Positions 1 to 64,000 of a DNA stretch of 64,000 bases are shown piece by piece (the stretch's first letter is position 1; each line of letters starts with the position of its first letter). The translations under genes were made by a program, and so were the position numbers. The notes below the pieces were generated by a model, which ran no database searches, was not told the origin of the DNA, and saw only the letters and a program-made list of their open reading frames with translations. Origin of the DNA: Tritonibacter litoralis (GTDB lineage Bacteria > Pseudomonadota > Alphaproteobacteria > Rhodobacterales > Rhodobacteraceae); the NCBI RefSeq assembly GCF_009496005.1, contig NZ_WIBF01000001.1, positions 62,001 through 126,000 of the forward strand, given 5' to 3'.

Positions 1-47
1 GCCGGGTCAGTAACGGTGACAAAAGCAATCCAGTATCCTTTAGCCAT
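1..47 (-). CDS. DUF1330 family protein, N-terminal fragment
   Basis: Only the first 15 codons are inside the window, reading MAKGYWIAFVTVTDP, which is the usual opening of small DUF1330 (dimeric alpha-beta barrel) proteins. The ATG at 47 overlaps the last 8 bases of the GntR regulator gene, so the two genes are probably translationally coupled. DUF1330 proteins have no agreed biochemical role but are often found in catabolic operons. Being in the regulator's transcript suggests an accessory role in the divergent degradation pathway. The rest of the gene lies beyond the left edge. Confidence 0.7.
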   Translation of the reverse strand, partial: MAKGYWIAFVTVTDP

Positions 48-735
48 TGTCTCGCTCCGTATCGACATTCTTCAAAAAGCCCTGCGCCGTTTTGGCGGCA
101 TCGGTGATATGCTCTTCCACTGCAGCGCGCGCGGCGGCAGCGTCGCGACTGAGGATCGCGTCGTGGATCGACCTCATATGGCTCATGCCTGATGTTTCTC
201 GATCGCGTGCAGCTATTGTCAGAGCGCGCAGACGGCTGATACGTCCGTTTAGGCGCTGAACGATTTCCCAAGCGACGGTGTGCCCCGCCTCTAAGAAGAT
301 CAGCTCGTAAAAGCGCGTGGTCGCATGTAAAAGCTGTGCCCATTCCGTGTCATCCATCGTGGCTTCAACAGCCCTGAGAGCACTCGTCAGTTTTCGGCCA
401 AACCCTTTGCCTTGAGCCAAGGTGCAGGCCGATGCGGCGGAACCTTCCAGCAGCAAGCGCACGTCATAAATCTGCTTTGCCTGCTCCCAGTTTAGCGTTG
501 CAACAATGGGCCCGTGATTGGGCACGATCTCAACCAGACCTTCGGCTTCGAGGTAGCGGATAGTCTCTCGGACGACCGTGCGGCTGACGCCGAGTTGGTC
601 ACACAATGGGCGCTCAACCAGGCGTTCGCCCGGCGCAAAATGGCCTGCGATGATTGCCTCTCGCATCCGGTCTTGCACGATATCGCGCAGGGTTTGGGGA
701 GCTTTGGTGATCTTTTGCAATTGGGTTTCTGTCAT
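40..735 (-). CDS. GntR family regulator, FCD subfamily
   Basis: A 231-residue transcription factor. Residues about 15-80 form a winged helix-turn-helix with the typical GntR text (PGERLVERPLCDQLGVSRT, then VRETIRYLEAEGLV). Residues about 90-220 are an all-helical FCD effector domain with conserved Asp/His positions (IYDVRLLLEG; HMRSIHDAILSRD; EEHI) that bind a metal or carboxylate ligand in this family. It is divergent from the five-gene oxygenase/dehydrogenase operon, and a perfect palindrome lies between the two starts, so it is inferred to be the local, probably autoregulated, repressor. The inducer is unknown but is likely the pathway substrate or an intermediate. Confidence 0.9.
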   Translation of the reverse strand: MTETQLQKITKAPQTLRDIVQDRMREAIIAGHFAPGERLVERPLCDQLGVSRTVVRETIRYLEAEGLVEIVPNHGPIVATLNWEQAKQIYDVRLLLEGSAASACTLAQGKGFGRKLTSALRAVEATMDDTEWAQLLHATTRFYELIFLEAGHTVAWEIVQRLNGRISRLRALTIAARDRETSGMSHMRSIHDAILSRDAAAARAAVEEHITDAAKTAQGFLKNVDTERDNG

Positions 736-791
736 GCCCTGTGCTTATCAGGGCGACGGAGAGGCTTCAAGTATTCTTGACATGTCGTCTG

Positions 792-803
792 ATGGTATAC
801 CAT
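792..803. promoter_or_regulatory. Putative operator of the GntR/FCD regulator
   Basis: ATGGTATACCAT is a perfect 12-bp palindrome. It lies 56 bp upstream of the regulator ATG and 34 bp upstream of the DUF1185 gene ATG. GntR proteins of the FCD class commonly bind palindromes built on a GTATAC core with flanking TGG/CCA. Its position between the two divergent starts fits an operator for both transcripts. This rests on pattern and position only. Confidence 0.6.
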
Positions 804-837
804 AATCCTGAATGACTCGCTAAACCAAGGAAATGTA

Positions 838-1440
838 ATGCCCGCTGAAATTCGTAAGACGCTGCTACATGTCGAAAACACGCTAATTGAAGGCGGCAAG
901 GTTGCTCAAAAGCCTCTCAAGATGATTGCCGCAGTCGCCGTGATCCAAAACCCATGGGCTGGCCGAGGGTTTGTCGATGACCTGCGCCCCGAGATCCATG
1001 ACTGCGCGCCCGGTCTTGGCGAGTTGCTTACAGAAATGGTGCTGGACGCCGCTGGTGGCGGTGACAAGGTGGAAGGATACGGCAAATCCGCGATTGTCGG
1101 TATGGATGGCGAGGTTGAACATGCTTCTGCTCTGATCCACACTCTGCGGTTTGGTAATCACTTCCGCGAAGCTGTTGGCGCTAAGTCGTATTTGGCTTTC
1201 ACCAACACGCGTGGCCCAGCGAATGCGCCTTTGCAAATTCCATTGATGGACAAAAACGACGGTGGTCGGCGCAGCCATTACCTGACCATTCAGCTATCTG
1301 TCGCAGATGCGCCAGCTGCTGGCGAAATCGTTGTCGCGTTAGGAGCCTCAATTGGAGGGCGCCCGCATCATCGCATCGGTGACAGGTATCAGGACTTAAA
1401 GGAACTTGGCCATGACGTTGACAACCCTGCAGCTGTCTGA
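838..1440 (+). CDS. Amino acid synthesis family protein (DUF1185)
   Basis: A 200-residue protein that resembles the DUF1185/AA_synth family along its whole length (VAVIQNPWAGRGFVDDL, GKSAIVGMDGEVEHASALIH, GRPHHRIGDRYQDL). The family name comes from an old genetic observation and the reaction is not established. AAGGA sits a few bases before the ATG. First gene of the divergent operon, it overlaps the hydrolase gene by 29 bases, so co-translation is likely. Family members often accompany LLM monooxygenases in catabolic clusters, which suggests it acts on a ring-opened intermediate; that part is inference. Confidence 0.8.
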   Translation: MPAEIRKTLLHVENTLIEGGKVAQKPLKMIAAVAVIQNPWAGRGFVDDLRPEIHDCAPGLGELLTEMVLDAAGGGDKVEGYGKSAIVGMDGEVEHASALIHTLRFGNHFREAVGAKSYLAFTNTRGPANAPLQIPLMDKNDGGRRSHYLTIQLSVADAPAAGEIVVALGASIGGRPHHRIGDRYQDLKELGHDVDNPAAV

Positions 1441-2218
1441 GCCCTACGGTAAGCTGGCGTTTCGCGAAGCTGGGTCTGGGAGGGCGGTTGTTCTGATCCA
1501 TGGTGTCGGCATGCAGTCCGCTGCGTGGATGCCACAGATTGAAGCGCTGTCCAGAACACATCGCGTAATCGCTTTCGACATGCCGGGCCATGGCGGATCT
1601 GCACCGCTTCGATGTGATGCACAGCTTCCTGACTTTGTTGGCTGGCTGCAGGCGGCGCTTGGTGCTCTCGGTCTGGAACGGGTCAGCCTTGCCGGACACT
1701 CCATGGGTGCGCTGATCGCGTTGGGGTTTGCGGCGACCCACCAAGCGAAGTTGGATCGTGTGGCTCTGCTGAACGCGGTGTATTGCCGTTCACCAGAAGC
1801 CCGTACTGCGGTGGAGAAACGCGCAATTCAAATCCGTGATGGTGTGCTTGATCTAGAAACACCGCTGGCACGGTGGTTTGGTGACACACCAGTCGAACTG
1901 AACGCCCGTGCGCAAGTGTCAGGTTGGCTTTCTGAGGTGAACCCCCATGGCTATGGGACAGCCTATGATGCCTTCGCACGCGGCGACACGACCTACGCTG
2001 ACCAAATTGGCAGTATCACCTGTCCACTGCTGGCTCTGACTGGAGGTGGTGACCAGAATTCGACGCCAGCGATGACAAGAGCCATCGCCAAAGCCGCGCC
2101 GCTTGGACGCGCGTTGGTGATAGAGGGCCACCGACACATGGTTAACCTGACGGCACAAGATGAGGTGAACATGGCACTGCAAAGCTGGCTGGAAACGGGA
2201 CAGGAGAAAGACGCATGA
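1412..2218 (+). CDS. Alpha/beta-fold hydrolase
   Basis: A 268-residue serine hydrolase. Seen are the oxyanion-loop motif VVLIHGVG, the strand-turn FDMPGHGGS, the nucleophile elbow GHSMG, and a late catalytic His region (EGHRHMVNL). No signal peptide, so cytoplasmic. I chose the ATG at 1412 over an upstream TTG because AAAGGA at 1398-1403 is correctly spaced from it. Its stop overlaps the flavin reductase start by 4 bases. The arrangement with a flavin reductase and an LLM monooxygenase recalls rutD/rutF/rutA. It more probably cleaves an amide, ester or enol-lactone made by the oxygenase. Confidence 0.88.
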   Translation: MTLTTLQLSEPYGKLAFREAGSGRAVVLIHGVGMQSAAWMPQIEALSRTHRVIAFDMPGHGGSAPLRCDAQLPDFVGWLQAALGALGLERVSLAGHSMGALIALGFAATHQAKLDRVALLNAVYCRSPEARTAVEKRAIQIRDGVLDLETPLARWFGDTPVELNARAQVSGWLSEVNPHGYGTAYDAFARGDTTYADQIGSITCPLLALTGGGDQNSTPAMTRAIAKAAPLGRALVIEGHRHMVNLTAQDEVNMALQSWLETGQEKDA

Positions 2219-3132
2219 CTGAGTTAGATCCTCGTGCGCTGCGCGATGCTTTTGGCGCCTTCATGACTGGTGTGACCGTTGTGACTGCCCATGATACTGA
2301 TGGGAACCCCATCGGGTTTACAGCCAATTCATTTTCTTCGGTCTCGCTTGACCCACCGTTGGTGTCAATCTGCCTTGCCAAGAGTTCGAGCAACTATGAC
2401 GCCCTCGCAAACGCTTCTGGCTTTGCTGTCAACGTCTTGTCGGAAAGCCAAAAACACGTTTCCAACACCTTTGCCCGCCCGGTTGAAGACCGTTTTGCTG
2501 CGGTGTCTTGGCAAAGCGGGCCGCATGGGTCGCCGGTGTTTGATGAAGGTTCGGCTTGGTTTGATTGCTCGATGTTCAAGACCGTAGAGGCCGGAGACCA
2601 TCTAATCCTGATCGGCAAGGTTGAAGCCTTTGAGAACAGCACAAGGCCCGGCCTTGGTTACGCGCGCGGCGCCTATGTGACCTCCGCGATGGAAGCCGAA
2701 GCGCTAAACAACAATGCAAATCTTTTGCTGTCGGTGTTGATCGAACATCAAGGAAAAGTGCTCTTGGTTGACGATGGTCATGGCCAACTTTCGCTACCCG
2801 AAACGCGGGTTGGCAAAGAAGGGGTCTCGACCGTATTGCAGCGGCTCATCGCATCAAAAGGGGCCGAAGCCGAGGCCGGGTTTATCTACTCGGTGTACGA
2901 AGATGAGGCCCGCGCGACGCAACATATCTCTTTTCTTTGTCAGGCTAGCAGTGACACCGCATCATGCGGCACCTTTGTCGAACTCTCGGCAGGTGCTCTC
3001 ATGAAAATATCAGATCCGGCCATCCGCATCATGCTTGAGCGGTTTGCCAACGAAAGCCGGATGGGAAATTTTGGAGTATTTTTTGGCAACCAGATCAGCG
3101 GCAAAGTTCGCCCGATGACTTCAGGGAGTTAA
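2215..3132 (+). CDS. Flavin reductase with C-terminal NUDIX-like domain
   Basis: 305 residues. Residues 1-160 are a flavin reductase domain (FGAFMTGVTVVTAHD, GFTANSFSSVSLDPPLVSICL, GDHLILIGKVEAFE) that would supply reduced FMN to the adjacent LLM monooxygenase. Residues about 168-300 are an extra domain whose start (LLLSVLIEHQGKVLLVDDGHG) resembles a NUDIX fold, but I see no intact GX5EX7REUXEE box, so it is probably not a hydrolase. It may be a regulatory or substrate-sensing domain, as C-terminal domains are in some two-component oxygenase reductases. Translationally coupled to the hydrolase; the LLM gene follows after 3 bases. Confidence 0.85.
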   Translation: MTELDPRALRDAFGAFMTGVTVVTAHDTDGNPIGFTANSFSSVSLDPPLVSICLAKSSSNYDALANASGFAVNVLSESQKHVSNTFARPVEDRFAAVSWQSGPHGSPVFDEGSAWFDCSMFKTVEAGDHLILIGKVEAFENSTRPGLGYARGAYVTSAMEAEALNNNANLLLSVLIEHQGKVLLVDDGHGQLSLPETRVGKEGVSTVLQRLIASKGAEAEAGFIYSVYEDEARATQHISFLCQASSDTASCGTFVELSAGALMKISDPAIRIMLERFANESRMGNFGVFFGNQISGKVRPMTSGS

Positions 3133-3135
3133 GGC

Positions 3136-4173
3136 ATGAAGTTTTCTCTTTTTGCTCATATGGAGCGTATTTCCTCTGATGAGGATCAGAAGCAGCTTTA
3201 CGATGAATTCGTTGAGCTGTGCAAAATCGCTGACAAGGGCGGAATGCATGCGGTCTGGACTGGTGAACATCACGGGATGAACTTCACCATCTCGCCGAAC
3301 CCAATGTTAAACCTTGTTGATATCGCACGCCAAACGACGAACGTGCGTTTGGGCACGGGGACCGTCATCGCGCCATTCTGGCACCCGATCCGTTTGGCAG
3401 GTGAAGCCGCCATGACCGACATCATAACAGACGGTCGGCTCGACCTCGGCATCGCGCGCGGCGCGTATTCGTACGAATACGAACGGCTGATGCCCGGAAT
3501 GGATGCTTGGGAAGCCGGGCAGCGGATGCGTGAGTTGATTCCCGCGGTCAAAGCCTTGTGGAAGGGCGATTATGCCCATGAAGGTGAGTTTCATCGCTTC
3601 CCCAAAACCACATCATCGCCCAAGCCCATCCAGGCAGAAGGACCGCCGATTTGGATCGCGGCGCGCGATCCTAACAGCCACGAGTTTGCAGTGCAGCAAG
3701 GCTGCAACGTGCAAGTCACGCCTCTGTGGAATGGAGAGCCGGAGATCGCGGATCTGATGAAGAAATTCAACGATGCTTGCTCGAAATTTCCTGAACAGCC
3801 ACGTCCCAAGATTATGTTGCTTTTGCATACTTATGTCGCGGACAGTGATGAGGATAGCAAAGAGGCAGCCGTGGAACTCAACCGTTTCTATTGCTACTTC
3901 GGCGCTTGGTTTATGAACAAGCGCGATGTCGATCAGGGCCTGATCGCTCCGTTGACTGAAGCAGAGATCGAAGCCCACCCCTTTTATACGCCTGAGGCGA
4001 TGGAGCGTGATTTGGTGATCGGCACACCCGAAAAAGTGATCGAGCGCCTGAGGGTATATGAGGCTTTGGGATATGATGAGTACGCGTTCTGGATCGACAG
4101 CTCAATGTCGTTTGAACGCAAGAAGGCTTCGCTGGAAAGATTCATCAAAGACGTGATGCCAGCCTTTGCGTAA
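3136..4173 (+). CDS. LLM class flavin-dependent monooxygenase
   Basis: 345 residues with a luciferase-like TIM-barrel pattern (WTGEHHGMNF, RLGTGTVIAPFWHPIRLAGEAAMTD split over residues 72-97, DLGIARGAYSYEYERLMPG, GTPEKVIERL). These enzymes use FMNH2 from a partner reductase, here the preceding gene, to insert oxygen, and several open aromatic N-heterocycles. GGGAG stands before the ATG. Relatives include RutA and the trigonelline oxygenase TgnB. The neighbours (aldehyde dehydrogenase and hydrolase, no rutB/C/E/G) fit the TgnB-like case better. The substrate remains inferred. Confidence 0.88.
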   Translation: MKFSLFAHMERISSDEDQKQLYDEFVELCKIADKGGMHAVWTGEHHGMNFTISPNPMLNLVDIARQTTNVRLGTGTVIAPFWHPIRLAGEAAMTDIITDGRLDLGIARGAYSYEYERLMPGMDAWEAGQRMRELIPAVKALWKGDYAHEGEFHRFPKTTSSPKPIQAEGPPIWIAARDPNSHEFAVQQGCNVQVTPLWNGEPEIADLMKKFNDACSKFPEQPRPKIMLLLHTYVADSDEDSKEAAVELNRFYCYFGAWFMNKRDVDQGLIAPLTEAEIEAHPFYTPEAMERDLVIGTPEKVIERLRVYEALGYDEYAFWIDSSMSFERKKASLERFIKDVMPAFA

Positions 4174-4195
4174 GGTCAAGAGAGGGAAAAGTGTA

Positions 4196-5659
4196 GTGCA
4201 GAGCTTTCAGCAGTATATTGATGGCGAGTTCCTCGAGGGCAGCAGCCAGTTTGACAGTCCAGACCCGGCAACGGGTGCGCCTTGGGCGAAAATGCCAGCG
4301 GCTTCGGCTGCTGACGTTTCTTGTGCTGTAGAGGCCGCAGAACGCGCATTTTTGTCCCCCGATTGGGCCTTGATGACCGCGACAGCACGCGGGAAACTTT
4401 TGATGCGTCTCGCAGATTTGATCGCAGAGAACGCCGCCCATTTGGCCGAGTTGGAAACCCGTGACACCGGCAAGATCATTCGCGAAACCAGCACGCAGAT
4501 CGCCTATGTCGCGGAATACTACCGCTATTATGCAGGATTGGCTGATAAAATCGAAGGTGCCCATCTGCCTATCGACAAGCCCGACATGGAAGTCTGGCTC
4601 CGTCGCGAGCCCATCGGGGTTGTTGCGGCACTTGTTCCGTGGAATTCGCAGCTTTTTCTGTCTGCAGTCAAAATCGGGCCAGCTCTCGCAGCGGGCTGTA
4701 CAGTGGTTTTGAAAGCCAGCGAAGAGGGCCCGGCGCCCATGTTGGAGTTTGCGCGCATCTTTGATCAGGTTGGGTTTCCGAAGGGTGTGCTGAACATTGT
4801 TACCGGCGGCCCCGAGGTTGGCGTCACGCTGACCAGCCACCCAAAAGTTGCCCATGTGGCTTTCACTGGTGGCCCCGAAACCGCACGGCATGTCGTGCGA
4901 AACTCAGCGGAAAACTTAGCCTCGACTTCGCTCGAACTAGGCGGCAAATCTCCTTTCATCGTTTTTGAGGATGCTGACTTGGAAAGCGCGGCGAACGCGC
5001 AGGTGTCAGGGGTGTTTGCAGCGACCGGACAAAGCTGCGTTTCCGGCTCGCGACTTGTCGTGCACACGGCGATCAAGGATGCGTTTCTTACGCGTCTCAA
5101 AGAAAAGGCGGAAGCCATCGTGATTGGTGCGCCAGACGATATGGCCACTGAAATTGGACCACTCTGCACCTTGCGCCAGCGTGACAATGCGCTGAAGCTC
5201 ATCGAGCAATCTGTCAAACAAGGTGCCAAACTCGTGACTGGGGGAGAGGCTCTGGATCGCGACGGGTTCTACTTCCCTCCGACTATTTTGGATTGTGACG
5301 ACGCCCCGGAAGCCGTCAGCCTGAACCAGGAATTCTTCGGGCCCGTTCTGTCAGTTGTCAGCTTTCAGACCGAAGCCGAAGCCATTGAGATCGCCAATAG
5401 CACGGAATTTGGGTTGGCATCCGGGTTGTTTACACAAAACTTAACCAGAGCGCACCGCATGATCCGCGCAATCCGTGCCGGCATCGTGTGGGTGAACACC
5501 TATCGCGCCGTCAGTCCGATAGCGCCTTTTGGTGGCCACGGATTGTCCGGTCACGGGCGCGAAGGCGGCATCGAAGCCGCATTGGACTATACCAAGGTGA
5601 AAACCGTTTGGTTGCGAACCAGCGACGCGCCAATTCCCGACCCATTTGTGATGCGATAA
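4196..5659 (+). CDS. NAD-dependent aldehyde dehydrogenase
   Basis: About 487 residues, normal for the superfamily. Visible are the N-terminal YIDGEF opening, VVAALVPWNSQLFL, the active-site Glu region (STSLELGGKSPFIVFEDAD), the catalytic Cys in GQSCVSGSRL, and the C-terminal FGGHGLSGHGREGG. I chose GTG 4196 because AGAGGG at 4181-4186 is well spaced from it; the frame is open back to TTG 4166, inside the previous gene's end. Last gene of the operon. It probably oxidises the aldehyde or lactol released by the LLM step. An ordinary betaine- or semialdehyde-type enzyme is possible. Confidence 0.9.
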   Translation: MQSFQQYIDGEFLEGSSQFDSPDPATGAPWAKMPAASAADVSCAVEAAERAFLSPDWALMTATARGKLLMRLADLIAENAAHLAELETRDTGKIIRETSTQIAYVAEYYRYYAGLADKIEGAHLPIDKPDMEVWLRREPIGVVAALVPWNSQLFLSAVKIGPALAAGCTVVLKASEEGPAPMLEFARIFDQVGFPKGVLNIVTGGPEVGVTLTSHPKVAHVAFTGGPETARHVVRNSAENLASTSLELGGKSPFIVFEDADLESAANAQVSGVFAATGQSCVSGSRLVVHTAIKDAFLTRLKEKAEAIVIGAPDDMATEIGPLCTLRQRDNALKLIEQSVKQGAKLVTGGEALDRDGFYFPPTILDCDDAPEAVSLNQEFFGPVLSVVSFQTEAEAIEIANSTEFGLASGLFTQNLTRAHRMIRAIRAGIVWVNTYRAVSPIAPFGGHGLSGHGREGGIEAALDYTKVKTVWLRTSDAPIPDPFVMR

Positions 5660-5881
5660 CAGGAGCCGCCCAAAGCGTGCGACTTAAGGCGTGCCGGGTC
5701 AGCATTGGCCGCGAACCTACGCGGTTTTGGAAGGGCAGTTCAGGCCCTTCACTTACCGTCAAACGAGCCCTTGCCGGCACTCAGGCGCTATTCAGCATTT
5801 GTGACCCTGGGCTTAATTCCGACATTGGCTAAAATCTAGCGAATGGCTCTTCGATTAACCTCGAAACCAAGTCCAAACGCA
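5660..5881. other. Intergenic stretch, no gene seen
   Basis: The sequence between the end of the aldehyde dehydrogenase gene and the hairpin that follows glnA. No start with a ribosome-binding site, RNA gene or repeat was recognised here. Confidence 0.5.
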
Positions 5882-5912
5882 AAACAGGCGCCCGGAAGGA
5901 CGCCTGTTTTTA
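5882..5912 (-). terminator. Terminator after glnA, possibly bidirectional
   Basis: The inverted repeat AACAGGCG / CGCCTGTT closes a 10-base loop and is flanked by A-runs on one side and T-runs on the other. It can therefore stop transcripts from both directions: glnA on the minus strand, which ends 18 bases away, and the aldehyde dehydrogenase operon on the plus strand. Confidence 0.8.
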
Positions 5913-5929
5913 ACTTTTCAAGCCGTGAA

Positions 5930-7336
5930 TTAGCAGCTGTAGTACAGGCCAAATTCAACCGGGTGGGGGGTGTGCTCGAACAGCTCAACCTCTTCCATCT
6001 TCAGCTCGATATAGCCTTCGATCTGGTCTTTGGTGAACACGTCGCCCTGCAGCAGGAAGTCGTGGTCATCGGCCAGGCATTCCAGCGCTTCGCGCAAGGA
6101 GCCACAGACGGTCGGGATGCCGGCCAGCTCTTCTGCAGGCAGGTCATAGAGGTTTTTGTCCATGGCTTCGCCCGGATCGATCTTGTTCTTGATACCGTCA
6201 AGACCAGCCATCAGCAGAGCCGCAAAGCACAGGTAGGGGTTTGCGCTTGGGTCAGGGAAACGCGCTTCGACGCGTTTTGCTTTCGGGCTTTCGGTCCACG
6301 GAATACGAACACAACCCGAACGGTTACGTGCAGAATAGGCACGCAGAACAGGTGCTTCAAAGCCCGGGATCAGACGCTTGTAAGAGTTGGTCGACGGGTT
6401 TGTGAAGGCGTTCAGAGTTTTCGCGTGCTTCAGAACACCACCGATGAAGTAGAGCGCTTCGTCGGACAGGTCCGCGTATTTGTCGCCGGCAAACAGCGGT
6501 TTGCCGTCTTTCCAGATCGACATGTTCACGTGCATGCCGGTGCCGTTGTCGCCATAGATCGGCTTGGGCATGAAGGTTGCAGATTTGCCATATGCGTCTG
6601 CCACATTGTGGATGACGTATTTGTACTTCTGCAGCTCGTCAGCTTGTTTGGTCAGGCTGTCAAAGATCAGGCCCAGCTCGTGCTGACAGGAGGCAACCTC
6701 GTGGTGGTGCTTGTCCACTTTCATGCCGATGCGCTTCATGGTCGACAGCATCTCAGAACGCAGATCCTGGGATTCATCAACCGGGTTCACCGGGAAGTAG
6801 CCACCTTTGACGCCGGGACGGTGGCCTTTGTTGCCAACTTCATACTCGGTGTCGGTGTTCCAGGACGCGTCGGTTGCGTCAACTTCATAGGACACTTTGT
6901 TGATCGAGTTCTGGTAACGAACGTCGTCAAACAGGAAAAACTCAGCTTCCGGACCCATGTAAGCTGCGTCGCCCAGACCCGAGGATTTAAGGTAGGCTTC
7001 GGCTTTTTGGGCGGTGCCGCGCGGGTCACGCTCGTAAGCTTCGCCGGTGTCGGGCTCAACGATGGAGCAGTGAATGCAGATGGTTTTTTCTGCATAAAAC
7101 GGATCCACATAGGCGGACTCGGTGTCCGGGATCAGTTTCATGTCAGAGGCTTCGATCGATTTCCAGCCAGCGATCGAAGAACCGTCGAACATAAAGCCTT
7201 CTTCAAGGAAGTCTTCGTCAACCATATCCACGTCTACGGTGACGTGCTGAAGCTTGCCGCGAACGTCCGTAAAACGGATATCCACATAGGCCGCTTCTTC
7301 CTCCTTGATCAGCTTCAGAACTGCTTCTGCGCTCAT
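5930..7336 (-). CDS. glnA: Glutamine synthetase, type I
   Basis: 468 residues, standard GSI length. It makes glutamine from glutamate, ammonia and ATP in the cytoplasm as a dodecamer. Seen are [19 protein letters not shown], the ATP/glutamate loop [39 protein letters not shown], and the adenylylation site [10 protein letters not shown] whose Tyr is modified by GlnE in this class. It lies 36 bases behind glnB on the same strand, the classical alphaproteobacterial glnBA operon. A 509-codon open frame on the opposite strand is only its mirror. Confidence 0.98.
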
Positions 7337-7372
7337 TCCCTAGTTCCTTCCAATAGTGTGATTTGGATGTGA

Positions 7373-7726
<354 letters not shown>

Positions 7727-7883
7727 TCAACCTTGTCGATTTCTGACAGATCATTTCTAAATGGTAGCTACAATGGATTGGAGGCCGGATATTTGAAATC
7801 CGTCCTTTTTCGCCGGCTTAAGTGATTAAAAAACGGTCGGCGAGGTTAAAAAATAGGCAAAATGAAAACTAAGGCGATCTGAA

Positions 7884-9578
7884 ATGACTGAATTGCTGAC
7901 CGCAGCCCAGATGCGAGCGATTGAAAAAGCGGCAATTGACAGCGGTGAAGTCACCGGACTTGAGCTGATGGAGCGGGCAGGCCGGGGGGTGGTCGACGCG
8001 ATTTATGAGGAATGGCAGGAGTTGTCGCCTGTTGAGAGCTCTAAGCGGGGGCCAGCCCCCACACCCCCGAAGTATTTGGGAAAAGATGAAAGCAAACCTC
8101 GGCGGGCGGTGGTGTTATGTGGGCCCGGCAATAACGGCGGCGATGGGTTTGTGGTGGCGCGGCTCTTGCATCTGGATGGATGGGTCGTGGAGGTGTTTCT
8201 CTATGGTGATGCCGAGAAATTGCCGCCAGATGCGCGGGTGAATTATGAGCGGTGGTGTGAATTGGGCACGGTTCCAGACTTGCAACTGTATAGGCAAAGA
8301 AAACATTGGGGCTGTGATCTACTCATCGACGCGCTGTTCGGCACAGGTTTAAAACGTGCTTCGCCGGAGCTAGGAGAGCTGTTCTGGAATATGGAGGACA
8401 TGGTAGATAGCTTCCCAGTTGAACCAGGGCACGAAATTGGACGTCCGGCTATTGTGTCCGTAGACATGCCCAGTGGGGTATGTTCGGACAGCGGTCGTGT
8501 TTTTCGCCATGACGAAAGTGATTATTGGGCCTCGGCGGCGAGTGCACATTTGACAGTGACGTTTCACGACAGAAAACTGGGGCATGCTTTGGGCGAGGGC
8601 CCGGGTCACCGAGGTAAACTTGTGGTCAAGAGCATAGGTTTGCCGCCCACGACTGAAGTTGGATCCGTCAGCCGTCAGGCATTGACAGATCAGTTCGGTG
8701 AGGTCGATCGGATTGTTTGCCGATCTGCAAGTTTGCATACATATGATCTTCGCAAGGAAGACCAAGCCCATAAATTTTCACACGGTCACGCGCTGATCCT
8801 TTCTGGTCCCTCTGGAAAAACAGGTGCGGCGCGATTGGCGGCGCGCGGCGCGTTGCGGATCGGTGCAGGGCTTGTGACATTGGGCGTGCCGCCGTCGGCA
8901 CAGATAGAGGTCGCGTGTCAGATCACCGCGCTGATGCTGACCCAGGTTCAAGGCGCCGAAGGGCTGGCGACCGTTCTGGACGATCCCCGTATCAATGCGC
9001 TGTGCCTGGGGCCGGGGCTGGGTCGGGATCGCGCGCGGGACCTGGTGCCAGTGGCACTGCGTGATCCCAAACGTGCGGTTGTGCTGGACGCAGATGCGTT
9101 GTCGGCTTTTGCGGATCAGCCCGAAGCCTTGTTTGCGATGCTGCACGATAAATGTGTTCTGACCCCGCATGGGGGCGAGTTCGCGCGTCTGTTCCCAGAT
9201 TTGGCGCAACAGCTGGAAATTCCAGCGGAGAAAGGTCCGGCCTATTCCAAGGTCGATGCCACACGCGCAGCGGCAGCGCGGGCAGGCTGTATGGTTCTGT
9301 TCAAAGGTCCGGACACAGTGATTGCCGCACCGGATGGTCGCTGCTCGGTCCATGCGGCAGTGCGAGACCGCGCGGCACCCTGGTTGGCGACTGCTGGATC
9401 GGGAGATGTTCTGGCGGGGTTTATCACCGGACTACTGGCGCGTGGCTTCGCCCCGCTTCACGCCGCAGAAACCGCCGCCTGGCTGCATGTGGAATGCGCG
9501 CGGACCTTTGGTCCCGGATTGATTGCAGAGGACCTGCCGGAGCAGCTGCCAGAGGTGTTCAGAGCTCTGGAAAGCTGA
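7884..9578 (+). CDS. nnr: Bifunctional NAD(P)H-hydrate epimerase/dehydratase
   Basis: 564 residues, longer than the usual 480-520. The N-terminal half is the epimerase (NnrE/YjeF_N) with VVLCGPGNNGGDGFVVARLL and LIDALFGTGL. The C-terminal half is the ADP-dependent dehydratase (NnrD) with ALILSGPSGKTGAARLAARG, VLTPHGGEFARLF and TAGSGDVLAGFITGLLARG. Together they repair damaged NADHX and NADPHX. Part of the extra length is an in-frame insertion at about residues 54-70 (KRGPAPTPPKYLGKDESK) encoded by a genomic repeat. It lies before the GPGNNGGDG loop, so the enzyme may still work. Divergent from glnB. Confidence 0.95.
   Translation: MTELLTAAQMRAIEKAAIDSGEVTGLELMERAGRGVVDAIYEEWQELSPVESSKRGPAPTPPKYLGKDESKPRRAVVLCGPGNNGGDGFVVARLLHLDGWVVEVFLYGDAEKLPPDARVNYERWCELGTVPDLQLYRQRKHWGCDLLIDALFGTGLKRASPELGELFWNMEDMVDSFPVEPGHEIGRPAIVSVDMPSGVCSDSGRVFRHDESDYWASAASAHLTVTFHDRKLGHALGEGPGHRGKLVVKSIGLPPTTEVGSVSRQALTDQFGEVDRIVCRSASLHTYDLRKEDQAHKFSHGHALILSGPSGKTGAARLAARGALRIGAGLVTLGVPPSAQIEVACQITALMLTQVQGAEGLATVLDDPRINALCLGPGLGRDRARDLVPVALRDPKRAVVLDADALSAFADQPEALFAMLHDKCVLTPHGGEFARLFPDLAQQLEIPAEKGPAYSKVDATRAAAARAGCMVLFKGPDTVIAAPDGRCSVHAAVRDRAAPWLATAGSGDVLAGFITGLLARGFAPLHAAETAAWLHVECARTFGPGLIAEDLPEQLPEVFRALES
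8045..8092 (+). repeat. GC-rich dispersed repeat inside the nnr gene
   Basis: A block with an inverted repeat (GGGGGCCAGCCCCC) followed by ACCCCCGAAGTATTTGGG and AAAAGATGAAAG. I recognise this layout (hairpin, a ...GTATTTGGG... core, an AAGATGAAAG tail) as a repeat common between genes in Rhodobacteraceae. Here it sits inside a coding frame and is translated without a stop as part of a low-complexity linker. No second copy was noticed in this window. Confidence 0.65.
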
Positions 9579-9649
9579 CTGACCGAAGGCGTGCGGCGCT
9601 AACCTTTCGGACGCTTTGCCGGAGCGGGGAAGGGCGGTAGCAATAGAGC

Positions 9650-10693
9650 ATGGCTTTTTGTTTTCTCTCCCCCGGCGCCTTTACTGGCGGATCAATGGCT
9701 GTTCACCAGGCTGCGCTGGCTGTGCGACGGCTGGGTGTCGATGCCTCTGTTCTGTATGTGCATGGCCATATGTCAGGACAGAAGGCGCACGGGTTCGAGC
9801 GTATCGGAGACAGGATCGTTCTGCGTCGCCCGCCGCCGAAACTGTGGAAGGTCTGGCGCTGGTCCGCCAACGAGAGAGTTGTCGATCCCCGCCTCAAATC
9901 GCTTGGCGTTCCGGCGGCGGAAGCGATGGATTTAAACACCCATTTTGTCTTGCCTGAGGTCTGGCCGGACTTGGGCGCGGACCTCCTGCGGCTTGGCTGC
10001 GCGAATGTTTACTTGTGGTGGCTCAGCGTTGACAATTTTCCCCTGTCCTCGTTGAACCAGCTGGCCCAGCAAAATTTGATCCGCCGCTGTCACAATCTCT
10101 GCCAATCTGAATATGCCGCTGATTTTGCCCGTCAGAACGGCGCGACACAGATCTCTATGCTGTCGGATTTCATCGATTTTCAGGAAGTTGAAGTGCCGAT
10201 CCCAACACGCGAACGCATTGTCGACATTTGCTACCTCCCGAACAAGGCCATTGGTTCGGAAGTGACGATGAAAAGGCTGGCCCAGGATTTTCGCGTTGTG
10301 CCTCTGCAAAACATGACCCGTGCCGAGATTGTCGACGTTCTCTCCAACTGCAAGATCTTCTTGGATTGCGGGTTTCATCCGGGCAAAGACCGGGTCCCGC
10401 GCGAAGCTGCGCTGTGTGGCTGTCTTCCGGTTGTGCGTCGCGAGGGGGCCGCCCGATTTGCCAAAGACGTGCCTTTACCGGATCCTCTGTTTGTGCCAAC
10501 CGAGACATTTTTTAACCCCGACCACCTGCGACTTAAATTGGAAGGTATCCTGTCTGATCCCGGCCGGTTTGATGCGGATCTGAATCGATACCGCGCAGGG
10601 ATTGCGCGAGAGCGCGACGTTTTTGAGGCTGAGGTGAAAGCGCTGGCCGCGCGGTCCGCGCCGCCGGCAGTCGCGCCCCGATTGGCATCCTGA
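9650..10693 (+). CDS. Putative glycosyltransferase (GT-B-like)
   Basis: 347 residues without signal peptide or clear membrane helix. The N-terminus (FCFLSPGAFTGGSMAVHQAA) has the layout of a GT-B acceptor domain. The C-terminal half contains NCKIFLDCGFHPGKDRVPRE followed by AALCGCLPVVRREG, which resembles the nucleotide-sugar-binding Glu region of family 1/4 transferases (E-A-x-x-x-G-x-P-V-V). Sugar and acceptor cannot be told. Stand-alone gene, 72 bases after the hydrate-repair gene, ending before tRNA-Leu. Confidence 0.6.
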   Translation: MAFCFLSPGAFTGGSMAVHQAALAVRRLGVDASVLYVHGHMSGQKAHGFERIGDRIVLRRPPPKLWKVWRWSANERVVDPRLKSLGVPAAEAMDLNTHFVLPEVWPDLGADLLRLGCANVYLWWLSVDNFPLSSLNQLAQQNLIRRCHNLCQSEYAADFARQNGATQISMLSDFIDFQEVEVPIPTRERIVDICYLPNKAIGSEVTMKRLAQDFRVVPLQNMTRAEIVDVLSNCKIFLDCGFHPGKDRVPREAALCGCLPVVRREGAARFAKDVPLPDPLFVPTETFFNPDHLRLKLEGILSDPGRFDADLNRYRAGIARERDVFEAEVKALAARSAPPAVAPRLAS

Positions 10694-10807
10694 CCTTGGG
10701 ACATCTTGGGAAATAAATCTGCCAGACCACTCATTTTTCGCTCGCATCCCACGAAGCGCTTTGCTACAGACCGCCGGTACAGTCTGTGTCACAGATCAGG
10801 CTGACGT

Positions 10808-10892
10808 GCGGGTGTGGCGGAATTGGTAGACGCACCAGATTTAGGTTCTGGCGCCGCAAGGTGTGGGAGTTCGAGTCTCCCCACCCGCACCA
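10808..10892 (+). tRNA. tRNA-Leu (anticodon UAG)
   Basis: 85 nucleotides fold as a class II tRNA. The acceptor stem GCGGGTG pairs with CACCCGC, followed by an encoded ACCA end. The anticodon stem CCAGA/TCTGG encloses loop TTTAGGT, giving anticodon UAG for CUA codons (CUN family). There is a long variable arm, as in tRNA-Leu, and the T-arm contains GTTCGAGTC. Confidence 0.97.
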
Positions 10893-11618
10893 TTTTGAAA
10901 ACAAAAGGTAAATGCAGAGTTTTTTCGGCATACTTCGCCTGTTTCAAAATTTTCCCAGTTTCTTGTTCTGTTCCTGCGCAATTGAGCAGATTTTGGTCGG
11001 CGCTTTGGCGCGCCTCGATGGTGACGTTTCTTGACCATTTGGGCGCTATAGGGCCTGCAAACGCGTGAACCGCGCTGCTAGGTGCACCGCATCCGCAAAG
11101 CGCTTGGTTGGCATTTTGGCGGCAACCCTACAGCGTAAGTGTTTGGTCACGCGAGTGATTTTTAGAGAGTTTCGAAACACAGGTCGTCGTTGGGTTATCT
11201 CGGGGGGGCGTGTTTTGTTTCACAACATCCGGCGCTTAAGATCATTTGGAAATCCCCTGCCAGCCATTTGATATCGTCCACAGTCAAAACGATGGAGCAC
11301 CGTGTTGCAATGCGAAAATTCTCGATTAACTCCAACACATTGGCTCATTTCGCTCAGAAAATCAGAGAGAACTTTAATTGAGAGATAGGTCCAAAAACTA
11401 TTGAATGTTGACAAGCTGTTGGTTCGAGCTCGCTTCAGGAATATTTTTTTCCGTCCGCTTGGTGGCGTTTAAGTCGCAATTGAATGTCGGGTCTGGTCCG
11501 CGTTTCGCGCCGCTGATTGTGCTCTCGTCGCAGACAAAATTGTGGAAGTTCTGGCGCTAGAATTCAGAAAGTTTGCACTGGGAAATTGTTCAGGCCAAAC
11601 CCAAAGTGATCTTCTGAC
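10893..11618. other. Non-coding, AT-richer stretch after tRNA-Leu
   Basis: About 725 bases with lower G+C than the neighbouring genes. The short open frames here have no convincing ribosome-binding site or family resemblance. The position right behind a tRNA gene would suit an integration scar, but I found neither an integrase nor a repeat of the tRNA 3' end. Confidence 0.5.
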
Positions 11619-11837
11619 CTAGGCGATGAACAACACATAAATAATATAGCCCCAGAAGGCCAAGCCCAAAAGGACGGCCGGAAATACCCACCAACCCCTT
11701 GGTGTTTTTGCCATGTCTTCCTCTCCCGTGATGCCACGGTGAGAGTGCGCGCGCTCTTTAATATCATGTTCATCGACAATAGATGCTTCGGATCTAGCTG
11801 TCGGCTGATGAAACGGTGCTGCACTCGGTTGCGGCAT
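11619..11837 (-). CDS. Small single-span membrane protein
   Basis: 72 codons. The ATG at 11837 is preceded by TAAGGAGAGAG, a near-perfect ribosome-binding site, and a TATAAT element stands about 20 bases further upstream (11856-11861 read on this strand). Residues 1-45 are polar (DEHDIKERAHSHRG). Residues about 48-71 (GWWVFPAVLLGLAFWGYIIY) form one membrane helix ending the protein. An internal ATG (residue 42, MAKTPRGWW) also has GGAGAGGA before it, so a 31-residue form is possible. No family recognised. It is the only likely gene in a 1.45-kb AT-richer gap. Confidence 0.6.
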   Translation of the reverse strand: MPQPSAAPFHQPTARSEASIVDEHDIKERAHSHRGITGEEDMAKTPRGWWVFPAVLLGLAFWGYIIYVLFIA

Positions 11838-12371
11838 TTCTCTCTCCTTACATCGATTATAAACTTAAAAGTCAAAAAAGAGGGTTAACGGAAAGTTTCT
11901 TTTACCTCCCATTCGGGAGGCGGAAACAGAGTGGGGTGCAAGGGTGACTGTTCTGGCCAATGTGCAGCTTTAAGGCGAATCCCATGCGTAATGTTGTATT
12001 TTATATAGTTTGTTTTCGTGAATATTAAAGGTTAATTTGTACAATGCTGAACATCTTCACGAAATCGTTCATAGAGAGAAACATATTTCGAGAAATTGAG
12101 ACCAGAAATAGGCCGTAACATTAAGGATTTATTTGTTTTTTTCAGTCCGGGCAATCACGAATGGCCGTGGCTGCTCTAAGGCAAATATGTGACTGTTTCC
12201 CAATTGGGTTTAAAGTGATCTTTAGTTTTTCTTTGTCCACAATGAGATACGTCTCGGGGGACGAATTCTGCCGAATTATTTATAAATCAACACATACGTA
12301 GGAAAAACGAGTATCAACATAGGACGCTGGAATATTACATATCGTTGTCGCTATTTTATCCTGGGTTGATC
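11838..12371. other. Non-coding AT-rich stretch before the NRPS gene
   Basis: It contains the small membrane gene's promoter and leader on the minus strand, a short hairpin (CTCCC/GGGAG at about 11906-11919) and presumably the NRPS promoter. No gene seen. The A+T content is clearly higher than in the flanking genes, as is usual for horizontally acquired or silenced regions. Confidence 0.5.
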
Positions 12372-15300
12372 ATGATGGAACACTTGTCGCCAGATTCTAA
12401 GTCAAGCGTTGCTCTCACCAGTATGCAGACCGCACTGCTTTATGAGAGCAACGGATCTGAACGCTTGCGGGTGAACCTGGAACAAATGCTGTTGCGGTTT
12501 GACGCCGGGTTTGCATCACAAGACAAGATTACAGCAGCGTGGGACGCGGTGGTGCAGCGCCATGACGTTTTGCGCACGGTCATCCATTGGCGGTCGGCGA
12601 CCACACCGGTGCAACGTGTTTTGCCCAGCGTCGCTGTTACGGTGGCGCATCAGAATTGGGACGATCTGTCCGACGCTGTCATCGATGATGCGCTGGATCA
12701 TATTTTGGACCAGGACCGGGATCGGGGGTTTGATCTGCAATCCGCGCCAGGCTGGCGGTTGTCCTCCTTTACGTTTGGTTCTGGCGCAGGTGCGATTTTA
12801 CTGTCTGCCCATCACGCATTGCTGGATGGCCGCAGCATGGCGCGCATCCTGGCAGAGTTTCTGCACCATCTTGAGACGGGTCGTTTACCGAACCACAGCG
12901 GAGCAGCGACCTTTTGTGATGTCGTCGCTCAGATCACCGCTGAAACCAAATCCGAGACGTCCGAAGCGGAGGCATTTTTCACCAGCTACCTGGCCGAGTT
13001 CGAGAATTGTGGCGCGCTGACCTTGCAATCTGATGCGGGTTCAGATGCAGAGCCCGTCCACCGCGTCCACAGCCAAACCGCAACCCTGTCCGCGCAGACA
13101 ACAGATGATCTGCGTGCGGTTGCGCGACAGTGTAACGCCACGCTTGCCAATTTGGTTCAGGCCGCCTGGGGGCTGGTCCTGGCCCGCTGGGAGGGGCGGG
13201 ACAACATTTGTATCGGGTCCGTACGCTCGGGGCGGTTTGCCGTCGCCAACAGTCAGGACACCGTTGGCTGTCTGATCAATACACTCCCCCTGCGGATGTC
13301 GTTTTCCCTGGACAAAACGCTTGGCACGCTGGCGCAGGCTTTGCGGACGGACACCTGCCGGATGCACAGCTTTGAACAGACTTCAGCCAACGACATCAGA
13401 CGTGCGGCCCGTTTGGCGGGACATGAAACCTTGTTTGACACGGCGGTGATGTTTGAACGCGGTTCCCTGCAATCCCTGGTCTTTGATCAATACCGTGGCG
13501 CGCTGCGCCCGACGATCACGCTGTTGGAGGAGGGCGGGCTTCCCTTGGCGCTGGCGGCCTATGATGGGGATGCGCTGCGTTTGGTCCTGGAAAGCGATGA
13601 GGGTCATGTCGCCCCGGAAACCGCCGCCCATTTGTACCGCCACCTCTGTCAGATCCTGCGGTCAATGGCCAAAGCTTCGGCCAAAACGCGCCTCAGCCAG
13701 CTGGACATGTTCCAAGAGGATGAGCGTGCAGCGCTTTATGCGCTCAGCCGACCTGAACAAAAGATACCCGATGCACCGCGGGATGTAATGGCACGGTTTA
13801 CGCAGAGGGTTGCCGCCCAACCTGACGCGCCTGCGATCACGGATCTGTCGGATAATCGAAACGGCTCGCTGAGCTATCAGCAGCTGGATCACAAGGCAAA
13901 TGGCCTGGCGCAATCTCTGCAAGACCACGGCGTGCGCGCAGGCGACACAGTTGCCATCGCGCTCGCGCGGTCGCCGGATTTTGTATGGGCCATGCTGGCA
14001 GTGCTAAAGCTGAATGCAGCCTTTGTGCCGGTGGATCCGAGCTACCCCAAGGCCCATCAGGATCACATGATCACCGACAGCCAGGCGCGTGTGGTGATCG
14101 CCAACCCCGGTTATGCCGTGCCAAACGGGACCGTTCTGCGCGTTGACCCCGTGGCTCCGATGCGTGCCGCCTGTCCGGTTGCTGCCCCGCAAAACCTGAA
14201 CACGACCTGCGCCTATGTGATTTACACGTCCGGCTCGACAGGTGTTCCCAAGGGGGTGGCCATAAGCCGCCAAAGTTTTGCCGCCCATGCCGAGGCGCTG
14301 GTGCCCGCGCTTGAACTGACGTCACAGGACCGGGTGCTTCAGTTTGCAAGCCTGTCCTTTGATGTGGCGCTGGAAGAAGTGTTTCCGACTTTGCTGTCCG
14401 GCGCGCATCTGATCTTGCGCGACGATGCTATGGCGCAGTCGCCAATTGCGTTTCAAAAAACCTTGGTGGATCAGAAGATTACGGTTGCCAACGTGCCAAC
14501 AGCCTTTTGGGCCGTGATCACGGATTATCTGGCCCGCTGCTTGGACAAGGGGCAGGGCGGGCTGGTCTCTCCCACCCTCAGGCTGATGATCGTGGGCGGT
14601 GAGCAGGTGCGCCCGAATGTCCTGCAAAAATGGCTCAAGGTGGCGCCAAACGTGCGCTGGCTCAATGGCTATGGCCCGACCGAGGCCACGATCACCAGCA
14701 CCCTGTTTGAGGTCAAGGCCGGAAACTGGGACGGTGATGTCCCAATTGGCCGTGCCACCGCCCATGCGCGTGTCTTTGTGCTGGCCCCGGACGGCAGCCT
14801 TGCGCCGATGGGAGCGCCCGGACAGCTGGTGCTTGGCGGGCAGGCGGTTGCGATGGGATATGTCGACCGTCCTGAACAGACGGATGAGGTCTTTCGCAGC
14901 GATCTGCTGGTGGATGAGGACGCCACGGCGCTGCGTGTCTACCTCAGCGGTGACAACGCGCGCTGGGGCACGGATGGCCAGTTGCGGTTTCTGGGGCGGA
15001 CCGACCGACAGGTCAAACTGCGCGGCTTCCGAATTGATTTGCGCCATGTGGAGCGGGTTCTGGAACGTCTCCTGCCGGGGGATGAGGTGCTGGTTGGCGT
15101 GCTCAACCGCAACACCCCCGCTGCGCGGCTGGTGGCCTGGATCAAATCCGCACGTGAGTTTGACGCCGACGCGGTGAAACATGCGGTTCAAGAGGCCTTG
15201 CCCAAACATATGCAGCCGGACCTTGTCCAGATCGCGGCTTTCCCGACCACAGCGGGTGGTAAAGTCGACCTAAAGGCTTTGCCGCATCCCTCGGCTGAGG

Positions 15301-16427
15301 TCGTGGAAAAAAGCACCTTTGAAGAGCCAAGAACCGAGGGGGAGCGTCAGGTTCAGACGGCGATGGCTGCGGTTCTGGGCTGTGAACGCCTGTCAGTCAC
15401 GGATGATTTCTATGATCTTGGTGGTCATTCCCTGATCGCGGTGGAATTGCTGGGGCGCATCGAACGGGACACAGGGATTCAGCTTGGGGTCGTCGACCTG
15501 AAACAAAACCCGACCTGTCGCGGCCTTGCACGGATCCTGGAAACCGGCAGCAGCGCGCCCAAACACATCATCCCGATCCAGCCCAAAGGCAATCGCCCGC
15601 CGCTGTTTGGCATCCACATTCTGGGTGCGCGTGAAGGTTACTTTGAACCTTTGGCAGAGTATCTGGGGGACGACCAGCCAATCATGGGGGTCTCGGTCGG
15701 GTCGTTGGATGAAAACACGCCAACGGGGATTGAGTTTACGGCGCGCCGCTATTGCGCTGATCTGATGGAATATTACCCCGAGGGGCCGATCAACCTGATG
15801 GCGGTGTCGCTCGGGGCTTATATGGCTTTTGAAATGGCACACCAACTGCGCGCGGCGGGGCGCGAGGTTGGGCTGTTGGCGCTGTTTGATGCAACCGGTC
15901 CTGGCGGGCGGGATGAATATCAGGGCATCCGGCGTGTTTGGGCCCATATGCAGCGCGTGCGCTACCTGGGCTGGGCCTATCCGGCGCAAGTCATCCGCAA
16001 CCGGATTCACAATATTCGCAACCATTTTGCACGCAAACAGATCCAGGACGCCGATGCCAACGGGACTGGCGGCGCTCCGATGACGGTGTTTGAATTCATC
16101 GCCTCAAACGAGCTAGCGGTGCAGGCCTACACGCCCAAACCGCTGGATGTGCCAATCACCATCTTCCGCGCCGAAAGCCATTTCTTTGACACGCCCGCCA
16201 GCAAGGCCTCGGGCCTTGGCTGGGAGCCTGTGGCACGGGCTGGTGTCACCGTATTGGATGCGCCGGGCGGGCATCTGTCGATGTTGGAAAACCCAAATGC
16301 CGCAACCTTGGCCGTGCATTTTTCGGAAATTCTGGAAGCTCAGCAGCGCGATCAGCTTGAACGGACCCGCCGGCACCTGTTCCAAGGCAGCCAGCGTGTG
16401 GCCAAGGGGCGAAAAGCCTCGACCTGA
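12372..16427 (+). CDS. Single-module NRPS, C-A-PCP-TE
   Basis: About 1351 residues. Condensation domain, residues about 10-445, with catalytic HHALLDG at 147-153. Adenylation domain, about 480-960, with YTSGSTGVPKG (from 618), NGYGPTE (765), YLSGDNARWG and the invariant Lys in TTAGGKVDLKAL. Carrier domain, about 985-1060, with Ser1020 in DLGGHSL. Thioesterase, about 1080-1335, with Ser1146 in AVSLGA, Asp1173 and His1301. Read against GrsA by eye, the specificity residues are about D-V-E-N-I-G-G-I-T, which I cannot assign. The elbow has Ala instead of the usual first Gly. No partner NRPS, carrier or transferase is nearby. ATG 12372 is chosen over TTG 12345; neither has a strong ribosome-binding site. 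Confidence 0.92.
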   Translation: MMEHLSPDSKSSVALTSMQTALLYESNGSERLRVNLEQMLLRFDAGFASQDKITAAWDAVVQRHDVLRTVIHWRSATTPVQRVLPSVAVTVAHQNWDDLSDAVIDDALDHILDQDRDRGFDLQSAPGWRLSSFTFGSGAGAILLSAHHALLDGRSMARILAEFLHHLETGRLPNHSGAATFCDVVAQITAETKSETSEAEAFFTSYLAEFENCGALTLQSDAGSDAEPVHRVHSQTATLSAQTTDDLRAVARQCNATLANLVQAAWGLVLARWEGRDNICIGSVRSGRFAVANSQDTVGCLINTLPLRMSFSLDKTLGTLAQALRTDTCRMHSFEQTSANDIRRAARLAGHETLFDTAVMFERGSLQSLVFDQYRGALRPTITLLEEGGLPLALAAYDGDALRLVLESDEGHVAPETAAHLYRHLCQILRSMAKASAKTRLSQLDMFQEDERAALYALSRPEQKIPDAPRDVMARFTQRVAAQPDAPAITDLSDNRNGSLSYQQLDHKANGLAQSLQDHGVRAGDTVAIALARSPDFVWAMLAVLKLNAAFVPVDPSYPKAHQDHMITDSQARVVIANPGYAVPNGTVLRVDPVAPMRAACPVAAPQNLNTTCAYVIYTSGSTGVPKGVAISRQSFAAHAEALVPALELTSQDRVLQFASLSFDVALEEVFPTLLSGAHLILRDDAMAQSPIAFQKTLVDQKITVANVPTAFWAVITDYLARCLDKGQGGLVSPTLRLMIVGGEQVRPNVLQKWLKVAPNVRWLNGYGPTEATITSTLFEVKAGNWDGDVPIGRATAHARVFVLAPDGSLAPMGAPGQLVLGGQAVAMGYVDRPEQTDEVFRSDLLVDEDATALRVYLSGDNARWGTDGQLRFLGRTDRQVKLRGFRIDLRHVERVLERLLPGDEVLVGVLNRNTPAARLVAWIKSAREFDADAVKHAVQEALPKHMQPDLVQIAAFPTTAGGKVDLKALPHPSAEVVEKSTFEEPRTEGERQVQTAMAAVLGCERLSVTDDFYDLGGHSLIAVELLGRIERDTGIQLGVVDLKQNPTCRGLARILETGSSAPKHIIPIQPKGNRPPLFGIHILGAREGYFEPLAEYLGDDQPIMGVSVGSLDENTPTGIEFTARRYCADLMEYYPEGPINLMAVSLGAYMAFEMAHQLRAAGREVGLLALFDATGPGGRDEYQGIRRVWAHMQRVRYLGWAYPAQVIRNRIHNIRNHFARKQIQDADANGTGGAPMTVFEFIASNELAVQAYTPKPLDVPITIFRAESHFFDTPASKASGLGWEPVARAGVTVLDAPGGHLSMLENPNAATLAVHFSEILEAQQRDQLERTRRHLFQGSQRVAKGRKAST

Positions 16428-16523
16428 GGTTGATCACAACAACCTTGGCATCGCGCCGGTCGGGTTCGAACGCTGAACGTTAGAATGTCGACCCTTCAAA
16501 CCCTGCGCGTCAGGCCATGTGCA

Positions 16524-16730
16524 TTAGACAGGGGCGAACTCAGGCGTTTTCATCCATGCGGGCACAGTTTCGCTGATGGCTTCATTGCGCGCAACGGGTG
16601 CGTCAAAGTCAAAACCGCGCAACAGGCGGAACAACATCCGCCGCCGCAATACCAGTTCCTGAAGATCCAAAGCGGCCTCAATCGTGGTCTGTGTCAAACC
16701 ATCCAGCCCGCGACGCGTGGCAATCTGCAT
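16524..16730 (-). CDS. Small hypothetical protein (68 aa)
   Basis: The ATG at 16730 follows GGGGAGA with a 6-base spacer, a good ribosome-binding site, which is why I accept this frame over overlapping ones. The protein is amphipathic and Arg-rich in the middle (LVLRRRMLFRLLRGF), without membrane helix or Cys. It lies between the convergent NRPS gene and the divergent tig gene. No family recognised. Confidence 0.5.
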   Translation of the reverse strand: MQIATRRGLDGLTQTTIEAALDLQELVLRRRMLFRLLRGFDFDAPVARNEAISETVPAWMKTPEFAPV

Positions 16731-16989
16731 GTCCCATCTCCCCAGATGTTTGTTCCAAGGTTCAGTTTAGGGAGACAAAATGGCAAAAATCGGGAAACCG
16801 CTGGCCGCCTTCATGAATGGTTAAATCATTATTAATCCGGTCAGGATGCAAAAATGCCCGGAATTCTCCGCCAACACCTGATGATTTCGGCAATGCCTCT
16901 TGCGCAGGGGCGCGCAGCCCAATAGAAGGCCACAAATTGTCTGAGGGCTGCGTCTGCGCGCATGCCCCGAATCTCTTATGGGGAGCACG

Positions 16990-18321
16990 ATGCAGGTCAC
17001 CGAGACACTGAACGAAGGTTTGAAACGCGGCTATGCCATCACCATTCCAGCATCCGAGCTGGAAGCAAAGGTGAATGAAAAGCTGGTTGAAGCGCAGCCC
17101 GAAATCGAAATGAAGGGTTTCCGCAAAGGTAAAGTGCCGATGGCGCTGCTGAAAAAGCAGTTCGGTCAGCGCCTGATGGGCGAAGCGATGCAGGAAACCA
17201 TCGATGGCGCCATGAACGCGCATTTCGAAGAAAGTGGCGACCGTCCGGCGCTGCAGCCTGACGTCAAAATGACCAATGAAGATTGGAAAGAAGGCGACGA
17301 CGTCAACGTCGAGATGACCTATGAAGCGCTGCCGGCAATCCCGGACGTGGACTTCTCGGGTGTTGAGCTGGAGAAATTGGTTGTCAAAGCCGATGAGGCT
17401 GGCATCACCGAAGCGCTGGAAAACCTGGCGTCCACCGCACAGGACTTTGAAGCCCGTGACGAAGCCGCAGTTGCCGAAGATGGCGACCAGGTTGTCATCG
17501 ACTTCTTGGGTAAAGTAGACGGCGAAGCCTTTGAAGGCGGCGCAGGCGACGACTACCCGCTGGTTCTGGGGTCGAACTCGTTCATTCCGGGCTTTGAAGA
17601 GCAGCTGGTCGGCACCAAAGCCGGTGAAGAAAAAGACGTAAACGTCACCTTCCCAGCGGAATACGGTGCAGAGCACCTGGCGGGCAAAGACGCGGTCTTT
17701 ACCTGCACCGTCAAGGAAGTCAAAGCGCCGAAAGCGGCTGAGATTGACGATGAGCTGGCGAAAAAATTCGGTGCCGAAGATCTGGACGCGCTGAAGGGTC
17801 AGATCTCTGAGCGTCTGGAAGCAGAATACGCAGGTGCCTCGCGCGCTGTGATGAAGCGTGGCCTCTTGGACGCGCTGGACGGTCTGGTCTCCTTTGACCT
17901 GCCGCCGAGCCTGGTCGACGCGGAAGCCAAGCAAATCGCACATCAGCTGTGGCACGAAGAAAACCCGGACGTGCAGGGCCACGACCACCCGGAGATCGAA
18001 GCGACCGAAGAGCACAACACTCTGGCCGAGCGCCGCGTGCGCCTGGGTCTGCTGCTGGCCGAGCTGGGCCAGAAGGCAGAGGTTGAAGTGTCTGACGCTG
18101 AGATGACCCAAGCGATCATGGCGCAAGCGCGTCAGTATCCGGGCCAAGAGCGCCAGTTCTTTGAATTCATTCAGCAGAACCCGCAGATGCAGCAACAGCT
18201 GCGCGCGCCGCTGTTTGAAGACAAAGTGGTGGATCACATCGTTGAGCAGGCCAAAGTCTCGGAAAAAGAAGTGTCCAAAGACGAGCTGCAAAAAGCGGTT
18301 GAGGCGTTGGACGAAGAGTAA
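16990..18321 (+). CDS. tig: Trigger factor
   Basis: 443 residues. Ribosome-associated chaperone and peptidyl-prolyl isomerase. The N-terminal ribosome-binding domain carries [20 protein letters not shown], matching the GFRxGKxP signature that docks on L23. The FKBP domain (about 155-240) has [20 protein letters not shown] and [17 protein letters not shown]. The rest is the helical substrate-binding domain. I took ATG 16990 ([15 protein letters not shown]) because it matches the family start and GGGAG precedes it; an in-frame ATG at 16978 would add four residues. A hairpin terminator follows. Confidence 0.97.
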
Positions 18322-18341
18322 TCTTTGCCCAAATCTGATAG

Positions 18342-18372
18342 AAAAGGCCGTCCGGTTTGGGCGGCCTTTTTT
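18342..18372 (+). terminator. Rho-independent terminator of tig
   Basis: AAAAGGCCG pairs with CGGCCTTTT around a short loop and is followed by a T-run (GGCCTTTTTTGTGG), 20 bases after the tig stop. Confidence 0.88.
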
Positions 18373-18505
18373 GTGGGCTATGGGGGCGCAATCAACGAGG
18401 GGCTCCCGCCAAGCGTGCGATCCCCAAGGGGATCTGCGCTTGTTGGGCGTGGCAGCGCGCCAGAGCGCGCTGCGGGCGCGCACGCGGCCATTGGCGCGCG
18501 CCACA

Positions 18506-19549
18506 TCAGATGTGTGGATGGAGCGTGTGCCACAGGTCCGGTTTGATCTGGCTGCGGGCGAGGGGGCCGTAGCGGTTTTGATCTGAACATCCCAACTTTG
18601 GGAACAGGTGCAAGACTTCGCGCTGTGCGGCGGGAGCAAGGGCGGCTAATGCGATGTCGCCGGGATAGAAGCTCTCACTCAGGCAGGATTCGGACCAGAT
18701 CAATTCGTGCTGATCAAAGAGCAGGTGGTAGTATGTTACAGTGCCGCCCGTCTGCCGTGTGATGTCACGACCATTGACCAAATGGACCGCGGGCAACAAT
18801 GCTTGATCCTCGCCGAAACAGAGGGAAACATCTGCACCCTGTACCAGCATGCGATGCTGTGGAGAGACCGCTAATCTGCGTTTGTTGCCGATGGCGTTGG
18901 GGGCAAAAACCACAGGTGCCAAGGGGCCGACGGCGGGAACGGAGGTCGCGCCGATCCATCGAATAGGCTGGGCACCGTGATCGGCAGTTATGACCTGATC
19001 CCCGATCCGCAAAGCCTCGATCGGAACGTCGCCGTTTACGGCTCGGATCAGGGTGCCCGAGACAAAACAGGTCACAAGATCCCAAGGATTACGCGTGGTT
19101 GTGAGCCCGTCGTATGAATTGGACTCCAGCCCATCGAGCGAAATCGACTTGATAATACCAGCTTCCAAAGCTGTCTGGTCGTCATTTTCCGGAAACTCGG
19201 GCATGAGGTAGGCATTGCCATCCGTATCCTGAGCAATAACGGCGGTGATGGAGGCCGTTGTGCCATCCATGTAGGTCAGCGTGGCGTAATAGGTGGCGGT
19301 GGCATCGAAGGTCTGCGGCGGTCCACCGTTGATGGTAAACTGGTCCGTGTCTGTAAAGCTGTTGGTGTTATAATAGGGGCCTGGTTGGCCGTAGGCAGAC
19401 CAGGTTGCCGCACTGTCCACCAGGGGATTGTTCGCATCACCGAATTCAAGCCCAACAAGCGCGCTTGCGTTTTCTGAGACGATGTTTCCCTCAGTTGTGT
19501 CGATATCCGCGACATTTCCCAGATAGAGGACTGTGTACGTACTCGGCAA
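18506..19549 (-). CDS. Hint-domain protein, copy 1
   Basis: About 347 residues. The N-terminal 170 residues (VLYLGNVADIDTTEGNIVSE, GLEFGDANNPLVDSAATW) are a repeat-like beta domain of unknown role. The C-terminal half is a Hint (hedgehog/intein) module: TCFVSGTLIRAVNGDVPIEA with the first Cys, then LAVSPQHRMLVQGAD (block-B-like His) and HLLFDQHELIWSE. Such proteins are common in Rhodobacteraceae and may self-cleave at the Cys. The start is uncertain: TTG 19549 aligns with the paralogue's N-terminus (MPSTYTVLYLGN), and an in-frame TTG at 19564 is the alternative. No signal peptide. Tandem with copy 2. Confidence 0.8.
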   Translation of the reverse strand: MPSTYTVLYLGNVADIDTTEGNIVSENASALVGLEFGDANNPLVDSAATWSAYGQPGPYYNTNSFTDTDQFTINGGPPQTFDATATYYATLTYMDGTTASITAVIAQDTDGNAYLMPEFPENDDQTALEAGIIKSISLDGLESNSYDGLTTTRNPWDLVTCFVSGTLIRAVNGDVPIEALRIGDQVITADHGAQPIRWIGATSVPAVGPLAPVVFAPNAIGNKRRLAVSPQHRMLVQGADVSLCFGEDQALLPAVHLVNGRDITRQTGGTVTYYHLLFDQHELIWSESCLSESFYPGDIALAALAPAAQREVLHLFPKLGCSDQNRYGPLARSQIKPDLWHTLHPHI

Positions 19550-19731
19550 AATCTTAGTTCCCAAAGGAGTGCAAGGAGCGCTCCGTCGAAATTGTGGCTT
19601 TTAAATAAATGCACGCAAAAGGTTTGGAAAAGGTAAGCAGGAGCCGGTATTCGTCAATCGCCCGCAGACGTTTAGGCGGTGTTTTTTGGAAGAAAGTTCT
19701 ATTTTGACCGTAATGTCAGAGATTGGTTACT

Positions 19732-20781
19732 CTAAACAACGGGATGGATTGCAGGCCATATTCTGGGCGGAATCTCACTGCGAGCAAGTGGACCGTAGGC
19801 GTGGCGGTTTATTGTCGGTAATGCCAATTCGGGAAATAGCTGGAAAATTTCCTGTCGGGCTTTCAGTGGCAATGCTGAAAGACCAAGGTCCCCGGGATAG
19901 AAACTCTCACTTAAAGCGCCTTCGGCCCAAATCACCTCATGCGCGTCAAACATCAGGTGCACATAGGTGATCTGCCCGCCGGGCTCCTGCCGGATCGTGT
20001 CGCCGTTGACCATGTGGCAGGCGGGGATCAGCGCCTGGGGGTCGCCGTGGCACAGTTCAAGCGCGCCGCCCTGGACCAGCATCCGGTGCTGTGGTGAGAC
20101 GCGCAAGGTGCGGCGATTGCCCACTGTGCCGGGGGCAAAGGTGATGGGGGCCAGGGCACCTTGGGCCGCAACAGTGGACGTCCCAATCCAGCGGATGGGC
20201 TGCAGCCCATGGTCCAGGGTCATCACCCGGTCGCCAATTTGCAGATGTTCGATGGCCACATCGCCTCCTTCGGCGCGGATGCGGGAGCCTTCCGCAAAGC
20301 AGGTCACCATTTCCATGTCCACACGGTTCGCAACCAAGCCGACATAGTTATTGCCGACCACAGAATCCAAGGAAATGGATTGGATCATATCCGCTTCCAG
20401 CGCGGCCTGATCTTCGTTGTCACTGAATTCTGGCGTCAGATAGGTTTCACCGTTTACATCCTGCGCCACCACAGCCGTGATATTGGCAGTGCTGCCATCC
20501 ATATAGGTGATCGTAGCATTATAGACGGCCACACCATCAAAGGTTTGCGCTGCTCCGCCATCGATTGAAAACTGATCGGAGTCGCGCCAGTTATTCATAT
20601 CAAATGTGTTGTCCGCGCCACCCAGCTGGCTCCATGTCGCAGTGCTGCCTGCCAAAGGGGCATCAGAGTCGCCAAATTCCAGCCCAACGAGATCACTGGC
20701 GCTTTCGGCGACCCAATTGCCTTCACTGGAATCGATATCGGGTAAGTTGCCGAGATAGATGACTTGAAACGAAGTGGGCAT
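19732..20781 (-). CDS. Hint-domain protein, copy 2
   Basis: 349 residues, paralogous to the next gene downstream over its full length (VIYLGNLPDIDSSEGNWVAE, GLEFGDSDAPLAGSTATWSQ). The Hint module begins at TCFAEGSRIRAEGGDVAIEH, continues with LRVSPQHRMLVQGGALELCH and ends with HLMFDAHEVIWAEGALSESF. The Cys and the SPQHR His expected for an N-S acyl shift are present. The C-terminal Asn needed for true splicing is not evident, so at most cleavage is expected. The 180-base spacer to copy 1 lets both be expressed separately. Cell location and role are unknown; surface or secreted is common for this family. Confidence 0.82.
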   Translation of the reverse strand: MPTSFQVIYLGNLPDIDSSEGNWVAESASDLVGLEFGDSDAPLAGSTATWSQLGGADNTFDMNNWRDSDQFSIDGGAAQTFDGVAVYNATITYMDGSTANITAVVAQDVNGETYLTPEFSDNEDQAALEADMIQSISLDSVVGNNYVGLVANRVDMEMVTCFAEGSRIRAEGGDVAIEHLQIGDRVMTLDHGLQPIRWIGTSTVAAQGALAPITFAPGTVGNRRTLRVSPQHRMLVQGGALELCHGDPQALIPACHMVNGDTIRQEPGGQITYVHLMFDAHEVIWAEGALSESFYPGDLGLSALPLKARQEIFQLFPELALPTINRHAYGPLARSEIPPRIWPAIHPVV

Positions 20782-21049
20782 TGGTCGCTTTCTGCAACTG
20801 CGAGGAGAATCGTTAACCTAAGTCTGTGCCCAATTGGTTCGCAAAAAATTACCGGTAGTGTCACGGATTTGTGAGTTTTGGTTGAATTCGAGAGTCGTAA
20901 GATTCTGTTTCTAAGCGATATTCCCTCCCTTTTTTCGGTAAAGTCTATTTTATGGAGAGGGCATGGGAAATTTGCGCTGACTTTCAGTGACTTGTAGAAA
21001 CAAATTCTGAATTTACTATTTTTCTGCGTTGCGGCAGAAGGCTGCCCGG

Positions 21050-21517
21050 CTACGGTCTGAGGCCGGTTTCCTGTAGTAAGCCGCGACGTTTCGCCTCATA
21101 GTAGTATCCGCGGGAGTAGTGCTTGACCGCCGTGTCTTCGCTGCCGTCAGACAAGAGCCACGCGCCGCGCAGGTATTTGACTGCGAATTCCAGGTTTGTG
21201 TCCGCGTCCAGCAGATCCTTTGGCTGCCCCCTGAACCCCATGGATCGTGCGGTGGCAGGCAGGATCTGCAACAGCCCATAGTAAGGCCGGTTGATGGCCC
21301 AGGGACGGTGCGTGCTTTCGCGTATGGCCAAACGGTGCACCAGGCTGCGGGGCACATCATAGTGGTCGGACCAATAGTTGATTTTCTGGCGCAACTCAGG
21401 TGTTTCATTGGGGAACAAAGGTGGATCGTAAACCGGCGCGGCATCCGGTTCCGAGGCGCTGCAGGCGGCCACAAAAAGCGTCGTGCAAAGTGAGATTATA
21501 ATCCTGCGGCGGTTCAT
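21050..21517 (-). CDS. Lipoprotein lytic transglycosylase, SLT fold
   Basis: 155 residues. The N-terminus MNRRRIIISLCTTLFVAACS is a lipoprotein signal with lipobox VAAC, so the mature protein is membrane-anchored in the periplasm. The catalytic domain shows the Glu-Ser pair in AIRESTHRPWAIN, then YYGLLQILPATARSMGFRG and FAVKYLRGAW, matching soluble lytic transglycosylases that cut murein glycan with 1,6-anhydro ends. I chose ATG 21517 because of the clean signal peptide after AAGGAAACGCA; the frame is open 21 codons further up. Shorter than the usual Slt enzymes, so essentially only the catalytic lobe. Confidence 0.88.
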   Translation of the reverse strand: MNRRRIIISLCTTLFVAACSASEPDAAPVYDPPLFPNETPELRQKINYWSDHYDVPRSLVHRLAIRESTHRPWAINRPYYGLLQILPATARSMGFRGQPKDLLDADTNLEFAVKYLRGAWLLSDGSEDTAVKHYSRGYYYEAKRRGLLQETGLRP

Positions 21518-22221
21518 TGCGTTTCCTTGTTTTACCCGGTCGAACGGAGGCGAGTGTGACAGGTCTTGGGCGCTCGCCAAGGTCAGAAAACCCGACTGGC
21601 AAAACCCCGCTTGTCCTTGGTGGAAAACCGCGAATTTTACAAACTAAGAATTTGTTAAGGGCAGAGATTTTGGGCATTTTGAACGTGAAGTCAGAGGCGC
21701 TTCCCCCCAAAGGCAAGGTCATGCTTAGAGCCTCTTGTGTGACCAAAGTTAGGGAGAGTCAGACCTGTTTCCCTTGGTTGTCTGGCTCTCTCTGACCAAA
21801 GGGGCCGAAGAAGTTGCCTGGTCATCGTTTTGCCACCAAGCCTTGCGCCCAAACAACGCGGATCTACAAGCCAGAAACAGGCCCACGCGTGGGCGTGGGC
21901 CCGTACCCGTGCCGTTGTGGCACGGGCTTCAAGGACGGTGGGGTCCGCCGTGAAGATCTCAAAACAAGCGTGGTCACACAGCATACATCAAAGCAGAGCG
22001 ACCGCACGCTTGAACCGGTTGTATTAGGTGGCGCCTGTGGTTGTATTGCAACCGAGATTTGCGCCAGATAAAGCTCCCTTGGCCAACGGGGACTGGTTAA
22101 AGCATGCTCAGAATACGCGGCAAAGGCTGAATAGGCCTTTGCGCAAAAGCGTTAAAGCCATTCGCCAAAGGCGGGGTCGCTATGCTTTTTATCGCTGCTT
22201 TATGCAAAAGATGGCGTGCCA
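21518..22221. other. Gene-free stretch with strong hairpins
   Basis: About 700 bases without a supportable gene. It holds a near-perfect 14-bp stem (arms 21751-21764 and 21780-21793) flanked by direct repeats TGACCAAAG (21740-21748, 21793-21801). It also holds the palindrome GCCCACGCGTGGGC (21881-21894) followed by the hairpin CCCGTGCC/GGCACGGG (21906-21926). These could be terminators, a small RNA or a remnant element. The short open frames that cross them lack ribosome-binding sites. Confidence 0.5.
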
Positions 22222-22253
22222 CAAAAAAAGGCCACCCAAAACGGGCGGCCTTC
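22222..22253 (-). terminator. Terminator of the rpsF-rpsR-rplI operon
   Basis: Read on the minus strand, AAGGCCGCCC pairs with GGGTGGCCTT around a short loop, followed by a run of T. It lies about 25 bases after the rplI stop. Confidence 0.88.
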
Positions 22254-22276
22254 TTAAAAAGATTTGACGTCGAACC

Positions 22277-22894
22277 TTAGTTCTCGGTCTCTTCCGCAGG
22301 TGCTTCGTCTGCAACCGGTGCGTCGTCATCATCAGATGCGGCGCTGCCGATGTCGTCGAACAGCTCTTGGATTTCGAATTCCGCAGCGGCTTCCTCTTCG
22401 GCGGCCAGCTCTTGGATCGATTTACCAGAAGCTTGCAGTTCGGCTTCTTCTTGCGAACGTGCAACGTTCATCTTGATCTCAACAGAGACTTCCGGGTGCA
22501 GGTTCACAGCAACAGCGTGCAGGCCCAGCTCTTTGATCGGGTGGATCAGAGCAACCTGTTTCTTGTCAACGGTGAAACCCGCTTCGGTTGCGGCTTCGGC
22601 TGCGTCACGCGGGGTAACGGAGCCATAAAGCGCGCCTGCGTCGGAAGCAGAGCGAATCACGATGAACTGCTGACCATCCAGCTTCTCACCCAGCGCTTCT
22701 GCTTCTTTCTTGGTCTCCAGGTTGCGCGCTTCCAGCTGCGCTTTCTGGGTCTCAAACGCGGCCAGGTTTGCTTCAGAAGCAGTTTTGGCTTTGCCTTGTG
22801 GCAGAAGATAGTTGCGTGCGAAGCCCGGCTTGACGTCTACGATTTCGCCCATTTGGCCCAGTTTGGCCACACGTTCCATAAGGATAACTTGCAT
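22277..22894 (-). CDS. rplI: 50S ribosomal protein L9
   Basis: 205 residues against about 150 in E. coli. The N-terminal rRNA-binding domain reads [20 protein letters not shown] and [13 protein letters not shown], followed by the long connecting helix and the C-terminal domain ([30 protein letters not shown]). Residues about 150-205 are an extra, very acidic Glu/Asp/Ala-rich tail ([20 protein letters not shown]), which I believe occurs in other Rhodobacteraceae L9 proteins and is probably disordered. Third gene of the S6-S18-L9 operon. Confidence 0.97.
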
Positions 22895-22906
22895 ATCAGT
22901 ATCTCC

Positions 22907-23134
22907 TTATTTCACAGCGTAAGGCAGCAGGGCCAGGAAGCGGGCACGTTTGATAGCACGGGCCAGCTCACGCTGTTTCTTTGCGGAAACGGCGGTGATG
23001 CGGGACGGTACGATCTTGCCACGCTCAGAGATGTAGCGCTGCAGAAGACGGGTGTCTTTATAGTCGATTTTCGGCGCGTTGTCGCCCGAGAATGGGCATA
23101 CTTTGCGACGGCGGAAAAACGGTTTGGCTGCCAT
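22907..23134 (-). CDS. rpsR: 30S ribosomal protein S18
   Basis: 75 residues, exact family size. [23 protein letters not shown] corresponds to the start of S18, and [20 protein letters not shown] is the S18 signature for 16S rRNA and S6 contact. It lies between rpsF and rplI with short spacers, forming a constitutive ribosomal operon. Confidence 0.98.
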
Positions 23135-23162
23135 GGTTTAGCGTCCTTTTCTCAAGCTAAGA

Positions 23163-23516
23163 TCAGCGGCGCTCGCGACGGTTGTCGCGTTCGTCACGTT
23201 TCTGCATTTGAACGGAGGGGCCTTCGGCGTGCTCGTCGACCTTGATAGTCAGAACGCGCATCACGTCATCATGCAGGCGCATCAGGCGTTCCATTTCCTG
23301 AACCGCAGCAGAAGGTGCGTCGGTTTTCAGAAAGGCATAGTGGCCTTTGCGGTTTTTGTTGATCTTATAGGCCATGGTCTTCACGCCCCAGTACTCCTGC
23401 TCAACCAGCTTACCGCCGTTGTCGGACAGAACAGCACCGAAGTGTTCAATAAGGCCTTCAGCTTGCGAGTTGGACAGGTCCTGACGCGCAATCATTACAT
23501 GCTCATAAAGGGGCAT
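23163..23516 (-). CDS. rpsF: 30S ribosomal protein S6
   Basis: 117 residues. MPLYEHVMIARQDLSNSQAE is the canonical S6 start, and EYWGVKTMAYKINKNRKGHY is its RNA-contacting strand pair; the basic C-terminus (QKRDERDNRRERR) is a common extension. ATG 23516 was chosen because GGAG lies 5 bases before it and it matches the family start, although the frame is open 11 codons further upstream. S6 pairs with S18 on the small-subunit platform. Confidence 0.97.
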   Translation of the reverse strand: MPLYEHVMIARQDLSNSQAEGLIEHFGAVLSDNGGKLVEQEYWGVKTMAYKINKNRKGHYAFLKTDAPSAAVQEMERLMRLHDDVMRVLTIKVDEHAEGPSVQMQKRDERDNRRERR

Positions 23517-23835
23517 GCGAACTCCTGTTTCTTTCAAGGCGCATTTCAAAGGCGGGGCGAAAGACCTTCCGCGACCCCACCACGAGAGTCTGCGCGGATC
23601 GATAAATACTGCGGAAGGAGTGCTCCATATACAGGGTTTTGTGTAATGCGCAAGGGCGAAGAAAATGGACCGTCATTCGAAGGCTGAGATCTTCACGGTG
23701 TCTTCCAGAAGGGGCCGCAATTGAGCCGTATTCTCACTGGAAAACTCTATTAACCAAAACTTAATGTCAAATCGGCGCAGGAGGTCACGCCAGGCAGAAG
23801 CTTGGCGGCGGTGGCTCTGCGGCAGGAGGAAGCGG
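23517..23835. other. Divergent promoter region of rpsF operon and membrane protein gene
   Basis: 319 bases between two divergent genes. It must hold the ribosomal operon promoter and leader on the minus strand. An S6:S18 autoregulatory leader is known in many bacteria, but I could not fold one here with confidence. The in-frame ATG at 23764 upstream of the next gene lacks a ribosome-binding site. Confidence 0.45.
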
Positions 23836-24399
23836 ATGACAATGGTTCACACCTCGTTGGCGACAGCTGAAACGGCACACGGAACGGGTGAAACTGTACA
23901 ACGCAATAACGTTGATGTTCAGAGAGCGAATAGCGGAGATGCGGGAAGCCAAAGGGATCTGCGCCGCATGACCCGATTGCAGCAGGGACAACGGGTGTTA
24001 CATGCCGTATCCCTTGGGTTGTGCGGTATCGCGGGTGGTGCCTTGGCGTTTGGGATCACGGCCCATCCTGACTTCCTTATGTCCAGTGGGCTCATCTGTA
24101 TTGGAATGCTCAGCATCGGGTGCCTGTTGTTTTGGGGAGCAGAGACCTGGTTTCAATCTGAATTGGTCATTGATCCCCACAGGCAGGAAATCCGCATTTT
24201 GCGACGACATCCAAGTGGCCGACAAGACATTGTCATGAAACGTGGCTTTGGTTCACTTTCTGGGGTCGCCATCGGCACGCGGGATCTAACCGTTATGGAT
24301 CGAAACGGCCAAAGGGTTGCGCATTATGTTGTGCCCGACCAGAAAATGCTGGCTGAGCTGAGATGTACGTTGGGGCAGCATTTGCAGGTTTTGCCCTGA
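23836..24399 (+). CDS. Hypothetical membrane protein with two helices
   Basis: 187 residues starting at ATG 23836, chosen because AGGAGG lies 6 bases upstream; an ATG at 23764 has no such site. Residues about 50-70 (VLHAVSLGLCGIAGGALAFG) and 77-98 (LMSSGLICIGMLSIGCLLFW) are membrane helices close together. The C-terminal 90 residues (SELVIDPHRQEIRILRRHPS) look like a small beta-rich PH-like domain. No family name can be given. Single gene, divergent from rpsF. Confidence 0.65.
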   Translation: MTMVHTSLATAETAHGTGETVQRNNVDVQRANSGDAGSQRDLRRMTRLQQGQRVLHAVSLGLCGIAGGALAFGITAHPDFLMSSGLICIGMLSIGCLLFWGAETWFQSELVIDPHRQEIRILRRHPSGRQDIVMKRGFGSLSGVAIGTRDLTVMDRNGQRVAHYVVPDQKMLAELRCTLGQHLQVLP

Positions 24400-24467
24400 T
24401 TATTGGCAACCGGACCCCATCTGCGGCCCATGAGCCGCAACGTTTTGCATGAATCCACAAGAACCGC

Positions 24468-24497
24468 CAGTTTCTGTGCTCTAGAACACAGAAACTG
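24468..24497. promoter_or_regulatory. 30-bp palindrome upstream of the YceI gene
   Basis: CAGTTTCTGTG and CACAGAAACTG are perfect inverted 11-mers around CTCTAGAA, ending 77 bases before the YceI start. It could be a regulator's operator or the terminator of the preceding gene. No T-run follows directly (TTAAATAAAC), so an operator or mixed role is as likely. Confidence 0.5.
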
Positions 24498-24574
24498 TTA
24501 AATAAACACGACTTTATTACTGTGCGGATTCTGGCATCTTTTCCGCACAATATGAATTTTATGGAGACACCCAA

Positions 24575-25156
24575 ATGAAACGCACTTTGATCGCCGCTGC
24601 GCTGCTGGCTGCCACCACAGGAACCGCGGCCGTTGCCGCGCCAGAAAAATACGTCCTGGACCCCGGCCACAGCAACGTGATCTTCAATTTTGACCACCTT
24701 GGTTTTTCCGAGATCTACGGCATGTTCTCCGGCTTTGACGGCGAGATCATGTTTGACCAGGAAAACCCAGCGGCTTCTTCTGTGACCGTTGCTTTCCCAG
24801 TTAAAACCATGCTGACCGGCTGGGAAAAGCGTTTTGAACACTTCATGTCGGCTGATTTCTTCGATGCCACCGATGATGAGATGGTCACCTTTGCCTCGAC
24901 AGGTATCGAAGTGACCGGCGAGACAACAGCCAAGATCACAGGCGACCTGACCCTGAACGGTGTTACCAAATCCGTTGTGCTGGATGCCAAGCTGAACGCG
25001 GCCACCGATGAGCACCCGCTGAACAAAAAGCCATGGGCGGGTTTCTCGGCCACCACCACTCTGACACGGACTGACTACAACCTGGGCCAGTTTGTGCCGT
25101 TTGTTCCTGACGAAATTCCGGTCCAGATCTCCATCGAAGCAGGCAAAGCAGAATAA
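24575..25156 (+). CDS. YceI family periplasmic protein
   Basis: 193 residues. Signal peptide at 1-21 (MKRTLIAAALLAATT, cleavage near AAVAA), then a full YceI lipocalin-like barrel: YVLDPGHSNVIFNFDHLGFS, FDGEIMFDQENPAASSVTV and ADFFDATDDEMVTFASTGIE. YceI proteins bind polyisoprenoid chains such as ubiquinone precursors. A convergent cytochrome b561-YceI fusion follows directly, which suggests a shared redox or quinone-related function. A strong palindrome lies upstream and a shared terminator downstream. Confidence 0.93.
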   Translation: MKRTLIAAALLAATTGTAAVAAPEKYVLDPGHSNVIFNFDHLGFSEIYGMFSGFDGEIMFDQENPAASSVTVAFPVKTMLTGWEKRFEHFMSADFFDATDDEMVTFASTGIEVTGETTAKITGDLTLNGVTKSVVLDAKLNAATDEHPLNKKPWAGFSATTTLTRTDYNLGQFVPFVPDEIPVQISIEAGKAE

Positions 25157-25183
25157 ACCTGCTTAAACTGCAAAAAACGAACC

Positions 25184-25215
25184 GCCGACCCAGAAATGGA
25201 TCGGCGGTTTTTTCG
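25184..25215 (+). terminator. Bidirectional terminator between YceI genes
   Basis: AACCGCCGA pairs with TCGGCGGTT (one extra unpaired region in the loop), followed by TTTTTT on the plus strand and preceded by AAAAAACG, so it also works for the convergent minus-strand gene. Confidence 0.85.
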
Positions 25216-25228
25216 TGCCCTGACTTGC

Positions 25229-26506
25229 TCAGCTGGCAGGGTTGCGCTGCGCTGTGAGGTCGACGTTGATATCAACCGTAAAGCCAACCGTGCTTTCATC
25301 CTGTTGCGCACGTCCCACGTCGTAATCCAGACGTTGCAGGCTGGATGCGCCGATCATTGTGGCGGTGTCGCCTTCAATCTCCAGCGCAAAGGGCAAAACA
25401 AAAGGCTGCGTCTTGTCGCGGATCGTCAAGGTCCCGCGCGCTTCATAGCCTTCAGCCAGTTTTTCGATATCTGCTGTAAACACCGCCTGCGGGAAGGCTT
25501 CGGCGTGGAAGTAATCCAGTCCCAGGGCCTGAGTGGTGACAGAACCGAGGGTAAGCGAGGGGATATCGATAGTCACAGTAACAGATCCTGCGGGCCCAGG
25601 GGTGGCGGGATCTTCAAACTGGATGTCTGCCTGCCAGGACGCAAAGCTGCCGTTGACAATGCTGCCACCTTGCAGGACGTCAATGCCCAAGGTGCCAGAT
25701 ACCACATTCCAACCCGATGTGCTGGGCGCAGATACGGCAGCGGTGGAATGATCCGCTTCATGGCTGTGCTCATGCGCATGGTCGTGCCCGTGGTCATGAT
25801 GATCATGTCCTGCAAAGACACCGATGCTTGCGCCAACGGCGAGGACAGCAACCAAGGCCGCAGCGGCCAGCCCCAGGGGTTTTGCATCATGGCTTTGTTC
25901 GGGCGGCATAGGCACGGTGCCACTGCGGGGCAGCATCCGGCGCAAGGTCGCGTCGCGGTCGATCACATGGTGTTTCAGCGCCCCCGCCACATGCAGGCCG
26001 ACGGTGCCAAACAAGGTCCAGACAAACAGCCAATGCACCCCGGCGGCAACTTCCGCCACGGTCTCGGATTTGGGCACAAACGGCAGACCCTGACCAAAGG
26101 GCCACCAGATGGGCGCATAGCCGACTTCGGCAGCGTGCATAATCCAGCCTGACAGGGGCACCAGAACCATCATCGCATAAAGCAGCCAATGCACCGCCTC
26201 AGCCACCAGTGCCTCGGGTTTATTGTCTGGGTGCAACAGACCCGGTTTGGGCTGGGTCAGCATCCACAGAATTCGGGCGATTGCCGTAAAAAATGCGGCC
26301 ACGCCCAGGGTTTTGTGAAGCGAGAACAAAAGCGTTGCACGCGCAATCAAAGCGGCGTCGCCATCAAAATCGGCCGATCCGATCTGATGGGCCAGATCAT
26401 TGGCAAAATAGCCCACTGGAAAGGCGGTAAAGATGAACAAAACTGTCGCCCAGTGAAAGCTTTTGGCGAGGCTTCCATAGTTGGAGAAAGTATTATGAAG
26501 TGACAC
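25229..26506 (-). CDS. Cytochrome b561 fused to a YceI domain
   Basis: 425 residues. Residues 1-190 form a four-helix b561-type cytochrome with haem-ligand His candidates in SFHWATVLFIF, LFSLHKTLGVAAF, AVHWLLYAMMVL and GVHWLFVWTLFGTVGLHVAG. A fifth helix (LAAAALVAVLAVGASIGVFA) precedes a histidine-rich linker (HDHHDHGHDHAHEHSHEADH) that may bind metal. Residues about 235-425 are a periplasmic YceI domain (GTLGIDVLQGGSIVNGSF, LDYFHAEAFPQAVFTADI). The fusion links membrane electron transfer to an isoprenoid/quinone-binding barrel. It converges with a separate YceI gene. Confidence 0.92.
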   Translation of the reverse strand: MSLHNTFSNYGSLAKSFHWATVLFIFTAFPVGYFANDLAHQIGSADFDGDAALIARATLLFSLHKTLGVAAFFTAIARILWMLTQPKPGLLHPDNKPEALVAEAVHWLLYAMMVLVPLSGWIMHAAEVGYAPIWWPFGQGLPFVPKSETVAEVAAGVHWLFVWTLFGTVGLHVAGALKHHVIDRDATLRRMLPRSGTVPMPPEQSHDAKPLGLAAAALVAVLAVGASIGVFAGHDHHDHGHDHAHEHSHEADHSTAAVSAPSTSGWNVVSGTLGIDVLQGGSIVNGSFASWQADIQFEDPATPGPAGSVTVTIDIPSLTLGSVTTQALGLDYFHAEAFPQAVFTADIEKLAEGYEARGTLTIRDKTQPFVLPFALEIEGDTATMIGASSLQRLDYDVGRAQQDESTVGFTVDINVDLTAQRNPAS

Positions 26507-26733
26507 GGGTTTGGGTCCTTTGTGAGCTGGCCAAAACTGGCTTGTGTTGCAGCGGTCTTATCCAAAGATTCCCGGTGCAGGCAGTAATGTGTATTACATA
26601 AATCTGCACATCTAATCTGCACCGGACGTGGGTTGGTCGGCAGCAGCGGGCATTCGGGTCTCTATCGCTGCCCTTGTGCCTCTGAGCGAGCCCATGTAAA
26701 TCAGGCAAAATGGCGAAATTAGACGAGGTCACG

Positions 26734-27666
26734 ATGACAATCGCATTTGTGTTTCCGGGGCAGGGTGCCCAGACAATTGGCATGGGCCGCGCGCTTGCAG
26801 AGGCCTACCCGGCGGCCAAAGCTGTCTTTGATGAGGTGGACGCGGCACTGGGTGAAAGCCTGAGCCAGCTGATCTGGGACGGCGATATCGAGACGCTGAC
26901 CCTGACCCAGAATGCACAACCTGCGCTGATGGCGACCTCATTGGCAGCGATGCGCGCGCTGGAAGCCGAAGGTGTCACCATCGACACGGCGTCTTTTGTG
27001 GCCGGGCATTCCCTTGGGGAATATTCCGCCTTGGCAGCGGCCGGTGCGATTTCGGTGGCCGACACCGCGCGCTTGTTGCGGACACGCGGCCAGGCAATGC
27101 AATCTGCGGTGCCAGTGGGTGAGGGCGCAATGGCTGCGATCCTGGGTCTGGACCTGGACGCCGTGCGCGCGGTTGCCGACGAAGCTGCCCAAGGCGACGT
27201 GTGCCAGGCGGCCAATGACAATGACCCGACGCAGGTGGTTGTATCCGGCACCAAGGCCGCGGTGGAACGCGCGGCTGAGATTGCCAAGGACAAGGGCGCA
27301 AAACGCGCCGTGATGCTGCCGGTGTCCGCGCCCTTCCACTGTGCGCTGATGCAGCCCGCCGCCGATGTGATGGCCGAAGCGCTGGCAGAGGTGGAGATCA
27401 AAGCGCCAGCCGTGCCGCTGATTGCCAATGTCCGCGCGGATGCCGTGACCGACCCGGCCGTGATCCGCGAATTGCTGGTGGAGCAGGTGACAGGGTCCGT
27501 GCGCTGGCGCGAAAGCGTGCAGGCGATGGCGGCCAAAGGCGTGACCGAGGTTTGGGAAATCGGCGCAGGCAAGGCTCTGTCGGGTATGATCCGCAAAATC
27601 GACCGTGCGCTGGTGTCAAAACAGGTCGGCACGCCGGAAAACGTCACCGCAGTGGCGGGCGCATAA
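26734..27666 (+). CDS. fabD: Malonyl-CoA:ACP transacylase
   Basis: 310 residues. MTIAFVFPGQGAQTIGMGRA is the family start, with ATG 26734 preceded by GAGG; an upstream in-frame ATG at 26710 is less likely. The catalytic Ser is in AGHSLGEYSALAAAGAI (Ser93), and the His lies in PVSAPFHCALMQPA. It loads malonate onto ACP for fatty-acid elongation and stands first in the fab cluster, 67 bases before fabG. Confidence 0.97.
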   Translation: MTIAFVFPGQGAQTIGMGRALAEAYPAAKAVFDEVDAALGESLSQLIWDGDIETLTLTQNAQPALMATSLAAMRALEAEGVTIDTASFVAGHSLGEYSALAAAGAISVADTARLLRTRGQAMQSAVPVGEGAMAAILGLDLDAVRAVADEAAQGDVCQAANDNDPTQVVVSGTKAAVERAAEIAKDKGAKRAVMLPVSAPFHCALMQPAADVMAEALAEVEIKAPAVPLIANVRADAVTDPAVIRELLVEQVTGSVRWRESVQAMAAKGVTEVWEIGAGKALSGMIRKIDRALVSKQVGTPENVTAVAGA

Positions 27667-27733
27667 CTTAAGAGTTTAAAAGCGAGATGGCGGCACATAC
27701 GGCCCCGTTTCGATCTGAGATAGAGGATATCAC

Positions 27734-28471
27734 ATGTTTGATCTGACAGGCAAAAACGCCCTGGTCACAGGCGCATCCGGTGGCATCGGTGGCGACATTG
27801 CGCGCGCCCTCCACGCAGCGGGTGCGACCGTTGCGCTTTCCGGCACCCGGCCAGACCCGCTGCACGCGCTGGCGGCGGAACTTGGCGATCGGGCCCACGT
27901 CCTGACCTGCAACCTGAGCGACGCCGAAGCCGTGGAAGCGCTGCCGAAACAAGCGGTTGAGGCGATGGGTTCGGTTGACATCCTGGTCAATAACGCGGGC
28001 ATCACCCGCGACAACCTGTTCATGCGTATGAAGGATGAGGAATGGCAAAGCGTTCTCGACGTGAACCTCACCTCGACCATGCGTCTGTGTCGGGGTGTGC
28101 TGCGTGGCATGATGAAGGCGCGCTGGGGCCGCATCATCAACATCTCATCCGTTGTGGGCGCCACCGGCAATCCGGGCCAGGGCAACTATGCCGCGTCCAA
28201 GGCGGGCATGGTCGGCATGTCGAAATCTCTGGCCTATGAAGTGGCCAACCGCGGCATCACAGTCAACGCTGTGGCGCCGGGCTTTATTGCGACGGCTATG
28301 ACCGACAAACTCAATGACAATCAGAAAGACGCCATCCTGACTCAGATCCCAGCGGGCCGTATGGGGGCAAGCAGCGAAATCGCCTCTGCGGTTCTGTATC
28401 TGGCGTCAAATGAGGCAGGTTACACCACCGGCACCACCTTGCACGTCAACGGCGGCATGGCGATGATTTAA
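27734..28471 (+). CDS. fabG: 3-oxoacyl-ACP reductase
   Basis: 245 residues of a short-chain dehydrogenase. The NADPH-binding motif is TGASGGIGGDIARAL, followed by LVNNAGITRDNLFMRMKDEE. The catalytic Ser-Tyr-Lys set appears in NISSVVGATGNPGQ and NYAASKAGMVGMSK. FabG reduces 3-oxoacyl-ACP in fatty-acid synthesis; the exact fit to the fabD-fabG-acpP order excludes most other SDR roles. Confidence 0.97.
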   Translation: MFDLTGKNALVTGASGGIGGDIARALHAAGATVALSGTRPDPLHALAAELGDRAHVLTCNLSDAEAVEALPKQAVEAMGSVDILVNNAGITRDNLFMRMKDEEWQSVLDVNLTSTMRLCRGVLRGMMKARWGRIINISSVVGATGNPGQGNYAASKAGMVGMSKSLAYEVANRGITVNAVAPGFIATAMTDKLNDNQKDAILTQIPAGRMGASSEIASAVLYLASNEAGYTTGTTLHVNGGMAMI

Positions 28472-28479
28472 CATCCTGG

Positions 28480-28506
28480 GCGGGGTAACCCTTGTTTTTA
28501 CCCCGC
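28480..28506 (+). terminator. Hairpin after fabG
   Basis: GCGGGGTAA and TTACCCCGC form a perfect 9-bp stem 8 bases after the fabG stop. No T-run follows, so it may be an RNA-stabilising or attenuating hairpin before acpP rather than a true terminator. Confidence 0.5.
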
Positions 28507-28758
28507 AGCTTGACCATTTTGACGCGAACGTGGCGTCGCCGGATCTGCAGCTGAATTAACGATGTGAAAACGTTTGCGTCGGCTGCAGTCTGTGTTATAG
28601 GGCGGCCCATATTCGCGCCTGTGACTGCATTTTTTATGTGGCACGGTGCACTTCTCCCATCCCGGGAGCCACCTGCCCAGATCGGGCGAATCTATGCCAT
28701 CCCGATCGGGCTAAGGCAAAACCGGGCTCAGATGAGCCCTGAAAAACGAGGAAAAGAC

Positions 28759-28992
28759 ATGAGCGACGTCGCAGATCGCGTTAAAAAGATCGTTGTAGAG
28801 CACCTGGGTGTTGAAGAAGATAAAGTGACCGAGAACGCGTCCTTCATCGACGATCTGGGCGCAGACAGCCTGGACACCGTTGAGCTGGTTATGGCGTTCG
28901 AAGAAGAGTTCGGCATCGAAATCCCTGACGACGCGGCCGAAACCATCCAGACGTTTGGCGACGCAGTCAAATTTATCACCGAAGCTTCCTAA
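28759..28992 (+). CDS. acpP: Acyl carrier protein
   Basis: 77 residues, highly acidic, typical of AcpP. The 4'-phosphopantetheine Ser is in [20 protein letters not shown], and [20 protein letters not shown] is the conserved helix III region. ATG 28759 follows GAGGAAAAG. Separated from fabG by 287 bases, so it probably has its own strong promoter. A clear terminator follows. Confidence 0.98.
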
Positions 28993-29026
28993 GCAAACGG
29001 TTCGAAAACGCATCCGTGTTTTCATG

Positions 29027-29058
29027 GCGCTGCCCCATCTGCGGGCGGCGCTTTTTTT
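29027..29058 (+). terminator. Rho-independent terminator of acpP
   Basis: GCGCTGCCC pairs with GGGCGGCGC (one G-U pair), followed by seven T, about 35 bases after the acpP stop. Confidence 0.9.
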
Positions 29059-29242
29059 ATGCCTGATGTTCTCCATCCGTTGGGGCTGCAGGAAGGCGAA
29101 TGGGCGGAAAGACGCGTGTTTTGTCCGCGACGGGATTTTACCCCATCAGGATTTCTGAATGTGATACCCTGTCGCGCAACAGATCAAAAACAATGAGTTT
29201 GGGGCAGGTCATCTGAGACGCGCAAAGGGGAGGGCGCAGACC

Positions 29243-29986
29243 ATGATGATTTTTCCAACACTTCAAATCTTGAACGGGTCGTGCGTCTTATTGGAACAGG
29301 GATGCCTGGATGACCCGGTGATCTGGCACAGCGATCCGATGGCCTGCGTGCGAGATTTTGCAGCCTCTGGGGCGGAATGGATCCATATTTCCGACCTGAA
29401 TGCGGTACAGGGGGATTACAGCCAGACCGATTTGATGGCGGATCTGGTGCGGGCGGCGCAGGTCCCGGTTCAACTGGCCGGAGGCATGCGCACACAGCAG
29501 CATATCGCAGATTGGATCGATCGCGGCGTTGGGCGCGTGGTCCTGTCGACCCTGGCCGCGCGCGATCCACGCCAGATCACCGAGCTCGCGGTGCATTTTC
29601 CAGAACAGATCGTGATCTCTGTAGATATCTGGCAGGGCAAGGTGATGACAGATGGCTGGCGCAACTCAGGATCCTGGGAACCACGGGCATTGATGCGGGC
29701 CTATGACGGGTTGGCGCTTGCCGGGTTTATTGTCACCGACATCGACAATGACATTCAGGCGGTCGAAGAGCCATTGGGTTTGATTTCAGGCCTTGCCGCA
29801 GCGGTGCGTACCCCGGTGATCGCCAGCGGCGTCGTACGCAGTCTGGATGACATCGCGCGGTTGAAGTATCTGCGCAATGTCTCGGGCGCTTTGGTGGGAA
29901 CAGCCCTGATGCAACAGCATTTCGACCTTGCCAGCGCTTTGACCGTGGCAAGACCAGAGCCAGAGCGGGTTGCGGCTTTTCGTTGA
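29243..29986 (+). CDS. HisA-like TIM-barrel protein
   Basis: 247 residues. It aligns with HisA/HisF (beta/alpha)8 barrels: WIHISDLNAVQGD, VPVQLAGGMRTQQHIADWID, GRVVLSTLAARDP, ISVDIWQGKVMTDGW, TDIDNDIQAVEEP. However, the catalytic Asp of strand 1 (PAIDLKDG in HisA) is replaced (FPTLQILNGSCV), while the second Asp (SVDIW) stays. It is also outside any his operon. A HisA paralogue with another substrate, or lost activity, is more likely than histidine synthesis. GGGAGG stands 8 bases before ATG 29243. Lies between acpP and fabF. Confidence 0.78.
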   Translation: MMIFPTLQILNGSCVLLEQGCLDDPVIWHSDPMACVRDFAASGAEWIHISDLNAVQGDYSQTDLMADLVRAAQVPVQLAGGMRTQQHIADWIDRGVGRVVLSTLAARDPRQITELAVHFPEQIVISVDIWQGKVMTDGWRNSGSWEPRALMRAYDGLALAGFIVTDIDNDIQAVEEPLGLISGLAAAVRTPVIASGVVRSLDDIARLKYLRNVSGALVGTALMQQHFDLASALTVARPEPERVAAFR

Positions 29987-30309
29987 AAAAATGCAGACCT
30001 GGATCTGGGCGCAACTTGATCTGGGAAAGTGTAGAACAATAAATGCGCGGGTTGCAGCAGGGGGTCCACAACCCGCGCGATAGCACCCTTGGAACCAAAA
30101 CAGGGCGTTTTTATGGGTGGTCGCATACCCATTGACCTCAACTTAGAGGTGCAAAGCTTTCTCAAAGGTTAAAACAAAGGGGAATTTACGCGGGAATATC
30201 GATTCCGAGCCTCCGGCAGGAGTTTACCGTCAGGTTAACCGCCACTTGCACCTACCAACCATTCCAAGCTATTTGGGTCCGGTATTGCCGAGGCAAAGGA
30301 GAGCAAGGA
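29987..30309. other. Non-coding stretch before fabF with a strong hairpin
   Basis: 323 bases without a gene. GCGCGGGTTG (30045-30054) and CAACCCGCGC (30069-30078) form a perfect 10-bp stem. On the plus strand no T-run follows. It may end the HisA-like transcript or isolate the fabF promoter, which should lie to its right. Confidence 0.5.
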
Positions 30310-31575
30310 ATGCGTCGAGTAGTTGTGACAGGATTGGGTCTGGTAACTCCGCTGGCGAGCGGCGTCGAGGAATCATGGTCCCGTCTGTTGGAAGGTCAGT
30401 CCGGAGCCGGCCCGATCACGCTGTTTGATGCTGAGGCAAGCGGCGTGGCAACGACCTACGCCTGCGAAGTTCCGCGGGGCGATGGTTCTAACGGGACCTT
30501 CAACCCGGACGATTGGGTGATCAAGAAAGATCAGAAGAAGATCGACGACTTTATCCTCTATGGGATCGCAGCCGCCGAGATGGCGGTCCAGGACGCAGGC
30601 TGGACGCCGGAAGACGAAGAAAGCCGTCTGCGCACTGGCGTGATGATCGGCTCGGGCATTGGCGGCCTGTCGTCGATTGCCGACACTGCCGTGATGATCC
30701 AAGAAAAAGGCCCGCGCCGGGTGTCGCCTTTCTTTATTCCTGGCGCACTGATCAACCTGATCTCCGGTCAGGTTTCGATCCGGCATGGATTTAAAGGTCC
30801 AAACCACTCGGTTGTGACCGCCTGTTCCACTGGCGCGCATGCCATTGGCGATGCAGCCCGCATGATCCGCGCAGGTGACGCCGAGGTGATGATCGCCGGC
30901 GGTGCCGAGGCCGCAATCTGCGAGATCGGCATCGCGGGCTTTAATGCCTGCAAGGCGCTGTCGACGAAACGTGCGGATGACCCTAAATCTGCCAGCCGCC
31001 CCTATGATGCAGACCGCGACGGTTTTGTCATGGGCGAGGGCGCAGGCATTGTGGTTCTGGAAGACTATGACCATGCCAAGGCGCGCGGTGCCAAGATCTA
31101 TGCCGAGGTGCTGGGCTATGGCATGTCCGGTGACGCTTATCACATCACCGCTCCGTCTGAGGATGGTGATGGTGCGGAACGCTCCATGAAGGTCGCATTG
31201 GCCAGCGCCAAAATGCAGCCCGAAGATCTGGACTATATCAACGCACACGGCACTTCGACCATGGCGGATGTCATCGAACTGGGCGCGGTGGAGCGCATGC
31301 TGGGCGATCACGCGGGCAATGTCACCATGTCGTCGACCAAATCGGCGACCGGCCACCTTCTGGGGGCCGCAGGCGCGATCGAGGCGATCTTCTCGATCCT
31401 GGCGATTCGCGATCAAGTTGCCCCGCCGACCATCAACCTGGACAACCCGGCCGTAGATACCCCAGTTGATCTGGCCCCCAACGCAAAACGCGAGCGCAAG
31501 ATCGATGTCGCCCTGTCAAACTCCTTTGGCTTTGGCGGCACCAATGCCTCTGTGATCTTTGGGAAGTTCAAATAA
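30310..31575 (+). CDS. fabF: 3-oxoacyl-ACP synthase II
   Basis: 421 residues. The Cys-His-His triad of KAS II is visible: Cys172 in VVTACSTGAHAIGDAA, His313 in INAHGTSTMADVIELG and His349 in SATGHLLGAAGAIEA; the C-terminal NSFGFGGTNASVIF is typical. It condenses malonyl-ACP with acyl-ACP and controls unsaturated C16/C18 formation. CAAGGA precedes the ATG. mltG starts on the base after its stop, so the two are co-transcribed. Confidence 0.97.
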   Translation: MRRVVVTGLGLVTPLASGVEESWSRLLEGQSGAGPITLFDAEASGVATTYACEVPRGDGSNGTFNPDDWVIKKDQKKIDDFILYGIAAAEMAVQDAGWTPEDEESRLRTGVMIGSGIGGLSSIADTAVMIQEKGPRRVSPFFIPGALINLISGQVSIRHGFKGPNHSVVTACSTGAHAIGDAARMIRAGDAEVMIAGGAEAAICEIGIAGFNACKALSTKRADDPKSASRPYDADRDGFVMGEGAGIVVLEDYDHAKARGAKIYAEVLGYGMSGDAYHITAPSEDGDGAERSMKVALASAKMQPEDLDYINAHGTSTMADVIELGAVERMLGDHAGNVTMSSTKSATGHLLGAAGAIEAIFSILAIRDQVAPPTINLDNPAVDTPVDLAPNAKRERKIDVALSNSFGFGGTNASVIFGKFK

Positions 31576-32730
31576 ATGTGGCGCAGCCTGGCCTCCAATA
31601 TGCTGACCGTCCTTGCGGTGGCGCTGTTCCTTCTGGGCGGCGTCATCCTGTGGGGCCAGTCGCAATACACCTCTGACGGCCCGTTGGAGGCCGCCATCTG
31701 CCTGCGTGTGGAACGCGGCAGCAATATCACCCGTGTGAGCGAGAAACTGGAAGAAGAGGGCGCGGTCTCCTCGGCTCCGATCTTTCGCATTGGTGCGAAA
31801 TATGCGGACAAGACCAGTCAGTTGAAGGCCGGCAGCTATCTGGTTCAACCCGGCACCTCGATGGAAGGGATCACGGATCAGATCACCCGTGGCGGTGCCT
31901 CGACTTGCGGGACCGAGGTTGTGTACCGCGTCGGCGTGACCCGCGTTCTGGCCGAGGTGCGCGAGCTGGATCCGGCCACCAACCGCTTTGTGGAGCGGGC
32001 TGAATTCCAGCCGGGCGTTGATGAAACACCCGTGGATTACACCCGCGTGCGCGGCGAAGGCGACACCCGGTATCGCATTGCGCTGGCCGAAGGTGTTACC
32101 AGCTGGCAGGTGGTTGAGGCGTTGAACGCCCTGGACGTTCTGGATGGCGCTGCAGGGGATCTGCCCGCCGAAGGGACGCTGGCCCCGGACAGCTATGAGG
32201 TGCGCCCCGGCACGCCTCGTGCTGAGGTTCTGGCCGATATGGTCACCCGTCAGCAGGAACGCGTCGCAGCCGCCTGGGCCACCCGCGCCCCGGATGCCGC
32301 CGTGACCACACCCGAAGAGATGCTGATCCTTGCCTCAATCATTGAAAAGGAAACCGGCGTCGCCTCGGAACGGCGACAGGTGGCTTCGGTCTTTACCAAC
32401 CGTCTCAATCGCGGCATGCGCCTGCAAACGGACCCGACCGTTATTTATGGTGTGACAGAAGGCAAAGGGGTGCTGGGCCGTGGCTTGCGTCAAAGCGAAC
32501 TGCGCCGCGCCACCCCATGGAACACCTATGTGATCGAGGGGCTGCCGCCGACCCCCATCGCCAACCCGGGACTTGCCTCGCTCGAAGCTGCGGTGAACCC
32601 GGACACCACCGACTTCATCTTCTTTGTCGCGGATGGCACTGGTGGCCACGCCTTTGCGGAGACTTTGGCCGAACACAACGCCAACGTTGCCAAATGGCGC
32701 GAGATCGAGGCCCAGCGTCAGAACAATTGA
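31576..32730 (+). CDS. mltG: Endolytic murein transglycosylase MltG
   Basis: 384 residues. One N-terminal membrane anchor (MLTVLAVALFLLGGVILWG), then a LysM-like part and the YceG catalytic domain with the key Glu in ASIIEKETGVASERRQVASV, followed by NRLNRGMRLQTDPTVIYG and WNTYVIEGLPPTPIANPG. MltG cuts nascent glycan strands at the inner membrane and so ends peptidoglycan polymerisation. The coupling to fabF is a common proteobacterial arrangement. A terminator follows. Confidence 0.95.
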   Translation: MWRSLASNMLTVLAVALFLLGGVILWGQSQYTSDGPLEAAICLRVERGSNITRVSEKLEEEGAVSSAPIFRIGAKYADKTSQLKAGSYLVQPGTSMEGITDQITRGGASTCGTEVVYRVGVTRVLAEVRELDPATNRFVERAEFQPGVDETPVDYTRVRGEGDTRYRIALAEGVTSWQVVEALNALDVLDGAAGDLPAEGTLAPDSYEVRPGTPRAEVLADMVTRQQERVAAAWATRAPDAAVTTPEEMLILASIIEKETGVASERRQVASVFTNRLNRGMRLQTDPTVIYGVTEGKGVLGRGLRQSELRRATPWNTYVIEGLPPTPIANPGLASLEAAVNPDTTDFIFFVADGTGGHAFAETLAEHNANVAKWREIEAQRQNN

Positions 32731-32755
32731 TTTGTCATACGGTGTCCTGAAATCA

Positions 32756-32785
32756 AACCCCGCGTCCCACCGGCGCGGGGTTTTT
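32756..32785 (+). terminator. Rho-independent terminator of fabF-mltG
   Basis: CCCCGCG pairs with CGCGGGG around TCCCACCGG, followed by TTTTTCTTTTG, 26 bases after the mltG stop. Confidence 0.88.
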
Positions 32786-32820
32786 CTTTTGTTGGTTCAA
32801 CCTTGATGGTGTTTAGGGTT

Positions 32821-33309
32821 TTACTTCGCCAACGGCTTGCTGAGGTTCGGTTGAAGGTTCACGAAGTCTTCTGGCGCGTTTGGCTCCCACGGAAAATCCC
32901 CGGTGGCCGCTGGAAAAAACAGCTGTTGTTGTGGGAAATCCTCTCCGTTGTAGAACCATCTGCTCCAGTTGACGTAGCAAGGATAATGTCCTTTGGATAC
33001 CGTTTTCAGGATGACGTCCCACTGGTCCAATACGCCCTCAAAGGGCTGATCTTCAGGGAAGGTCTGTTTGGCCTCATAGGCTTCAGCGAAAATCCAAAAG
33101 ATCTGATGTGCACTTTCTGGCGGTAGTGAAAACAGGATCAATTCAGGCTGACCAAAGTGATGCCAAAATCCGGTTGTGTAGGAAAACCCTAGCAAATCAG
33201 CCTCTTCGGCCACATGGGTCGCGGCCCAACCGTATTCCCTGATATTGGTCACAAAGGTTTTTTCGGCCTCATCCAGCTCTTCGGGCTGTACATCGAGCAT
33301 TGTCAGCAA
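32821..33309 (-). CDS. DUF4262-like protein
   Basis: 162 residues, soluble, rich in aromatic residues. AEEADLLGFSYTTGFWHHFG and PELILFSLPPESAHQIFWIF match the pattern of DUF4262 proteins, whose function is not known. A GGAG lies 8 bases before TTG 33309, while ATG 33300 is the alternative start. It is a single gene convergent with mltG. Confidence 0.7.
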   Translation of the reverse strand: MLTMLDVQPEELDEAEKTFVTNIREYGWAATHVAEEADLLGFSYTTGFWHHFGQPELILFSLPPESAHQIFWIFAEAYEAKQTFPEDQPFEGVLDQWDVILKTVSKGHYPCYVNWSRWFYNGEDFPQQQLFFPAATGDFPWEPNAPEDFVNLQPNLSKPLAK

Positions 33310-33466
33310 ATTATGATCTCCAATAGGTCGCGGTTAACGGTAAAGCGACATTTAAAACACGTCCATTGCCAAAGGGGACGTGACGCCGGATGCGAACCAC
33401 TGGACCTTCGCCGCTTGACTGGGTATCGACACGCCACAGCCCTGACAGCCAGATGGAACCCCGCCC

Positions 33467-33907
33467 ATGAGCAACCCAAAACGCATCGTCCTCTCCAGCG
33501 ACCACGCCGCGATTGAGCTGCGCCAAGCCATTGCCAAACACGCCGAAAGCCTGGGCCATACGGTCACAGATATTGGCCCGAAAACCCCCGAAAGCACCCA
33601 TTACCCAATCCACGGCAAAGCGGCCGCGGAACATGTGGCCGCCGGTGAGGCGGATCTGGGCATTATCCTGTGCGGCACAGGCCAAGGCATCATGATGGCC
33701 GCCAACAAAGTGCCCGGCATCCGCTGCGGGGTCTGCGCCGATCCGTTCTCGGCCAGGATGATCCGCGAGCACAACAACGCACAGATCCTGTCCATCGGCG
33801 CGCGTGTGGTTGGCGAAAGCCTGGCGATGGAAATCGTCGATGCCTTCCTAGGGGCCGAGTTTGAAGGCGGCCGCCACGCCACCCGTGTGGATATGATCGA
33901 AGGCTAA
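33467..33907 (+). CDS. rpiB: Ribose-5-phosphate isomerase B
   Basis: 146 residues, normal length. It interconverts ribose-5-phosphate and ribulose-5-phosphate. The family motifs are SSDHAAIELRQAIAKH and the active-site Cys in GIILCGTGQGIMMAANKVPG, followed by GVCADPFSARMIREHNNAQI. A related LacAB/allose isomerase is possible but the residues fit RpiB. A weak hairpin with a T-run at about 33927-33967 may end the transcript. Confidence 0.93.
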   Translation: MSNPKRIVLSSDHAAIELRQAIAKHAESLGHTVTDIGPKTPESTHYPIHGKAAAEHVAAGEADLGIILCGTGQGIMMAANKVPGIRCGVCADPFSARMIREHNNAQILSIGARVVGESLAMEIVDAFLGAEFEGGRHATRVDMIEG

Positions 33908-34065
33908 GCGCCCACAGCTCGCTGATTATTGAGGCTCTGCATGTTCTCCGCATGCGGGGTCTTTTTTGTTGGGCGATTTTGTTTGACCTGAAGCCGCTCC
34001 ACCCCGTTACCGGTCAAAGCGTCAGCAATCCGCGGCCAGAATGCCGCGACAGGAAAGGACGCAAT

Positions 34066-34458
34066 ATGACAGATACTTTGAATAAAACCCGGCTGGAGCG
34101 GGGCAAACGCGCATTGGCCGAAATTGACGGCGAGGCAGGTCAGCGGGTGATCGATGCGCTGGCAGATATCGCACCGGATTTTGCCACCTATCTTTTTGAA
34201 TTTCCCTTTGGCGATATCTACAGCCGTCCGGGGCTCAGCCACCGGGATCGGGAGCTGGCCACTATTGCGGCGCTGACGGCGATGGGCACCGCAGGACCTC
34301 AGCTGCGGATCCATATCGAGGCCGGATTGAACGTGGGCCTGACCCGCGAAGAGATTACCGAGACCCTGATGCAGATGGCGGTCTACGCCGGGTTTCCGGC
34401 GGCCCTGAACGGGTTGTTCATCGCCAAGGAGGTCTTTGCCGCGCACCCATCTGCCTGA
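34066..34458 (+). CDS. Carboxymuconolactone decarboxylase-like protein
   Basis: 130 residues. RELATIAALTAMGTAGPQLR, then IHIEAGLNVGLTREEITETL, is the CMD-family helix pair. As in the 4-carboxymuconolactone decarboxylase subgroup, the CxxC pair of AhpD is absent (TAGP instead), so peroxidase activity is not expected. ATG 34066 was chosen because AGGAAAGGA stands before it. No pca genes are nearby, so the substrate is open. It precedes the phosphonate locus but is separated by that locus's own promoter. Confidence 0.82.
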   Translation: MTDTLNKTRLERGKRALAEIDGEAGQRVIDALADIAPDFATYLFEFPFGDIYSRPGLSHRDRELATIAALTAMGTAGPQLRIHIEAGLNVGLTREEITETLMQMAVYAGFPAALNGLFIAKEVFAAHPSA

Positions 34459-34530
34459 GCTCTGTGCCCAATTCGCGCGGCTGACATATGGGCGCGCGCG
34501 GGCGCAGGCTTTGGCAAAACTTTCAATCCG

Positions 34531-34559
34531 GTGTCATCCACCTGTTACCCCAGCGTCAT
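34531..34559 (+). promoter_or_regulatory. Pho box upstream of phnF
   Basis: Three half-sites spaced exactly 11 bases apart: GTGTCAT (34531), CTGTTAC (34542) and GCGTCAT (34553). This is the direct-repeat layout bound by phosphorylated PhoB, consensus CTGTCAT. It lies just upstream of the PhnF-like palindrome, where a -35 element would be, as expected for PhoB-activated promoters. Confidence 0.75.
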
Positions 34560-34565
34560 AGCCTG

Positions 34566-34583
34566 CATTCATTCGAATGAATG
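34566..34583. promoter_or_regulatory. PhnF operator candidate, site 1
   Basis: CATTCATTCGAATGAATG is a perfect 18-bp palindrome ending 7 bases before the phnF ATG. GntR/HutC-type regulators bind such sites, and near-copies occur before phnC and before the second phnD. Its position overlaps the expected transcription start or leader, which fits repression of phnF-phnM. Confidence 0.78.
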
Positions 34584-34590
34584 GTGAACT

Positions 34591-35310
34591 ATGCTCAAAG
34601 AAAAATGGCGTCATGTGCGGGATGCAATTGCTCATGACATTTCAACCGGTGTTTTGCAACCAGGTGACCGCCTGCCCACGGAACCCGAATTGGTGGATAA
34701 ATACGGGGCTGGGCGACACTCGGTCCGCCGTGCGGTGGCCGAGCTGGCCCGTGAAGGCTCCTTGAGTGTCGAACAGGGGCGCGGAACTTTTGTCGAGTCT
34801 GGCCCGCTACTGGAATATACCATCGGCAAACGCACTCGCTTGCGTCGCAATCTGCAGGGGCAGGGCGCAGAGGTTCAGATCGCGCGGGAGCTTTTGGGAG
34901 CCGAGATCGTACCGGCCCGCCGCCGTGTGGCCGAAGCGCTGAACCTGGTCGAAGGGGCACCTGTGGTCGAGAACCGCCGCATGTCCTTGGCCAATGGTCT
35001 GCCGATCAATTTCGGAACCTCCTATCACGATGCGGAACGTTTCCCGGATTTCACCAGCCGCAGCGATGTGCTGGGCTCGGTGACCGACACGTACAAGACC
35101 TATGGCATTGATGACTACCTGCGGGGCGAAACCACGCTGCACAGCCGGATTGCGCGCCCCCATGAGGCCAAGCAGCTGAAACAGCATCCGCATACGCCGG
35201 TTATGGTAGTGCGCGCGATTGACACTTTGGTGGATGGCACGCCGATCAGCTTCAAACAGGTGATCTGGTCCGCCGTGCGGGTGAAATTCACCATCGGGAT
35301 CGAGGATTAG
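34591..35310 (+). CDS. phnF: Phosphonate operon regulator PhnF
   Basis: 239 residues of the GntR/HutC family. Residues 5-75 are a winged helix (HDISTGVLQPGDRLPTEPEL, RHSVRRAVAELAREGSLSVE). Residues 90-235 are a UTRA effector domain (VVENRRMSLANGLPINFGTS, PVMVVRAIDTLVDGTPISF). First gene of the C-P lyase operon, 3 bases before phnG. It probably represses the three phn transcripts until a phosphonate-derived ligand binds. No clear ribosome-binding site precedes the ATG, where the palindrome lies. Confidence 0.93.
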   Translation: MLKEKWRHVRDAIAHDISTGVLQPGDRLPTEPELVDKYGAGRHSVRRAVAELAREGSLSVEQGRGTFVESGPLLEYTIGKRTRLRRNLQGQGAEVQIARELLGAEIVPARRRVAEALNLVEGAPVVENRRMSLANGLPINFGTSYHDAERFPDFTSRSDVLGSVTDTYKTYGIDDYLRGETTLHSRIARPHEAKQLKQHPHTPVMVVRAIDTLVDGTPISFKQVIWSAVRVKFTIGIED

Positions 35311-35313
35311 GCA

Positions 35314-35748
35314 ATGGATGGAGCCACACCGCAATGGTCCCATGACGTGGTTCTGTCGGTGCTTGCCCGCAGCGCGTCAGATCAGATTAAAGCTTTTGCT
35401 GAAACCCTTTTGCCTTTGCTTGGGCCGCTTGAGGTTCTGCAAAGCCGCACCGGTCTGGTGATGTTGCCCATGCGCGACACGGCTCAGGGCACCGCGTTTC
35501 ATCTAGGCGAGGTGCTGGTCAGCGAAGCCCATGTGAAATGTGGCGACCATCAGGGATATGGCATGCGCCGGGATCGCGATCTTGAGGCTGCGATGGCCAT
35601 GGCGCTGGTGGATCTGGCGCTGGATGCAGGCATCGCAGTTGCGCAGTGCCAAGCGTTTCTGGCGGATCAGCAGGCGCGGCAACAGGCCGAGGATCACGAA
35701 ACCCTATGTCGGATCGAAGCCACCCGTGTGGATATGGAGACCTTCTGA
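35314..35748 (+). CDS. phnG: C-P lyase subunit PhnG
   Basis: 144 residues. RTGLVMLPMRDTAQGTAFHL, GEVLVSEAHVKCGDHQGYGM and RDRDLEAAMAMALVDLALDA are characteristic of PhnG. In E. coli PhnG is part of the PhnGHIJ core complex and helps PhnI attach a ribose triphosphate to the phosphonate. Its stop overlaps the phnH start (TGATG). Confidence 0.95.
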   Translation: MDGATPQWSHDVVLSVLARSASDQIKAFAETLLPLLGPLEVLQSRTGLVMLPMRDTAQGTAFHLGEVLVSEAHVKCGDHQGYGMRRDRDLEAAMAMALVDLALDAGIAVAQCQAFLADQQARQQAEDHETLCRIEATRVDMETF

Positions 35749-36284
35749 TGCAGCCCATCCCAACGCCGGATGAGACCCGCGCCAATCAAAACTTTGCAGC
35801 ACTTTTGGGCGCGCTCAGCCGCCCTGGACAGATCCACAGGCTGGCAGCACCAGGCGAAGCAGAAATCATCCAGGCGCTGATCGACCGGGAATGTCGAGTG
35901 TTCAGTGCGGACCCCGGCCTTGGGGCAATGCTGCGCCAGACCGGCGCGCTGATGGTGGAGCCGCAAGAGGCCGATCACCTGTTTCTGGGCGCGCTAAGCG
36001 ATCTGGCCCTTCTGAATCTGCTGTCGCTTGGCAGCGATCTTTACCCCGATGACGGCGCAACTGTGGTGATACAGGCGGGTCTGTCCCAGAGCCAGGCCCA
36101 GACTCTGCGGCTCAGCGGGCCCGGCATTGAAACCACGTTGGATGTCACAATCACGGGACTGCCCAATGAGTTCTGGTCCGCACGGCGCGACCTGATCCGG
36201 TATCCGATGGGGTTTGATCTATTTCTGCTGGACGGTGCGGATGTGATGGGCATCCCGCGCTCCACAATGGTTGAGGTGTTCTGA
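35748..36284 (+). CDS. phnH: C-P lyase subunit PhnH
   Basis: 178 residues. NFAALLGALSRPGQIHRLAA and FWSARRDLIRYPMGFDLFLL are PhnH signatures; the family has a vestigial PLP-transferase fold and is structural in the core complex. ATG 35748 was preferred over an upstream frame extension because it overlaps the phnG stop and gives the family N-terminus. phnI begins at its stop codon. Confidence 0.94.
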   Translation: MQPIPTPDETRANQNFAALLGALSRPGQIHRLAAPGEAEIIQALIDRECRVFSADPGLGAMLRQTGALMVEPQEADHLFLGALSDLALLNLLSLGSDLYPDDGATVVIQAGLSQSQAQTLRLSGPGIETTLDVTITGLPNEFWSARRDLIRYPMGFDLFLLDGADVMGIPRSTMVEVF

Positions 36285-37345
36285 TGGCCTATGTTGCGAC
36301 ACGGGGCGGCGAACGCGCCATTGATCAGGCGGAACGGTTGTTTCGCGCCGAAATGGGCGAGATCGACGCAGCCCGTGTGGAAGAAATCCGCCGTGCCATG
36401 CCTTATCTGGTGGACCGGGTCATGGGCGAAGCCTCGCTTTATGACCCTGACATTGCCGCGCTGGCGCTGGCGCAGACTGGTGGCGAGCTTTATGAGGCGG
36501 TGTTGCTGTTGCGCGCCTGGCGAACCACACAGCCGCGTTTGCAAGTGGCCGAGCCTGTTGCACAAGAGGATCTGGTGACCCATCGCCGGATTTCAGCCGC
36601 GTTCAAGGATATTCCGGGCGGGCAGGTTCTGGGGCCGACCTTGGATTACGCCCACCGATTACTGGCCACTGAAGTTCTGACCGGCACACCCTATACCCCC
36701 GCCGCTGTGGAGCCTGCGGAAACGCCCGCACCGGCCAAACAGCCCTCGGTCGCGCATTGGCAGGCGGCCAATGATCTGGTGGACCTGCCAGAACCGGATA
36801 CAACCGCGCCCGAAGACATTCCCGACATCACCCGCGAGCCGCTGCTGTTTCCGGCCAAACGCGCCCATTCCCTGCAAAGCCTCGCACGGGCTGAAACCGG
36901 CAGCACGCTCGCTTTGGGCTATGCGGCCATGCGCGGCTATGGGAAGGCGCATCCCACCGTCAACGAACTGCGCCTGGCCGAGGCGGAGGTGATGGTCAAA
37001 CACCCCAAAGGCACCGTGTTTTCGGCAGGGCGGGTAAAGGTGTCGCAGGCCGAGGTGGTGTCGAAATCCGGTGACAAGCTGCAGCTTGGTTTTGCTGCGA
37101 CACTGGGGTGGAACGAGGTGAAATGCATCGCGGCTGCTACGCTGGATCTGAACAGTGCTGGCGCTGAAAAAGGGTCAGCGACCGAGGAGGAGTTCTACCT
37201 CTATCACACCGAAGGGGTCGAAAGCTCAGGCTTCTGCATCCACTTCAAACTGCCGCATTACGTGACCTTTCAGTCATCGCTTGATGCGATGCGTGATGCC
37301 AATTCCAAAAACGCCAATTCCAAGCAAGAGGAGCCAGCCACATGA
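36284..37345 (+). CDS. phnI: C-P lyase subunit PhnI
   Basis: 353 residues. MAYVATRGGERAIDQAERLF, ISAAFKDIPGGQVLGPTLDY and RGYGKAHPTVNELRLAEAEV follow the E. coli PhnI layout. The two His that bind the structural zinc in the E. coli complex appear retained in GFCIHFKLPHYVTF. PhnI, with PhnG/H/L, transfers the phosphonate to ribose-triphosphate. The linker at about 150-190 is Ala/Pro-rich. Overlaps phnJ by 4 bases. Confidence 0.95.
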   Translation: MAYVATRGGERAIDQAERLFRAEMGEIDAARVEEIRRAMPYLVDRVMGEASLYDPDIAALALAQTGGELYEAVLLLRAWRTTQPRLQVAEPVAQEDLVTHRRISAAFKDIPGGQVLGPTLDYAHRLLATEVLTGTPYTPAAVEPAETPAPAKQPSVAHWQAANDLVDLPEPDTTAPEDIPDITREPLLFPAKRAHSLQSLARAETGSTLALGYAAMRGYGKAHPTVNELRLAEAEVMVKHPKGTVFSAGRVKVSQAEVVSKSGDKLQLGFAATLGWNEVKCIAAATLDLNSAGAEKGSATEEEFYLYHTEGVESSGFCIHFKLPHYVTFQSSLDAMRDANSKNANSKQEEPAT

Positions 37346-38262
37346 GCCTGTCCTCACTCACCAAACCCTGGGAGCCGATGAGCTATGGGTTTCTGGATCC
37401 ATCGGCCAAACGCGAGTTGCGCCGCAAGATGCTCAAGGCGGTGGCGGTGCCCGGATGCCAGATGCCCTATGCCAGTCGTGAGGTGCCGATGGCGCGGGGC
37501 TGGGGCACGGGCGGCTTGCAGGTATCGCTGACGCTGATCAACCCGAAAACGCGGGTCAAGGTCATCGATCAAGGGGCCGATGACAGCGTCAATGCCGCCT
37601 CGATCCGGCGGTTTCTGGCCCGTGTGTCCGGCGCGCCCACCACGCTTGATACGCTGGACGCCGATCTGATCCAGTCCCGCCACCGCATCCCCGAGGAAAA
37701 GCTGCGCGCCGATCAGATCTTGGTCCTGCAGGTGCCCAACCCGGAACCCCTGCGCCCCGTTGAACCCAATATGTCCATCGCCCGCCAGATGCACGGTGAT
37801 GCGGATTACGGGCGCATGTGGCTGCAGCTTTATGAACAGATTGTGCGGTCCGGTCGGGTGATGCAAGGGGCCAGCTACCCCTCGATGGTCAATGGCCGCC
37901 ACGTGATGACACCATCGCCCATTCCCCGCTGGGATGTGCCGAAACTTCATATGGCCAAACATCTGACCATCCTGTCAGCCGGGCGGGAAAAGCGTATCTT
38001 TGCAGTGCCGCCCTTTACCCGCGTCGAACCGCTGGTCTTTGACGATGTGCCGTATCGTGTCGAAGAGCACGGGCAGCTGACCTGTTACCGCTCTGGGGCA
38101 GAGGGGTTTTTCATGAACGAAATCCCGCAACCCGATGGCAGCGCGCTGCATGAAATCTCGGACAGTGAATATGGTGTCAAACACATCCGCACCGCACAGG
38201 GTGAACCGGATGCGAGGGGCGAGACCTGGTATCAGAACGGCCAGATGGAGGACACCCCATGA
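37342..38262 (+). CDS. phnJ: PhnJ-like C-P lyase subunit without the Fe-S cysteines
   Basis: 306 residues that align over their length with PhnJ (KAVAVPGCQMPYASREVPMA, RGWGTGGLQVSLTLI, VKVIDQGADDSVNAASIRRF, AGREKRIFAVPPFTRVEPL). The glycyl-radical Gly of E. coli PhnJ (Gly32) corresponds to Gly38. The E. coli C-terminal motif holds Cys241, Cys244, Cys266 and Cys272; here the aligned residues are Cys248, Ser251, Ile272 and Gly278 (CYRSGAEGFFMNEI, HEISDSEYG). The whole protein has only Cys39 and Cys248, so a standard three-Cys [4Fe-4S] radical-SAM site cannot form. The reading frame is intact. The alignment is from memory of the E. coli sequence. Confidence 0.88.
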   Translation: MSLSSLTKPWEPMSYGFLDPSAKRELRRKMLKAVAVPGCQMPYASREVPMARGWGTGGLQVSLTLINPKTRVKVIDQGADDSVNAASIRRFLARVSGAPTTLDTLDADLIQSRHRIPEEKLRADQILVLQVPNPEPLRPVEPNMSIARQMHGDADYGRMWLQLYEQIVRSGRVMQGASYPSMVNGRHVMTPSPIPRWDVPKLHMAKHLTILSAGREKRIFAVPPFTRVEPLVFDDVPYRVEEHGQLTCYRSGAEGFFMNEIPQPDGSALHEISDSEYGVKHIRTAQGEPDARGETWYQNGQMEDTP

Positions 38263-39056
38263 CGCTGGCTCAAAACGCGCCACAGCTGGTGACGGCGCAG
38301 CCTCTGTTGCAGATCCGGGGCGTCAACAAAACCTATGGTCCGGTGACCGCCGTTCAGGACGTCTCGGCCACCGTCTATGCCGGTGAGGTTCTTGGCATTG
38401 TCGGCGAAAGCGGGTCCGGCAAATCCACGCTATTGCGGATGATGAACCTGGAGGAGATCCCGGACAACGGAACCTATACGCTGGATCTGCCCGAGGTCAC
38501 CGGCAATCTGTTTGATCTGGACCGGTTTGAACGCCGGATGCTTTGTGCCAAACGGATTGGCATTGTCTATCAGAACCCGCATCTGGGGCTGCTGATGGGC
38601 CATTCCAGTTCCGGCAATGTGGCCGAACGTTTGCTGGTCGCAGGTGAGCGCCGCTTTGCCACCCTGCGGGCCAAGGCCATGGACGCGCTGGCTGCATCTG
38701 AATTTCCGCTGGACCGGCTGGACGCACCGCCGCGCGAGCTTTCGGGCGGGATGCAGCAGCGGGTCCAACTGGCCAAGGCGATCGCGCTGGAGCCCGCGCT
38801 GCTGCTGCTGGATGAGCCGACCACCGGATTGGACGTCAGCGTGCAGGCTTTGGTGCTGGATACGCTTAAACGTTTGCAACAAGAGCGGCAGATCACCATG
38901 GTTCTGGTCTCCCACGACCTCGGCGTCATCCGCACTCTGGCCGACCGCGTTATGGTCATGCGCCGGGGGCAGGTGGTTGAAGCCGGCCTGGTGGACCAGA
39001 TTTTCCAGGATCCGCAACACCCCTATACGCAACAATTGGTGCACGCAAAGCTATGA
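38259..39056 (+). CDS. phnK: C-P lyase ABC-type ATPase PhnK
   Basis: 265 residues. Walker A GESGSGKSTLL, signature ELSGGMQQRVQLAKAI, Walker B LLLLDEPTTGLDV, and the H-loop in VLVSHDLGVIRTLADR. In E. coli a PhnK dimer sits on the PhnGHIJ core through PhnJ and is needed for phosphonate breakdown, not transport. The insert SGNVAERLLVAGERR is typical. Overlaps phnJ and phnL by 4 bases each. Confidence 0.94.
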   Translation: MTLAQNAPQLVTAQPLLQIRGVNKTYGPVTAVQDVSATVYAGEVLGIVGESGSGKSTLLRMMNLEEIPDNGTYTLDLPEVTGNLFDLDRFERRMLCAKRIGIVYQNPHLGLLMGHSSSGNVAERLLVAGERRFATLRAKAMDALAASEFPLDRLDAPPRELSGGMQQRVQLAKAIALEPALLLLDEPTTGLDVSVQALVLDTLKRLQQERQITMVLVSHDLGVIRTLADRVMVMRRGQVVEAGLVDQIFQDPQHPYTQQLVHAKL

Positions 39057-39772
39057 GTGTCGTTCTTGAGGTCCAAAGCCTGTCCAAAGGCTTCACCATG
39101 CATCATCTGGACAGCCAGTTTGCGGCATTTTCGGATGTGTCCTTTGACCTGCGCGCAGGTGAGTTCCTTCTGCTCAAAGGGAAAAACGGCGCGGGAAAAT
39201 CCACCTTGCTGCGCACGCTTTATCGCACCTATCTGGCCCAATCCGGTCAGGCGCTGTTTCATTCACACCACGGCGTGATTGATCTGTTGCGCGCGGCGGA
39301 TGTGGATCTGGCGCTCTTGCGGCGCACTGAAATTGGCTTTGTCACCCAGTTCCTGACCGCGCGCCCGCGTGTCTCGGCCGAGGCGTTGGTGGCCGAACCC
39401 TTGCGATTGGCCGGGCGCTCGGCTCAGGACGCATTGGACGAAGCCCGCCACTGGCTGGCCGCCTTTGGGGTCAAGGAAAGCCTGTGGCGCGCCTATCCCA
39501 CCACATTTTCCGGCGGCGAACAGCAAAAGGTCAACCTGGCCCGTGCGCTGATCCTGCCGCAGAAACTGCTCTTGCTGGATGAGCCCACCGCTTCGCTGGA
39601 CGTCGGAGCGCGCGCGGCCTTGGTGGCGCGGCTGGCCGAGCTGAAATCAAATGGCACCGCGATGATTGGTGTCTTTCACCACCCCGATGATGTGGCCGAT
39701 CTGATCGACCGCGTGATCGACCTGACCCCTGAAACCTCTCAGATCGAGGAACGCCAAGATGTGGTTGTCTGA
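39053..39772 (+). CDS. phnL: C-P lyase ABC-type ATPase PhnL
   Basis: 239 residues. Walker A KGKNGAGKSTLLRTLYRTYL, signature TFSGGEQQKVNLARAL, Walker B LLLLDEPTASLDV and FHHPDDVADLIDRVIDL instead of a plain H-loop, all as in PhnL. In E. coli it binds the core with PhnK and supports the nucleotide-phosphonate step. phnM begins 14 bases before its stop. Confidence 0.94.
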   Translation: MSVVLEVQSLSKGFTMHHLDSQFAAFSDVSFDLRAGEFLLLKGKNGAGKSTLLRTLYRTYLAQSGQALFHSHHGVIDLLRAADVDLALLRRTEIGFVTQFLTARPRVSAEALVAEPLRLAGRSAQDALDEARHWLAAFGVKESLWRAYPTTFSGGEQQKVNLARALILPQKLLLLDEPTASLDVGARAALVARLAELKSNGTAMIGVFHHPDDVADLIDRVIDLTPETSQIEERQDVVV

Positions 39773-40943
39773 TGTCTCTCTTGTCCTGCCCGACCGGGTG
39801 ATCCCCCGTGGCGCGCTGGCGATTGAAAACGGTGTGATTGCGGAGATCCGCGACCAGCCGGTGGCCGACGGGATCGCCTGTCACGGCGCTTTGGTGATGC
39901 CCGGCTTTATCGACATGCATGGCGACATGATCGAGGTGGAGCTGGAACCCCGCCCCGGTGTCGATTTCCCGATGGAAGTCGCGCTGCCCCATTTGGACAC
40001 CCGTCTGGCCGCAGCCGGGGTGACAACGGCCTATGCCTCCGTCAGCTTTTCGCGCGGGGCCGCCTTTGGTGAGCGACGCTCGTTTGAACACACCAGCGGC
40101 ACAATCCGTGACCTCCACGCGTTGCGCGACACCTGCAGCATCGACCACCGCATCCACGCGCGATTTGATATCACCTTTGACAACGCGGTTGAGGTGCTGG
40201 CCGATCTGATCCGCGATGGTCAGGTTGACCTGGTTTCAGTCATGGATCACACGCCGGGGCAGGGGCAATACCGCGATGTGGAACGCTACATCCGCAATAT
40301 CGCCAAAAACGAGGGCCTGTCCGAGGTTGACGCTCGCCAGCGCGTCACCACCCGCATCGCCCAGGGCTCACGGCCCCAAGAGGTCATTCTGGCCAATCTG
40401 CAGGCAGTGTCGGATCTGTGCCGTCAAAACGGCGTGGCGCTGGCCAGCCATGACGATGACACGCGGGACAAGACCAATCTGATGGCCGACATTGGCGCGG
40501 TCATCAGCGAGTTCCCGGTGACCTTTGAGGCCGCCGAGGTTGCAACCAGCCGGGGCATGTTGACGGCAATGGGCGCCCCCAATGCGATGCGCGGCAAAAG
40601 CTATTCCGGCAATCTCTCGGCGCGAGAAGCCCATGCCAAGGGGCTGTTGCATATTCTGGCCGCAGATTACCACCCGGCGGCCATGCTGGCTGCGGTGATG
40701 GCGCTGTCCGAAACAGATCCCAAAGGTCTGGCAGGGGCTGTGGCACTGATTTCGTCCAACCCGGCGCGGGCGCTTGGGCTGACGGATCGGGGCCAAATTG
40801 CGGTGGGTCTGCGGGCCGATATCGCCGTGGTGCAGCGCCAGCCGTTTGCCCGCGTCATCGCCACCTTTTGCGCGGGTCGTCTGGTCCATACCACAGGCCA
40901 GCTGCCACAGGTTCAACAGGCTGCCGTGGCGGCGGCCAAGTAA
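39759..40943 (+). CDS. phnM: Ribose 1-methylphosphonate 5-triphosphate diphosphatase PhnM
   Basis: 394 residues of the amidohydrolase superfamily. Metal-binding text: PGFIDMHGDMIEVELEPRPG, VMDHTPGQGQYRDVERYI, LASHDDDTRDK and LAADYHPAAMLAAV. PhnM removes pyrophosphate from the ribosyl phosphonate triphosphate to give the 5-phosphate on which PhnJ acts. It ends the phnF-phnM transcript. A second, more distant PhnM is encoded at 46750-47964. Confidence 0.95.
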   Translation: MWLSDVSLVLPDRVIPRGALAIENGVIAEIRDQPVADGIACHGALVMPGFIDMHGDMIEVELEPRPGVDFPMEVALPHLDTRLAAAGVTTAYASVSFSRGAAFGERRSFEHTSGTIRDLHALRDTCSIDHRIHARFDITFDNAVEVLADLIRDGQVDLVSVMDHTPGQGQYRDVERYIRNIAKNEGLSEVDARQRVTTRIAQGSRPQEVILANLQAVSDLCRQNGVALASHDDDTRDKTNLMADIGAVISEFPVTFEAAEVATSRGMLTAMGAPNAMRGKSYSGNLSAREAHAKGLLHILAADYHPAAMLAAVMALSETDPKGLAGAVALISSNPARALGLTDRGQIAVGLRADIAVVQRQPFARVIATFCAGRLVHTTGQLPQVQQAAVAAAK

Positions 40944-40981
40944 CGGGCGTGTTACCGGACTGTTGCAAAAGCATCGCCGGA

Positions 40982-41010
40982 TCGTCACGCACCTGTCGGC
41001 GCTGCGTCAT
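40982..41010 (+). promoter_or_regulatory. Pho box upstream of phnC
   Basis: Three half-sites at 11-base steps: TCGTCAC (40982), CTGTCGG (40993) and GCGTCAT (41004). The same spacing occurs in the phnF promoter, indicating that the transporter operon has its own PhoB-type promoter. Confidence 0.7.
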
Positions 41011-41031
41011 CTGAGGCGCGTATCTCTCGGC

Positions 41032-41049
41032 TAAACATTCGAATGAATC
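41032..41049. promoter_or_regulatory. PhnF operator candidate, site 2
   Basis: TAAACATTCGAATGAATC matches the perfect palindrome before phnF in 14 of 18 positions, with the core CATTCGAATGAAT intact. It ends 17 bases before the phnC ATG and overlaps the likely transcript start. Confidence 0.72.
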
Positions 41050-41066
41050 GATTGGGAGCCACCGAG

Positions 41067-41870
41067 ATGACCTCAGCCCTGACTTTGACAAATGTCTCCC
41101 GCCAGTTTGGCGAGACCTACGCCGTCGACAATGTCTCGCTCTCGATTGAGCCGGGCCAGTTTGTCGGCGTGATTGGCCGATCCGGCGCCGGTAAATCCAC
41201 CATGCTGCGTCTTTTGAACCGTTTGATCGACCCCACTTCGGGGTCGATTTCGTTTGGAGAGACCGAAGTCACCGCGCTTAAAGGTAAGGCGCTGCGCCAA
41301 TGGCGGCGTGATTGCGCGATGATCTTTCAACAGTTCAACCTGGTTGACCGTCTGGATGTTCTGACCAATGTCCTGATCGGGCGTCTGGCGGAACACAGTT
41401 TCTTGTCGTCTATGGCGATGCAATTCACCGATGAAGAACGCGCCATGGCCATTCGCGCGCTGGACCGTTTGGATCTGGTGCCACAGGCTCTGCAGCGCGC
41501 AGGCACCCTGTCCGGGGGGCAGCAACAGCGCGTCGCCATTGCCAAGGCCCTGGTGCAACAGCCGCGCATCATGCTTGCGGATGAACCCATCGCCTCGCTC
41601 GATCCCGCCAATGCCACATTGGTGATGGATGGGTTGAAAACCATCAACCGCGAAGACGGCATCACTGTTCTGGTGAACCTGCACACGCTCGACACAGCCC
41701 GCGCCTATTGCGACCGCATTATCGCCATGCGTCAGGGCCGCGTCTTTTTTGACGGCACCGCGGCGCAGCTGACCGATGATGTGGTGCGCGACATCTACGG
41801 CATCGAAGGTCTGCGCGATTTCAACGCCGCCGTGACCTCCACCGCCGTGCGCAGCGCCGTTCCTGCTTAA
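41067..41870 (+). CDS. phnC: Phosphonate ABC transporter ATPase PhnC
   Basis: 267 residues. Walker [21 protein letters not shown], signature [16 protein letters not shown], Walker [14 protein letters not shown] and [17 protein letters not shown]; the insert [20 protein letters not shown] is typical of PhnC. ATG 41067 follows GGGAG at 41054-41058; an ATG at 41043 inside the operator is less likely. First gene of the transporter operon. Confidence 0.95.
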
Positions 41871-41906
41871 CGATTACCGACTAAACGCGAACAGGGAGAG
41901 TTCCAC

Positions 41907-42827
41907 ATGCGTTTCATCACTGCAGCCGCTCTTGCGGCCCTCGTTGCAACCCCGGCACTGGCTGAAGGTTGGAAAGACCAATATCAGGTTCTGAAATTCG
42001 GCGTTCTGTCGGGCGAGAACGAAAAAGACCGCATCGCGCGTTACACCCCGCTGGAAGAGTTCCTGGAAAATGAACTGGGCATCCAAGTCGAGATCTTCAC
42101 CGCTGGCAACTATGACGGTGTGATCCAGGCTCTCGCAGCGGATCAGATCGAAATCGCGCGTCTGGGTTCCTCGTCTTATGCGGCGGCGTATACGGCCACA
42201 GACGGCGGTGTGGTCCCAACCCTGACCGACGTCAAAAAAGACGGCACCACCGGCTATTACTCCATCGTTGTGACCCGTTGCGACAGCGGCATCAAATCGC
42301 TGGAAGATGCCAAGGGCAAGGTTCACGCCTTTGCCGACCCTGACTCCACTTCCGGCTATGCGGTTCCTTACTGGAACATGGTCAACAAAGAAGGGTTCAA
42401 GCCAGAAGAGCATTTTGGCACCGTAACCTTTGGCGGCAGCCACGAGGCAGACGTGCAAGGCGTGTACAACGGCACCTTTGACACCGCGTCGACCTATCAG
42501 AACAACGAAGTCAACGGCATCTATCAGCGTATGGAAGCCAAAGGCATGATCGAGCCGGGCCAAATCTGCAAGATCTGGCAAAGCCCTGAAATCACCACCG
42601 GTCCCTGGACCTTCCGCAAGAACCTGCCAGAAGGCATGATCGAAGACGTGACCGTTGCGTTGGAAAAATTCGCGGCCGAGGATGAGGAAGGCTTCAAGCT
42701 CTATTCCTCTTTTGACCCCGAAGACGAAAACCCAAAGGTTGGCTTCCAGCGTGTTGACGCAGAGCGTTACCAGTGGATCGTCGACATGCGCGCCTGGATC
42801 AAGGAACAGCGCCGCGCGGGTTCCTAA
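41907..42827 (+). CDS. phnD: Phosphonate-binding protein PhnD
   Basis: 306 residues. Signal peptide MRFITAAALAALVATPALA for the periplasm, then a type II solute-binding fold: LKFGVLSGENEKDRIARYTP, IEIARLGSSSYAAAYTATDG, AFADPDSTSGYAVPYWNM and TVTFGGSHEADVQGVYNGTF. The DSTSGY segment is the phosphonate-clamping motif of PhnD proteins. It differs strongly from the second binding protein at 50251-51120, so ligand preference may differ. Confidence 0.95.
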   Translation: MRFITAAALAALVATPALAEGWKDQYQVLKFGVLSGENEKDRIARYTPLEEFLENELGIQVEIFTAGNYDGVIQALAADQIEIARLGSSSYAAAYTATDGGVVPTLTDVKKDGTTGYYSIVVTRCDSGIKSLEDAKGKVHAFADPDSTSGYAVPYWNMVNKEGFKPEEHFGTVTFGGSHEADVQGVYNGTFDTASTYQNNEVNGIYQRMEAKGMIEPGQICKIWQSPEITTGPWTFRKNLPEGMIEDVTVALEKFAAEDEEGFKLYSSFDPEDENPKVGFQRVDAERYQWIVDMRAWIKEQRRAGS

Positions 42828-42846
42828 GCCCCCACGCAAACCTCAA

Positions 42847-42876
42847 AAAGGGCGCGCCTGCCGCGCCCTTTCTTTT
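42847..42876 (+). terminator. Intercistronic hairpin between phnD and phnE
   Basis: AAAGGGCGCG pairs perfectly with CGCGCCCTTT around a 5-base loop, followed by CTTTTG. It lies inside the operon, so it probably works as a partial terminator or 3'-end stabiliser that keeps the binding protein's message in excess over the permease message. Confidence 0.72.
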
Positions 42877-42908
42877 GTGTCCAACGACCCCAAAACGACG
42901 AGGCCCCC

Positions 42909-43856
42909 ATGACCCTCATGGCTGACCCTGCTGCGGGCGGAGCCGCGCTGACTGACAGCGCCCCCCTCAGCCAGTTTGAACGCGACTATGCCGCCAAACG
43001 CCGCGCCGCGCGCCGGTCGTGGTTGGTGGGCACAGTGATCTTTGCCCTGGCCTTTGCCGCCGCCTCCTGGATGGGCGATTTCTTTAAGGTTACGCAAGTA
43101 ACCCTGCCGGATGGATCGCGCGACTGGCGCTGGATCATCCCGGCGGGCATTCCGCGCCTGGGTGATTACCTGTCACAGACATTTCCCACGCTGCGCTGGG
43201 ACAGCTTTGGTGCCGATTTTGGCGAATGGTTCTGGCGCTGGCAGATCTGGCTGAAACTGCTGCTGGAAACCATCCTGATTGCCTTTATGGCCACTGTTTT
43301 TGGCGTCATTGGAGGTTTTTTGCTGTCCTTCCCAGCAGCGCGCAATCTGGCCCCCAACGGCTGGGTTTTGTGGATCAGCCGCCGTTATCTGGAGATTGCA
43401 CGCACCGTGCCGGATCTGGTCTGGGCGCTGATCTTTGTCTTTTGCTTTTCGGTTGGTCCTCTGGCCGGTGTTCTGGCCATCGCGCTCCATTCCTGCGGCG
43501 CTTTGGGCAAGCTTTACTCCGAAGTGAATGAAAACATCGACATGCGCCCCTTGGAAGGGGTGAAAGCGGCAGGCGGTAGCTGGTTTGACCAGATCCGATA
43601 CGGGGCCGTGCCGCAGGTGCTGCCCAACATCATCAGCTATACTCTGCTGCGGTTTGAAATCAACGTCCGCTCGTCTTCAATCATCGGCTACGTCGGCGCT
43701 GGTGGTCTGGGGCAGGAGTTTCGCACCGCAATGAGCTTTCAGGAATATACCGACCTGTCGGCCCTGTTCCTCATCATCCTTGTGACCGTGATCCTGATCG
43801 ACTTTGGGTCAGAGAAAATCCGCCACAAAATCATCGGCCTGGAGGACAAATCATGA
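42909..43856 (+). CDS. phnE: Phosphonate ABC transporter permease PhnE, first
   Basis: 315 residues. N-terminal helix SWLVGTVIFALAFAAASWMG, then the MetI-like core with LLLETILIAFMATVFGVIGG, LVWALIFVFCFSVGPLAGVL and the cytoplasmic EAA-type loop (EGVKAAGGSWFDQIRYGAVP), ending with RSSSIIGYVGAGGLGQEF. It pairs with the next permease to form the channel for PhnC. Its stop overlaps the next start by 4 bases. Confidence 0.94.
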   Translation: MTLMADPAAGGAALTDSAPLSQFERDYAAKRRAARRSWLVGTVIFALAFAAASWMGDFFKVTQVTLPDGSRDWRWIIPAGIPRLGDYLSQTFPTLRWDSFGADFGEWFWRWQIWLKLLLETILIAFMATVFGVIGGFLLSFPAARNLAPNGWVLWISRRYLEIARTVPDLVWALIFVFCFSVGPLAGVLAIALHSCGALGKLYSEVNENIDMRPLEGVKAAGGSWFDQIRYGAVPQVLPNIISYTLLRFEINVRSSSIIGYVGAGGLGQEFRTAMSFQEYTDLSALFLIILVTVILIDFGSEKIRHKIIGLEDKS

Positions 43857-44722
43857 GCGCGTCCACAAAGATTTCGGACCAAGACATCGCAGACGCCCGC
43901 GCCCGTGTGCCCGGTGCGTTTTCGGAACCCCTGAACCAGCGCTTGCTCCGCTATATCGGCTGGGGGGTCTTTGCGGCGCTGATGGGATATTGCTTCTGGG
44001 CATTCAACTTCAGCCCCTGGCGGATCTGGATGGGTCTGGGCCGGTTGGGCGATGTCTTGTCCTTCATGTTCCCGCCTTACATCTGGACCACATGGGAAGA
44101 GTTTTCCGAGATCCTCAAAGGTCTGGGAGAGACGCTCTCCATCGCCTTTATGGGCACAATCCTGGGCGCAACCATCGCGTTTCCGTTGTCCTTTCTGGGC
44201 GCGCGCAACATCAACCGGTTGAATTTTTTCCGCCTAGGGGTGCGCCGCGGTTATGACGTGATCCGCGCCTTTGAAACCCTGATCCTGGCGCTGATCTTCA
44301 TCCGTGCCTTTGGACTGGGCCCCTTGGCCGGGATCCTGGCGATTGCCGTGTCCGAAATCGGAACCTTTGCCAAACTGTTTTCCGAGGCGATCGAAAACAC
44401 CTCTCGCAAACCGGTCGAAGGGGTCAAGGCTTCGGGCGGCTCGCGCCTGCAGGAAATCCGCTTTGGCATCGCACCCCAGGTGAACCCGGTCATGCTGTCA
44501 ATCCTGCTCTACCAGTTTGAATCCAATGTGCGGTCCGGCACCATCCTGGGAATCGTCGGCGCAGGTGGTATCGGGTTTTTGCTGTCAGACCGGATCGCCG
44601 CCTATAAATGGGCCGAAGCTTGGTCAATCATCTTTTTGATCATCGCCATGGTCTATATCATCGACTCTCTCTCAGGTTTAATCCGGTCCAAGATCATCGG
44701 AACCTGGGACGGAGCAAAATGA
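43853..44722 (+). CDS. phnE: Phosphonate ABC transporter permease PhnE, second
   Basis: 289 residues, homologous to the previous gene: GLGETLSIAFMGTILGATIA, LILALIFIRAFGLGPLAGIL, loop EGVKASGGSRLQEIRFGIAP and RSGTILGIVGAGGIGFLLSD. Operons with two phnE genes are common in alphaproteobacteria, giving a heterodimeric permease. Overlaps the kinase-like gene by 4 bases. Confidence 0.94.
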   Translation: MSASTKISDQDIADARARVPGAFSEPLNQRLLRYIGWGVFAALMGYCFWAFNFSPWRIWMGLGRLGDVLSFMFPPYIWTTWEEFSEILKGLGETLSIAFMGTILGATIAFPLSFLGARNINRLNFFRLGVRRGYDVIRAFETLILALIFIRAFGLGPLAGILAIAVSEIGTFAKLFSEAIENTSRKPVEGVKASGGSRLQEIRFGIAPQVNPVMLSILLYQFESNVRSGTILGIVGAGGIGFLLSDRIAAYKWAEAWSIIFLIIAMVYIIDSLSGLIRSKIIGTWDGAK

Positions 44723-45249
44723 CCAACATCAAGGATGCCAAGCGCATCATGATCATCGGCGGGCCGGGCTCAGGCAAGAGCACCTTGGCCCGCCGTCTGG
44801 GCGCGGCGCTGGATCTGCCGGTCTTTCACATGGACCGCGAGGTTCACTGGCTGCCGGGCTGGCAGGAACGCGACAAGGCCGAAAAAATGCCCATCGTTGA
44901 GCGCATCATTGCCCAGCCCAAATGGGTGTTCGAAGGTGGGCACTCTACCAGCTATGCCAAACGGCTGGCGCGGGCGGATCTGTTGATCTGGGTGGATGCC
45001 CCGTTGGTGGTGCGCCTCTTGCGGGTTTTACGCAGGACGGTGAAGGACCGCGGGCAAACCCGCCCTGACATGCAGGACGGTTGCCCGGAACAGCTTGCCA
45101 ATCTGCCGGGCTTTTTGTGGTTCATCATCCGTATCCATCGCCCCAGCCAAGGCAAGAAACGCGCGCTGTTTGAACAGGCGCAGATCCCAAAATGCCATCT
45201 GACCAGTTTCAAACAGATCAACCGCTTTATCGCGGAGATCTCTCCGTAA
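44719..45249 (+). CDS. P-loop kinase-like protein of the phn operon
   Basis: 176 residues. P-loop IMIIGGPGSGKSTLARRLGA, then LPVFHMDREVHWLPGWQERD, EGGHSTSYAKRLARADLLIW and RTVKDRGQTRPDMQDGCPEQ, the pattern of FlaR/topology-modulation-type adenylate-kinase-like proteins. It is not PhnN by sequence, yet it takes a PhnN-like place and no phnN is seen here. It may phosphorylate ribose 1,5-bisphosphate or another sugar-phosphate intermediate; that is inference. Start ATG 44719 overlaps the permease stop. Confidence 0.75.
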   Translation: MTNIKDAKRIMIIGGPGSGKSTLARRLGAALDLPVFHMDREVHWLPGWQERDKAEKMPIVERIIAQPKWVFEGGHSTSYAKRLARADLLIWVDAPLVVRLLRVLRRTVKDRGQTRPDMQDGCPEQLANLPGFLWFIIRIHRPSQGKKRALFEQAQIPKCHLTSFKQINRFIAEISP

Positions 45250-45273
45250 ATCCCAGCCAAAGGACAGAAAGAC

Positions 45274-45900
45274 ATGAGCGGCGCCGGATCCAAAAACCAC
45301 CTGAGCGAGACCCCCACCATCCATCCCGAGGCCAGTGTCACAGACTGCAAACTGGGCATCTGGACTGAGGTCGGGAAGGGCACGCAGATGAAGTCCTCTG
45401 AGATGGGGGATTACTCCTATATCACCCAACACTGCCATGTGGTCTGGACCACCATTGGCAAGTTCTGTTCGATTGCCAATGCCACCCGTATCAACCCCGG
45501 CAACCACCCCACATGGCGCGCGGTCCAGCATCACTCTGTCTATCGTGCCGAGGCTTATGGGCTGGGTGAAGACGATCATGACTTCTTTGACTGGCGGCGG
45601 GAAAACTGGGTGACCATCGGCCATGATGTCTGGATCGGCCATGGGGTCACCGTGACCGCTGGCGTCACCATCGGCGCAGGCGCTGTGATCGGGGCCGGGG
45701 CCGTTGTGACCCGCGACGTCGCGCCCTACACCGTGGTGGGCGGCGTGCCCGCGCGCGAGATCAAACGCCGTTTCACGGATGCGCAGGCGGATGCCTTGCA
45801 AGAGATCGCCGTCTGGGACTGGAGCCGGGAGAAATACAAGGCCGCGCTGCCAGACATCCGCGCCCTTGAAATTGATGCCTTTATCGAAAAGTACCGCTGA
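45274..45900 (+). CDS. Hexapeptide-repeat transferase of phosphonate metabolism
   Basis: 208 residues with left-handed beta-helix repeats ([60 protein letters not shown]) and the CoA-site end [13 protein letters not shown]. It belongs to the acetyltransferase type found in phn operons, where it may acetylate aminophosphonates as PhnO does, though PhnO itself has a GNAT fold. Last gene on this strand; its stop abuts the stop of the convergent gene. Confidence 0.85.
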
Positions 45901-46716
45901 TCAGCAGGCCACCCCAAGGGACTGCAAATAGCCAAAGCCCTTGGGGATGTCGCGGTTGTTGCGCAGCTCCAACACCAGATGTGGATTGTTGGGGCATTCC
46001 CCCAGGGCGCGGAACACCTCGGTCCAGTGGATTTCCCCTTCGCCGGGTGCCCAGTGGCGGTCGGCGTGGCCATCCAGATCCTGCAGGTGGACATGGGACA
46101 GCTGTGCACCTGCGTCGCGGACAAAATAATCCACGGGCGGTGCACCAGACATGCGGCGTGCCAGATGCGCGTGGCCCGTGTCAATCGACAGGGCAATCGC
46201 AGGGGAGGCAAAGCTGTCCACCATCATCCGGCGGGTGGCGGGATCCACATCCATGATGTTTTCAATCACCAGCGTCACGCCTTCGACCTCGGCCTGTTTG
46301 ACCACCGGGGCCAGCACCTGATGAATGCGCCCCAGCTTGTCCTCGGCATAATCAGGAGAGGCCAGCACATTGTTCTGATACCACAGTGTATAAGGCGAAT
46401 GCAGAACCATCTGGCGCGCGCCAATTGCCGCCGCCGCTTCGACGGCTAGCAAAAAGCGTTTGGTGATTAGCGGGCGCAATTCCGCGTCCTTGTTGTCGAT
46501 GTCCAGCCCCTCAAAAGGGCCGTGGATGCCCACGCGTCCCTGATGCCCCCGCAACGCGGTTTTGACCGCCTCGATCCGATCATGGCGCTCTTCGGTCAGG
46601 GCGGTGTGGGACATGAAGTCCTGAATTTCAATGTCACGGTCAGCGTCAAACAGCCAGTCCCGGTGATGGGTGATCTGGCAGGATTTCAGGCAGGCGCCGA
46701 TTTTCAGCGGGGTCAT
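45901..46716 (-). CDS. Sugar phosphate isomerase/epimerase-like TIM barrel
   Basis: 271 residues of the AP-endonuclease-2/xylose-isomerase-like barrel: VGIHGPFEGLDIDNKD, ARQMVLHSPYTLWYQNN, VTLVIENIMDVDPATRRMMV, ALSIDTGHAHLARRM, LSHVHLQDLDGHADRHWAPG and LVLELRNNRD. The Glu-Asp-His-Glu metal set is visible (IEN, DTGH, HVHLQD, LEL). Last gene of the second phosphonate operon. It may isomerise or cleave a ribosyl or sugar-phosphonate intermediate, for example in place of the missing PhnP; this is inference. Confidence 0.82.
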   Translation of the reverse strand: MTPLKIGACLKSCQITHHRDWLFDADRDIEIQDFMSHTALTEERHDRIEAVKTALRGHQGRVGIHGPFEGLDIDNKDAELRPLITKRFLLAVEAAAAIGARQMVLHSPYTLWYQNNVLASPDYAEDKLGRIHQVLAPVVKQAEVEGVTLVIENIMDVDPATRRMMVDSFASPAIALSIDTGHAHLARRMSGAPPVDYFVRDAGAQLSHVHLQDLDGHADRHWAPGEGEIHWTEVFRALGECPNNPHLVLELRNNRDIPKGFGYLQSLGVAC

Positions 46717-46749
46717 GAGGGATGGTCCTTTGTCGAAAATATCTATGGT

Positions 46750-47964
46750 TTAGCCACGTGGTGTTCCCCGATAGGCGCAGCGCCCAGACACCCAGGTGCC
46801 GGTGATGGCGGGGGCATGGCCCGCGGGCCAGTCAACCAGCACCAAATCGGCGCGTTTGCCGGGCGCAATCTCTCCACGATCTGTCAGCCCCATGGCGCGT
46901 GCAGGTCCGGATGAGACCAGTGACCACAGACGCGCACGATCGGCGCGCCGCTCGTGATCCAGCCGCGCAACCGCGGCCAGCATCGCCGGGTAAAAATAAT
47001 CAGACGCCAGCGCATCACACAGGCCGGCCTCGACCATGTCGCCTGCACCAAGGGAGCCGATATGGCTGCCGCCGCGGGTTGCATTGGGCGCGCCAAAGAT
47101 GATCAGATCGCCCGCATTGCGCGCCGCTTCAGCAGCGTCCAGAACCATGGGAAATTCAGACACGTTAGAGCCCAGTTCACGAAAGAACGCGCGGGTCTCG
47201 GCTCGGGTGTCATCATGGCTCAGCATCGGAGCCGCGGCTTTGCGGCCCATCTCGGCCACCTGACCGATCACCTTGGGCACCTCGCTGCGGAGCTCCCAGA
47301 CCTTGCCCAGCAAGGCGCGATAGTCATCATCCGAAATGCCTGCGCGTTGCGCCTTTTTGGCGGTGCGCGCTTTCATACGGTCATCATCCAGCGCGGCGAT
47401 GGTGAAATCCGGACCCAGTTCAAATGCGCGATCCTGGATCGCCACATCATAGGCCCGCATGGTCATCGAGGTATGATCGTTAAACGCCACAGAGGGTTTC
47501 AGATCCGTGCCCAGCGCCCATTCCATGGTCTCAAGCGCTTCAAAGGCAAAGGTCTCCCACCTGAGCTGTACGCGGTTTTCCACCGTCAGCCGTGGGGTCA
47601 GCGCCAGCATCGCCTCCATCAGCTCACGCCCACGGGCAACATCGCGCAATCCCGGCTCCCAGCTGAGGGTGATGGCATGGTATGCGGTGGCAATCCCATT
47701 GGTGGCCAACTGCCGGTCGGTGTCCAGAACGGCCGTCTCCAGCGGGAAGTAAACGCCGGGCCGTGGCATCAGCTGCCGTTCAAAGGCATCGCCGTGGACG
47801 TCAATCAACGCAGGCGCCAGCATCTGACCACGGGCATCAATCACATCGCCTTGGGGCTTGCCGCCTACTTCGACAATCTGGCCATCGGCGACGGTCACAG
47901 AGGTTTCGACAATCTCGTCCCCCAGAACAACACGCGCGCCTTCAAAAGTCATTATCATCGTCAA
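46750..47964 (-). CDS. Second PhnM-like amidohydrolase
   Basis: 404 residues, paralogue of PhnM with all metal-binding regions kept: APALIDVHGDAFERQLMPRP, KPSVAFNDHTSMTMRAYDVA, APMLSHDDTRAETRAFFREL, and LASDYFYPAMLAAVARLDHE. The central region differs (RETFAFEALETMEWALG is close to RWETFAFEALETMEWALGTD in the sequence), so its substrate is probably a related but different phosphoribosyl-phosphonate or triphosphate. Co-transcribed with a phosphonate transporter; ATG 47964 overlaps the methyltransferase stop by 4 bases. Confidence 0.88.
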   Translation of the reverse strand: MTMIMTFEGARVVLGDEIVETSVTVADGQIVEVGGKPQGDVIDARGQMLAPALIDVHGDAFERQLMPRPGVYFPLETAVLDTDRQLATNGIATAYHAITLSWEPGLRDVARGRELMEAMLALTPRLTVENRVQLRWETFAFEALETMEWALGTDLKPSVAFNDHTSMTMRAYDVAIQDRAFELGPDFTIAALDDDRMKARTAKKAQRAGISDDDYRALLGKVWELRSEVPKVIGQVAEMGRKAAAPMLSHDDTRAETRAFFRELGSNVSEFPMVLDAAEAARNAGDLIIFGAPNATRGGSHIGSLGAGDMVEAGLCDALASDYFYPAMLAAVARLDHERRADRARLWSLVSSGPARAMGLTDRGEIAPGKRADLVLVDWPAGHAPAITGTWVSGRCAYRGTPRG

Positions 47965-48605
47965 AGACGCTCCATCTGTAGGTGCCAGTGATAGGATCCG
48001 GGCTTTTCATGCTCACGGTCTTCCAGCCACTGCACCTCAAACCCGGAAAAAAGCGCCAGAAGTTCCGCAGCTGTACAGTAGTAATGTGGATGTTTTTTGT
48101 CAGTGGAGTCCGTTTCAAACACCCAGGTGTTGCGGCTGATCTCATGACCCTTGGCCTTGGCCTGTTCATGGGGCAGGCGGCGTTTGGACAGCATGGTGCC
48201 CAGATAGGTGCCGCCGGGTTTCAACACACGCCGGATTTCGGCAATGGTGCGCAGCAGAATGTCCTCATCCCCGTGATAGATCACATTCCAGCTGACGATA
48301 TGGTCAAAGCTTGCATCGTCAAAGGGCAGGGCGTCCATGCGCCCCAGATGGCTTTCCACGCCGCCTGCCTTGTCAATCTCGGCCAGCCCTTCGGGGGCGG
48401 CATCCAGCGCGTCCACCTGAAACCCCTGATGTGCCAGCCAAATGGCATGGCGGCCCACGCCTGCGCCCAGATCCAAAATATGCGCGCCGTCCTCCAGCGT
48501 GGCGGCCCAGACCATCACATCCTCTTCGGGTGTCAGCCATTTGGCCTCGACCTCATCCTTGGACCATTGTTCGTTCCAATGCTGATCGGCGGTGTCCGTT
48601 TTCAT
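47961..48605 (-). CDS. SAM-dependent methyltransferase, class I
   Basis: 214 residues. SAM-binding motif I HILDLGAGVGRHAIWLAHQG, acidic loop VDALDAAPEG, motif with MDALPFDDASFDHIVSWNVI and RRVLKPGGTYLGTMLSKRRL; the first residues (DQHWNEQWSKDEVEAKWLTP) resemble thiopurine/tellurite-type small-molecule methyltransferases. No DNA- or RNA-binding extension. Its place between the phosphonate permease and the PhnM paralogue suggests a small phosphonate or its detoxified product as substrate; this is inference. Confidence 0.85.
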   Translation of the reverse strand: MKTDTADQHWNEQWSKDEVEAKWLTPEEDVMVWAATLEDGAHILDLGAGVGRHAIWLAHQGFQVDALDAAPEGLAEIDKAGGVESHLGRMDALPFDDASFDHIVSWNVIYHGDEDILLRTIAEIRRVLKPGGTYLGTMLSKRRLPHEQAKAKGHEISRNTWVFETDSTDKKHPHYYCTAAELLALFSGFEVQWLEDREHEKPGSYHWHLQMERL

Positions 48606-49414
48606 CTCTGCTCTCCGATAATGGTTTTACGCGCCCAAGTGCTGAGCGCCTCAATGGCGATGACAACAACAGCAATCATCAAAATCACGGTCATCGCGGT
48701 GGGATAGTCAAAGAGGTCAAAGCCGACCTTCAGCTCGATTCCGATGCCACCCGCGCCGACAAGGCCCAGAATGGTCGACGAGCGCACCGCCTTCTCCAGC
48801 GCATAAAGCGCGGTTGACACAAAGGCCGGGGCCGAGGCGGGTAGGGTGGCGCAGGCGGTAATGTCCAGACGCCGCGCGCCGGTGGCGGTCAGCGCCTCAG
48901 ATGGACCTTTGTCTACGGCCTCCATGTCGTCGGCAAAAAACCGGCCACAAAAGCCGATGGTGTCGATCATAATCGCCAATGTACCGGCAAAAGGGCCAAG
49001 CCCCACCGCCACCACAAAGACCAGCGCCCAGGCGATATCCGGCACCGCGCGAATAAAGCCGAGGATATTGCGCACAATCCCGTTGATCCAGGCCCCGGCA
49101 ATCAATCCCCGCGCGGCCAGCAGGGCAACGGGCAACGACAGGATCACCCCCATCACCGCCCCCGCAAAGGCGATCTGGAGGGTTTCAACCATCTTCCAAC
49201 CCAGCCGTTCCAGCACTTTGGGTTCCAGATTGGGCGGAAAGGCGCGGGACATAAAATCGGCAAACCGTGGCGGCGAGGTCATCACTTTCTCCAGCGAGAA
49301 CCCAGCCCCCTGAAAGGCCCAGACCAGAATGATCAAACCCAGCGCATAGCCCAGAAAAGTCAGGACAGAGGGGCGTTCAAACCGCGACGGTGCGGCGACA
49401 GGTGTATCAGTCAT
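48602..49414 (-). CDS. phnE: Phosphonate-type ABC permease, second system
   Basis: 270 residues. About six membrane helices: LTFLGYALGLIILVWAFQGA, TLQIAFAGAVMGVILSLPVA, GFIRAVPDIAWALVFVVAVG, plus the ATPase-contact loop EALTATGARRLDITACATLP and VRSSTILGLVGAGGIGIEL. Start ATG 49414 was chosen because it gives MTDTPVAAPSRFE; the frame is open 25 codons further. A single permease gene here suggests a homodimer. It overlaps both neighbours, so the operon is tightly coupled. Confidence 0.93.
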   Translation of the reverse strand: MTDTPVAAPSRFERPSVLTFLGYALGLIILVWAFQGAGFSLEKVMTSPPRFADFMSRAFPPNLEPKVLERLGWKMVETLQIAFAGAVMGVILSLPVALLAARGLIAGAWINGIVRNILGFIRAVPDIAWALVFVVAVGLGPFAGTLAIMIDTIGFCGRFFADDMEAVDKGPSEALTATGARRLDITACATLPASAPAFVSTALYALEKAVRSSTILGLVGAGGIGIELKVGFDLFDYPTAMTVILMIAVVVIAIEALSTWARKTIIGEQR

Positions 49415-50270
49415 AAAGCCCTCTGAGATCTGTAGAAGTGAGCGACGCGGCGGTGGCATCCAGCGCCAGCCGGCCTTCGGCCAGACCAATCACCCGGTCG
49501 CCGTAATCCAGCGCGTGATCGATGTGATGCGAGGTAAAGACCACGGTCACGCCCTGTTCGCGCACCAGTTTGAAAAACAGCGCCATGACCTCTTCACCTG
49601 CAGCCGGATCCAGCGAGGCGCAGGGCTCGTCCGCAATCAACACTTGGGGATTGGCCACCAGCGCACGGGCGATGGCCACCCGCTGAGATTGGCCGCCAGA
49701 CAGGCGATCTGCACGGCGATCCGCCAGATGGGCCAGTCCCACTTGGGTCAACGCCTGCATCGCGGCGGCACGGGCGGTTGGCGGGGCAAAGCTTTGTGAC
49801 CAAAACCGCGGGCCGCTGTGTGCGCCCAACAGCCCATGGATCACATTGGACAGAACCGAAAGACGCGGCACCAGATTGTGTTTTTGCGCCACCAGCCCGG
49901 TGCGTGCCCGCAGGTGTCGCAGATCCCGCGCCCGCGCGCCGGTAATGCGGTGGCCCAGAACCTCGACCGTGCCACCGCTGGCGGGGATCAGCCCCAGCAG
50001 GCAGCGCAACAAGGTCGACTTGCCCGTGCCATTTGCGCCGACCAAGGCCACCGCCTCGCCGCGCAGCAGGCGGAAATTCACGTCCGAAAAAATCGCTGTG
50101 TCGCCAAAGGTCTTGCTCAGCCCTTCGACGCTGATGTCATGCAGGGGCACGGTTGCATTTGGCGTGCCCTGCACATGTGTCAAAACCGGAGCGCGCTGCG
50201 CTCCGGTCTGATCCGGCAACCCCTGGGCTGCCGGCTTATCATCCACCAGATCAGTCACCGATGAAGTCAT
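49407..50270 (-). CDS. phnC: Phosphonate-type ABC ATPase, second system
   Basis: 287 residues. Walker A ALVGANGTGKSTLLRCLLGL, signature DRLSGGQSQRVAIARAL, Walker B VLIADEPCASLDPAAGEE and VFTSHHIDHALDYGDRVIGL. ATG 50270 lies 20 bases inside the end of the binding-protein gene; the frame is open for 64 more codons, but those run through the binding-protein gene and do not look like an ATPase. The first 45 residues are a low-conservation leader. Confidence 0.93.
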   Translation of the reverse strand: MTSSVTDLVDDKPAAQGLPDQTGAQRAPVLTHVQGTPNATVPLHDISVEGLSKTFGDTAIFSDVNFRLLRGEAVALVGANGTGKSTLLRCLLGLIPASGGTVEVLGHRITGARARDLRHLRARTGLVAQKHNLVPRLSVLSNVIHGLLGAHSGPRFWSQSFAPPTARAAAMQALTQVGLAHLADRRADRLSGGQSQRVAIARALVANPQVLIADEPCASLDPAAGEEVMALFFKLVREQGVTVVFTSHHIDHALDYGDRVIGLAEGRLALDATAASLTSTDLRGLYD

Positions 50271-51120
50271 CGAACTGCGGGTAACCCGCGGTGGTGTACA
50301 TGGAGCGCACATAGTTATAGGCGCTGTCGTCGATGGAAACGAGGTCCATGCCAGTGTATTTGTCGTTTTCTTCATGGGCGAGGATACCGGCGATGATGGT
50401 CTCTTTGTTTTCCAGGATGGAGGTCTTAACAGCAGTTGCCGCCTCGGCTGGAACATGAGCACCCACCATGATCATGTCGTTTGGCAGGTCGCCAGAACGC
50501 GCAATGATCTTGAAGAACCCATAAGGCAGGTCGGTCTCTTTGTTGCGCACGCGCAGCCAGCTGCCTGCGTTGGAGCCCAGCGCGTCAATGTCGCCGTTCT
50601 TCAGTGCTTCATGAGCGATGTTGCGGCTGGTGTGGATCTTTTCCAGATCATTCACCGGATCCACACCGTGGTCCGCCAGCGCCTGCATCGGGCACAGCAT
50701 GTTCGAGGTGGAGCCGATGTCGCCAAAGGCCACTTTTTTACCTTTCAGATCCGCAGGCACGTTGATGCCGCTGTCCGCGCGCACAACGATGGCACAGTGG
50801 TAATCCGGACGACCCAGGCCAACCAGCGGCGTGGCGTCGGTCAGTTTGTTGATGACAACATATTCCGCAGGGCCTGTGACCACAAAATCAACGGTCTTGG
50901 CGCGCAGCGCTTCGGCGGCTGCGGTGCGGGAGTTCACGGCAAAGAATTCAAACGTCTCACCGGTGGTCTTTTCCAGTGCTTCTTTGAACGGACCCCATTC
51001 CAGCTGCAGGCGCTCCAGACCTTCAACGTCGGTGACAGCCAGTTTCCAGGTTTCTGCAGCTGCACCAAATGCAGATACGGCGGCCAGGCCCAAGCCCAGT
51101 ACAAAAGACTTCAGTTTCAT
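50251..51120 (-). CDS. phnD: Phosphonate-type binding protein, second system
   Basis: 289 residues. Signal peptide MKLKSFVLGLGLAAVSAFGA, then VTDVEGLERLQLEWGPFKEA, DFVVTGPAEYVVINKLTDAT, KKVAFGDIGSTSNMLCPMQA (the clamp region) and DIDALGSNAGSWLRVRNKET. A PhnD-family periplasmic protein but only distantly related to the one at 41907. ATG 51120 follows GGAGG with a correct spacer; the frame continues 12 codons upstream into the operator region. First gene of the six-gene minus-strand operon. Confidence 0.93.
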   Translation of the reverse strand: MKLKSFVLGLGLAAVSAFGAAAETWKLAVTDVEGLERLQLEWGPFKEALEKTTGETFEFFAVNSRTAAAEALRAKTVDFVVTGPAEYVVINKLTDATPLVGLGRPDYHCAIVVRADSGINVPADLKGKKVAFGDIGSTSNMLCPMQALADHGVDPVNDLEKIHTSRNIAHEALKNGDIDALGSNAGSWLRVRNKETDLPYGFFKIIARSGDLPNDMIMVGAHVPAEAATAVKTSILENKETIIAGILAHEENDKYTGMDLVSIDDSAYNYVRSMYTTAGYPQFDDFIGD

Positions 51121-51149
51121 GGGGTCCTCCAGGATTTCCCTTGGTGTGA

Positions 51150-51167
51150 AATTCATGCGAATGAATC
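51150..51167. promoter_or_regulatory. PhnF operator candidate, site 3
   Basis: AATTCATGCGAATGAATC matches the perfect phnF palindrome in 15 of 18 positions, with both half-sites (ATTCAT and GAATGAAT) kept. It lies 30 bases upstream of the second phnD start, between it and its Pho-box half-sites. Confidence 0.72.
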
Positions 51168-51176
51168 CACGCCTTC

Positions 51177-51194
51177 ATGACGGTTGCGTGACCT
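51177..51194 (-). promoter_or_regulatory. Pho-box half-sites upstream of second phnD
   Basis: Read on the minus strand, AGGTCAC is followed 11 bases later by CCGTCAT. Only two good half-sites are seen, against three at the other two phn promoters, so this box may be weaker. Confidence 0.6.
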
Positions 51195-51379
51195 GCGACC
51201 GAAGCTTTTGTGAATTGGCGCGGATCTGGGAACGCGCAGCGACTTTGAGTTGCGCAAAACGGTCTTGACCTAAACCAGGGTTGAGCTTTTATCCCTCTGG
51301 TCCAAGGCGGGTTTTACCGCATTTTTTGCAACCTCTCCTCGGGGTCACGCCACCGGGGACCCCTTTGGACAAACACCAC

Positions 51380-51973
51380 ATGCATATTCTGACCGTATTC
51401 GATCACCCAAACCCTCAATCCTTTTGCGCAGCGGTGGCTGAGGTTTTTGAACGCGGCGCTTTGGATGCGGGTCATCAGGTGGAGCGGGCGGATCTCAACG
51501 CCGAAGGGTTTGATCCCCGCTGGACAATGGCAGATGCCGAGGCCGATGGCACCACGCCGCCACCCGCGGATGTGCAGCGTGAGCAGGCGCGGATTGCGCG
51601 GGCCGATGCGATTTGTCTGGTGTTTCCCCTGTTCTGGTGGGGCATGCCAGCCATGACAAAAGGCTGGATCGACCGGGTCTGGAGCTGGGGATGGGCCTAT
51701 GACCAATTGGATGATCCCAACCGCTCCCTGCAACCCACTCGTCCGGGGCTTTTGTTGGTGCCCGCAGGTGCAGGTGCCAACCGGATCACGGCAAACGGCT
51801 ATGAGGAGGCGCTGAACCGCGCCTGGCTCACCGGGACCTTTGGCTATTTTGGATTTTCCCCCCGCAGGCTTGAACTGCTCGCTGGATCAGAAGGCTCCCC
51901 CGAAAGGCGGGACGCCTTGTTGGCGCGCTGTTACCAGCATGGGCTTTCGATGGCTCAGATGGAGCCCTGTTAG
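51380..51973 (+). CDS. NAD(P)H-quinone oxidoreductase-like flavodoxin
   Basis: 197 residues with a flavodoxin-like fold: MHILTVFDHPNPQSFCAAVA, ADAICLVFPLFWWGMPAMTK, GWIDRVWSWGWAYDQLD. The LFWWGMPA element is the FMN/FAD-contact text of the NQO1/YwrO/KefF family, enzymes that reduce quinones with two electrons. I used ATG 51380; the frame is open to TTG 51281 but the earlier residues do not fit the family. Single gene, divergent from the second phnD. Confidence 0.88.
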   Translation: MHILTVFDHPNPQSFCAAVAEVFERGALDAGHQVERADLNAEGFDPRWTMADAEADGTTPPPADVQREQARIARADAICLVFPLFWWGMPAMTKGWIDRVWSWGWAYDQLDDPNRSLQPTRPGLLLVPAGAGANRITANGYEEALNRAWLTGTFGYFGFSPRRLELLAGSEGSPERRDALLARCYQHGLSMAQMEPC

Positions 51974-52042
51974 AGGCCCGTTAGAGGCCTGTGCGGCAAC
52001 CCGCCCCTGAGGGGCGAGCCACCTTGGATGGCGGGCGGCGGT

Positions 52043-52480
52043 TTATGCGCCCGGTGCCAGATGCGGCTGGGATTTGTGGCGTAGACCGTCGATGGAAAAC
52101 TGATCCTCGGCGCGCAGCAGGAACAAGGCGACCAATGCCCCCAATGTCGGCAGCGCCGCCAGCATCAGCTGGTTGGGATAGGTGGTGTAATCCAACATAT
52201 TTGGGAGCGACGCCAGGGTGCCCACCCCATGCATCAGCAAAACCGCCGCATAGGTATAGGTGCGCAGAATCCCAATCGCAAAGGCCAGAACAATCAACAT
52301 CTGCAGGCCGCCCACAACCGGCGCCAGCGCTTGGGTCACAAAATCCAGCCCGTAGAACTTGTGAAACACCGCTTCAAAGCTTTGGGGTACGCGGAATTTC
52401 AGACTGGTCCAGGCCGCAAGGAAGGTCGCAGCGCTCAGCCGTATGATCAACAGCGACAGGGGGAGGGTCAGGGTTTGCAT
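52043..52480 (-). CDS. DoxX-like membrane protein
   Basis: 145 residues with four membrane helices (LPLSLLIIRLSAATFLAAWT, LAPVVGGLQMLIVLAFAIGI, YTYAAVLLMHGVGTLASLPN, LMLAALPTLGALVALFLLRA). The layout and the short loops match DoxX/DoxD-like inner-membrane proteins, whose reactions are mostly unknown, though some take part in quinone or thiosulfate redox. No cysteines. Convergent with the flavoprotein gene. Confidence 0.72.
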   Translation of the reverse strand: MQTLTLPLSLLIIRLSAATFLAAWTSLKFRVPQSFEAVFHKFYGLDFVTQALAPVVGGLQMLIVLAFAIGILRTYTYAAVLLMHGVGTLASLPNMLDYTTYPNQLMLAALPTLGALVALFLLRAEDQFSIDGLRHKSQPHLAPGA

Positions 52481-52846
52481 AAGACACCTTTGTCAATTTG
52501 TGAATTTGGCGGGTCATGGGGAGACGACACCGCACGGGAAACATTTGGCGCAGAGATAGGCCGAAACACCCTCCCCGTCAGGGCAGAGCGACACGCCACA
52601 CGGCAACGTGAAGGCTTTGCGTTGAAAGGAACTAGAACCAGATCGACGCAGGGCCTGCCCGTTGCTGGACCTGCGCACGCAGCCTTAACCTGACCTTAGG
52701 GCGGCGCGCGGTCATCCGATTGAAAATATTGACTTTTGCAGGTTTTTGCAGTAAGATGCTATGGCAGCCGCTTCCGTTATGCCAAACGGGGCGGGACGGG
52801 TCATCTCGGCGCGGCGACGTGCCCGAATTGGACCCTGACCCTTCTC
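52481..52846. other. Intergenic region upstream of the GTA cluster
   Basis: 366 bases that contain the DoxX-like gene's promoter on the left and the GTA promoter (52729-52757) on the right. No gene with a ribosome-binding site was seen. The leader from the GTA promoter to g1 is about 80-90 bases. Confidence 0.5.
52729..52757 (+). promoter_or_regulatory. GTA cluster promoter
   Basis: TTGACT and TAAGAT are separated by exactly 17 bases, a good sigma-70-type promoter about 90 bases before g1. The spacer contains TTTTGCAG twice, ten bases apart (52734 and 52744), one helical turn. That would suit a dimeric activator such as GafA, which directly activates the R. capsulatus GTA promoter; binding here is inferred. 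Confidence 0.72.
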
Positions 52847-53194
52847 ATGAAACACTCCCCTGAAACCTTGATCGGCAAAACCGCCGATCTCCTGCGCTCG
52901 CTGCATGACTCCATACTTTTGCTGCGAAACGAGGCGGAAACCCTACGCGCACAGCTCCGGGCCGAGGACGCCGTGAACCCCGAAACCGCCGGGGTCAAAC
53001 CCCAGATCAACAAGCTCGAAACCCTGATCCGTGATTGCCAAAAGGTGGAGAAAACCCTTGTCGACCGAAGCACCCTCATCTCAGACGCCCACAACAGCGC
53101 CCCCGCCTATGACTTTGAAGCCGTGCGCGCCGAGATCCACAGCCGACTGGCTCGTCTGCGCGCCACGTTACCGGGCAGCGCGATTTCTGAATGA
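52847..53194 (+). CDS. GTA g1, small terminase-like protein
   Basis: 115 residues, mostly helical and charged (LRSLHDSILLLRNEAETLRA; INKLETLIRDCQKVEKTLVD). It stands directly before the large terminase as RcGTA g1, the TerS that recruits DNA to the packaging motor. Sequence match is weak, as usual for g1; the assignment rests on size, helical content and position. The large-terminase frame begins inside this gene. Confidence 0.78.
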   Translation: MKHSPETLIGKTADLLRSLHDSILLLRNEAETLRAQLRAEDAVNPETAGVKPQINKLETLIRDCQKVEKTLVDRSTLISDAHNSAPAYDFEAVRAEIHSRLARLRATLPGSAISE

Positions 53195-54473
53195 ACTCAC
53201 AGGCGCAACCTATGCCGCGCTGCCTTATGAGTTTTCATTCTGGGCGATGGATCACCAGTTGCCGCCACCGGGCGATTGGCGGGCCTGGGTCATTCTGGGT
53301 GGGCGCGGGGCTGGAAAAACCCGCGCCGGCGCCGAATGGGTGCGCGCTCAGGTCGAAGGGCCCACCGCGCTGGCCCCCGGCCGCGCCACCCGTGTGGCCC
53401 TGGTGGGAGAGACCTATGATCAGGTGCGCGATGTGATGATCCGGGGCGACAGCGGTATCCTTGCCTGTTCGCCCCCCGACCGCCGCCCGGTCTGGAAGGC
53501 GTCCGAACGGCGTTTGGTCTGGCCCAATGGGGCCGAGGCCCAGGCCTTTTCCGCCCATGATCCCGAAGCCCTGCGCGGACCCCAGTTCGACGCCGCCTGG
53601 GCGGATGAGCTGGCCAAGTGGAAAAAGGGCGAAGACACCTGGGACATGCTGCAATTTGCCCTACGTCTGGGCAGCCAGCCTCAGGTCTGTGTCACCACAA
53701 CCCCCCGCAATGTTGAGATCCTGCGCCAGCTGTTGCAAAGCCCCTCAACCGTGACCACCCGCGCGCCCACATCCGCCAATGCGGCCAACCTCGCGCCTTC
53801 TTTTCTGGCTGAGGTCCAGGCCCGCTACGGCGGCACACGGCTTGGTCAGCAAGAGCTTGAAGGCGCGGTGCTGGGCGAAGCCGAAGGGGCTCTGTGGCGC
53901 TCAGCGCAGCTGATTGCCGCGCAGGTGAAACAGGCCCCCGGCCTCAGCCGTATTGTGGTGGCGGTGGATCCGGCGGTGTCCCATCATGAACGCTCGGATG
54001 CTTGCGGTATTCTGGTGGTGGGAGCGGTGACCGAAGGGCCGCCATCGGATTGGCGTGCCTTTGTGCTGGCGGATGAAACGGTCTGCGGTGCCAGCCCGCT
54101 GGAATGGGCCACAGCCACGGTTGCCGCCTACCACACCCATGGCGCCGACCGGGTGATTGCCGAGGTCAACCAGGGCGGCGCTTTGGTGGAAACCGTACTG
54201 CGCCAGGTCGACGCGCTGGTGCCCTTCAAACCCCGCCATGCGCGGCATGGCAAATCAGCCCGCGCTGAACCTGTGGCCGCGCTTTATGAACAGGGGCGCG
54301 TGCGACATCTGCCGGGGTTGCAAGCGTTGGAGGATCAGATGTGTCAGATGACGCCGCAGGGCTATCAGGGGCAGGGCTCGCCCGACCGTCTGGATGCGCT
54401 GGTCTGGGCCCTGACTGAACTGATGGTGGAGCCTGCCCAAAACATGGCCCGCCCCCGCGCGCGCAGCCTGTAA
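53109..54473 (+). CDS. GTA g2, large terminase
   Basis: About 454 residues. ATPase Walker A VILGGRGAGKTRAGAEWVRA, Walker B with QFDAAWADELAKWKKGEDTW, coupling VTTTPRNVEILRQLL; nuclease acidic residues in VVAVDPAVSHHERSDACGIL and PDRLDALVWALTELM. It pumps random host DNA into GTA heads. The start is uncertain: ATG 53109 overlaps g1 by 86 bases, and GTG 53031 is further upstream; conserved sequence begins only near FLNELTGATYAALPYEFSFW (about residue 26). Confidence 0.93.
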   Translation: MTLKPCAPRSTADWLVCAPRYRAARFLNELTGATYAALPYEFSFWAMDHQLPPPGDWRAWVILGGRGAGKTRAGAEWVRAQVEGPTALAPGRATRVALVGETYDQVRDVMIRGDSGILACSPPDRRPVWKASERRLVWPNGAEAQAFSAHDPEALRGPQFDAAWADELAKWKKGEDTWDMLQFALRLGSQPQVCVTTTPRNVEILRQLLQSPSTVTTRAPTSANAANLAPSFLAEVQARYGGTRLGQQELEGAVLGEAEGALWRSAQLIAAQVKQAPGLSRIVVAVDPAVSHHERSDACGILVVGAVTEGPPSDWRAFVLADETVCGASPLEWATATVAAYHTHGADRVIAEVNQGGALVETVLRQVDALVPFKPRHARHGKSARAEPVAALYEQGRVRHLPGLQALEDQMCQMTPQGYQGQGSPDRLDALVWALTELMVEPAQNMARPRARSL

Positions 54474-54672
54474 CCGGCATCGTGCAACACTTGAAACGGC
54501 CTGCCTTTGCGGGCCGTTTCGTCGTTTTATCAAGCGGTTGTACGATGTTTCGCAGCGGATGTTGCCGCCCCGGCGTACGCCCCGGCATCAGCTTGTTAGG
54601 ACGCATGGCGCAATCTGTTTCCCACGATCAGAGCCACCCCGCATACCACCCCGGATACCAAGGAGCCCGCCC

Positions 54673-55863
54673 ATGCTGTTTGACCGCCTGCGCCGCCCAA
54701 ACACTGTTGCGCCAGATCCTGCGCCCGAGACCAAGGCCAGCGCCGCCGCGCGTCTGGTGAATATGGCCGCAGGCACCCAAGCCGCCTGGAGCCCGCGGGA
54801 CACCGGCTCATTGACGCGGTCCGGCTTTGTCGCCAATCCGGTGGGCTTTCGCGCCGTCAAACTGATTGCCGAGGCCGCCGCCGCGCTGCCGGTGACGCTG
54901 CAGGATGTGGCGCGCCGCTATGACACCCATCCGATGCTGGCGCTGATCAACCGCCCCAATGCAGCCCAGGGCCGTGCGGCCTTTCTTGAGGCGCTTTATG
55001 GCCATCTGCTGCTGTCGGGCAACGCTTTTATCGAGGCGGCAGGGGGTGAAGGTCTGCCCGCGGAACTGCATGTTCTGCGTTCGGACCGGATGCGGGTGGT
55101 GCCGGGCGCGGATGGCTGGCCACAGGCCTATGAATACGCGGTTGGCGGTCGCAAGCACCGGTTTGCGCATTCCGCCATCAGCCCGATCTGCCACATCCGC
55201 AGCTTTCACCCGCAGGATGATCACTATGGTCTGTCGCCTTTGCAAGCGGCGGCGATGTCGGTGGATGTTCATAACGCCGCCTCTCGCTGGTCCAAATCGC
55301 TTTTGGACAATGCGGCGCGCCCCTCGGGGGCCTTGGTCTGGCGGGGCACCGACGCGCTGGGAACGCTGAGCGAGGAACAATTCCGCCGCCTCTCGGATGA
55401 GATTGCCGACAGTTTCCAGGGCGCGCGCAATGCCGGTCGGCCCATGGTGCTGGAAGGGGGGCTGGACTGGAAACCCATGGGATTCTCCCCCTCAGATATG
55501 GAATTCCAGCAGACCAAGGACGCAGCCGCCCGCGAAATCGCGCTCGCCTTTGGGGTGCCGCCAATGCTGATGGGGATCAAAGGGGATGCAACTTATGCCA
55601 ATTACCAAGAGGCCAATCGCGCCTTTTACCGGTTGACGGTCTTGCCCCTAGCGGCGCGGGTGATGGCAGAACTGTCAGATTGGCTGTCGGCCCATCTGGG
55701 CCAGCCCCTGACCCTTGCGCCGGATCTGGATCAAGTGCCCGCCCTGGCCGCAGAACGCGAAGCGCAGTGGCGACGCATCGCCGGGGCCGATTTCCTGACC
55801 GACGCCGAAAAACGTCACATGCTCGGCTTGCCTGCAAAAATGCAGGAGCAGGCCGATGGCTGA
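54673..55863 (+). CDS. GTA g3, portal protein
   Basis: 396 residues of the HK97-type portal family: GFRAVKLIAEAAAALPVTLQ, LINRPNAAQGRAAFLEALYG, RSFHPQDDHYGLSPLQAAAM and AREIALAFGVPPMLMGIKGD. The portal dodecamer is the DNA entry channel at one capsid vertex. ATG 54673 follows AGGAG; the frame is open to 54538 but lacks family sequence there. Overlaps g3.5 by 8 bases. Confidence 0.95.
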   Translation: MLFDRLRRPNTVAPDPAPETKASAAARLVNMAAGTQAAWSPRDTGSLTRSGFVANPVGFRAVKLIAEAAAALPVTLQDVARRYDTHPMLALINRPNAAQGRAAFLEALYGHLLLSGNAFIEAAGGEGLPAELHVLRSDRMRVVPGADGWPQAYEYAVGGRKHRFAHSAISPICHIRSFHPQDDHYGLSPLQAAAMSVDVHNAASRWSKSLLDNAARPSGALVWRGTDALGTLSEEQFRRLSDEIADSFQGARNAGRPMVLEGGLDWKPMGFSPSDMEFQQTKDAAAREIALAFGVPPMLMGIKGDATYANYQEANRAFYRLTVLPLAARVMAELSDWLSAHLGQPLTLAPDLDQVPALAAEREAQWRRIAGADFLTDAEKRHMLGLPAKMQEQADG

Positions 55864-56071
55864 TGGCCCGTTCCCATTTGATTGTTCACCGGGCCTGCGT
55901 CTGAGCGCCCATGAGCGGATCTATCAGATCCAGCACGAGGCGCTGAACCGTCGACTGGACCGGATCGAGATGATGATGGAACGGCTGGAAAAACGCCTGT
56001 GGCTTACGGTTTACGGCGTGGCTGCAGTCATCCTAGCGCAAGCCTTCCAGTCTTTCCTTATTGCACCTTAA
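55856..56071 (+). CDS. GTA g3.5, small coiled-coil membrane protein
   Basis: 71 residues. A coiled-coil part (HEALNRRLDRIEMMMERLEK) followed by a C-terminal hydrophobic helix (LWLTVYGVAAVILAQAFQSF). It matches the small gene found between portal and protease in RcGTA-type clusters; its role is not known. Translationally coupled to g3. Confidence 0.82.
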   Translation: MADGPFPFDCSPGLRLSAHERIYQIQHEALNRRLDRIEMMMERLEKRLWLTVYGVAAVILAQAFQSFLIAP

Positions 56072-56094
56072 CAGATGGTTAACGGGAGAAGTGA

Positions 56095-56661
56095 ATGCGG
56101 TTTGATCCGAATTTAGAAGTCAAATTTGCCGAAAACCCTGCGCCGATCACCTTGACCGAGGGGGCGCGGATCCAAGGCTATGCCTCCCGCTTTGGCGAGG
56201 TGGATCAGGGCGGCGATCAGGTGATGCCCGGCGCCTATACCGAAGCGTTGGAGCGTCTAAATGCGCAGGGCCGTCGCGTCAAAATGCTGTGGCAACATGA
56301 TCCCAGCCAACCCATCGGCGTCTGGGACGAGCTGCACGAGGATCAGACTGGTCTCTTTGTCTCAGGCCGCCTCCTGACCGAGACGCGCCAGGGCGCTGAG
56401 GCCGCTGCGTTGATTGCGGCCGGTGCGATTGATGGCCTGTCGATCGGCTATCGCACCACAAAATCCGCGCGGTCTGAAACGGGCACGCGCCAGCTGTTGG
56501 CGCTGGATCTGTGGGAGGTCTCGTTGGTGACCTTTCCCATGTTGCCCTCGGCCCGGGTGGCCGCCCCAAAGACCAAGACCAACCAGTTGAACACGCTGGC
56601 CGCTGCCCTGCGTCAGGCCACCGCGCAGCTGAAACGCCAGTCAACCGAGGAGACCCCGTAA
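56095..56661 (+). CDS. GTA g4, prohead protease
   Basis: 188 residues of the HK97 prohead protease family (U35). Conserved text: IQGYASRFGEVDQGGDQVMP, KMLWQHDPSQPIGVWDELHE with the catalytic His, IDGLSIGYRTTKSA with the catalytic Ser, and LWEVSLVTFPMLPSARV. It trims the capsid protein during head maturation. Ends on the base before g5. Confidence 0.95.
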   Translation: MRFDPNLEVKFAENPAPITLTEGARIQGYASRFGEVDQGGDQVMPGAYTEALERLNAQGRRVKMLWQHDPSQPIGVWDELHEDQTGLFVSGRLLTETRQGAEAAALIAAGAIDGLSIGYRTTKSARSETGTRQLLALDLWEVSLVTFPMLPSARVAAPKTKTNQLNTLAAALRQATAQLKRQSTEETP

Positions 56662-57822
56662 ATGCGTGCCGAACCAGAGACAGACCTGCAGCAGGCGCTG
56701 GAGGGGTTTGTGAGCCAGATCAGCGACTTGCAAGCCGAAGTCAAATCCAAACTGCAACAACAAGATGAGCGTATGACCATGTTGGACCGATCCACCCGCC
56801 AAATCTCGACCGCTGCTGCCCGCCCGCAATTGGCCACAAGCTGCGACGCAGAAGCCCCGCATCAAAAGGCGTTTGACACCTATTTGCGCACCGGCGATGA
56901 CGCCGATCTGCGTGGCCTGGAATTCGACACCAAAGCGTTGTCGACCGCGGTGAACACTGATGGCGGCTATTTGGTGGATCCGGTGACCTCGGACAGCGTG
57001 AACGCGGTTCTGGCCTCTTCGGCCTCGCTGCGGTCTGTCGCGGCGGTGGTTCATGTGGAGGCCACGTCCTATGACGTGCTGGTTGATCACGCCGAACTTG
57101 GCTCTGGCTGGGCGTCCGAGACCGCAACGGCCACCGAGACCGCAACCGGCACCATCGAGCGGATCGCCATTCCGCTGCACGAGCTGTCGGCGCTGCCCAA
57201 GGTCTCCCAACGTCTGCTGGACGACAGTGCCTTTGAGATCGAGACCTGGCTGGCGGGACGCATCGCCACCACCTTTGCCCGCGCCGAGGCCGCAGCCTTT
57301 GTGAACGGCGACGGGATCGACAAGCCGACCGGTTTCCTGACCCACCCGGTGGTCGACAATGAGAGCTGGACCTGGGGCAATATCGGCTATGTGGTCACCG
57401 GCACGGACGGCGCGCTGGATGGGGGGGATGCGATCATCGACCTGGTCTATGCGCTGGGGGCAGACTATCGCGCCAACGGCACCTTTGTCATGAATTCCAA
57501 AACCGCAGGCCTTGTGCGCAAGCTCAAGGATGGCGATGGCCGTTTCCTGTGGACCGATGGGCTGGCGGCCGGTGAGCCTGCGCTGTTGCTGGGCTATCCG
57601 GTGGTGATTGCCGAAGACATGCCGGATGTTGCCTCCAACAGCTATTCCATCGCCTTTGGGGATTTTGGCACCGGCTACACCATTGCCGAACGCCCAGACC
57701 TGCGCGTCCTGCGGGATCCCTTCAGCGCCAAGCCACATGTGCTGTTTTATGCCACCAAACGGGTTGGCGGCGATGTCAGTGATTTTGCGGCCATCAAGCT
57801 TTTGAAATTCGGCACCTCGTAA
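56662..57822 (+). CDS. GTA g5, major capsid protein
   Basis: 386 residues of the HK97 fold. The N-terminal about 100 residues form the delta/scaffold domain (a coiled coil, LQQALEGFVSQISDLQAEVK) that g4 should remove. The mature part shows STAVNTDGGYLVDPVTSDSV, SALPKVSQRLLDDSAFEIET, WLAGRIATTFARAEAAAFVN, NGDGIDKPTGFLTHPVVDN and FVMNSKTAGLVRKLKD. It builds the small GTA head. Confidence 0.96.
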   Translation: MRAEPETDLQQALEGFVSQISDLQAEVKSKLQQQDERMTMLDRSTRQISTAAARPQLATSCDAEAPHQKAFDTYLRTGDDADLRGLEFDTKALSTAVNTDGGYLVDPVTSDSVNAVLASSASLRSVAAVVHVEATSYDVLVDHAELGSGWASETATATETATGTIERIAIPLHELSALPKVSQRLLDDSAFEIETWLAGRIATTFARAEAAAFVNGDGIDKPTGFLTHPVVDNESWTWGNIGYVVTGTDGALDGGDAIIDLVYALGADYRANGTFVMNSKTAGLVRKLKDGDGRFLWTDGLAAGEPALLLGYPVVIAEDMPDVASNSYSIAFGDFGTGYTIAERPDLRVLRDPFSAKPHVLFYATKRVGGDVSDFAAIKLLKFGTS

Positions 57823-57989
57823 TCCGACGACGAGGTCTCGAATGACGGGGGCGGCAGCCCGTTCCCGTCGGTCGGCGCGCACTCGCGAGATTGCGGAACC
57901 CCGCTGCACCCAAACCGTCCAGGTTCTGCAATGGGCGCGCGCCGACCTAACACCCCAACCCAAAACGCCCGCCTGCGGAGATGAACGCG

Positions 57990-58589
57990 ATGATCGTGAC
58001 AGAACGCACCCAAATACCCGACGCGGCCCTGCCGCGCGATGCTTTCAAAGCCCACCTGAGGCTGGGACGCGGGTTCGGAACCGCGACATTGCAGGATGAT
58101 CTGTTGTCAGGCTTCCTGCGCGCCAGCCTGGCGGCCATTGAAACCCGCACGGGCAAGGTTCTGATCGCGCGAGACTTCGTGATGACCCTTACGCGATGGC
58201 GGGACGCCTCGGGCGAACGCTTGCCGCTGGCCCCGGTAACCGAGGTCACGGCCCTGGTGCGCGTCGCGCCAGATGGCAGCGAAGAGCTGCAGGACCAGAT
58301 GCAATACCATTTGGACCAAGACGCCCAGGCTCCCCGTCTGTGCCCCACGTCGGCCGGCCTTCCACAGATCGCCAAGGGCGGCCATATGCGGGTGGAGTTT
58401 ACCGCAGGGCTTGCGCCGGATTTTGACAGCCTGCCTGCGGATCTGTTTCAGGCGGTGATGATGCTGGCGGCGCATTATTATGAACACCGCGATGACACCG
58501 GCTTGCACCGGGGCTGCATGCCCTTTGGCGTGACCAGCCTGATCGAACGCCACCGGATCCACCGTCTGGCGTTGGGAGGTCGGTCATGA
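57990..58589 (+). CDS. GTA g6, head-tail adaptor
   Basis: 199 residues. IPDAALPRDAFKAHLRLGRG, DDLLSGFLRASLAAIETRTG and FQAVMMLAAHYYEHRDDTG match the g6/gp6-like adaptor that lengthens the portal channel. ATG 57990 was chosen because GGAG stands 9 bases before it and the protein then starts MIVTERTQIPDAALP; ATG 57981 would add three residues. About 165 bases without a gene separate it from g5. Overlaps g7 by 4 bases. Confidence 0.92.
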   Translation: MIVTERTQIPDAALPRDAFKAHLRLGRGFGTATLQDDLLSGFLRASLAAIETRTGKVLIARDFVMTLTRWRDASGERLPLAPVTEVTALVRVAPDGSEELQDQMQYHLDQDAQAPRLCPTSAGLPQIAKGGHMRVEFTAGLAPDFDSLPADLFQAVMMLAAHYYEHRDDTGLHRGCMPFGVTSLIERHRIHRLALGGRS

Positions 58590-58924
58590 GACCTGTGAAC
58601 CTGAACCGGCTGATGGCCCTTGTAGCGCCCGAACGTGTGGCCGATGGCGCCGGCGGCTTTGTGGAGACGGAAACCCAATTGGGGGAGCTCTGGGCTGAGG
58701 TGCGCGCATTGACGGGCCGCAACGTGGCGCAGAACGGCGCATCGCTGTCACAACAGCGCTATCGCATCACGGTGCGTGCGGCCCCCGAAGGCAGCCCCGA
58801 CCGACCCCGTGCGGATCAGTATCTGGTCGAAGGCAACCGCCGGTTTCTGATCCACGCGGTGGCAGAGGGTGACGCATTGGGGCGTTACCTCACCTGTTTC
58901 GCAGTTGAGGAGGTGGCGCTGTGA
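58586..58924 (+). CDS. GTA g7, head-tail joining protein (stopper)
   Basis: 112 residues of the SPP1 gp16/HK97 gp10-like closure family: VADGAGGFVETETQLGELWA, LSQQRYRITVRAAPEGSPDR and QYLVEGNRRFLIHAVAEGDA. It closes the head after DNA filling and receives the tail. Overlaps both neighbours by 4 bases. Confidence 0.9.
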   Translation: MRPVNLNRLMALVAPERVADGAGGFVETETQLGELWAEVRALTGRNVAQNGASLSQQRYRITVRAAPEGSPDRPRADQYLVEGNRRFLIHAVAEGDALGRYLTCFAVEEVAL

Positions 58925-59340
58925 GCTATGCAACCTCAGCCGCGCTGCAGGCGGCCATTTTTACGGCTTTACAAGGCGATACAGAGGTTTCTGCAGCCAC
59001 AGGCGGCCATATTTACGATGCTCTGCCCAGCGGCAGCCTGCCGCCGATCTATGTGTTGATCGGAGCGGAGGAAGCGCGCGACCGCTCGGACCAGGGTGAA
59101 GCGGCGGCGCTCTATCTGATGACGCTCTCGGTGATCAGCGACAGCGCAGGGTTTAGCGCAGTTAAAACCGCCGCCGGCGCCATCTGTGATGCGCTGTTGG
59201 CCGCCCCTTTGGTGATGAGCCGTGGTGCGGTGACCGGTCGCTGGTTTGACCGCGCACTTGCACGTTCGCTCAAATCCGGCGGGCGCGAGGTCACGCTGCG
59301 GTTCCGGCTGCACGTCGATGACGTGAACACTTACGCTTAA
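58921..59340 (+). CDS. GTA g8, tail terminator (DUF3168)
   Basis: 139 residues. YATSAALQAAIFTALQGDTE, LPPIYVLIGAEEARDRSDQG and VTLRFRLHVDDVNTYA are typical of DUF3168 tail-terminator proteins, which cap the tail tube and set its end. Confidence 0.9.
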   Translation: MSYATSAALQAAIFTALQGDTEVSAATGGHIYDALPSGSLPPIYVLIGAEEARDRSDQGEAAALYLMTLSVISDSAGFSAVKTAAGAICDALLAAPLVMSRGAVTGRWFDRALARSLKSGGREVTLRFRLHVDDVNTYA

Positions 59341-59397
59341 CCATTCGTTAATTAACGTAATCATTCCGCTCGCGGCCCAAATGTAAGGAGACGAGAT

Positions 59398-59811
59398 ATG
59401 GCAGCCCAAAATGGCAAGGATCTTTTGGTCAAGGTCGACATGACCGGCGATGGATCTTTTGAAACTCTCGCAGGTCTGCGGGCCACGCGGATCAGCTTTA
59501 ACGCCGAAAGCGTTGATATCACAAGCCTTGAAAGCCAGGGCGGCTGGCGGGAACTGCTGGCGGGGGCCGGCGTGCGCTCGGCGTCGATTTCCGGATCCGG
59601 CGTGTTCCGCGATGCCAACACCGACGCTCGCGCGAGGCAGCTGTTCTTTGATGGAGAGGTACCCGTGTTCCAAGTGGTGATCCCAGATTTTGGCACCGTC
59701 GAAGGTTTGTTTCAGGTGACCGCGCTGGAATATGCAGGCTCCCACAATGGAGAGGCGACCTATGAACTCAGCCTTGCCAGTGCGGGCGCGCTGACCTTTG
59801 TGGCCGCGTAA
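59398..59811 (+). CDS. GTA g9, major tail (tube) protein
   Basis: 137 residues: AQNGKDLLVKVDMTGDGSFE, LRATRISFNAESVDITSLES and FQVTALEYAGSHNGEATYEL match the phage major tail protein of RcGTA. It stacks as hexamers to form the tube. GTAAGGAG precedes the ATG, giving a strong independent start as expected for an abundant protein. Confidence 0.94.
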   Translation: MAAQNGKDLLVKVDMTGDGSFETLAGLRATRISFNAESVDITSLESQGGWRELLAGAGVRSASISGSGVFRDANTDARARQLFFDGEVPVFQVVIPDFGTVEGLFQVTALEYAGSHNGEATYELSLASAGALTFVAA

Positions 59812-60131
59812 TGGCTGCGGTGAACCCATACCGGGGCGAGGTTGCGCTGACTCTGGATGGGCGTGAATATGTGCTGCGCCTGACTCTGGGCGCCTTGGCC
59901 GAATTGGAAGAAACCCTGGCCGAGGACAGCTTGATATCTTTGATCCAGCGGTTTGAAACCAATGGGTTTTCCGCGCGCGATCTGATGGCCTTGCTGCTCG
60001 CAGGGTTGCGGGGCGGCGGTCATGACCTCAGCGCCGAAACCCTGGCACATGCCACCATCGAAGGTGGCCCCATGGCGGCCACACGCGCGGCAGCGGAACT
60101 GCTGGCGCGCAGCTTTGTGGGCCCAAAATGA
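59811..60131 (+). CDS. GTA g10, tail assembly chaperone-like protein
   Basis: 106 residues: NPYRGEVALTLDGREYVLRL, LTLGALAELEETLAEDSLIS and FSARDLMALLLAGLRGGGHD. This is the gene-transfer-agent GTA-gp10 family, in the place where phages carry the tail assembly chaperone. It starts on the last base of g9. Confidence 0.88.
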   Translation: MAAVNPYRGEVALTLDGREYVLRLTLGALAELEETLAEDSLISLIQRFETNGFSARDLMALLLAGLRGGGHDLSAETLAHATIEGGPMAATRAAAELLARSFVGPK

Positions 60132-60340
60132 GCGCGACTGACGGGTTCGATTGGCCCGGTTTGATGCAGGCGGGAATTGCGGGCCTGGGACTGACCCCCG
60201 ATCGATTCTGGGCGCTGACCCCGGCCGAGCTCCGCCTGTTGTTGGGACCGGTTGCCACGCCGCCGATGGATCGGAACCGGCTGGCGGATCTGATGCGCGC
60301 CTTCCCGGATGGCCCACCTTCGGATCCGCCCAAGACATAG
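60128..60340 (+). CDS. GTA g10.1, second tail assembly chaperone-like protein
   Basis: 70 residues: FDWPGLMQAGIAGLGLTPDR, FWALTPAELRLLLGP. It corresponds to the small rcc01693-type protein between g10 and g11. As in phages, where two chaperone products guide tape-measure folding, g10 and g10.1 may act together; here they are separate overlapping genes rather than a frameshift product. Confidence 0.85.
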   Translation: MSATDGFDWPGLMQAGIAGLGLTPDRFWALTPAELRLLLGPVATPPMDRNRLADLMRAFPDGPPSDPPKT

Positions 60341-60349
60341 GAGAGCGAT

Positions 60350-61009
60350 ATGCCACAGGAAGACATCACCGCACTGGAATTGAGCGCGGAGGCTTTGGAG
60401 AGATCCCTGGGTGGAGCCGCACAGATGGCCGCCAGTTTTGACGGAGAGCTGACCCGAGTGCGTGCCGCCCTAGCCGCCACGGGAGAGGATGCCAAAACCC
60501 TGGAACGCGGCCTGTCGCGCGGCTTGCGCCGGGCCTTTGACGGTTTGGCCTTTGATGGAAAGAACTTGTCCGAAGCCCTTGAAACGGCAGCACGTTCCGT
60601 CATTCGTACCACCTATAACGCAGCCCTTAGACCGGTGACCAATCAGGCCAGCAGCCTGTTGACCGATGGTCTGGCTGGGCTGGTTGGTAATATCCTGCCC
60701 TTTGCCGATGGGGCTCCGTTTTCGCAAGGGCGCGTGACGCCCTTTGCCCGCGGCGGCGTCGTGTCCAGCCCCACACATTTCCCGATGCGCGGCGGCCTGG
60801 GTCTGATGGGGGAAGCCGGGCCAGAGGCGATTTTGCCGCTGGCGCGGGGCGCGGATGGATCGCTGGGGGTGCGCAGCGCTGGTGGATCTGCGGGTCCGAC
60901 CATTGTGATGAACATCCAGACGCCGGATGCCCAAAGCTTTCAGCGCAGTCAGGGTCAGATCGCTGCCCAAATGAGCCGCGCCTTGTCCCGTGGCAACCGC
61001 AACCGATAA
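60350..61009 (+). CDS. GTA g11, tape measure protein
   Basis: 219 residues, short for a tape measure and so consistent with the short GTA tail. The N-terminal half is helical (ALELSAEALERSLGGAAQMA); then ARGGVVSSPTHFPMRGGLGL and MGEAGPEAILPLARGADGSL match phage tail tape-measure C-termini. It sets tail length and may pass into the target cell. Confidence 0.93.
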   Translation: MPQEDITALELSAEALERSLGGAAQMAASFDGELTRVRAALAATGEDAKTLERGLSRGLRRAFDGLAFDGKNLSEALETAARSVIRTTYNAALRPVTNQASSLLTDGLAGLVGNILPFADGAPFSQGRVTPFARGGVVSSPTHFPMRGGLGLMGEAGPEAILPLARGADGSLGVRSAGGSAGPTIVMNIQTPDAQSFQRSQGQIAAQMSRALSRGNRNR

Positions 61010-61023
61010 CCTGAGGAAAAGAC

Positions 61024-61659
61024 ATGAATTTTCACGAGGTGAGATTTCCCGCATCGCTCAGCTTTGGATCGGTTGGTGGCCCGGAACGGCGCACTGATGT
61101 GGTGACGCTGGCCAATGGGTTTGAAGAGCGTAACACCCCCTGGGCCCATTCCCGCCGCCGCTATGACGCGGGGCTTGGCCTGCGCGCGTTGGAGGATATC
61201 GAGACGTTGATCGCCTTTTTTGAGGCGCGCCAAGGCCAGGTCTATGGGTTTCGCTGGAAGGATTGGTCGGACTACAAATCCGCCACCGCCGCGGCGGAGG
61301 TCAGTTTTCGTGATCAGGTGATTGGCACCGGCGATGGGATCACCAGCGCGTTTCAACTGGTGAAACGCTATACCTCGGGCGATCACAGCTATGCGCGGCC
61401 CATCACCAAACCGGTTTTGGGCACGGTACGCGTCGGCCTGAACCAGGACGAACTGCGCGAGGGCGTGGATTACCAGCTCGATCTGGAACGTGGAATGGTC
61501 CAGTTCGTCTTTGCGCCCGAGGTCGGGACCGAGGTGGTGGCGGGGTTTGAATTTGACGTGCCGGTGCGGTTTGACACCGACCGGATCCAGACCAGCGTCG
61601 CCTCGTTCCAGGCGGGGGAAGCGCCCAATGTCCCGGTGGTGGAGGTGCGTGTTCCATGA
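61024..61659 (+). CDS. GTA g12, distal tail protein (DUF2460)
   Basis: 211 residues: MNFHEVRFPASLSFGSVGGP, ALEDIETLIAFFEARQGQVY, FRWKDWSDYKSATAAAEVSF. This is the TIGR02217/DUF2460 family, the hexameric distal tail ring that joins tube and baseplate in RcGTA. Overlaps g13 by 4 bases. Confidence 0.94.
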   Translation: MNFHEVRFPASLSFGSVGGPERRTDVVTLANGFEERNTPWAHSRRRYDAGLGLRALEDIETLIAFFEARQGQVYGFRWKDWSDYKSATAAAEVSFRDQVIGTGDGITSAFQLVKRYTSGDHSYARPITKPVLGTVRVGLNQDELREGVDYQLDLERGMVQFVFAPEVGTEVVAGFEFDVPVRFDTDRIQTSVASFQAGEAPNVPVVEVRVP

Positions 61660-62540
61660 GCTTTGCCAATGATTTACGCGACCATCTTGCCACGGGCAGC
61701 ACCACAGTGTGCCGCGCCTGGGCGATCACCCGCACGGATGGGGTGCAGTTTGGGTTCACCGATCATGACTGCGATCTGACGTTTGACGGTCTGACATTTC
61801 GCGCGGACACAGGCCTCACGGCCCGGCAGCTGGAACAGGCCACCGGCCTGTCGGTCGACAATACAGAGGCGCTTGGCGCGCTCAGTTCCGCAGCGGTGCG
61901 GGATGAGGATATCGAAGCCGGGCGGTTTGACGGGGCCGAGGTCACAAGCTGGCTGGTCAACTGGGCCGCGCCCGAAATGCGCTGGCTGCAGTTTCGCGGC
62001 GCAATTGGTGAGATCGCCCGCGAGGATGGCCAGTTCCGCGCGGAATTGCGGGGGCTGACGGATCTGCTGAACCAGCCCCTGGGGCGGATCTATCAGGCGC
62101 CCTGTACGGCGGTTCTGGGCGATACGGCCTGCGGCTTTGATCTGGCCACGCCGGGCTATGCGGCCGAGGCGGAAGTTATCGCGATCACCGATGGCCAGAC
62201 GGTTGAGATTGCACCGCAACCGGGGTTTGAGCCCGAGTGGTTCACGCGCGGCGTGTTGCGGATCCTGTCCGGCTCGGCTGAAGGGCTGTGGGGCGCGATC
62301 AAGCGGGATCTGTCCTATGCGAACAAGCGTGAGATCACCCTGTGGGAACCGCTGCGTGCCGTGGTCAACCCCGGTGATCAGATCCGGTTGGAGGCAGGCT
62401 GTGACAAACGCTTTGAAACCTGTCGGCTGAAGTTCAACAATCTTCTGAACTACCAGGGCTTCCCGGATATCCCCGGCGAGGACTGGATGGTCGCCGTGCC
62501 GCGTCGTGACCATGCCAATACCGGGGGGAGCCGCAGATGA
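61656..62540 (+). CDS. GTA g13, tail hub protein (DUF2163)
   Basis: 294 residues: RTDGVQFGFTDHDCDLTFDG, TGLSVDNTEALGALSSAAVR, and the Cys-rich end LEAGCDKRFETCRLKFNNLL followed by NYQGFPDIPGEDWMVAVPRR. DUF2163 and its phage_BR0599 C-terminal domain form the GTA baseplate hub; the Cys set may bind an iron-sulfur cluster, as reported for the R. capsulatus hub. Overlaps g14 by 4 bases. Confidence 0.93.
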   Translation: MSFANDLRDHLATGSTTVCRAWAITRTDGVQFGFTDHDCDLTFDGLTFRADTGLTARQLEQATGLSVDNTEALGALSSAAVRDEDIEAGRFDGAEVTSWLVNWAAPEMRWLQFRGAIGEIAREDGQFRAELRGLTDLLNQPLGRIYQAPCTAVLGDTACGFDLATPGYAAEAEVIAITDGQTVEIAPQPGFEPEWFTRGVLRILSGSAEGLWGAIKRDLSYANKREITLWEPLRAVVNPGDQIRLEAGCDKRFETCRLKFNNLLNYQGFPDIPGEDWMVAVPRRDHANTGGSRR

Positions 62541-62977
62541 GCGCGGTTGATGAGGCCCGCCGGTGGCTGGGCACGCCCTATGTGCATCAGGCGGCGACGC
62601 GCGGGGCGGGCTGTGATTGTCTGGGGTTGATCCGGGGGGTCTATGCGGCTGTTGTCGGCACCACGCCCGAGGTTCCCCCGGCCTATAGCCGGGATTGGTC
62701 CGAACCCCAGGGCACTGAGGCCCTGTGGCAGGCGGCGCTGCGGCATCTGCAGGCGAAACCCCTGGGGGCTGTGGCCCCCGGCGATGTGATCCTGTTTCGC
62801 ATGCGCAGCGGGGCTGTGGCCAAACATCTGGGCTTGCAAACCTCATGTGGCGCCAATGCGCGGTTCATTCATGCCTATCAGGGCCACGGCGTGGTGGAAT
62901 GCGCGCTCAGCGCGCCCTGGCAGCGGCGCATTGTGGCGCGCTTTGCCTTTCCCGCGCAACAGACAGGACAGGAGTAA
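62537..62977 (+). CDS. GTA g14, NlpC/P60 cell-wall peptidase
   Basis: 146 residues. The catalytic Cys lies in TRGAGCDCLGLIRGVYAAVV and a catalytic His in AVAKHLGLQTSCG; the residues between follow the NlpC/P60 plan. It sits in the baseplate and cuts the recipient's peptidoglycan so DNA can enter. The ATG overlaps the g13 stop. Confidence 0.93.
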   Translation: MSAVDEARRWLGTPYVHQAATRGAGCDCLGLIRGVYAAVVGTTPEVPPAYSRDWSEPQGTEALWQAALRHLQAKPLGAVAPGDVILFRMRSGAVAKHLGLQTSCGANARFIHAYQGHGVVECALSAPWQRRIVARFAFPAQQTGQE

Positions 62978-62980
62978 CAG

Positions 62981-64000
62981 ATGGCGACGATCCTTCTTTC
63001 GGCGGCTGGCGCTGCTTTGGGCGGTGCGGCGGGTGGCACGGTTTTGGGGCTGTCGACGGCGGTGGTTGGCCGCGCGGTTGGGGCGACGCTGGGGCGGGCC
63101 ATTGATGAACGGCTGCTTGGGCGCGGCGGTCAGGCGGTGGAAATGGGCCGGGTCGACCGGTTTCGTCTGAGCGAAGCGGTGGAAGGCGCGCCGATTGCGC
63201 GGCTTTATGGGCGGATGCGTCTGGGCGGGCAGGTGATCTGGGCCTCGGACTTTGTGGAGACCACCACCACAACTGGTGGCGGCAGCGGCAAGGGCGCGCC
63301 AAGGCAGCCAACCGTGACCCAATACAGCTACAGCGTGTCGCTGGCGATTGCGGTTTGCGAAGGCGAAGTTCTGGACATCCCCCGGGTCTGGGCCGATGGA
63401 GAAGAGATCGCGCCCAAGGATGTGAACCTGCGCTGGTATGCCGGCAGCCGCGACCAGCTGCCCGACCCTCTGATCGAGGCGGTCGAAGGCGCAGGGAAGG
63501 TGCCCGCCTATCGCGGCACGGCTTATGTGGTGATCGAGGATCTGCAGCTCGATCGCTTTGGCAATCGGGTGCCGCAATTCTCGTTCGAGGTGGTGCGCGC
63601 GGCCCAGCCCGATCAGCCGGAGTATGATATGGATCTGCCGCAGCTGGTTGAGGGCGTCGCATTGGTGCCGGGGACGGGCGAATATGCGCTGGCGACCTCT
63701 CCGGTGTGGCTGGAGCATTCGGCCGGGGAACGCACTGCGATCAACAGCCATTCTCACAGCGGGGAAACGGATCTGGTGACATCGGTGGCCACCCTGGGGC
63801 ACGAGCTACCGCGCTGTGGGGCGGTGTCGCTGGTGGTCAGCTGGTTCGGCGGCGATCTGCGCTGTGGTCATTGCGCTGTTGAGCCAAAGGTGGAACAGGG
63901 GGAGGTCGATGGATCCATGCCCTGGACTGTCTCTGGCCTGACGCGTGAGGATGCGTCCGTAATTGCGCAAGCTGACGCGCGGCCGATCTATGGCGGCACC
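62981..64000 (+). CDS. GTA g15, host specificity/megatron protein, 5' part
   Basis: 340 codons are in the window, open to the right edge; the family protein is about 1300 residues. ATG 62981 follows AGGAG. The first 40 residues are hydrophobic (ILLSAAGAALGGAAGGTVLG), followed by APIARLYGRMRLGGQVIWAS, QPTVTQYSYSVSLAIAVCEG and FEVVRAAQPDQPEYDMDLPQ, as in g15/phage tail-tip proteins. It forms the baseplate centre and the channel through which DNA leaves. Confidence 0.94.
   Translation, partial: MATILLSAAGAALGGAAGGTVLGLSTAVVGRAVGATLGRAIDERLLGRGGQAVEMGRVDRFRLSEAVEGAPIARLYGRMRLGGQVIWASDFVETTTTTGGGSGKGAPRQPTVTQYSYSVSLAIAVCEGEVLDIPRVWADGEEIAPKDVNLRWYAGSRDQLPDPLIEAVEGAGKVPAYRGTAYVVIEDLQLDRFGNRVPQFSFEVVRAAQPDQPEYDMDLPQLVEGVALVPGTGEYALATSPVWLEHSAGERTAINSHSHSGETDLVTSVATLGHELPRCGAVSLVVSWFGGDLRCGHCAVEPKVEQGEVDGSMPWTVSGLTREDASVIAQADARPIYGGT

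Follow-up and report, generated by a model that had tools for sequence, protein, structure and literature searches.

PhnJ without the radical-SAM cysteine set in a complete phn operon of Tritonibacter litoralis: a C-P lyase-type complex with probably different chemistry

The window (the whole analysed stretch of 64,000 nucleotides, contig NZ_WIBF01000001.1, positions 62,001 to 126,000) contains one operon of Tritonibacter litoralis that encodes PhnGHIJKL and PhnM (Table 1). As the first-pass annotation had it, phnG through phnM are open frames with overlaps, which measure 1-14 bases; the gap between the phnF-like gntR gene and phnG is 3 bases. The NCBIfam equivalog cut-offs were passed by PhnH and PhnM and missed by PhnG, PhnK and PhnL, and the NCBIfam profile search matched no family to the products of phnI and phnJ. 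Transporter genes follow downstream, and the PhnD and TIGR03308 matches over cut-off point to phosphonates or their analogues as the predicted substrates. The rpiB and CMD genes upstream had no match in other loci and were treated as chance neighbours.

The translated PhnJ has only two cysteines, Cys39 and Cys248. In canonical E. coli PhnJ, Cys241, Cys244 and Cys266 bind the [4Fe-4S] cluster, with Cys272 as the catalytic residue. These four columns hold Cys248, Ser251, Ile272 and Gly278 in our alignment (E. coli reference PDB 7z15/4xb6; offset of 6 up to about residue 239), exactly the residues that the first-pass annotation had aligned by eye. Only one of the four cysteines of a radical-SAM C-P lyase is thus kept. 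Both the family assignment (384 bits against Pfam PF06007, curated cut-off 25) and the fold are those of PhnJ: the AF2 model (pLDDT 87.8) superimposes on E. coli 7z19_H with TM 0.94 (target length; 0.84 by query length), rmsd 1.5 A and 48% sequence identity. Below, PhnJ forms with none or one of the four cysteines are referred to as Cys-less and those with all four as canonical.

Table 1. Features of the phn region in the window
Feature	Position	Strand	Evidence and remarks
phnF-like GntR/UTRA regulator, first operon gene	34591..35310	+	Pfam GntR and UTRA; PhnF TIGR02325 185.5 bits (cut-off 156.8)
phnG	35314..35748	+	Pfam PhnG 75 bits; TIGR03293 79 bits (below cut-off 89)
phnH	35745..36284	+	Pfam PhnH 113 bits; TIGR03292 over cut-off; start inferred, chosen by overlap
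phnI	36284..37345	+	Pfam PhnI 363 bits; alignment to 7z15_C; zinc-site His kept; clade signature E310, C318, H195
phnJ, Cys-less form	37342..38262	+	Open frame, 306 aa; Pfam PhnJ
Gly38 codon (E. coli Gly32, proposed radical site)	37453..37455	+	Invariant; position computed from reading frame
Former cluster region of phnJ	38083..38175	+	Cys248 (38083), Ser251 (38092), Ile272 (38155), Gly278 (38173); positions computed from reading frame
phnK, ABC ATPase	38259..39056	+	Best family PhnK TIGR02323, 226.9 bits (below cut-off 302.85)
phnL, ABC ATPase	39053..39772	+	Best family PhnL TIGR02324, 231 bits (below cut-off 256)
phnM, ribosyl-phosphonate triphosphate diphosphatase	39759..40943	+	NF011988 480 bits (cut-off 369)
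phnC-like transporter ATPase	41067..41870	+	ORF; matched in other loci
phnD, phosphonate binding protein	41907..42827	+	TIGR03431 267.5 bits (cut-off 261.1)
Permeases phnE1 (42909-43856) and phnE2 (43853-44722)	42909..44722	+	ORFs; homologues adjoin other Cys-less operons
Small P-loop kinase-like protein	44719..45249	+	Pfam/NCBIfam searches; weak link to the system (1/33 loci)
Hexapeptide acyltransferase of phosphonate operons	45274..45900	+	TIGR03308 278.6 bits (cut-off 201.65)
TIM-barrel (PF01261) protein	45901..46716	-	Pfam 103.5 bits
phnM2, second phnM-like amidohydrolase	46750..47964	-	Close homologue (54-57%) adjoins Cys-less operons in L040, L049, L050
SAM methyltransferase	47961..48605	-	Pfam; also at L049, L050
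Second transporter set: phnE3 (48602-49453), phnC2 (ORF 49407-50462), phnD2 (50251-51120)	48602..51120	-	phnE3 over family cut-off, phnD2 below; phnC2 from ORF list and sequence by eye, row left out of locus comparisons

The 130 unique PhnJ sequences fall into 37 with none or one of the four cysteines and 93 with all four; none has two or three, nor does any of the 143 rows of the full alignment. Cys-less PhnJ occurs in Alphaproteobacteria, in Chloroflexota and in Thermus thermophilus HB8. Among the 37, the first column has Cys in 35 and Asp in two, the second Ser/Thr, the third always a hydrophobic residue (Val/Leu/Ile/Met) and the fourth Gly or Ala in 34. Of the ideas of the first-pass annotation, another cluster, if placed at the same spot, is not supported. 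The suggestion of that annotation that the Cys-poor form might be a clade of its own was borne out: in a tree of 111 of the 130 unique sequences, computed without the cluster region, the Cys-less forms are one group (SH-aLRT 98), and in a second tree (64 chosen rows, cluster region again omitted) the support is 97/95 with and 100/96 without T. thermophilus, whose PhnJ is sister to all other Cys-less forms. A C-terminal tail, G-x-T-[WY]-[YF], is found in the 20 Cys-less members aligned and is absent from T. thermophilus. Judged by dN/dS (0.02-0.13 for PhnJ; 0.08-0.16 for PhnI where measurable), both proteins are under strong purifying selection. Gene calls in the compared loci came from a simple ORF picker that sometimes chose the wrong strand (e.g., L194, L042); L078 was left out of alignment A1, and alignment A3 contains 55 of the 74 relatives found.

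The ribosyl half of the complex looks untouched. In E. coli, conserved residues of a PhnJ/PhnI pocket hold the zinc and the cyclic phosphate (section 9 of PMC9947105), and the corresponding site, PhnI His219/His328/His333 with PhnJ Arg107/His108/Gln124, is present in the window complex. The three PhnJ residues are invariant in the 37 Cys-less and 93 canonical proteins, as are positions 47 and 49-51, whereas position 48 is Trp throughout apart from Phe in eight canonical proteins; the three PhnI histidines are invariant in 36 Cys-less and 89 canonical PhnI (proteins below 250 aa left out). A passage of PMC9947105 cites deuterium exchange as showing a radical on Gly32 of E. coli PhnJ, and the first-pass annotation had pointed to a kept glycyl-radical glycine. 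The residue is indeed there (Gly38), but the label misleads, since all 37 Cys-less and all 93 canonical proteins alike have Gly32. Its conservation therefore does not require the radical centre, and invariance in proteins devoid of the cluster suggests that its role is partly structural, a point with a bearing on an old puzzle of this enzyme.

Comparison of the alignments (proteins of 0.75-1.6 times the length of the window protein) also revealed clade-specific invariant residues in PhnI, PhnK and PhnJ; PhnL was excluded, as the protein picked for it was in fact PhnK in 44 of 133 cases. A PhnI Asp is replaced by Glu310, and a new Cys318 stands two residues before a zinc-ligand His, each in 44/44 Cys-less PhnI, with T. 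thermophilus excepted. Cys318 was rejected as a general replacement nucleophile because T. thermophilus has Ala there and because it lies in a helix (317-322) within a low-confidence stretch of the PhnI model; we treat it as a lead. When the window is compared with 11 Cys-less loci from other phyla, PhnK shows the highest identity of all subunits.

In its full core subunit set, PhnJ fold, pocket and Gly32, the window system resembles E. coli C-P lyase (PhnGHIJKLM; PDB 4xb6, 7z15-7z19), and the gene order G-M is also that of E. coli (as given in a passage of PMC9947105). Unlike the E. coli enzyme, it lacks the [4Fe-4S] ligand set and Cys272 and has the C-terminal tail and the clade-specific residues. 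Another close system is the phn cluster of plasmid pVV8 of T. thermophilus HB8, reportedly the subject of Ohtani et al. 2012. Its PhnJ (293 aa) likewise lacks three of the four cysteines and is 61% identical to the window protein over 270 residues. Unlike the rest of the clade, its PhnI has Asp and Ala in place of Glu310 and Cys318, and its PhnJ keeps the canonical Phe and Gly (window positions 43 and 212).

The first-pass annotation had conceded that a second, canonical phnJ in the genome, with the present copy unexpressed, would tell against it. The first half of this objection came true: a canonical PhnJ with all four cysteines, 47% identical to the window protein, is encoded at G000:C52:55416-56225, in a paralogous phn operon (L003) that also has a PhnN over its cut-off. 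Another PhnJ match was found in 19 of 22 alphaproteobacterial genomes (18 of these were read, with four cysteines each), so that only the Cys-less form was seen in 3/22, as it was in 6/6 genomes from other groups. Nine genomes of a Chloroflexota sample of 301 carry the Cys-less form, and it was the only form found in all nine, one of which is also among the six. Haematobacter massiliensis CCUG 47968, an isolate, supplied one of the alphaproteobacterial genomes with the Cys-less form only; genes may be missing from draft genomes and MAGs. A plasmid of H. massiliensis OT1 carries both forms, with about 18 kb between them, and on pVV8 (only the plasmid was searched) the Cys-less form is the sole PhnJ.

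The Cys-less PhnJ complex probably performs different chemistry, in line with the other chemistry or cofactor use put forward by the first-pass annotation. Since the system retains the PhnI-PhnJ ribose-phosphate/zinc pocket, PhnM and both ABC ATPase genes but has lost Cys272 and the [4Fe-4S] ligands, our best reading of the sequences is a ribosyl-phosphonate machine that would finish ionically at the zinc site or stop at the ribosylated product. Tentatively, we favour the former, i.e. a complete C-P-lyase-type complex on an old side branch that has kept the ribosyl half, lost the radical half and ends with an ionic step. PhnGHI(L) would exchange the base of ATP for the imported phosphonate-like substrate, PhnM would then trim the triphosphate, and a radical-free last step would take place at the PhnI His328/His333-PhnJ His108 zinc site. 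In the simplest route, the ribose 2'-OH would attack phosphorus and expel a leaving group that is stable as an anion, giving 5-phosphoribosyl 1,2-cyclic phosphate. Activated phosphonates or P-O/P-N/P-S analogues would be suitable substrates, and methylphosphonate would not. The boldest version, a second, radical-free class of C-P lyase machine in which ribosyl activation is followed by ionic, metal-assisted cleavage at this site, is less likely than not. If it did exist, the [4Fe-4S]/SAM centre would be a separable add-on and Gly32 structural, and the accepted site of the glycyl radical would have to be tested anew.

Rather unlikely is that the complex stops after ribosyl transfer: PhnI and PhnM would make a ribosylated phosphonate with its C-P bond intact, to be stored, detoxified or passed to another enzyme (e.g., the TIM-barrel protein) or to canonical PhnJ where present. 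That Cys272 and the cluster ligands are gone from a complex whose ribosyl pocket is wholly kept agrees with this, as does the second PhnJ of most alphaproteobacterial genomes. Genes for handling the cyclic phosphate (PhnN/DUF1045/PHP/PhnP-like) were found near 5/33 Cys-less against 45/58 canonical loci, and near 3/14 loci of genomes showing the Cys-less form only; their scarcity speaks for this reading and against the ionic one, though it may in part reflect the second PhnJ operon in 19 of the 22 alphaproteobacterial genomes. The TIM-barrel gene has homologues near 5/33 Cys-less and 0/58 canonical loci by BLAST (6/33 and 0/58 by profile), a comparison in which queries and profile came from Cys-less loci and so favour matches there, and of the five orthologues closest to it in 149 genomes of the family, four have a Cys-less phnJ no more than 10 kb away. 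Against this, most Cys-less loci yielded no such gene, it adjoins 4/9 of the Cys-less operons in the family sample, and a close orthologue was found in one genome without Cys-less phnJ (G082). PhnN over its cut-off is kept in 4/4 tested alphaproteobacterial genomes with the Cys-less form only (adjoining the operon in two), in keeping with a ribose bisphosphate as the released product. Altogether 5/27 genomes have such a PhnN (that of the window and these four), with no Chloroflexota genome of either kind among them; PhnP exceeded its cut-off in 0/27, and in Chloroflexota the PhnP and PhnN family matches do not separate Cys-less from canonical genomes. Finally, transport genes and Pho-box-like sites suggest a gain of phosphorus, for which the bond must be broken. 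Such upstream sites pass a 5% simple-letter shuffle at 10/27 loci, some of them near relatives and two (L041 and L051) sharing one site, and the weak site in the window scores 11 of 14, a value reached by 2/40 background stretches.

A C-P lyase that works with another cofactor, e.g. through oxygen-dependent cleavage by a redox metal bound at the His site of PhnI or with a radical from another protein, is improbable. The retained Gly32, given the radical cited for E. coli (PMC9947105), and the remodelling of PhnI around its metal ligands (Glu310 and Cys318) would suit it. T. thermophilus, however, has neither PhnI change, the labelled operon genes (flanking ORFs identified in part) include no recurrent additional redox protein, and Gly32 is described in PMC7916636 as buried at the PhnH interface some 30 A from Cys272, so that its conservation can be put down to a structural role. 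It is very improbable that the Cys-less protein serves the canonical C-P lyase of the same cell as an auxiliary partner or regulator, acting through mixed complexes. The canonical copies in the window genome and in 18/22 alphaproteobacterial genomes, and the proximity of both forms on the OT1 plasmid, could be read in this way, but a whole parallel PhnGHIJKL set is kept, and no canonical copy was found on pVV8, in three alphaproteobacterial genomes or in the nine Chloroflexota genomes (with the above proviso for drafts and MAGs). The first-pass annotation was right that this is no obvious pseudogene: despite the canonical copy in the genome, a pseudogene, decaying duplicate or error has next to no probability in view of 37 unique homologues, low dN/dS and an intact overlapping operon, and sequencing error as the cause of the cysteine loss is excluded by the recurrence of the same form in several phyla.

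No report of a Cys-less PhnJ was found in open PMC papers among the matches listed; subscription papers and preprints were outside the scope. A passage of PMC9947105 speaks of the mechanism of C-P lyase as an unresolved conundrum, and a passage of PMC7916636 puts the proposed radical glycine some 30 A away from the cluster cysteines. A natural complex that has the zinc/ribose pocket and Gly32 but no cluster sets the two half-reactions apart, so that the role of each can be tested, also in a tractable thermophile, and it may help to resolve the mechanism of the normal enzyme.

In the neighbourhoods, gntR homologues were found near 21/33 Cys-less and 42/58 canonical loci, and the TIGR03308 acyltransferase near 14/33 and 20/58. 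The finding matters for ecology as well. As records that carry the clade (T. thermophilus, H. massiliensis, Sinorhizobium sp. B11) are annotated 'alpha-D-ribose 1-methylphosphonate 5-phosphate C-P-lyase PhnJ', any survey that takes phnJ as a marker of the conversion of methylphosphonate to methane may count operons that are incapable of this conversion.

The window PhnJ, a protein of 306 amino acids, is encoded in an operon of the order phnF-G-H-I-J-K-L-M-C-D-E1-E2, plus a hexapeptide acyltransferase gene, in which neighbouring genes from phnG to phnM overlap by 1-14 bases, in line with the overlaps claimed in the first-pass annotation. Translation confirmed the two cysteines counted there as its only ones (Cys39 and Cys248), and alignment with E. 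coli PhnJ and canonical (four-Cys) relatives returned the same assignment of Cys, Ser, Ile and Gly to the four cluster/catalytic positions (Cys241, Cys244, Cys266 and Cys272 in E. coli). A canonical phnJ elsewhere in the genome, named in the first-pass annotation as one half of a refuting condition, is indeed present on contig 52, with all four Cys encoded. The predicted fold of the window PhnJ agrees with that of E. coli PhnJ. Composition and fold place the window system in the PhnJ family and among C-P lyase complexes; the full Cys set that defines a radical-SAM C-P lyase is absent from its PhnJ.

This Cys-less form (0-1 of the four Cys) recurs in other genomes. When PhnJ from 143 loci, several of them duplicates, was aligned, 0-1 Cys occurred in 48 rows (37 unique) and all four in 95 rows (93 unique), with no row in between. 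At the first position the 37 unique Cys-less sequences have Cys (35) or Asp (2), at the second Ser/Thr, at the third Val/Leu/Ile/Met and at the fourth Gly (29), Ala (5) or another residue (3). Fifty additional loci (two from already-sampled genomes) either had the full motif (39) or lacked it (11). The Cys-poor proteins form a clade of their own, as the first-pass annotation had proposed to check: in a 111-row tree built without the C-terminal cluster region, all 37 lie together across one branch (SH-aLRT 98), and in a 64-row tree 26 Cys-less rows group with support of 100/96, with Thermus thermophilus HB8, on a long end branch, as their sister (97/95). Since the remaining lineages that were read, archaeal as well as bacterial, all have four Cys, loss of Cys is the simple reading of these unrooted trees. 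Within the clade, dN/dS (NG86) is 0.02-0.13 for PhnJ (eight pairs) and 0.08-0.16 for PhnI in four of five pairs, the fifth pair and some other dS values being at or near saturation. Among the matches listed from the open-access literature, no report of a Cys-less PhnJ was found.

In the E. coli cryo-EM structure, zinc at the PhnI-PhnJ interface is bound by PhnI His328 and His333, and by His219 in the open state, and PhnJ Arg107, Gln124, His108 and loop 47-50 hold 5-phosphoribosyl 1,2-cyclic phosphate (PMC9947105). These PhnJ residues do not vary among the 37 Cys-less sequences, and among the 93 canonical ones the single deviation is Phe for Trp48 in eight. All 36 Cys-less and 89 canonical PhnI sequences compared keep the three histidines, and T. 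thermophilus HB8 retains both sets (by eye). Since the pocket is invariant and the PhnJ fold matches that of E. coli, the machine has, as judged from sequence, kept its ribosyl half intact and lost the radical half. Gly32 (Gly38 in the window), the proposed glycyl-radical site, does not vary in the 37 Cys-less and 93 canonical proteins. It lies at the PhnH interface, ~30 Å from Cys272 (PMC7916636; PMC9947105). Its conservation in proteins without the cluster and without Cys272 argues for a constraint that would be structural at least in part; this does not refute a glycyl radical for the canonical protein, which has deuterium exchange cited in its favour (PMC9947105).

Residues invariant among Cys-less and rare among canonical proteins, at set thresholds, number 27 in PhnI (44 Cys-less vs 77 canonical, unique), 20 in PhnK (42 vs 75), 14 in PhnJ (42 vs 80), seven in PhnG, five in PhnM and two in PhnH; PhnL was left out, its alignment being mixed with PhnK. 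Two of those in PhnI, Glu310 (Asp in 77/77 canonical) and Cys318 (found in 2/77), flank the zinc-ligand segment YHTE..E.SGFCIH, around which the structure model is of low confidence. T. thermophilus PhnI differs in having Asp and Ala here; therefore, PhnJ lost its Cys in that lineage without these PhnI changes. In PhnM, G55, M57, L79 and A93 are invariant residues peculiar to the clade; at the last of these positions canonical PhnM proteins fall into an Asp and a His type.

We tentatively propose, from this anatomy, that PhnGHI(L) would perform ribosyl activation, PhnM would then trim the activated product, and the last step would be completed radical-free at the zinc site, on substrates whose leaving group is a better one. 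Alternatively, the complex may only transfer the ribosyl group and leave the bond uncleaved, which we consider somewhat less likely. Cyclic-phosphate or PhnN genes are indeed scarce near Cys-less loci (5/33 vs 45/58 canonical, Fisher ~1e-8, a contrast limited by BLAST-based labels and taxon differences), and a PF01261 TIM-barrel gene is linked to them (5/33 vs 0/58, p 0.005; by profile 6/33 vs 0/58, p 0.002, one match weak), with queries drawn from Cys-less loci and thus biased toward this association. However, the transporters and the retention of PhnN, which converts ribose 1,5-bisphosphate to PRPP (PMC10574752), favour cleavage: PhnN scored above the cut-off in all four tested alphaproteobacterial genomes with the Cys-less form as the only one found (G074, G157, G163, G169); in two of them it adjoins the Cys-less operon (loci L042 and L048), and it lies ~8 kb off in G074. 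Another redox cofactor in the Cys-less complex is less probable still, and a role as helper of the canonical C-P lyase is very improbable.

Besides the window, TIM-barrel-bearing Cys-less loci span Alphaproteobacteria and Chloroflexota. Among 149 genomes of the window's family, the gene stands beside four of nine Cys-less operons, and four of five orthologues with >70% identity have a Cys-less phnJ no more than 10 kb away (exception, genome G082). T. thermophilus plasmid pVV8 carries a distant relative (30% identity) ~6 kb away; the Cys-less operon there is followed by genes for a hexapeptide acyltransferase, for a TIGR00282 metallophosphoesterase and for a TIM-barrel protein. The window's second phosphonate-type cluster is mostly present after the operon in locus L050, with parts in L040 and L049.

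Features of the window and of compared loci
Feature	Location	Strand	Remark
Window	G000:C1:62001-126000	forward	genome and contig of T. litoralis
Cys-less phnJ	window 37342-38262	+
phnM of Cys-less clade	window 39759-40943
phnD2-phnC2-phnE3-methyltransferase-phnM2-TIM barrel	window 45901-51120	-	second phosphonate-type cluster, convergent with Cys-less operon
Terminase-like and portal-like ORFs	window 53031-55863		possibly gene transfer agent or prophage head cluster (by eye)
Related ORFs resembling Hint-domain proteins	window 18506-20781	-	tandem pair (by eye)
Phosphonatase PhnX, TIGR03364-type FAD oxidoreductase	L058:11277-13247		Anaerolineae MAG; directly downstream of Cys-less operon
Phosphonatase PhnX, TIGR03364-type FAD oxidoreductase	L060:10201-12933		MAG labelled Bacteroidetes; directly downstream of Cys-less operon
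Cys-less C-P-lyase operon with the genes after it	L209:5529-17359		T. thermophilus HB8 pVV8, model thermophile

In the family sample, 69 of the 149 genomes have a PhnJ match, nine with the Cys-less form (sequence-read); among the other 60, sequences from 21 were read and showed the cluster motif without exception. A second match occurs in eight of the nine (only the window genome's copy was read), and none was found in G074. At class level, 65 of 385 genomes have PhnJ and two the Cys-less form, with 30 of 67 PhnJ places read and the others assigned by score; among 398 genomes of the window's phylum, five reached the Cys-less score level, and all five proved Cys-less when read. Among 301 genomes of Chloroflexota, to which the Anaerolineae MAG with locus L055 belongs, 27 have PhnJ, including nine Cys-less forms, all read and each the sole match of its genome; of 19 other places, 11 were read, all with the motif.

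The GTDB loci come from 28 genomes. Of 22 alphaproteobacteria, 18 have an additional four-Cys PhnJ (sequence-read), one a second match broken across two contigs (match only), and in three (Haematobacter massiliensis CCUG 47968, a Devosia MAG and another MAG) no second PhnJ was found. Only the Cys-less form was found in all six others (four Anaerolineae MAGs, one Bacteroidetes MAG, whose label may be a binning error, and one 'bacterium' MAG); a missing canonical PhnJ in drafts and MAGs may reflect incompleteness.

Among 215 matching PLSDB plasmid records, 13 have at least 60% identity and eight are from Thermus (five at 61%, three at 59%; HB8 was the one read); pVV8, counted alone, carries one PhnJ. 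H. massiliensis strains differ, as the OT1 plasmid (NZ_CP035515.1; L210, L213) carries both forms. The Cys-less operons of OT1, Paracoccus shanxieyensis (L041/G156) and Aureimonas altamirensis (L051/G166) are much alike, their canonical PhnJ have an identical profile score (499.3 bits), and the two forms lie ~18-20 kb apart on NZ_CP035515.1 and in P. shanxieyensis, which together suggests a recent transfer of the segment holding both.
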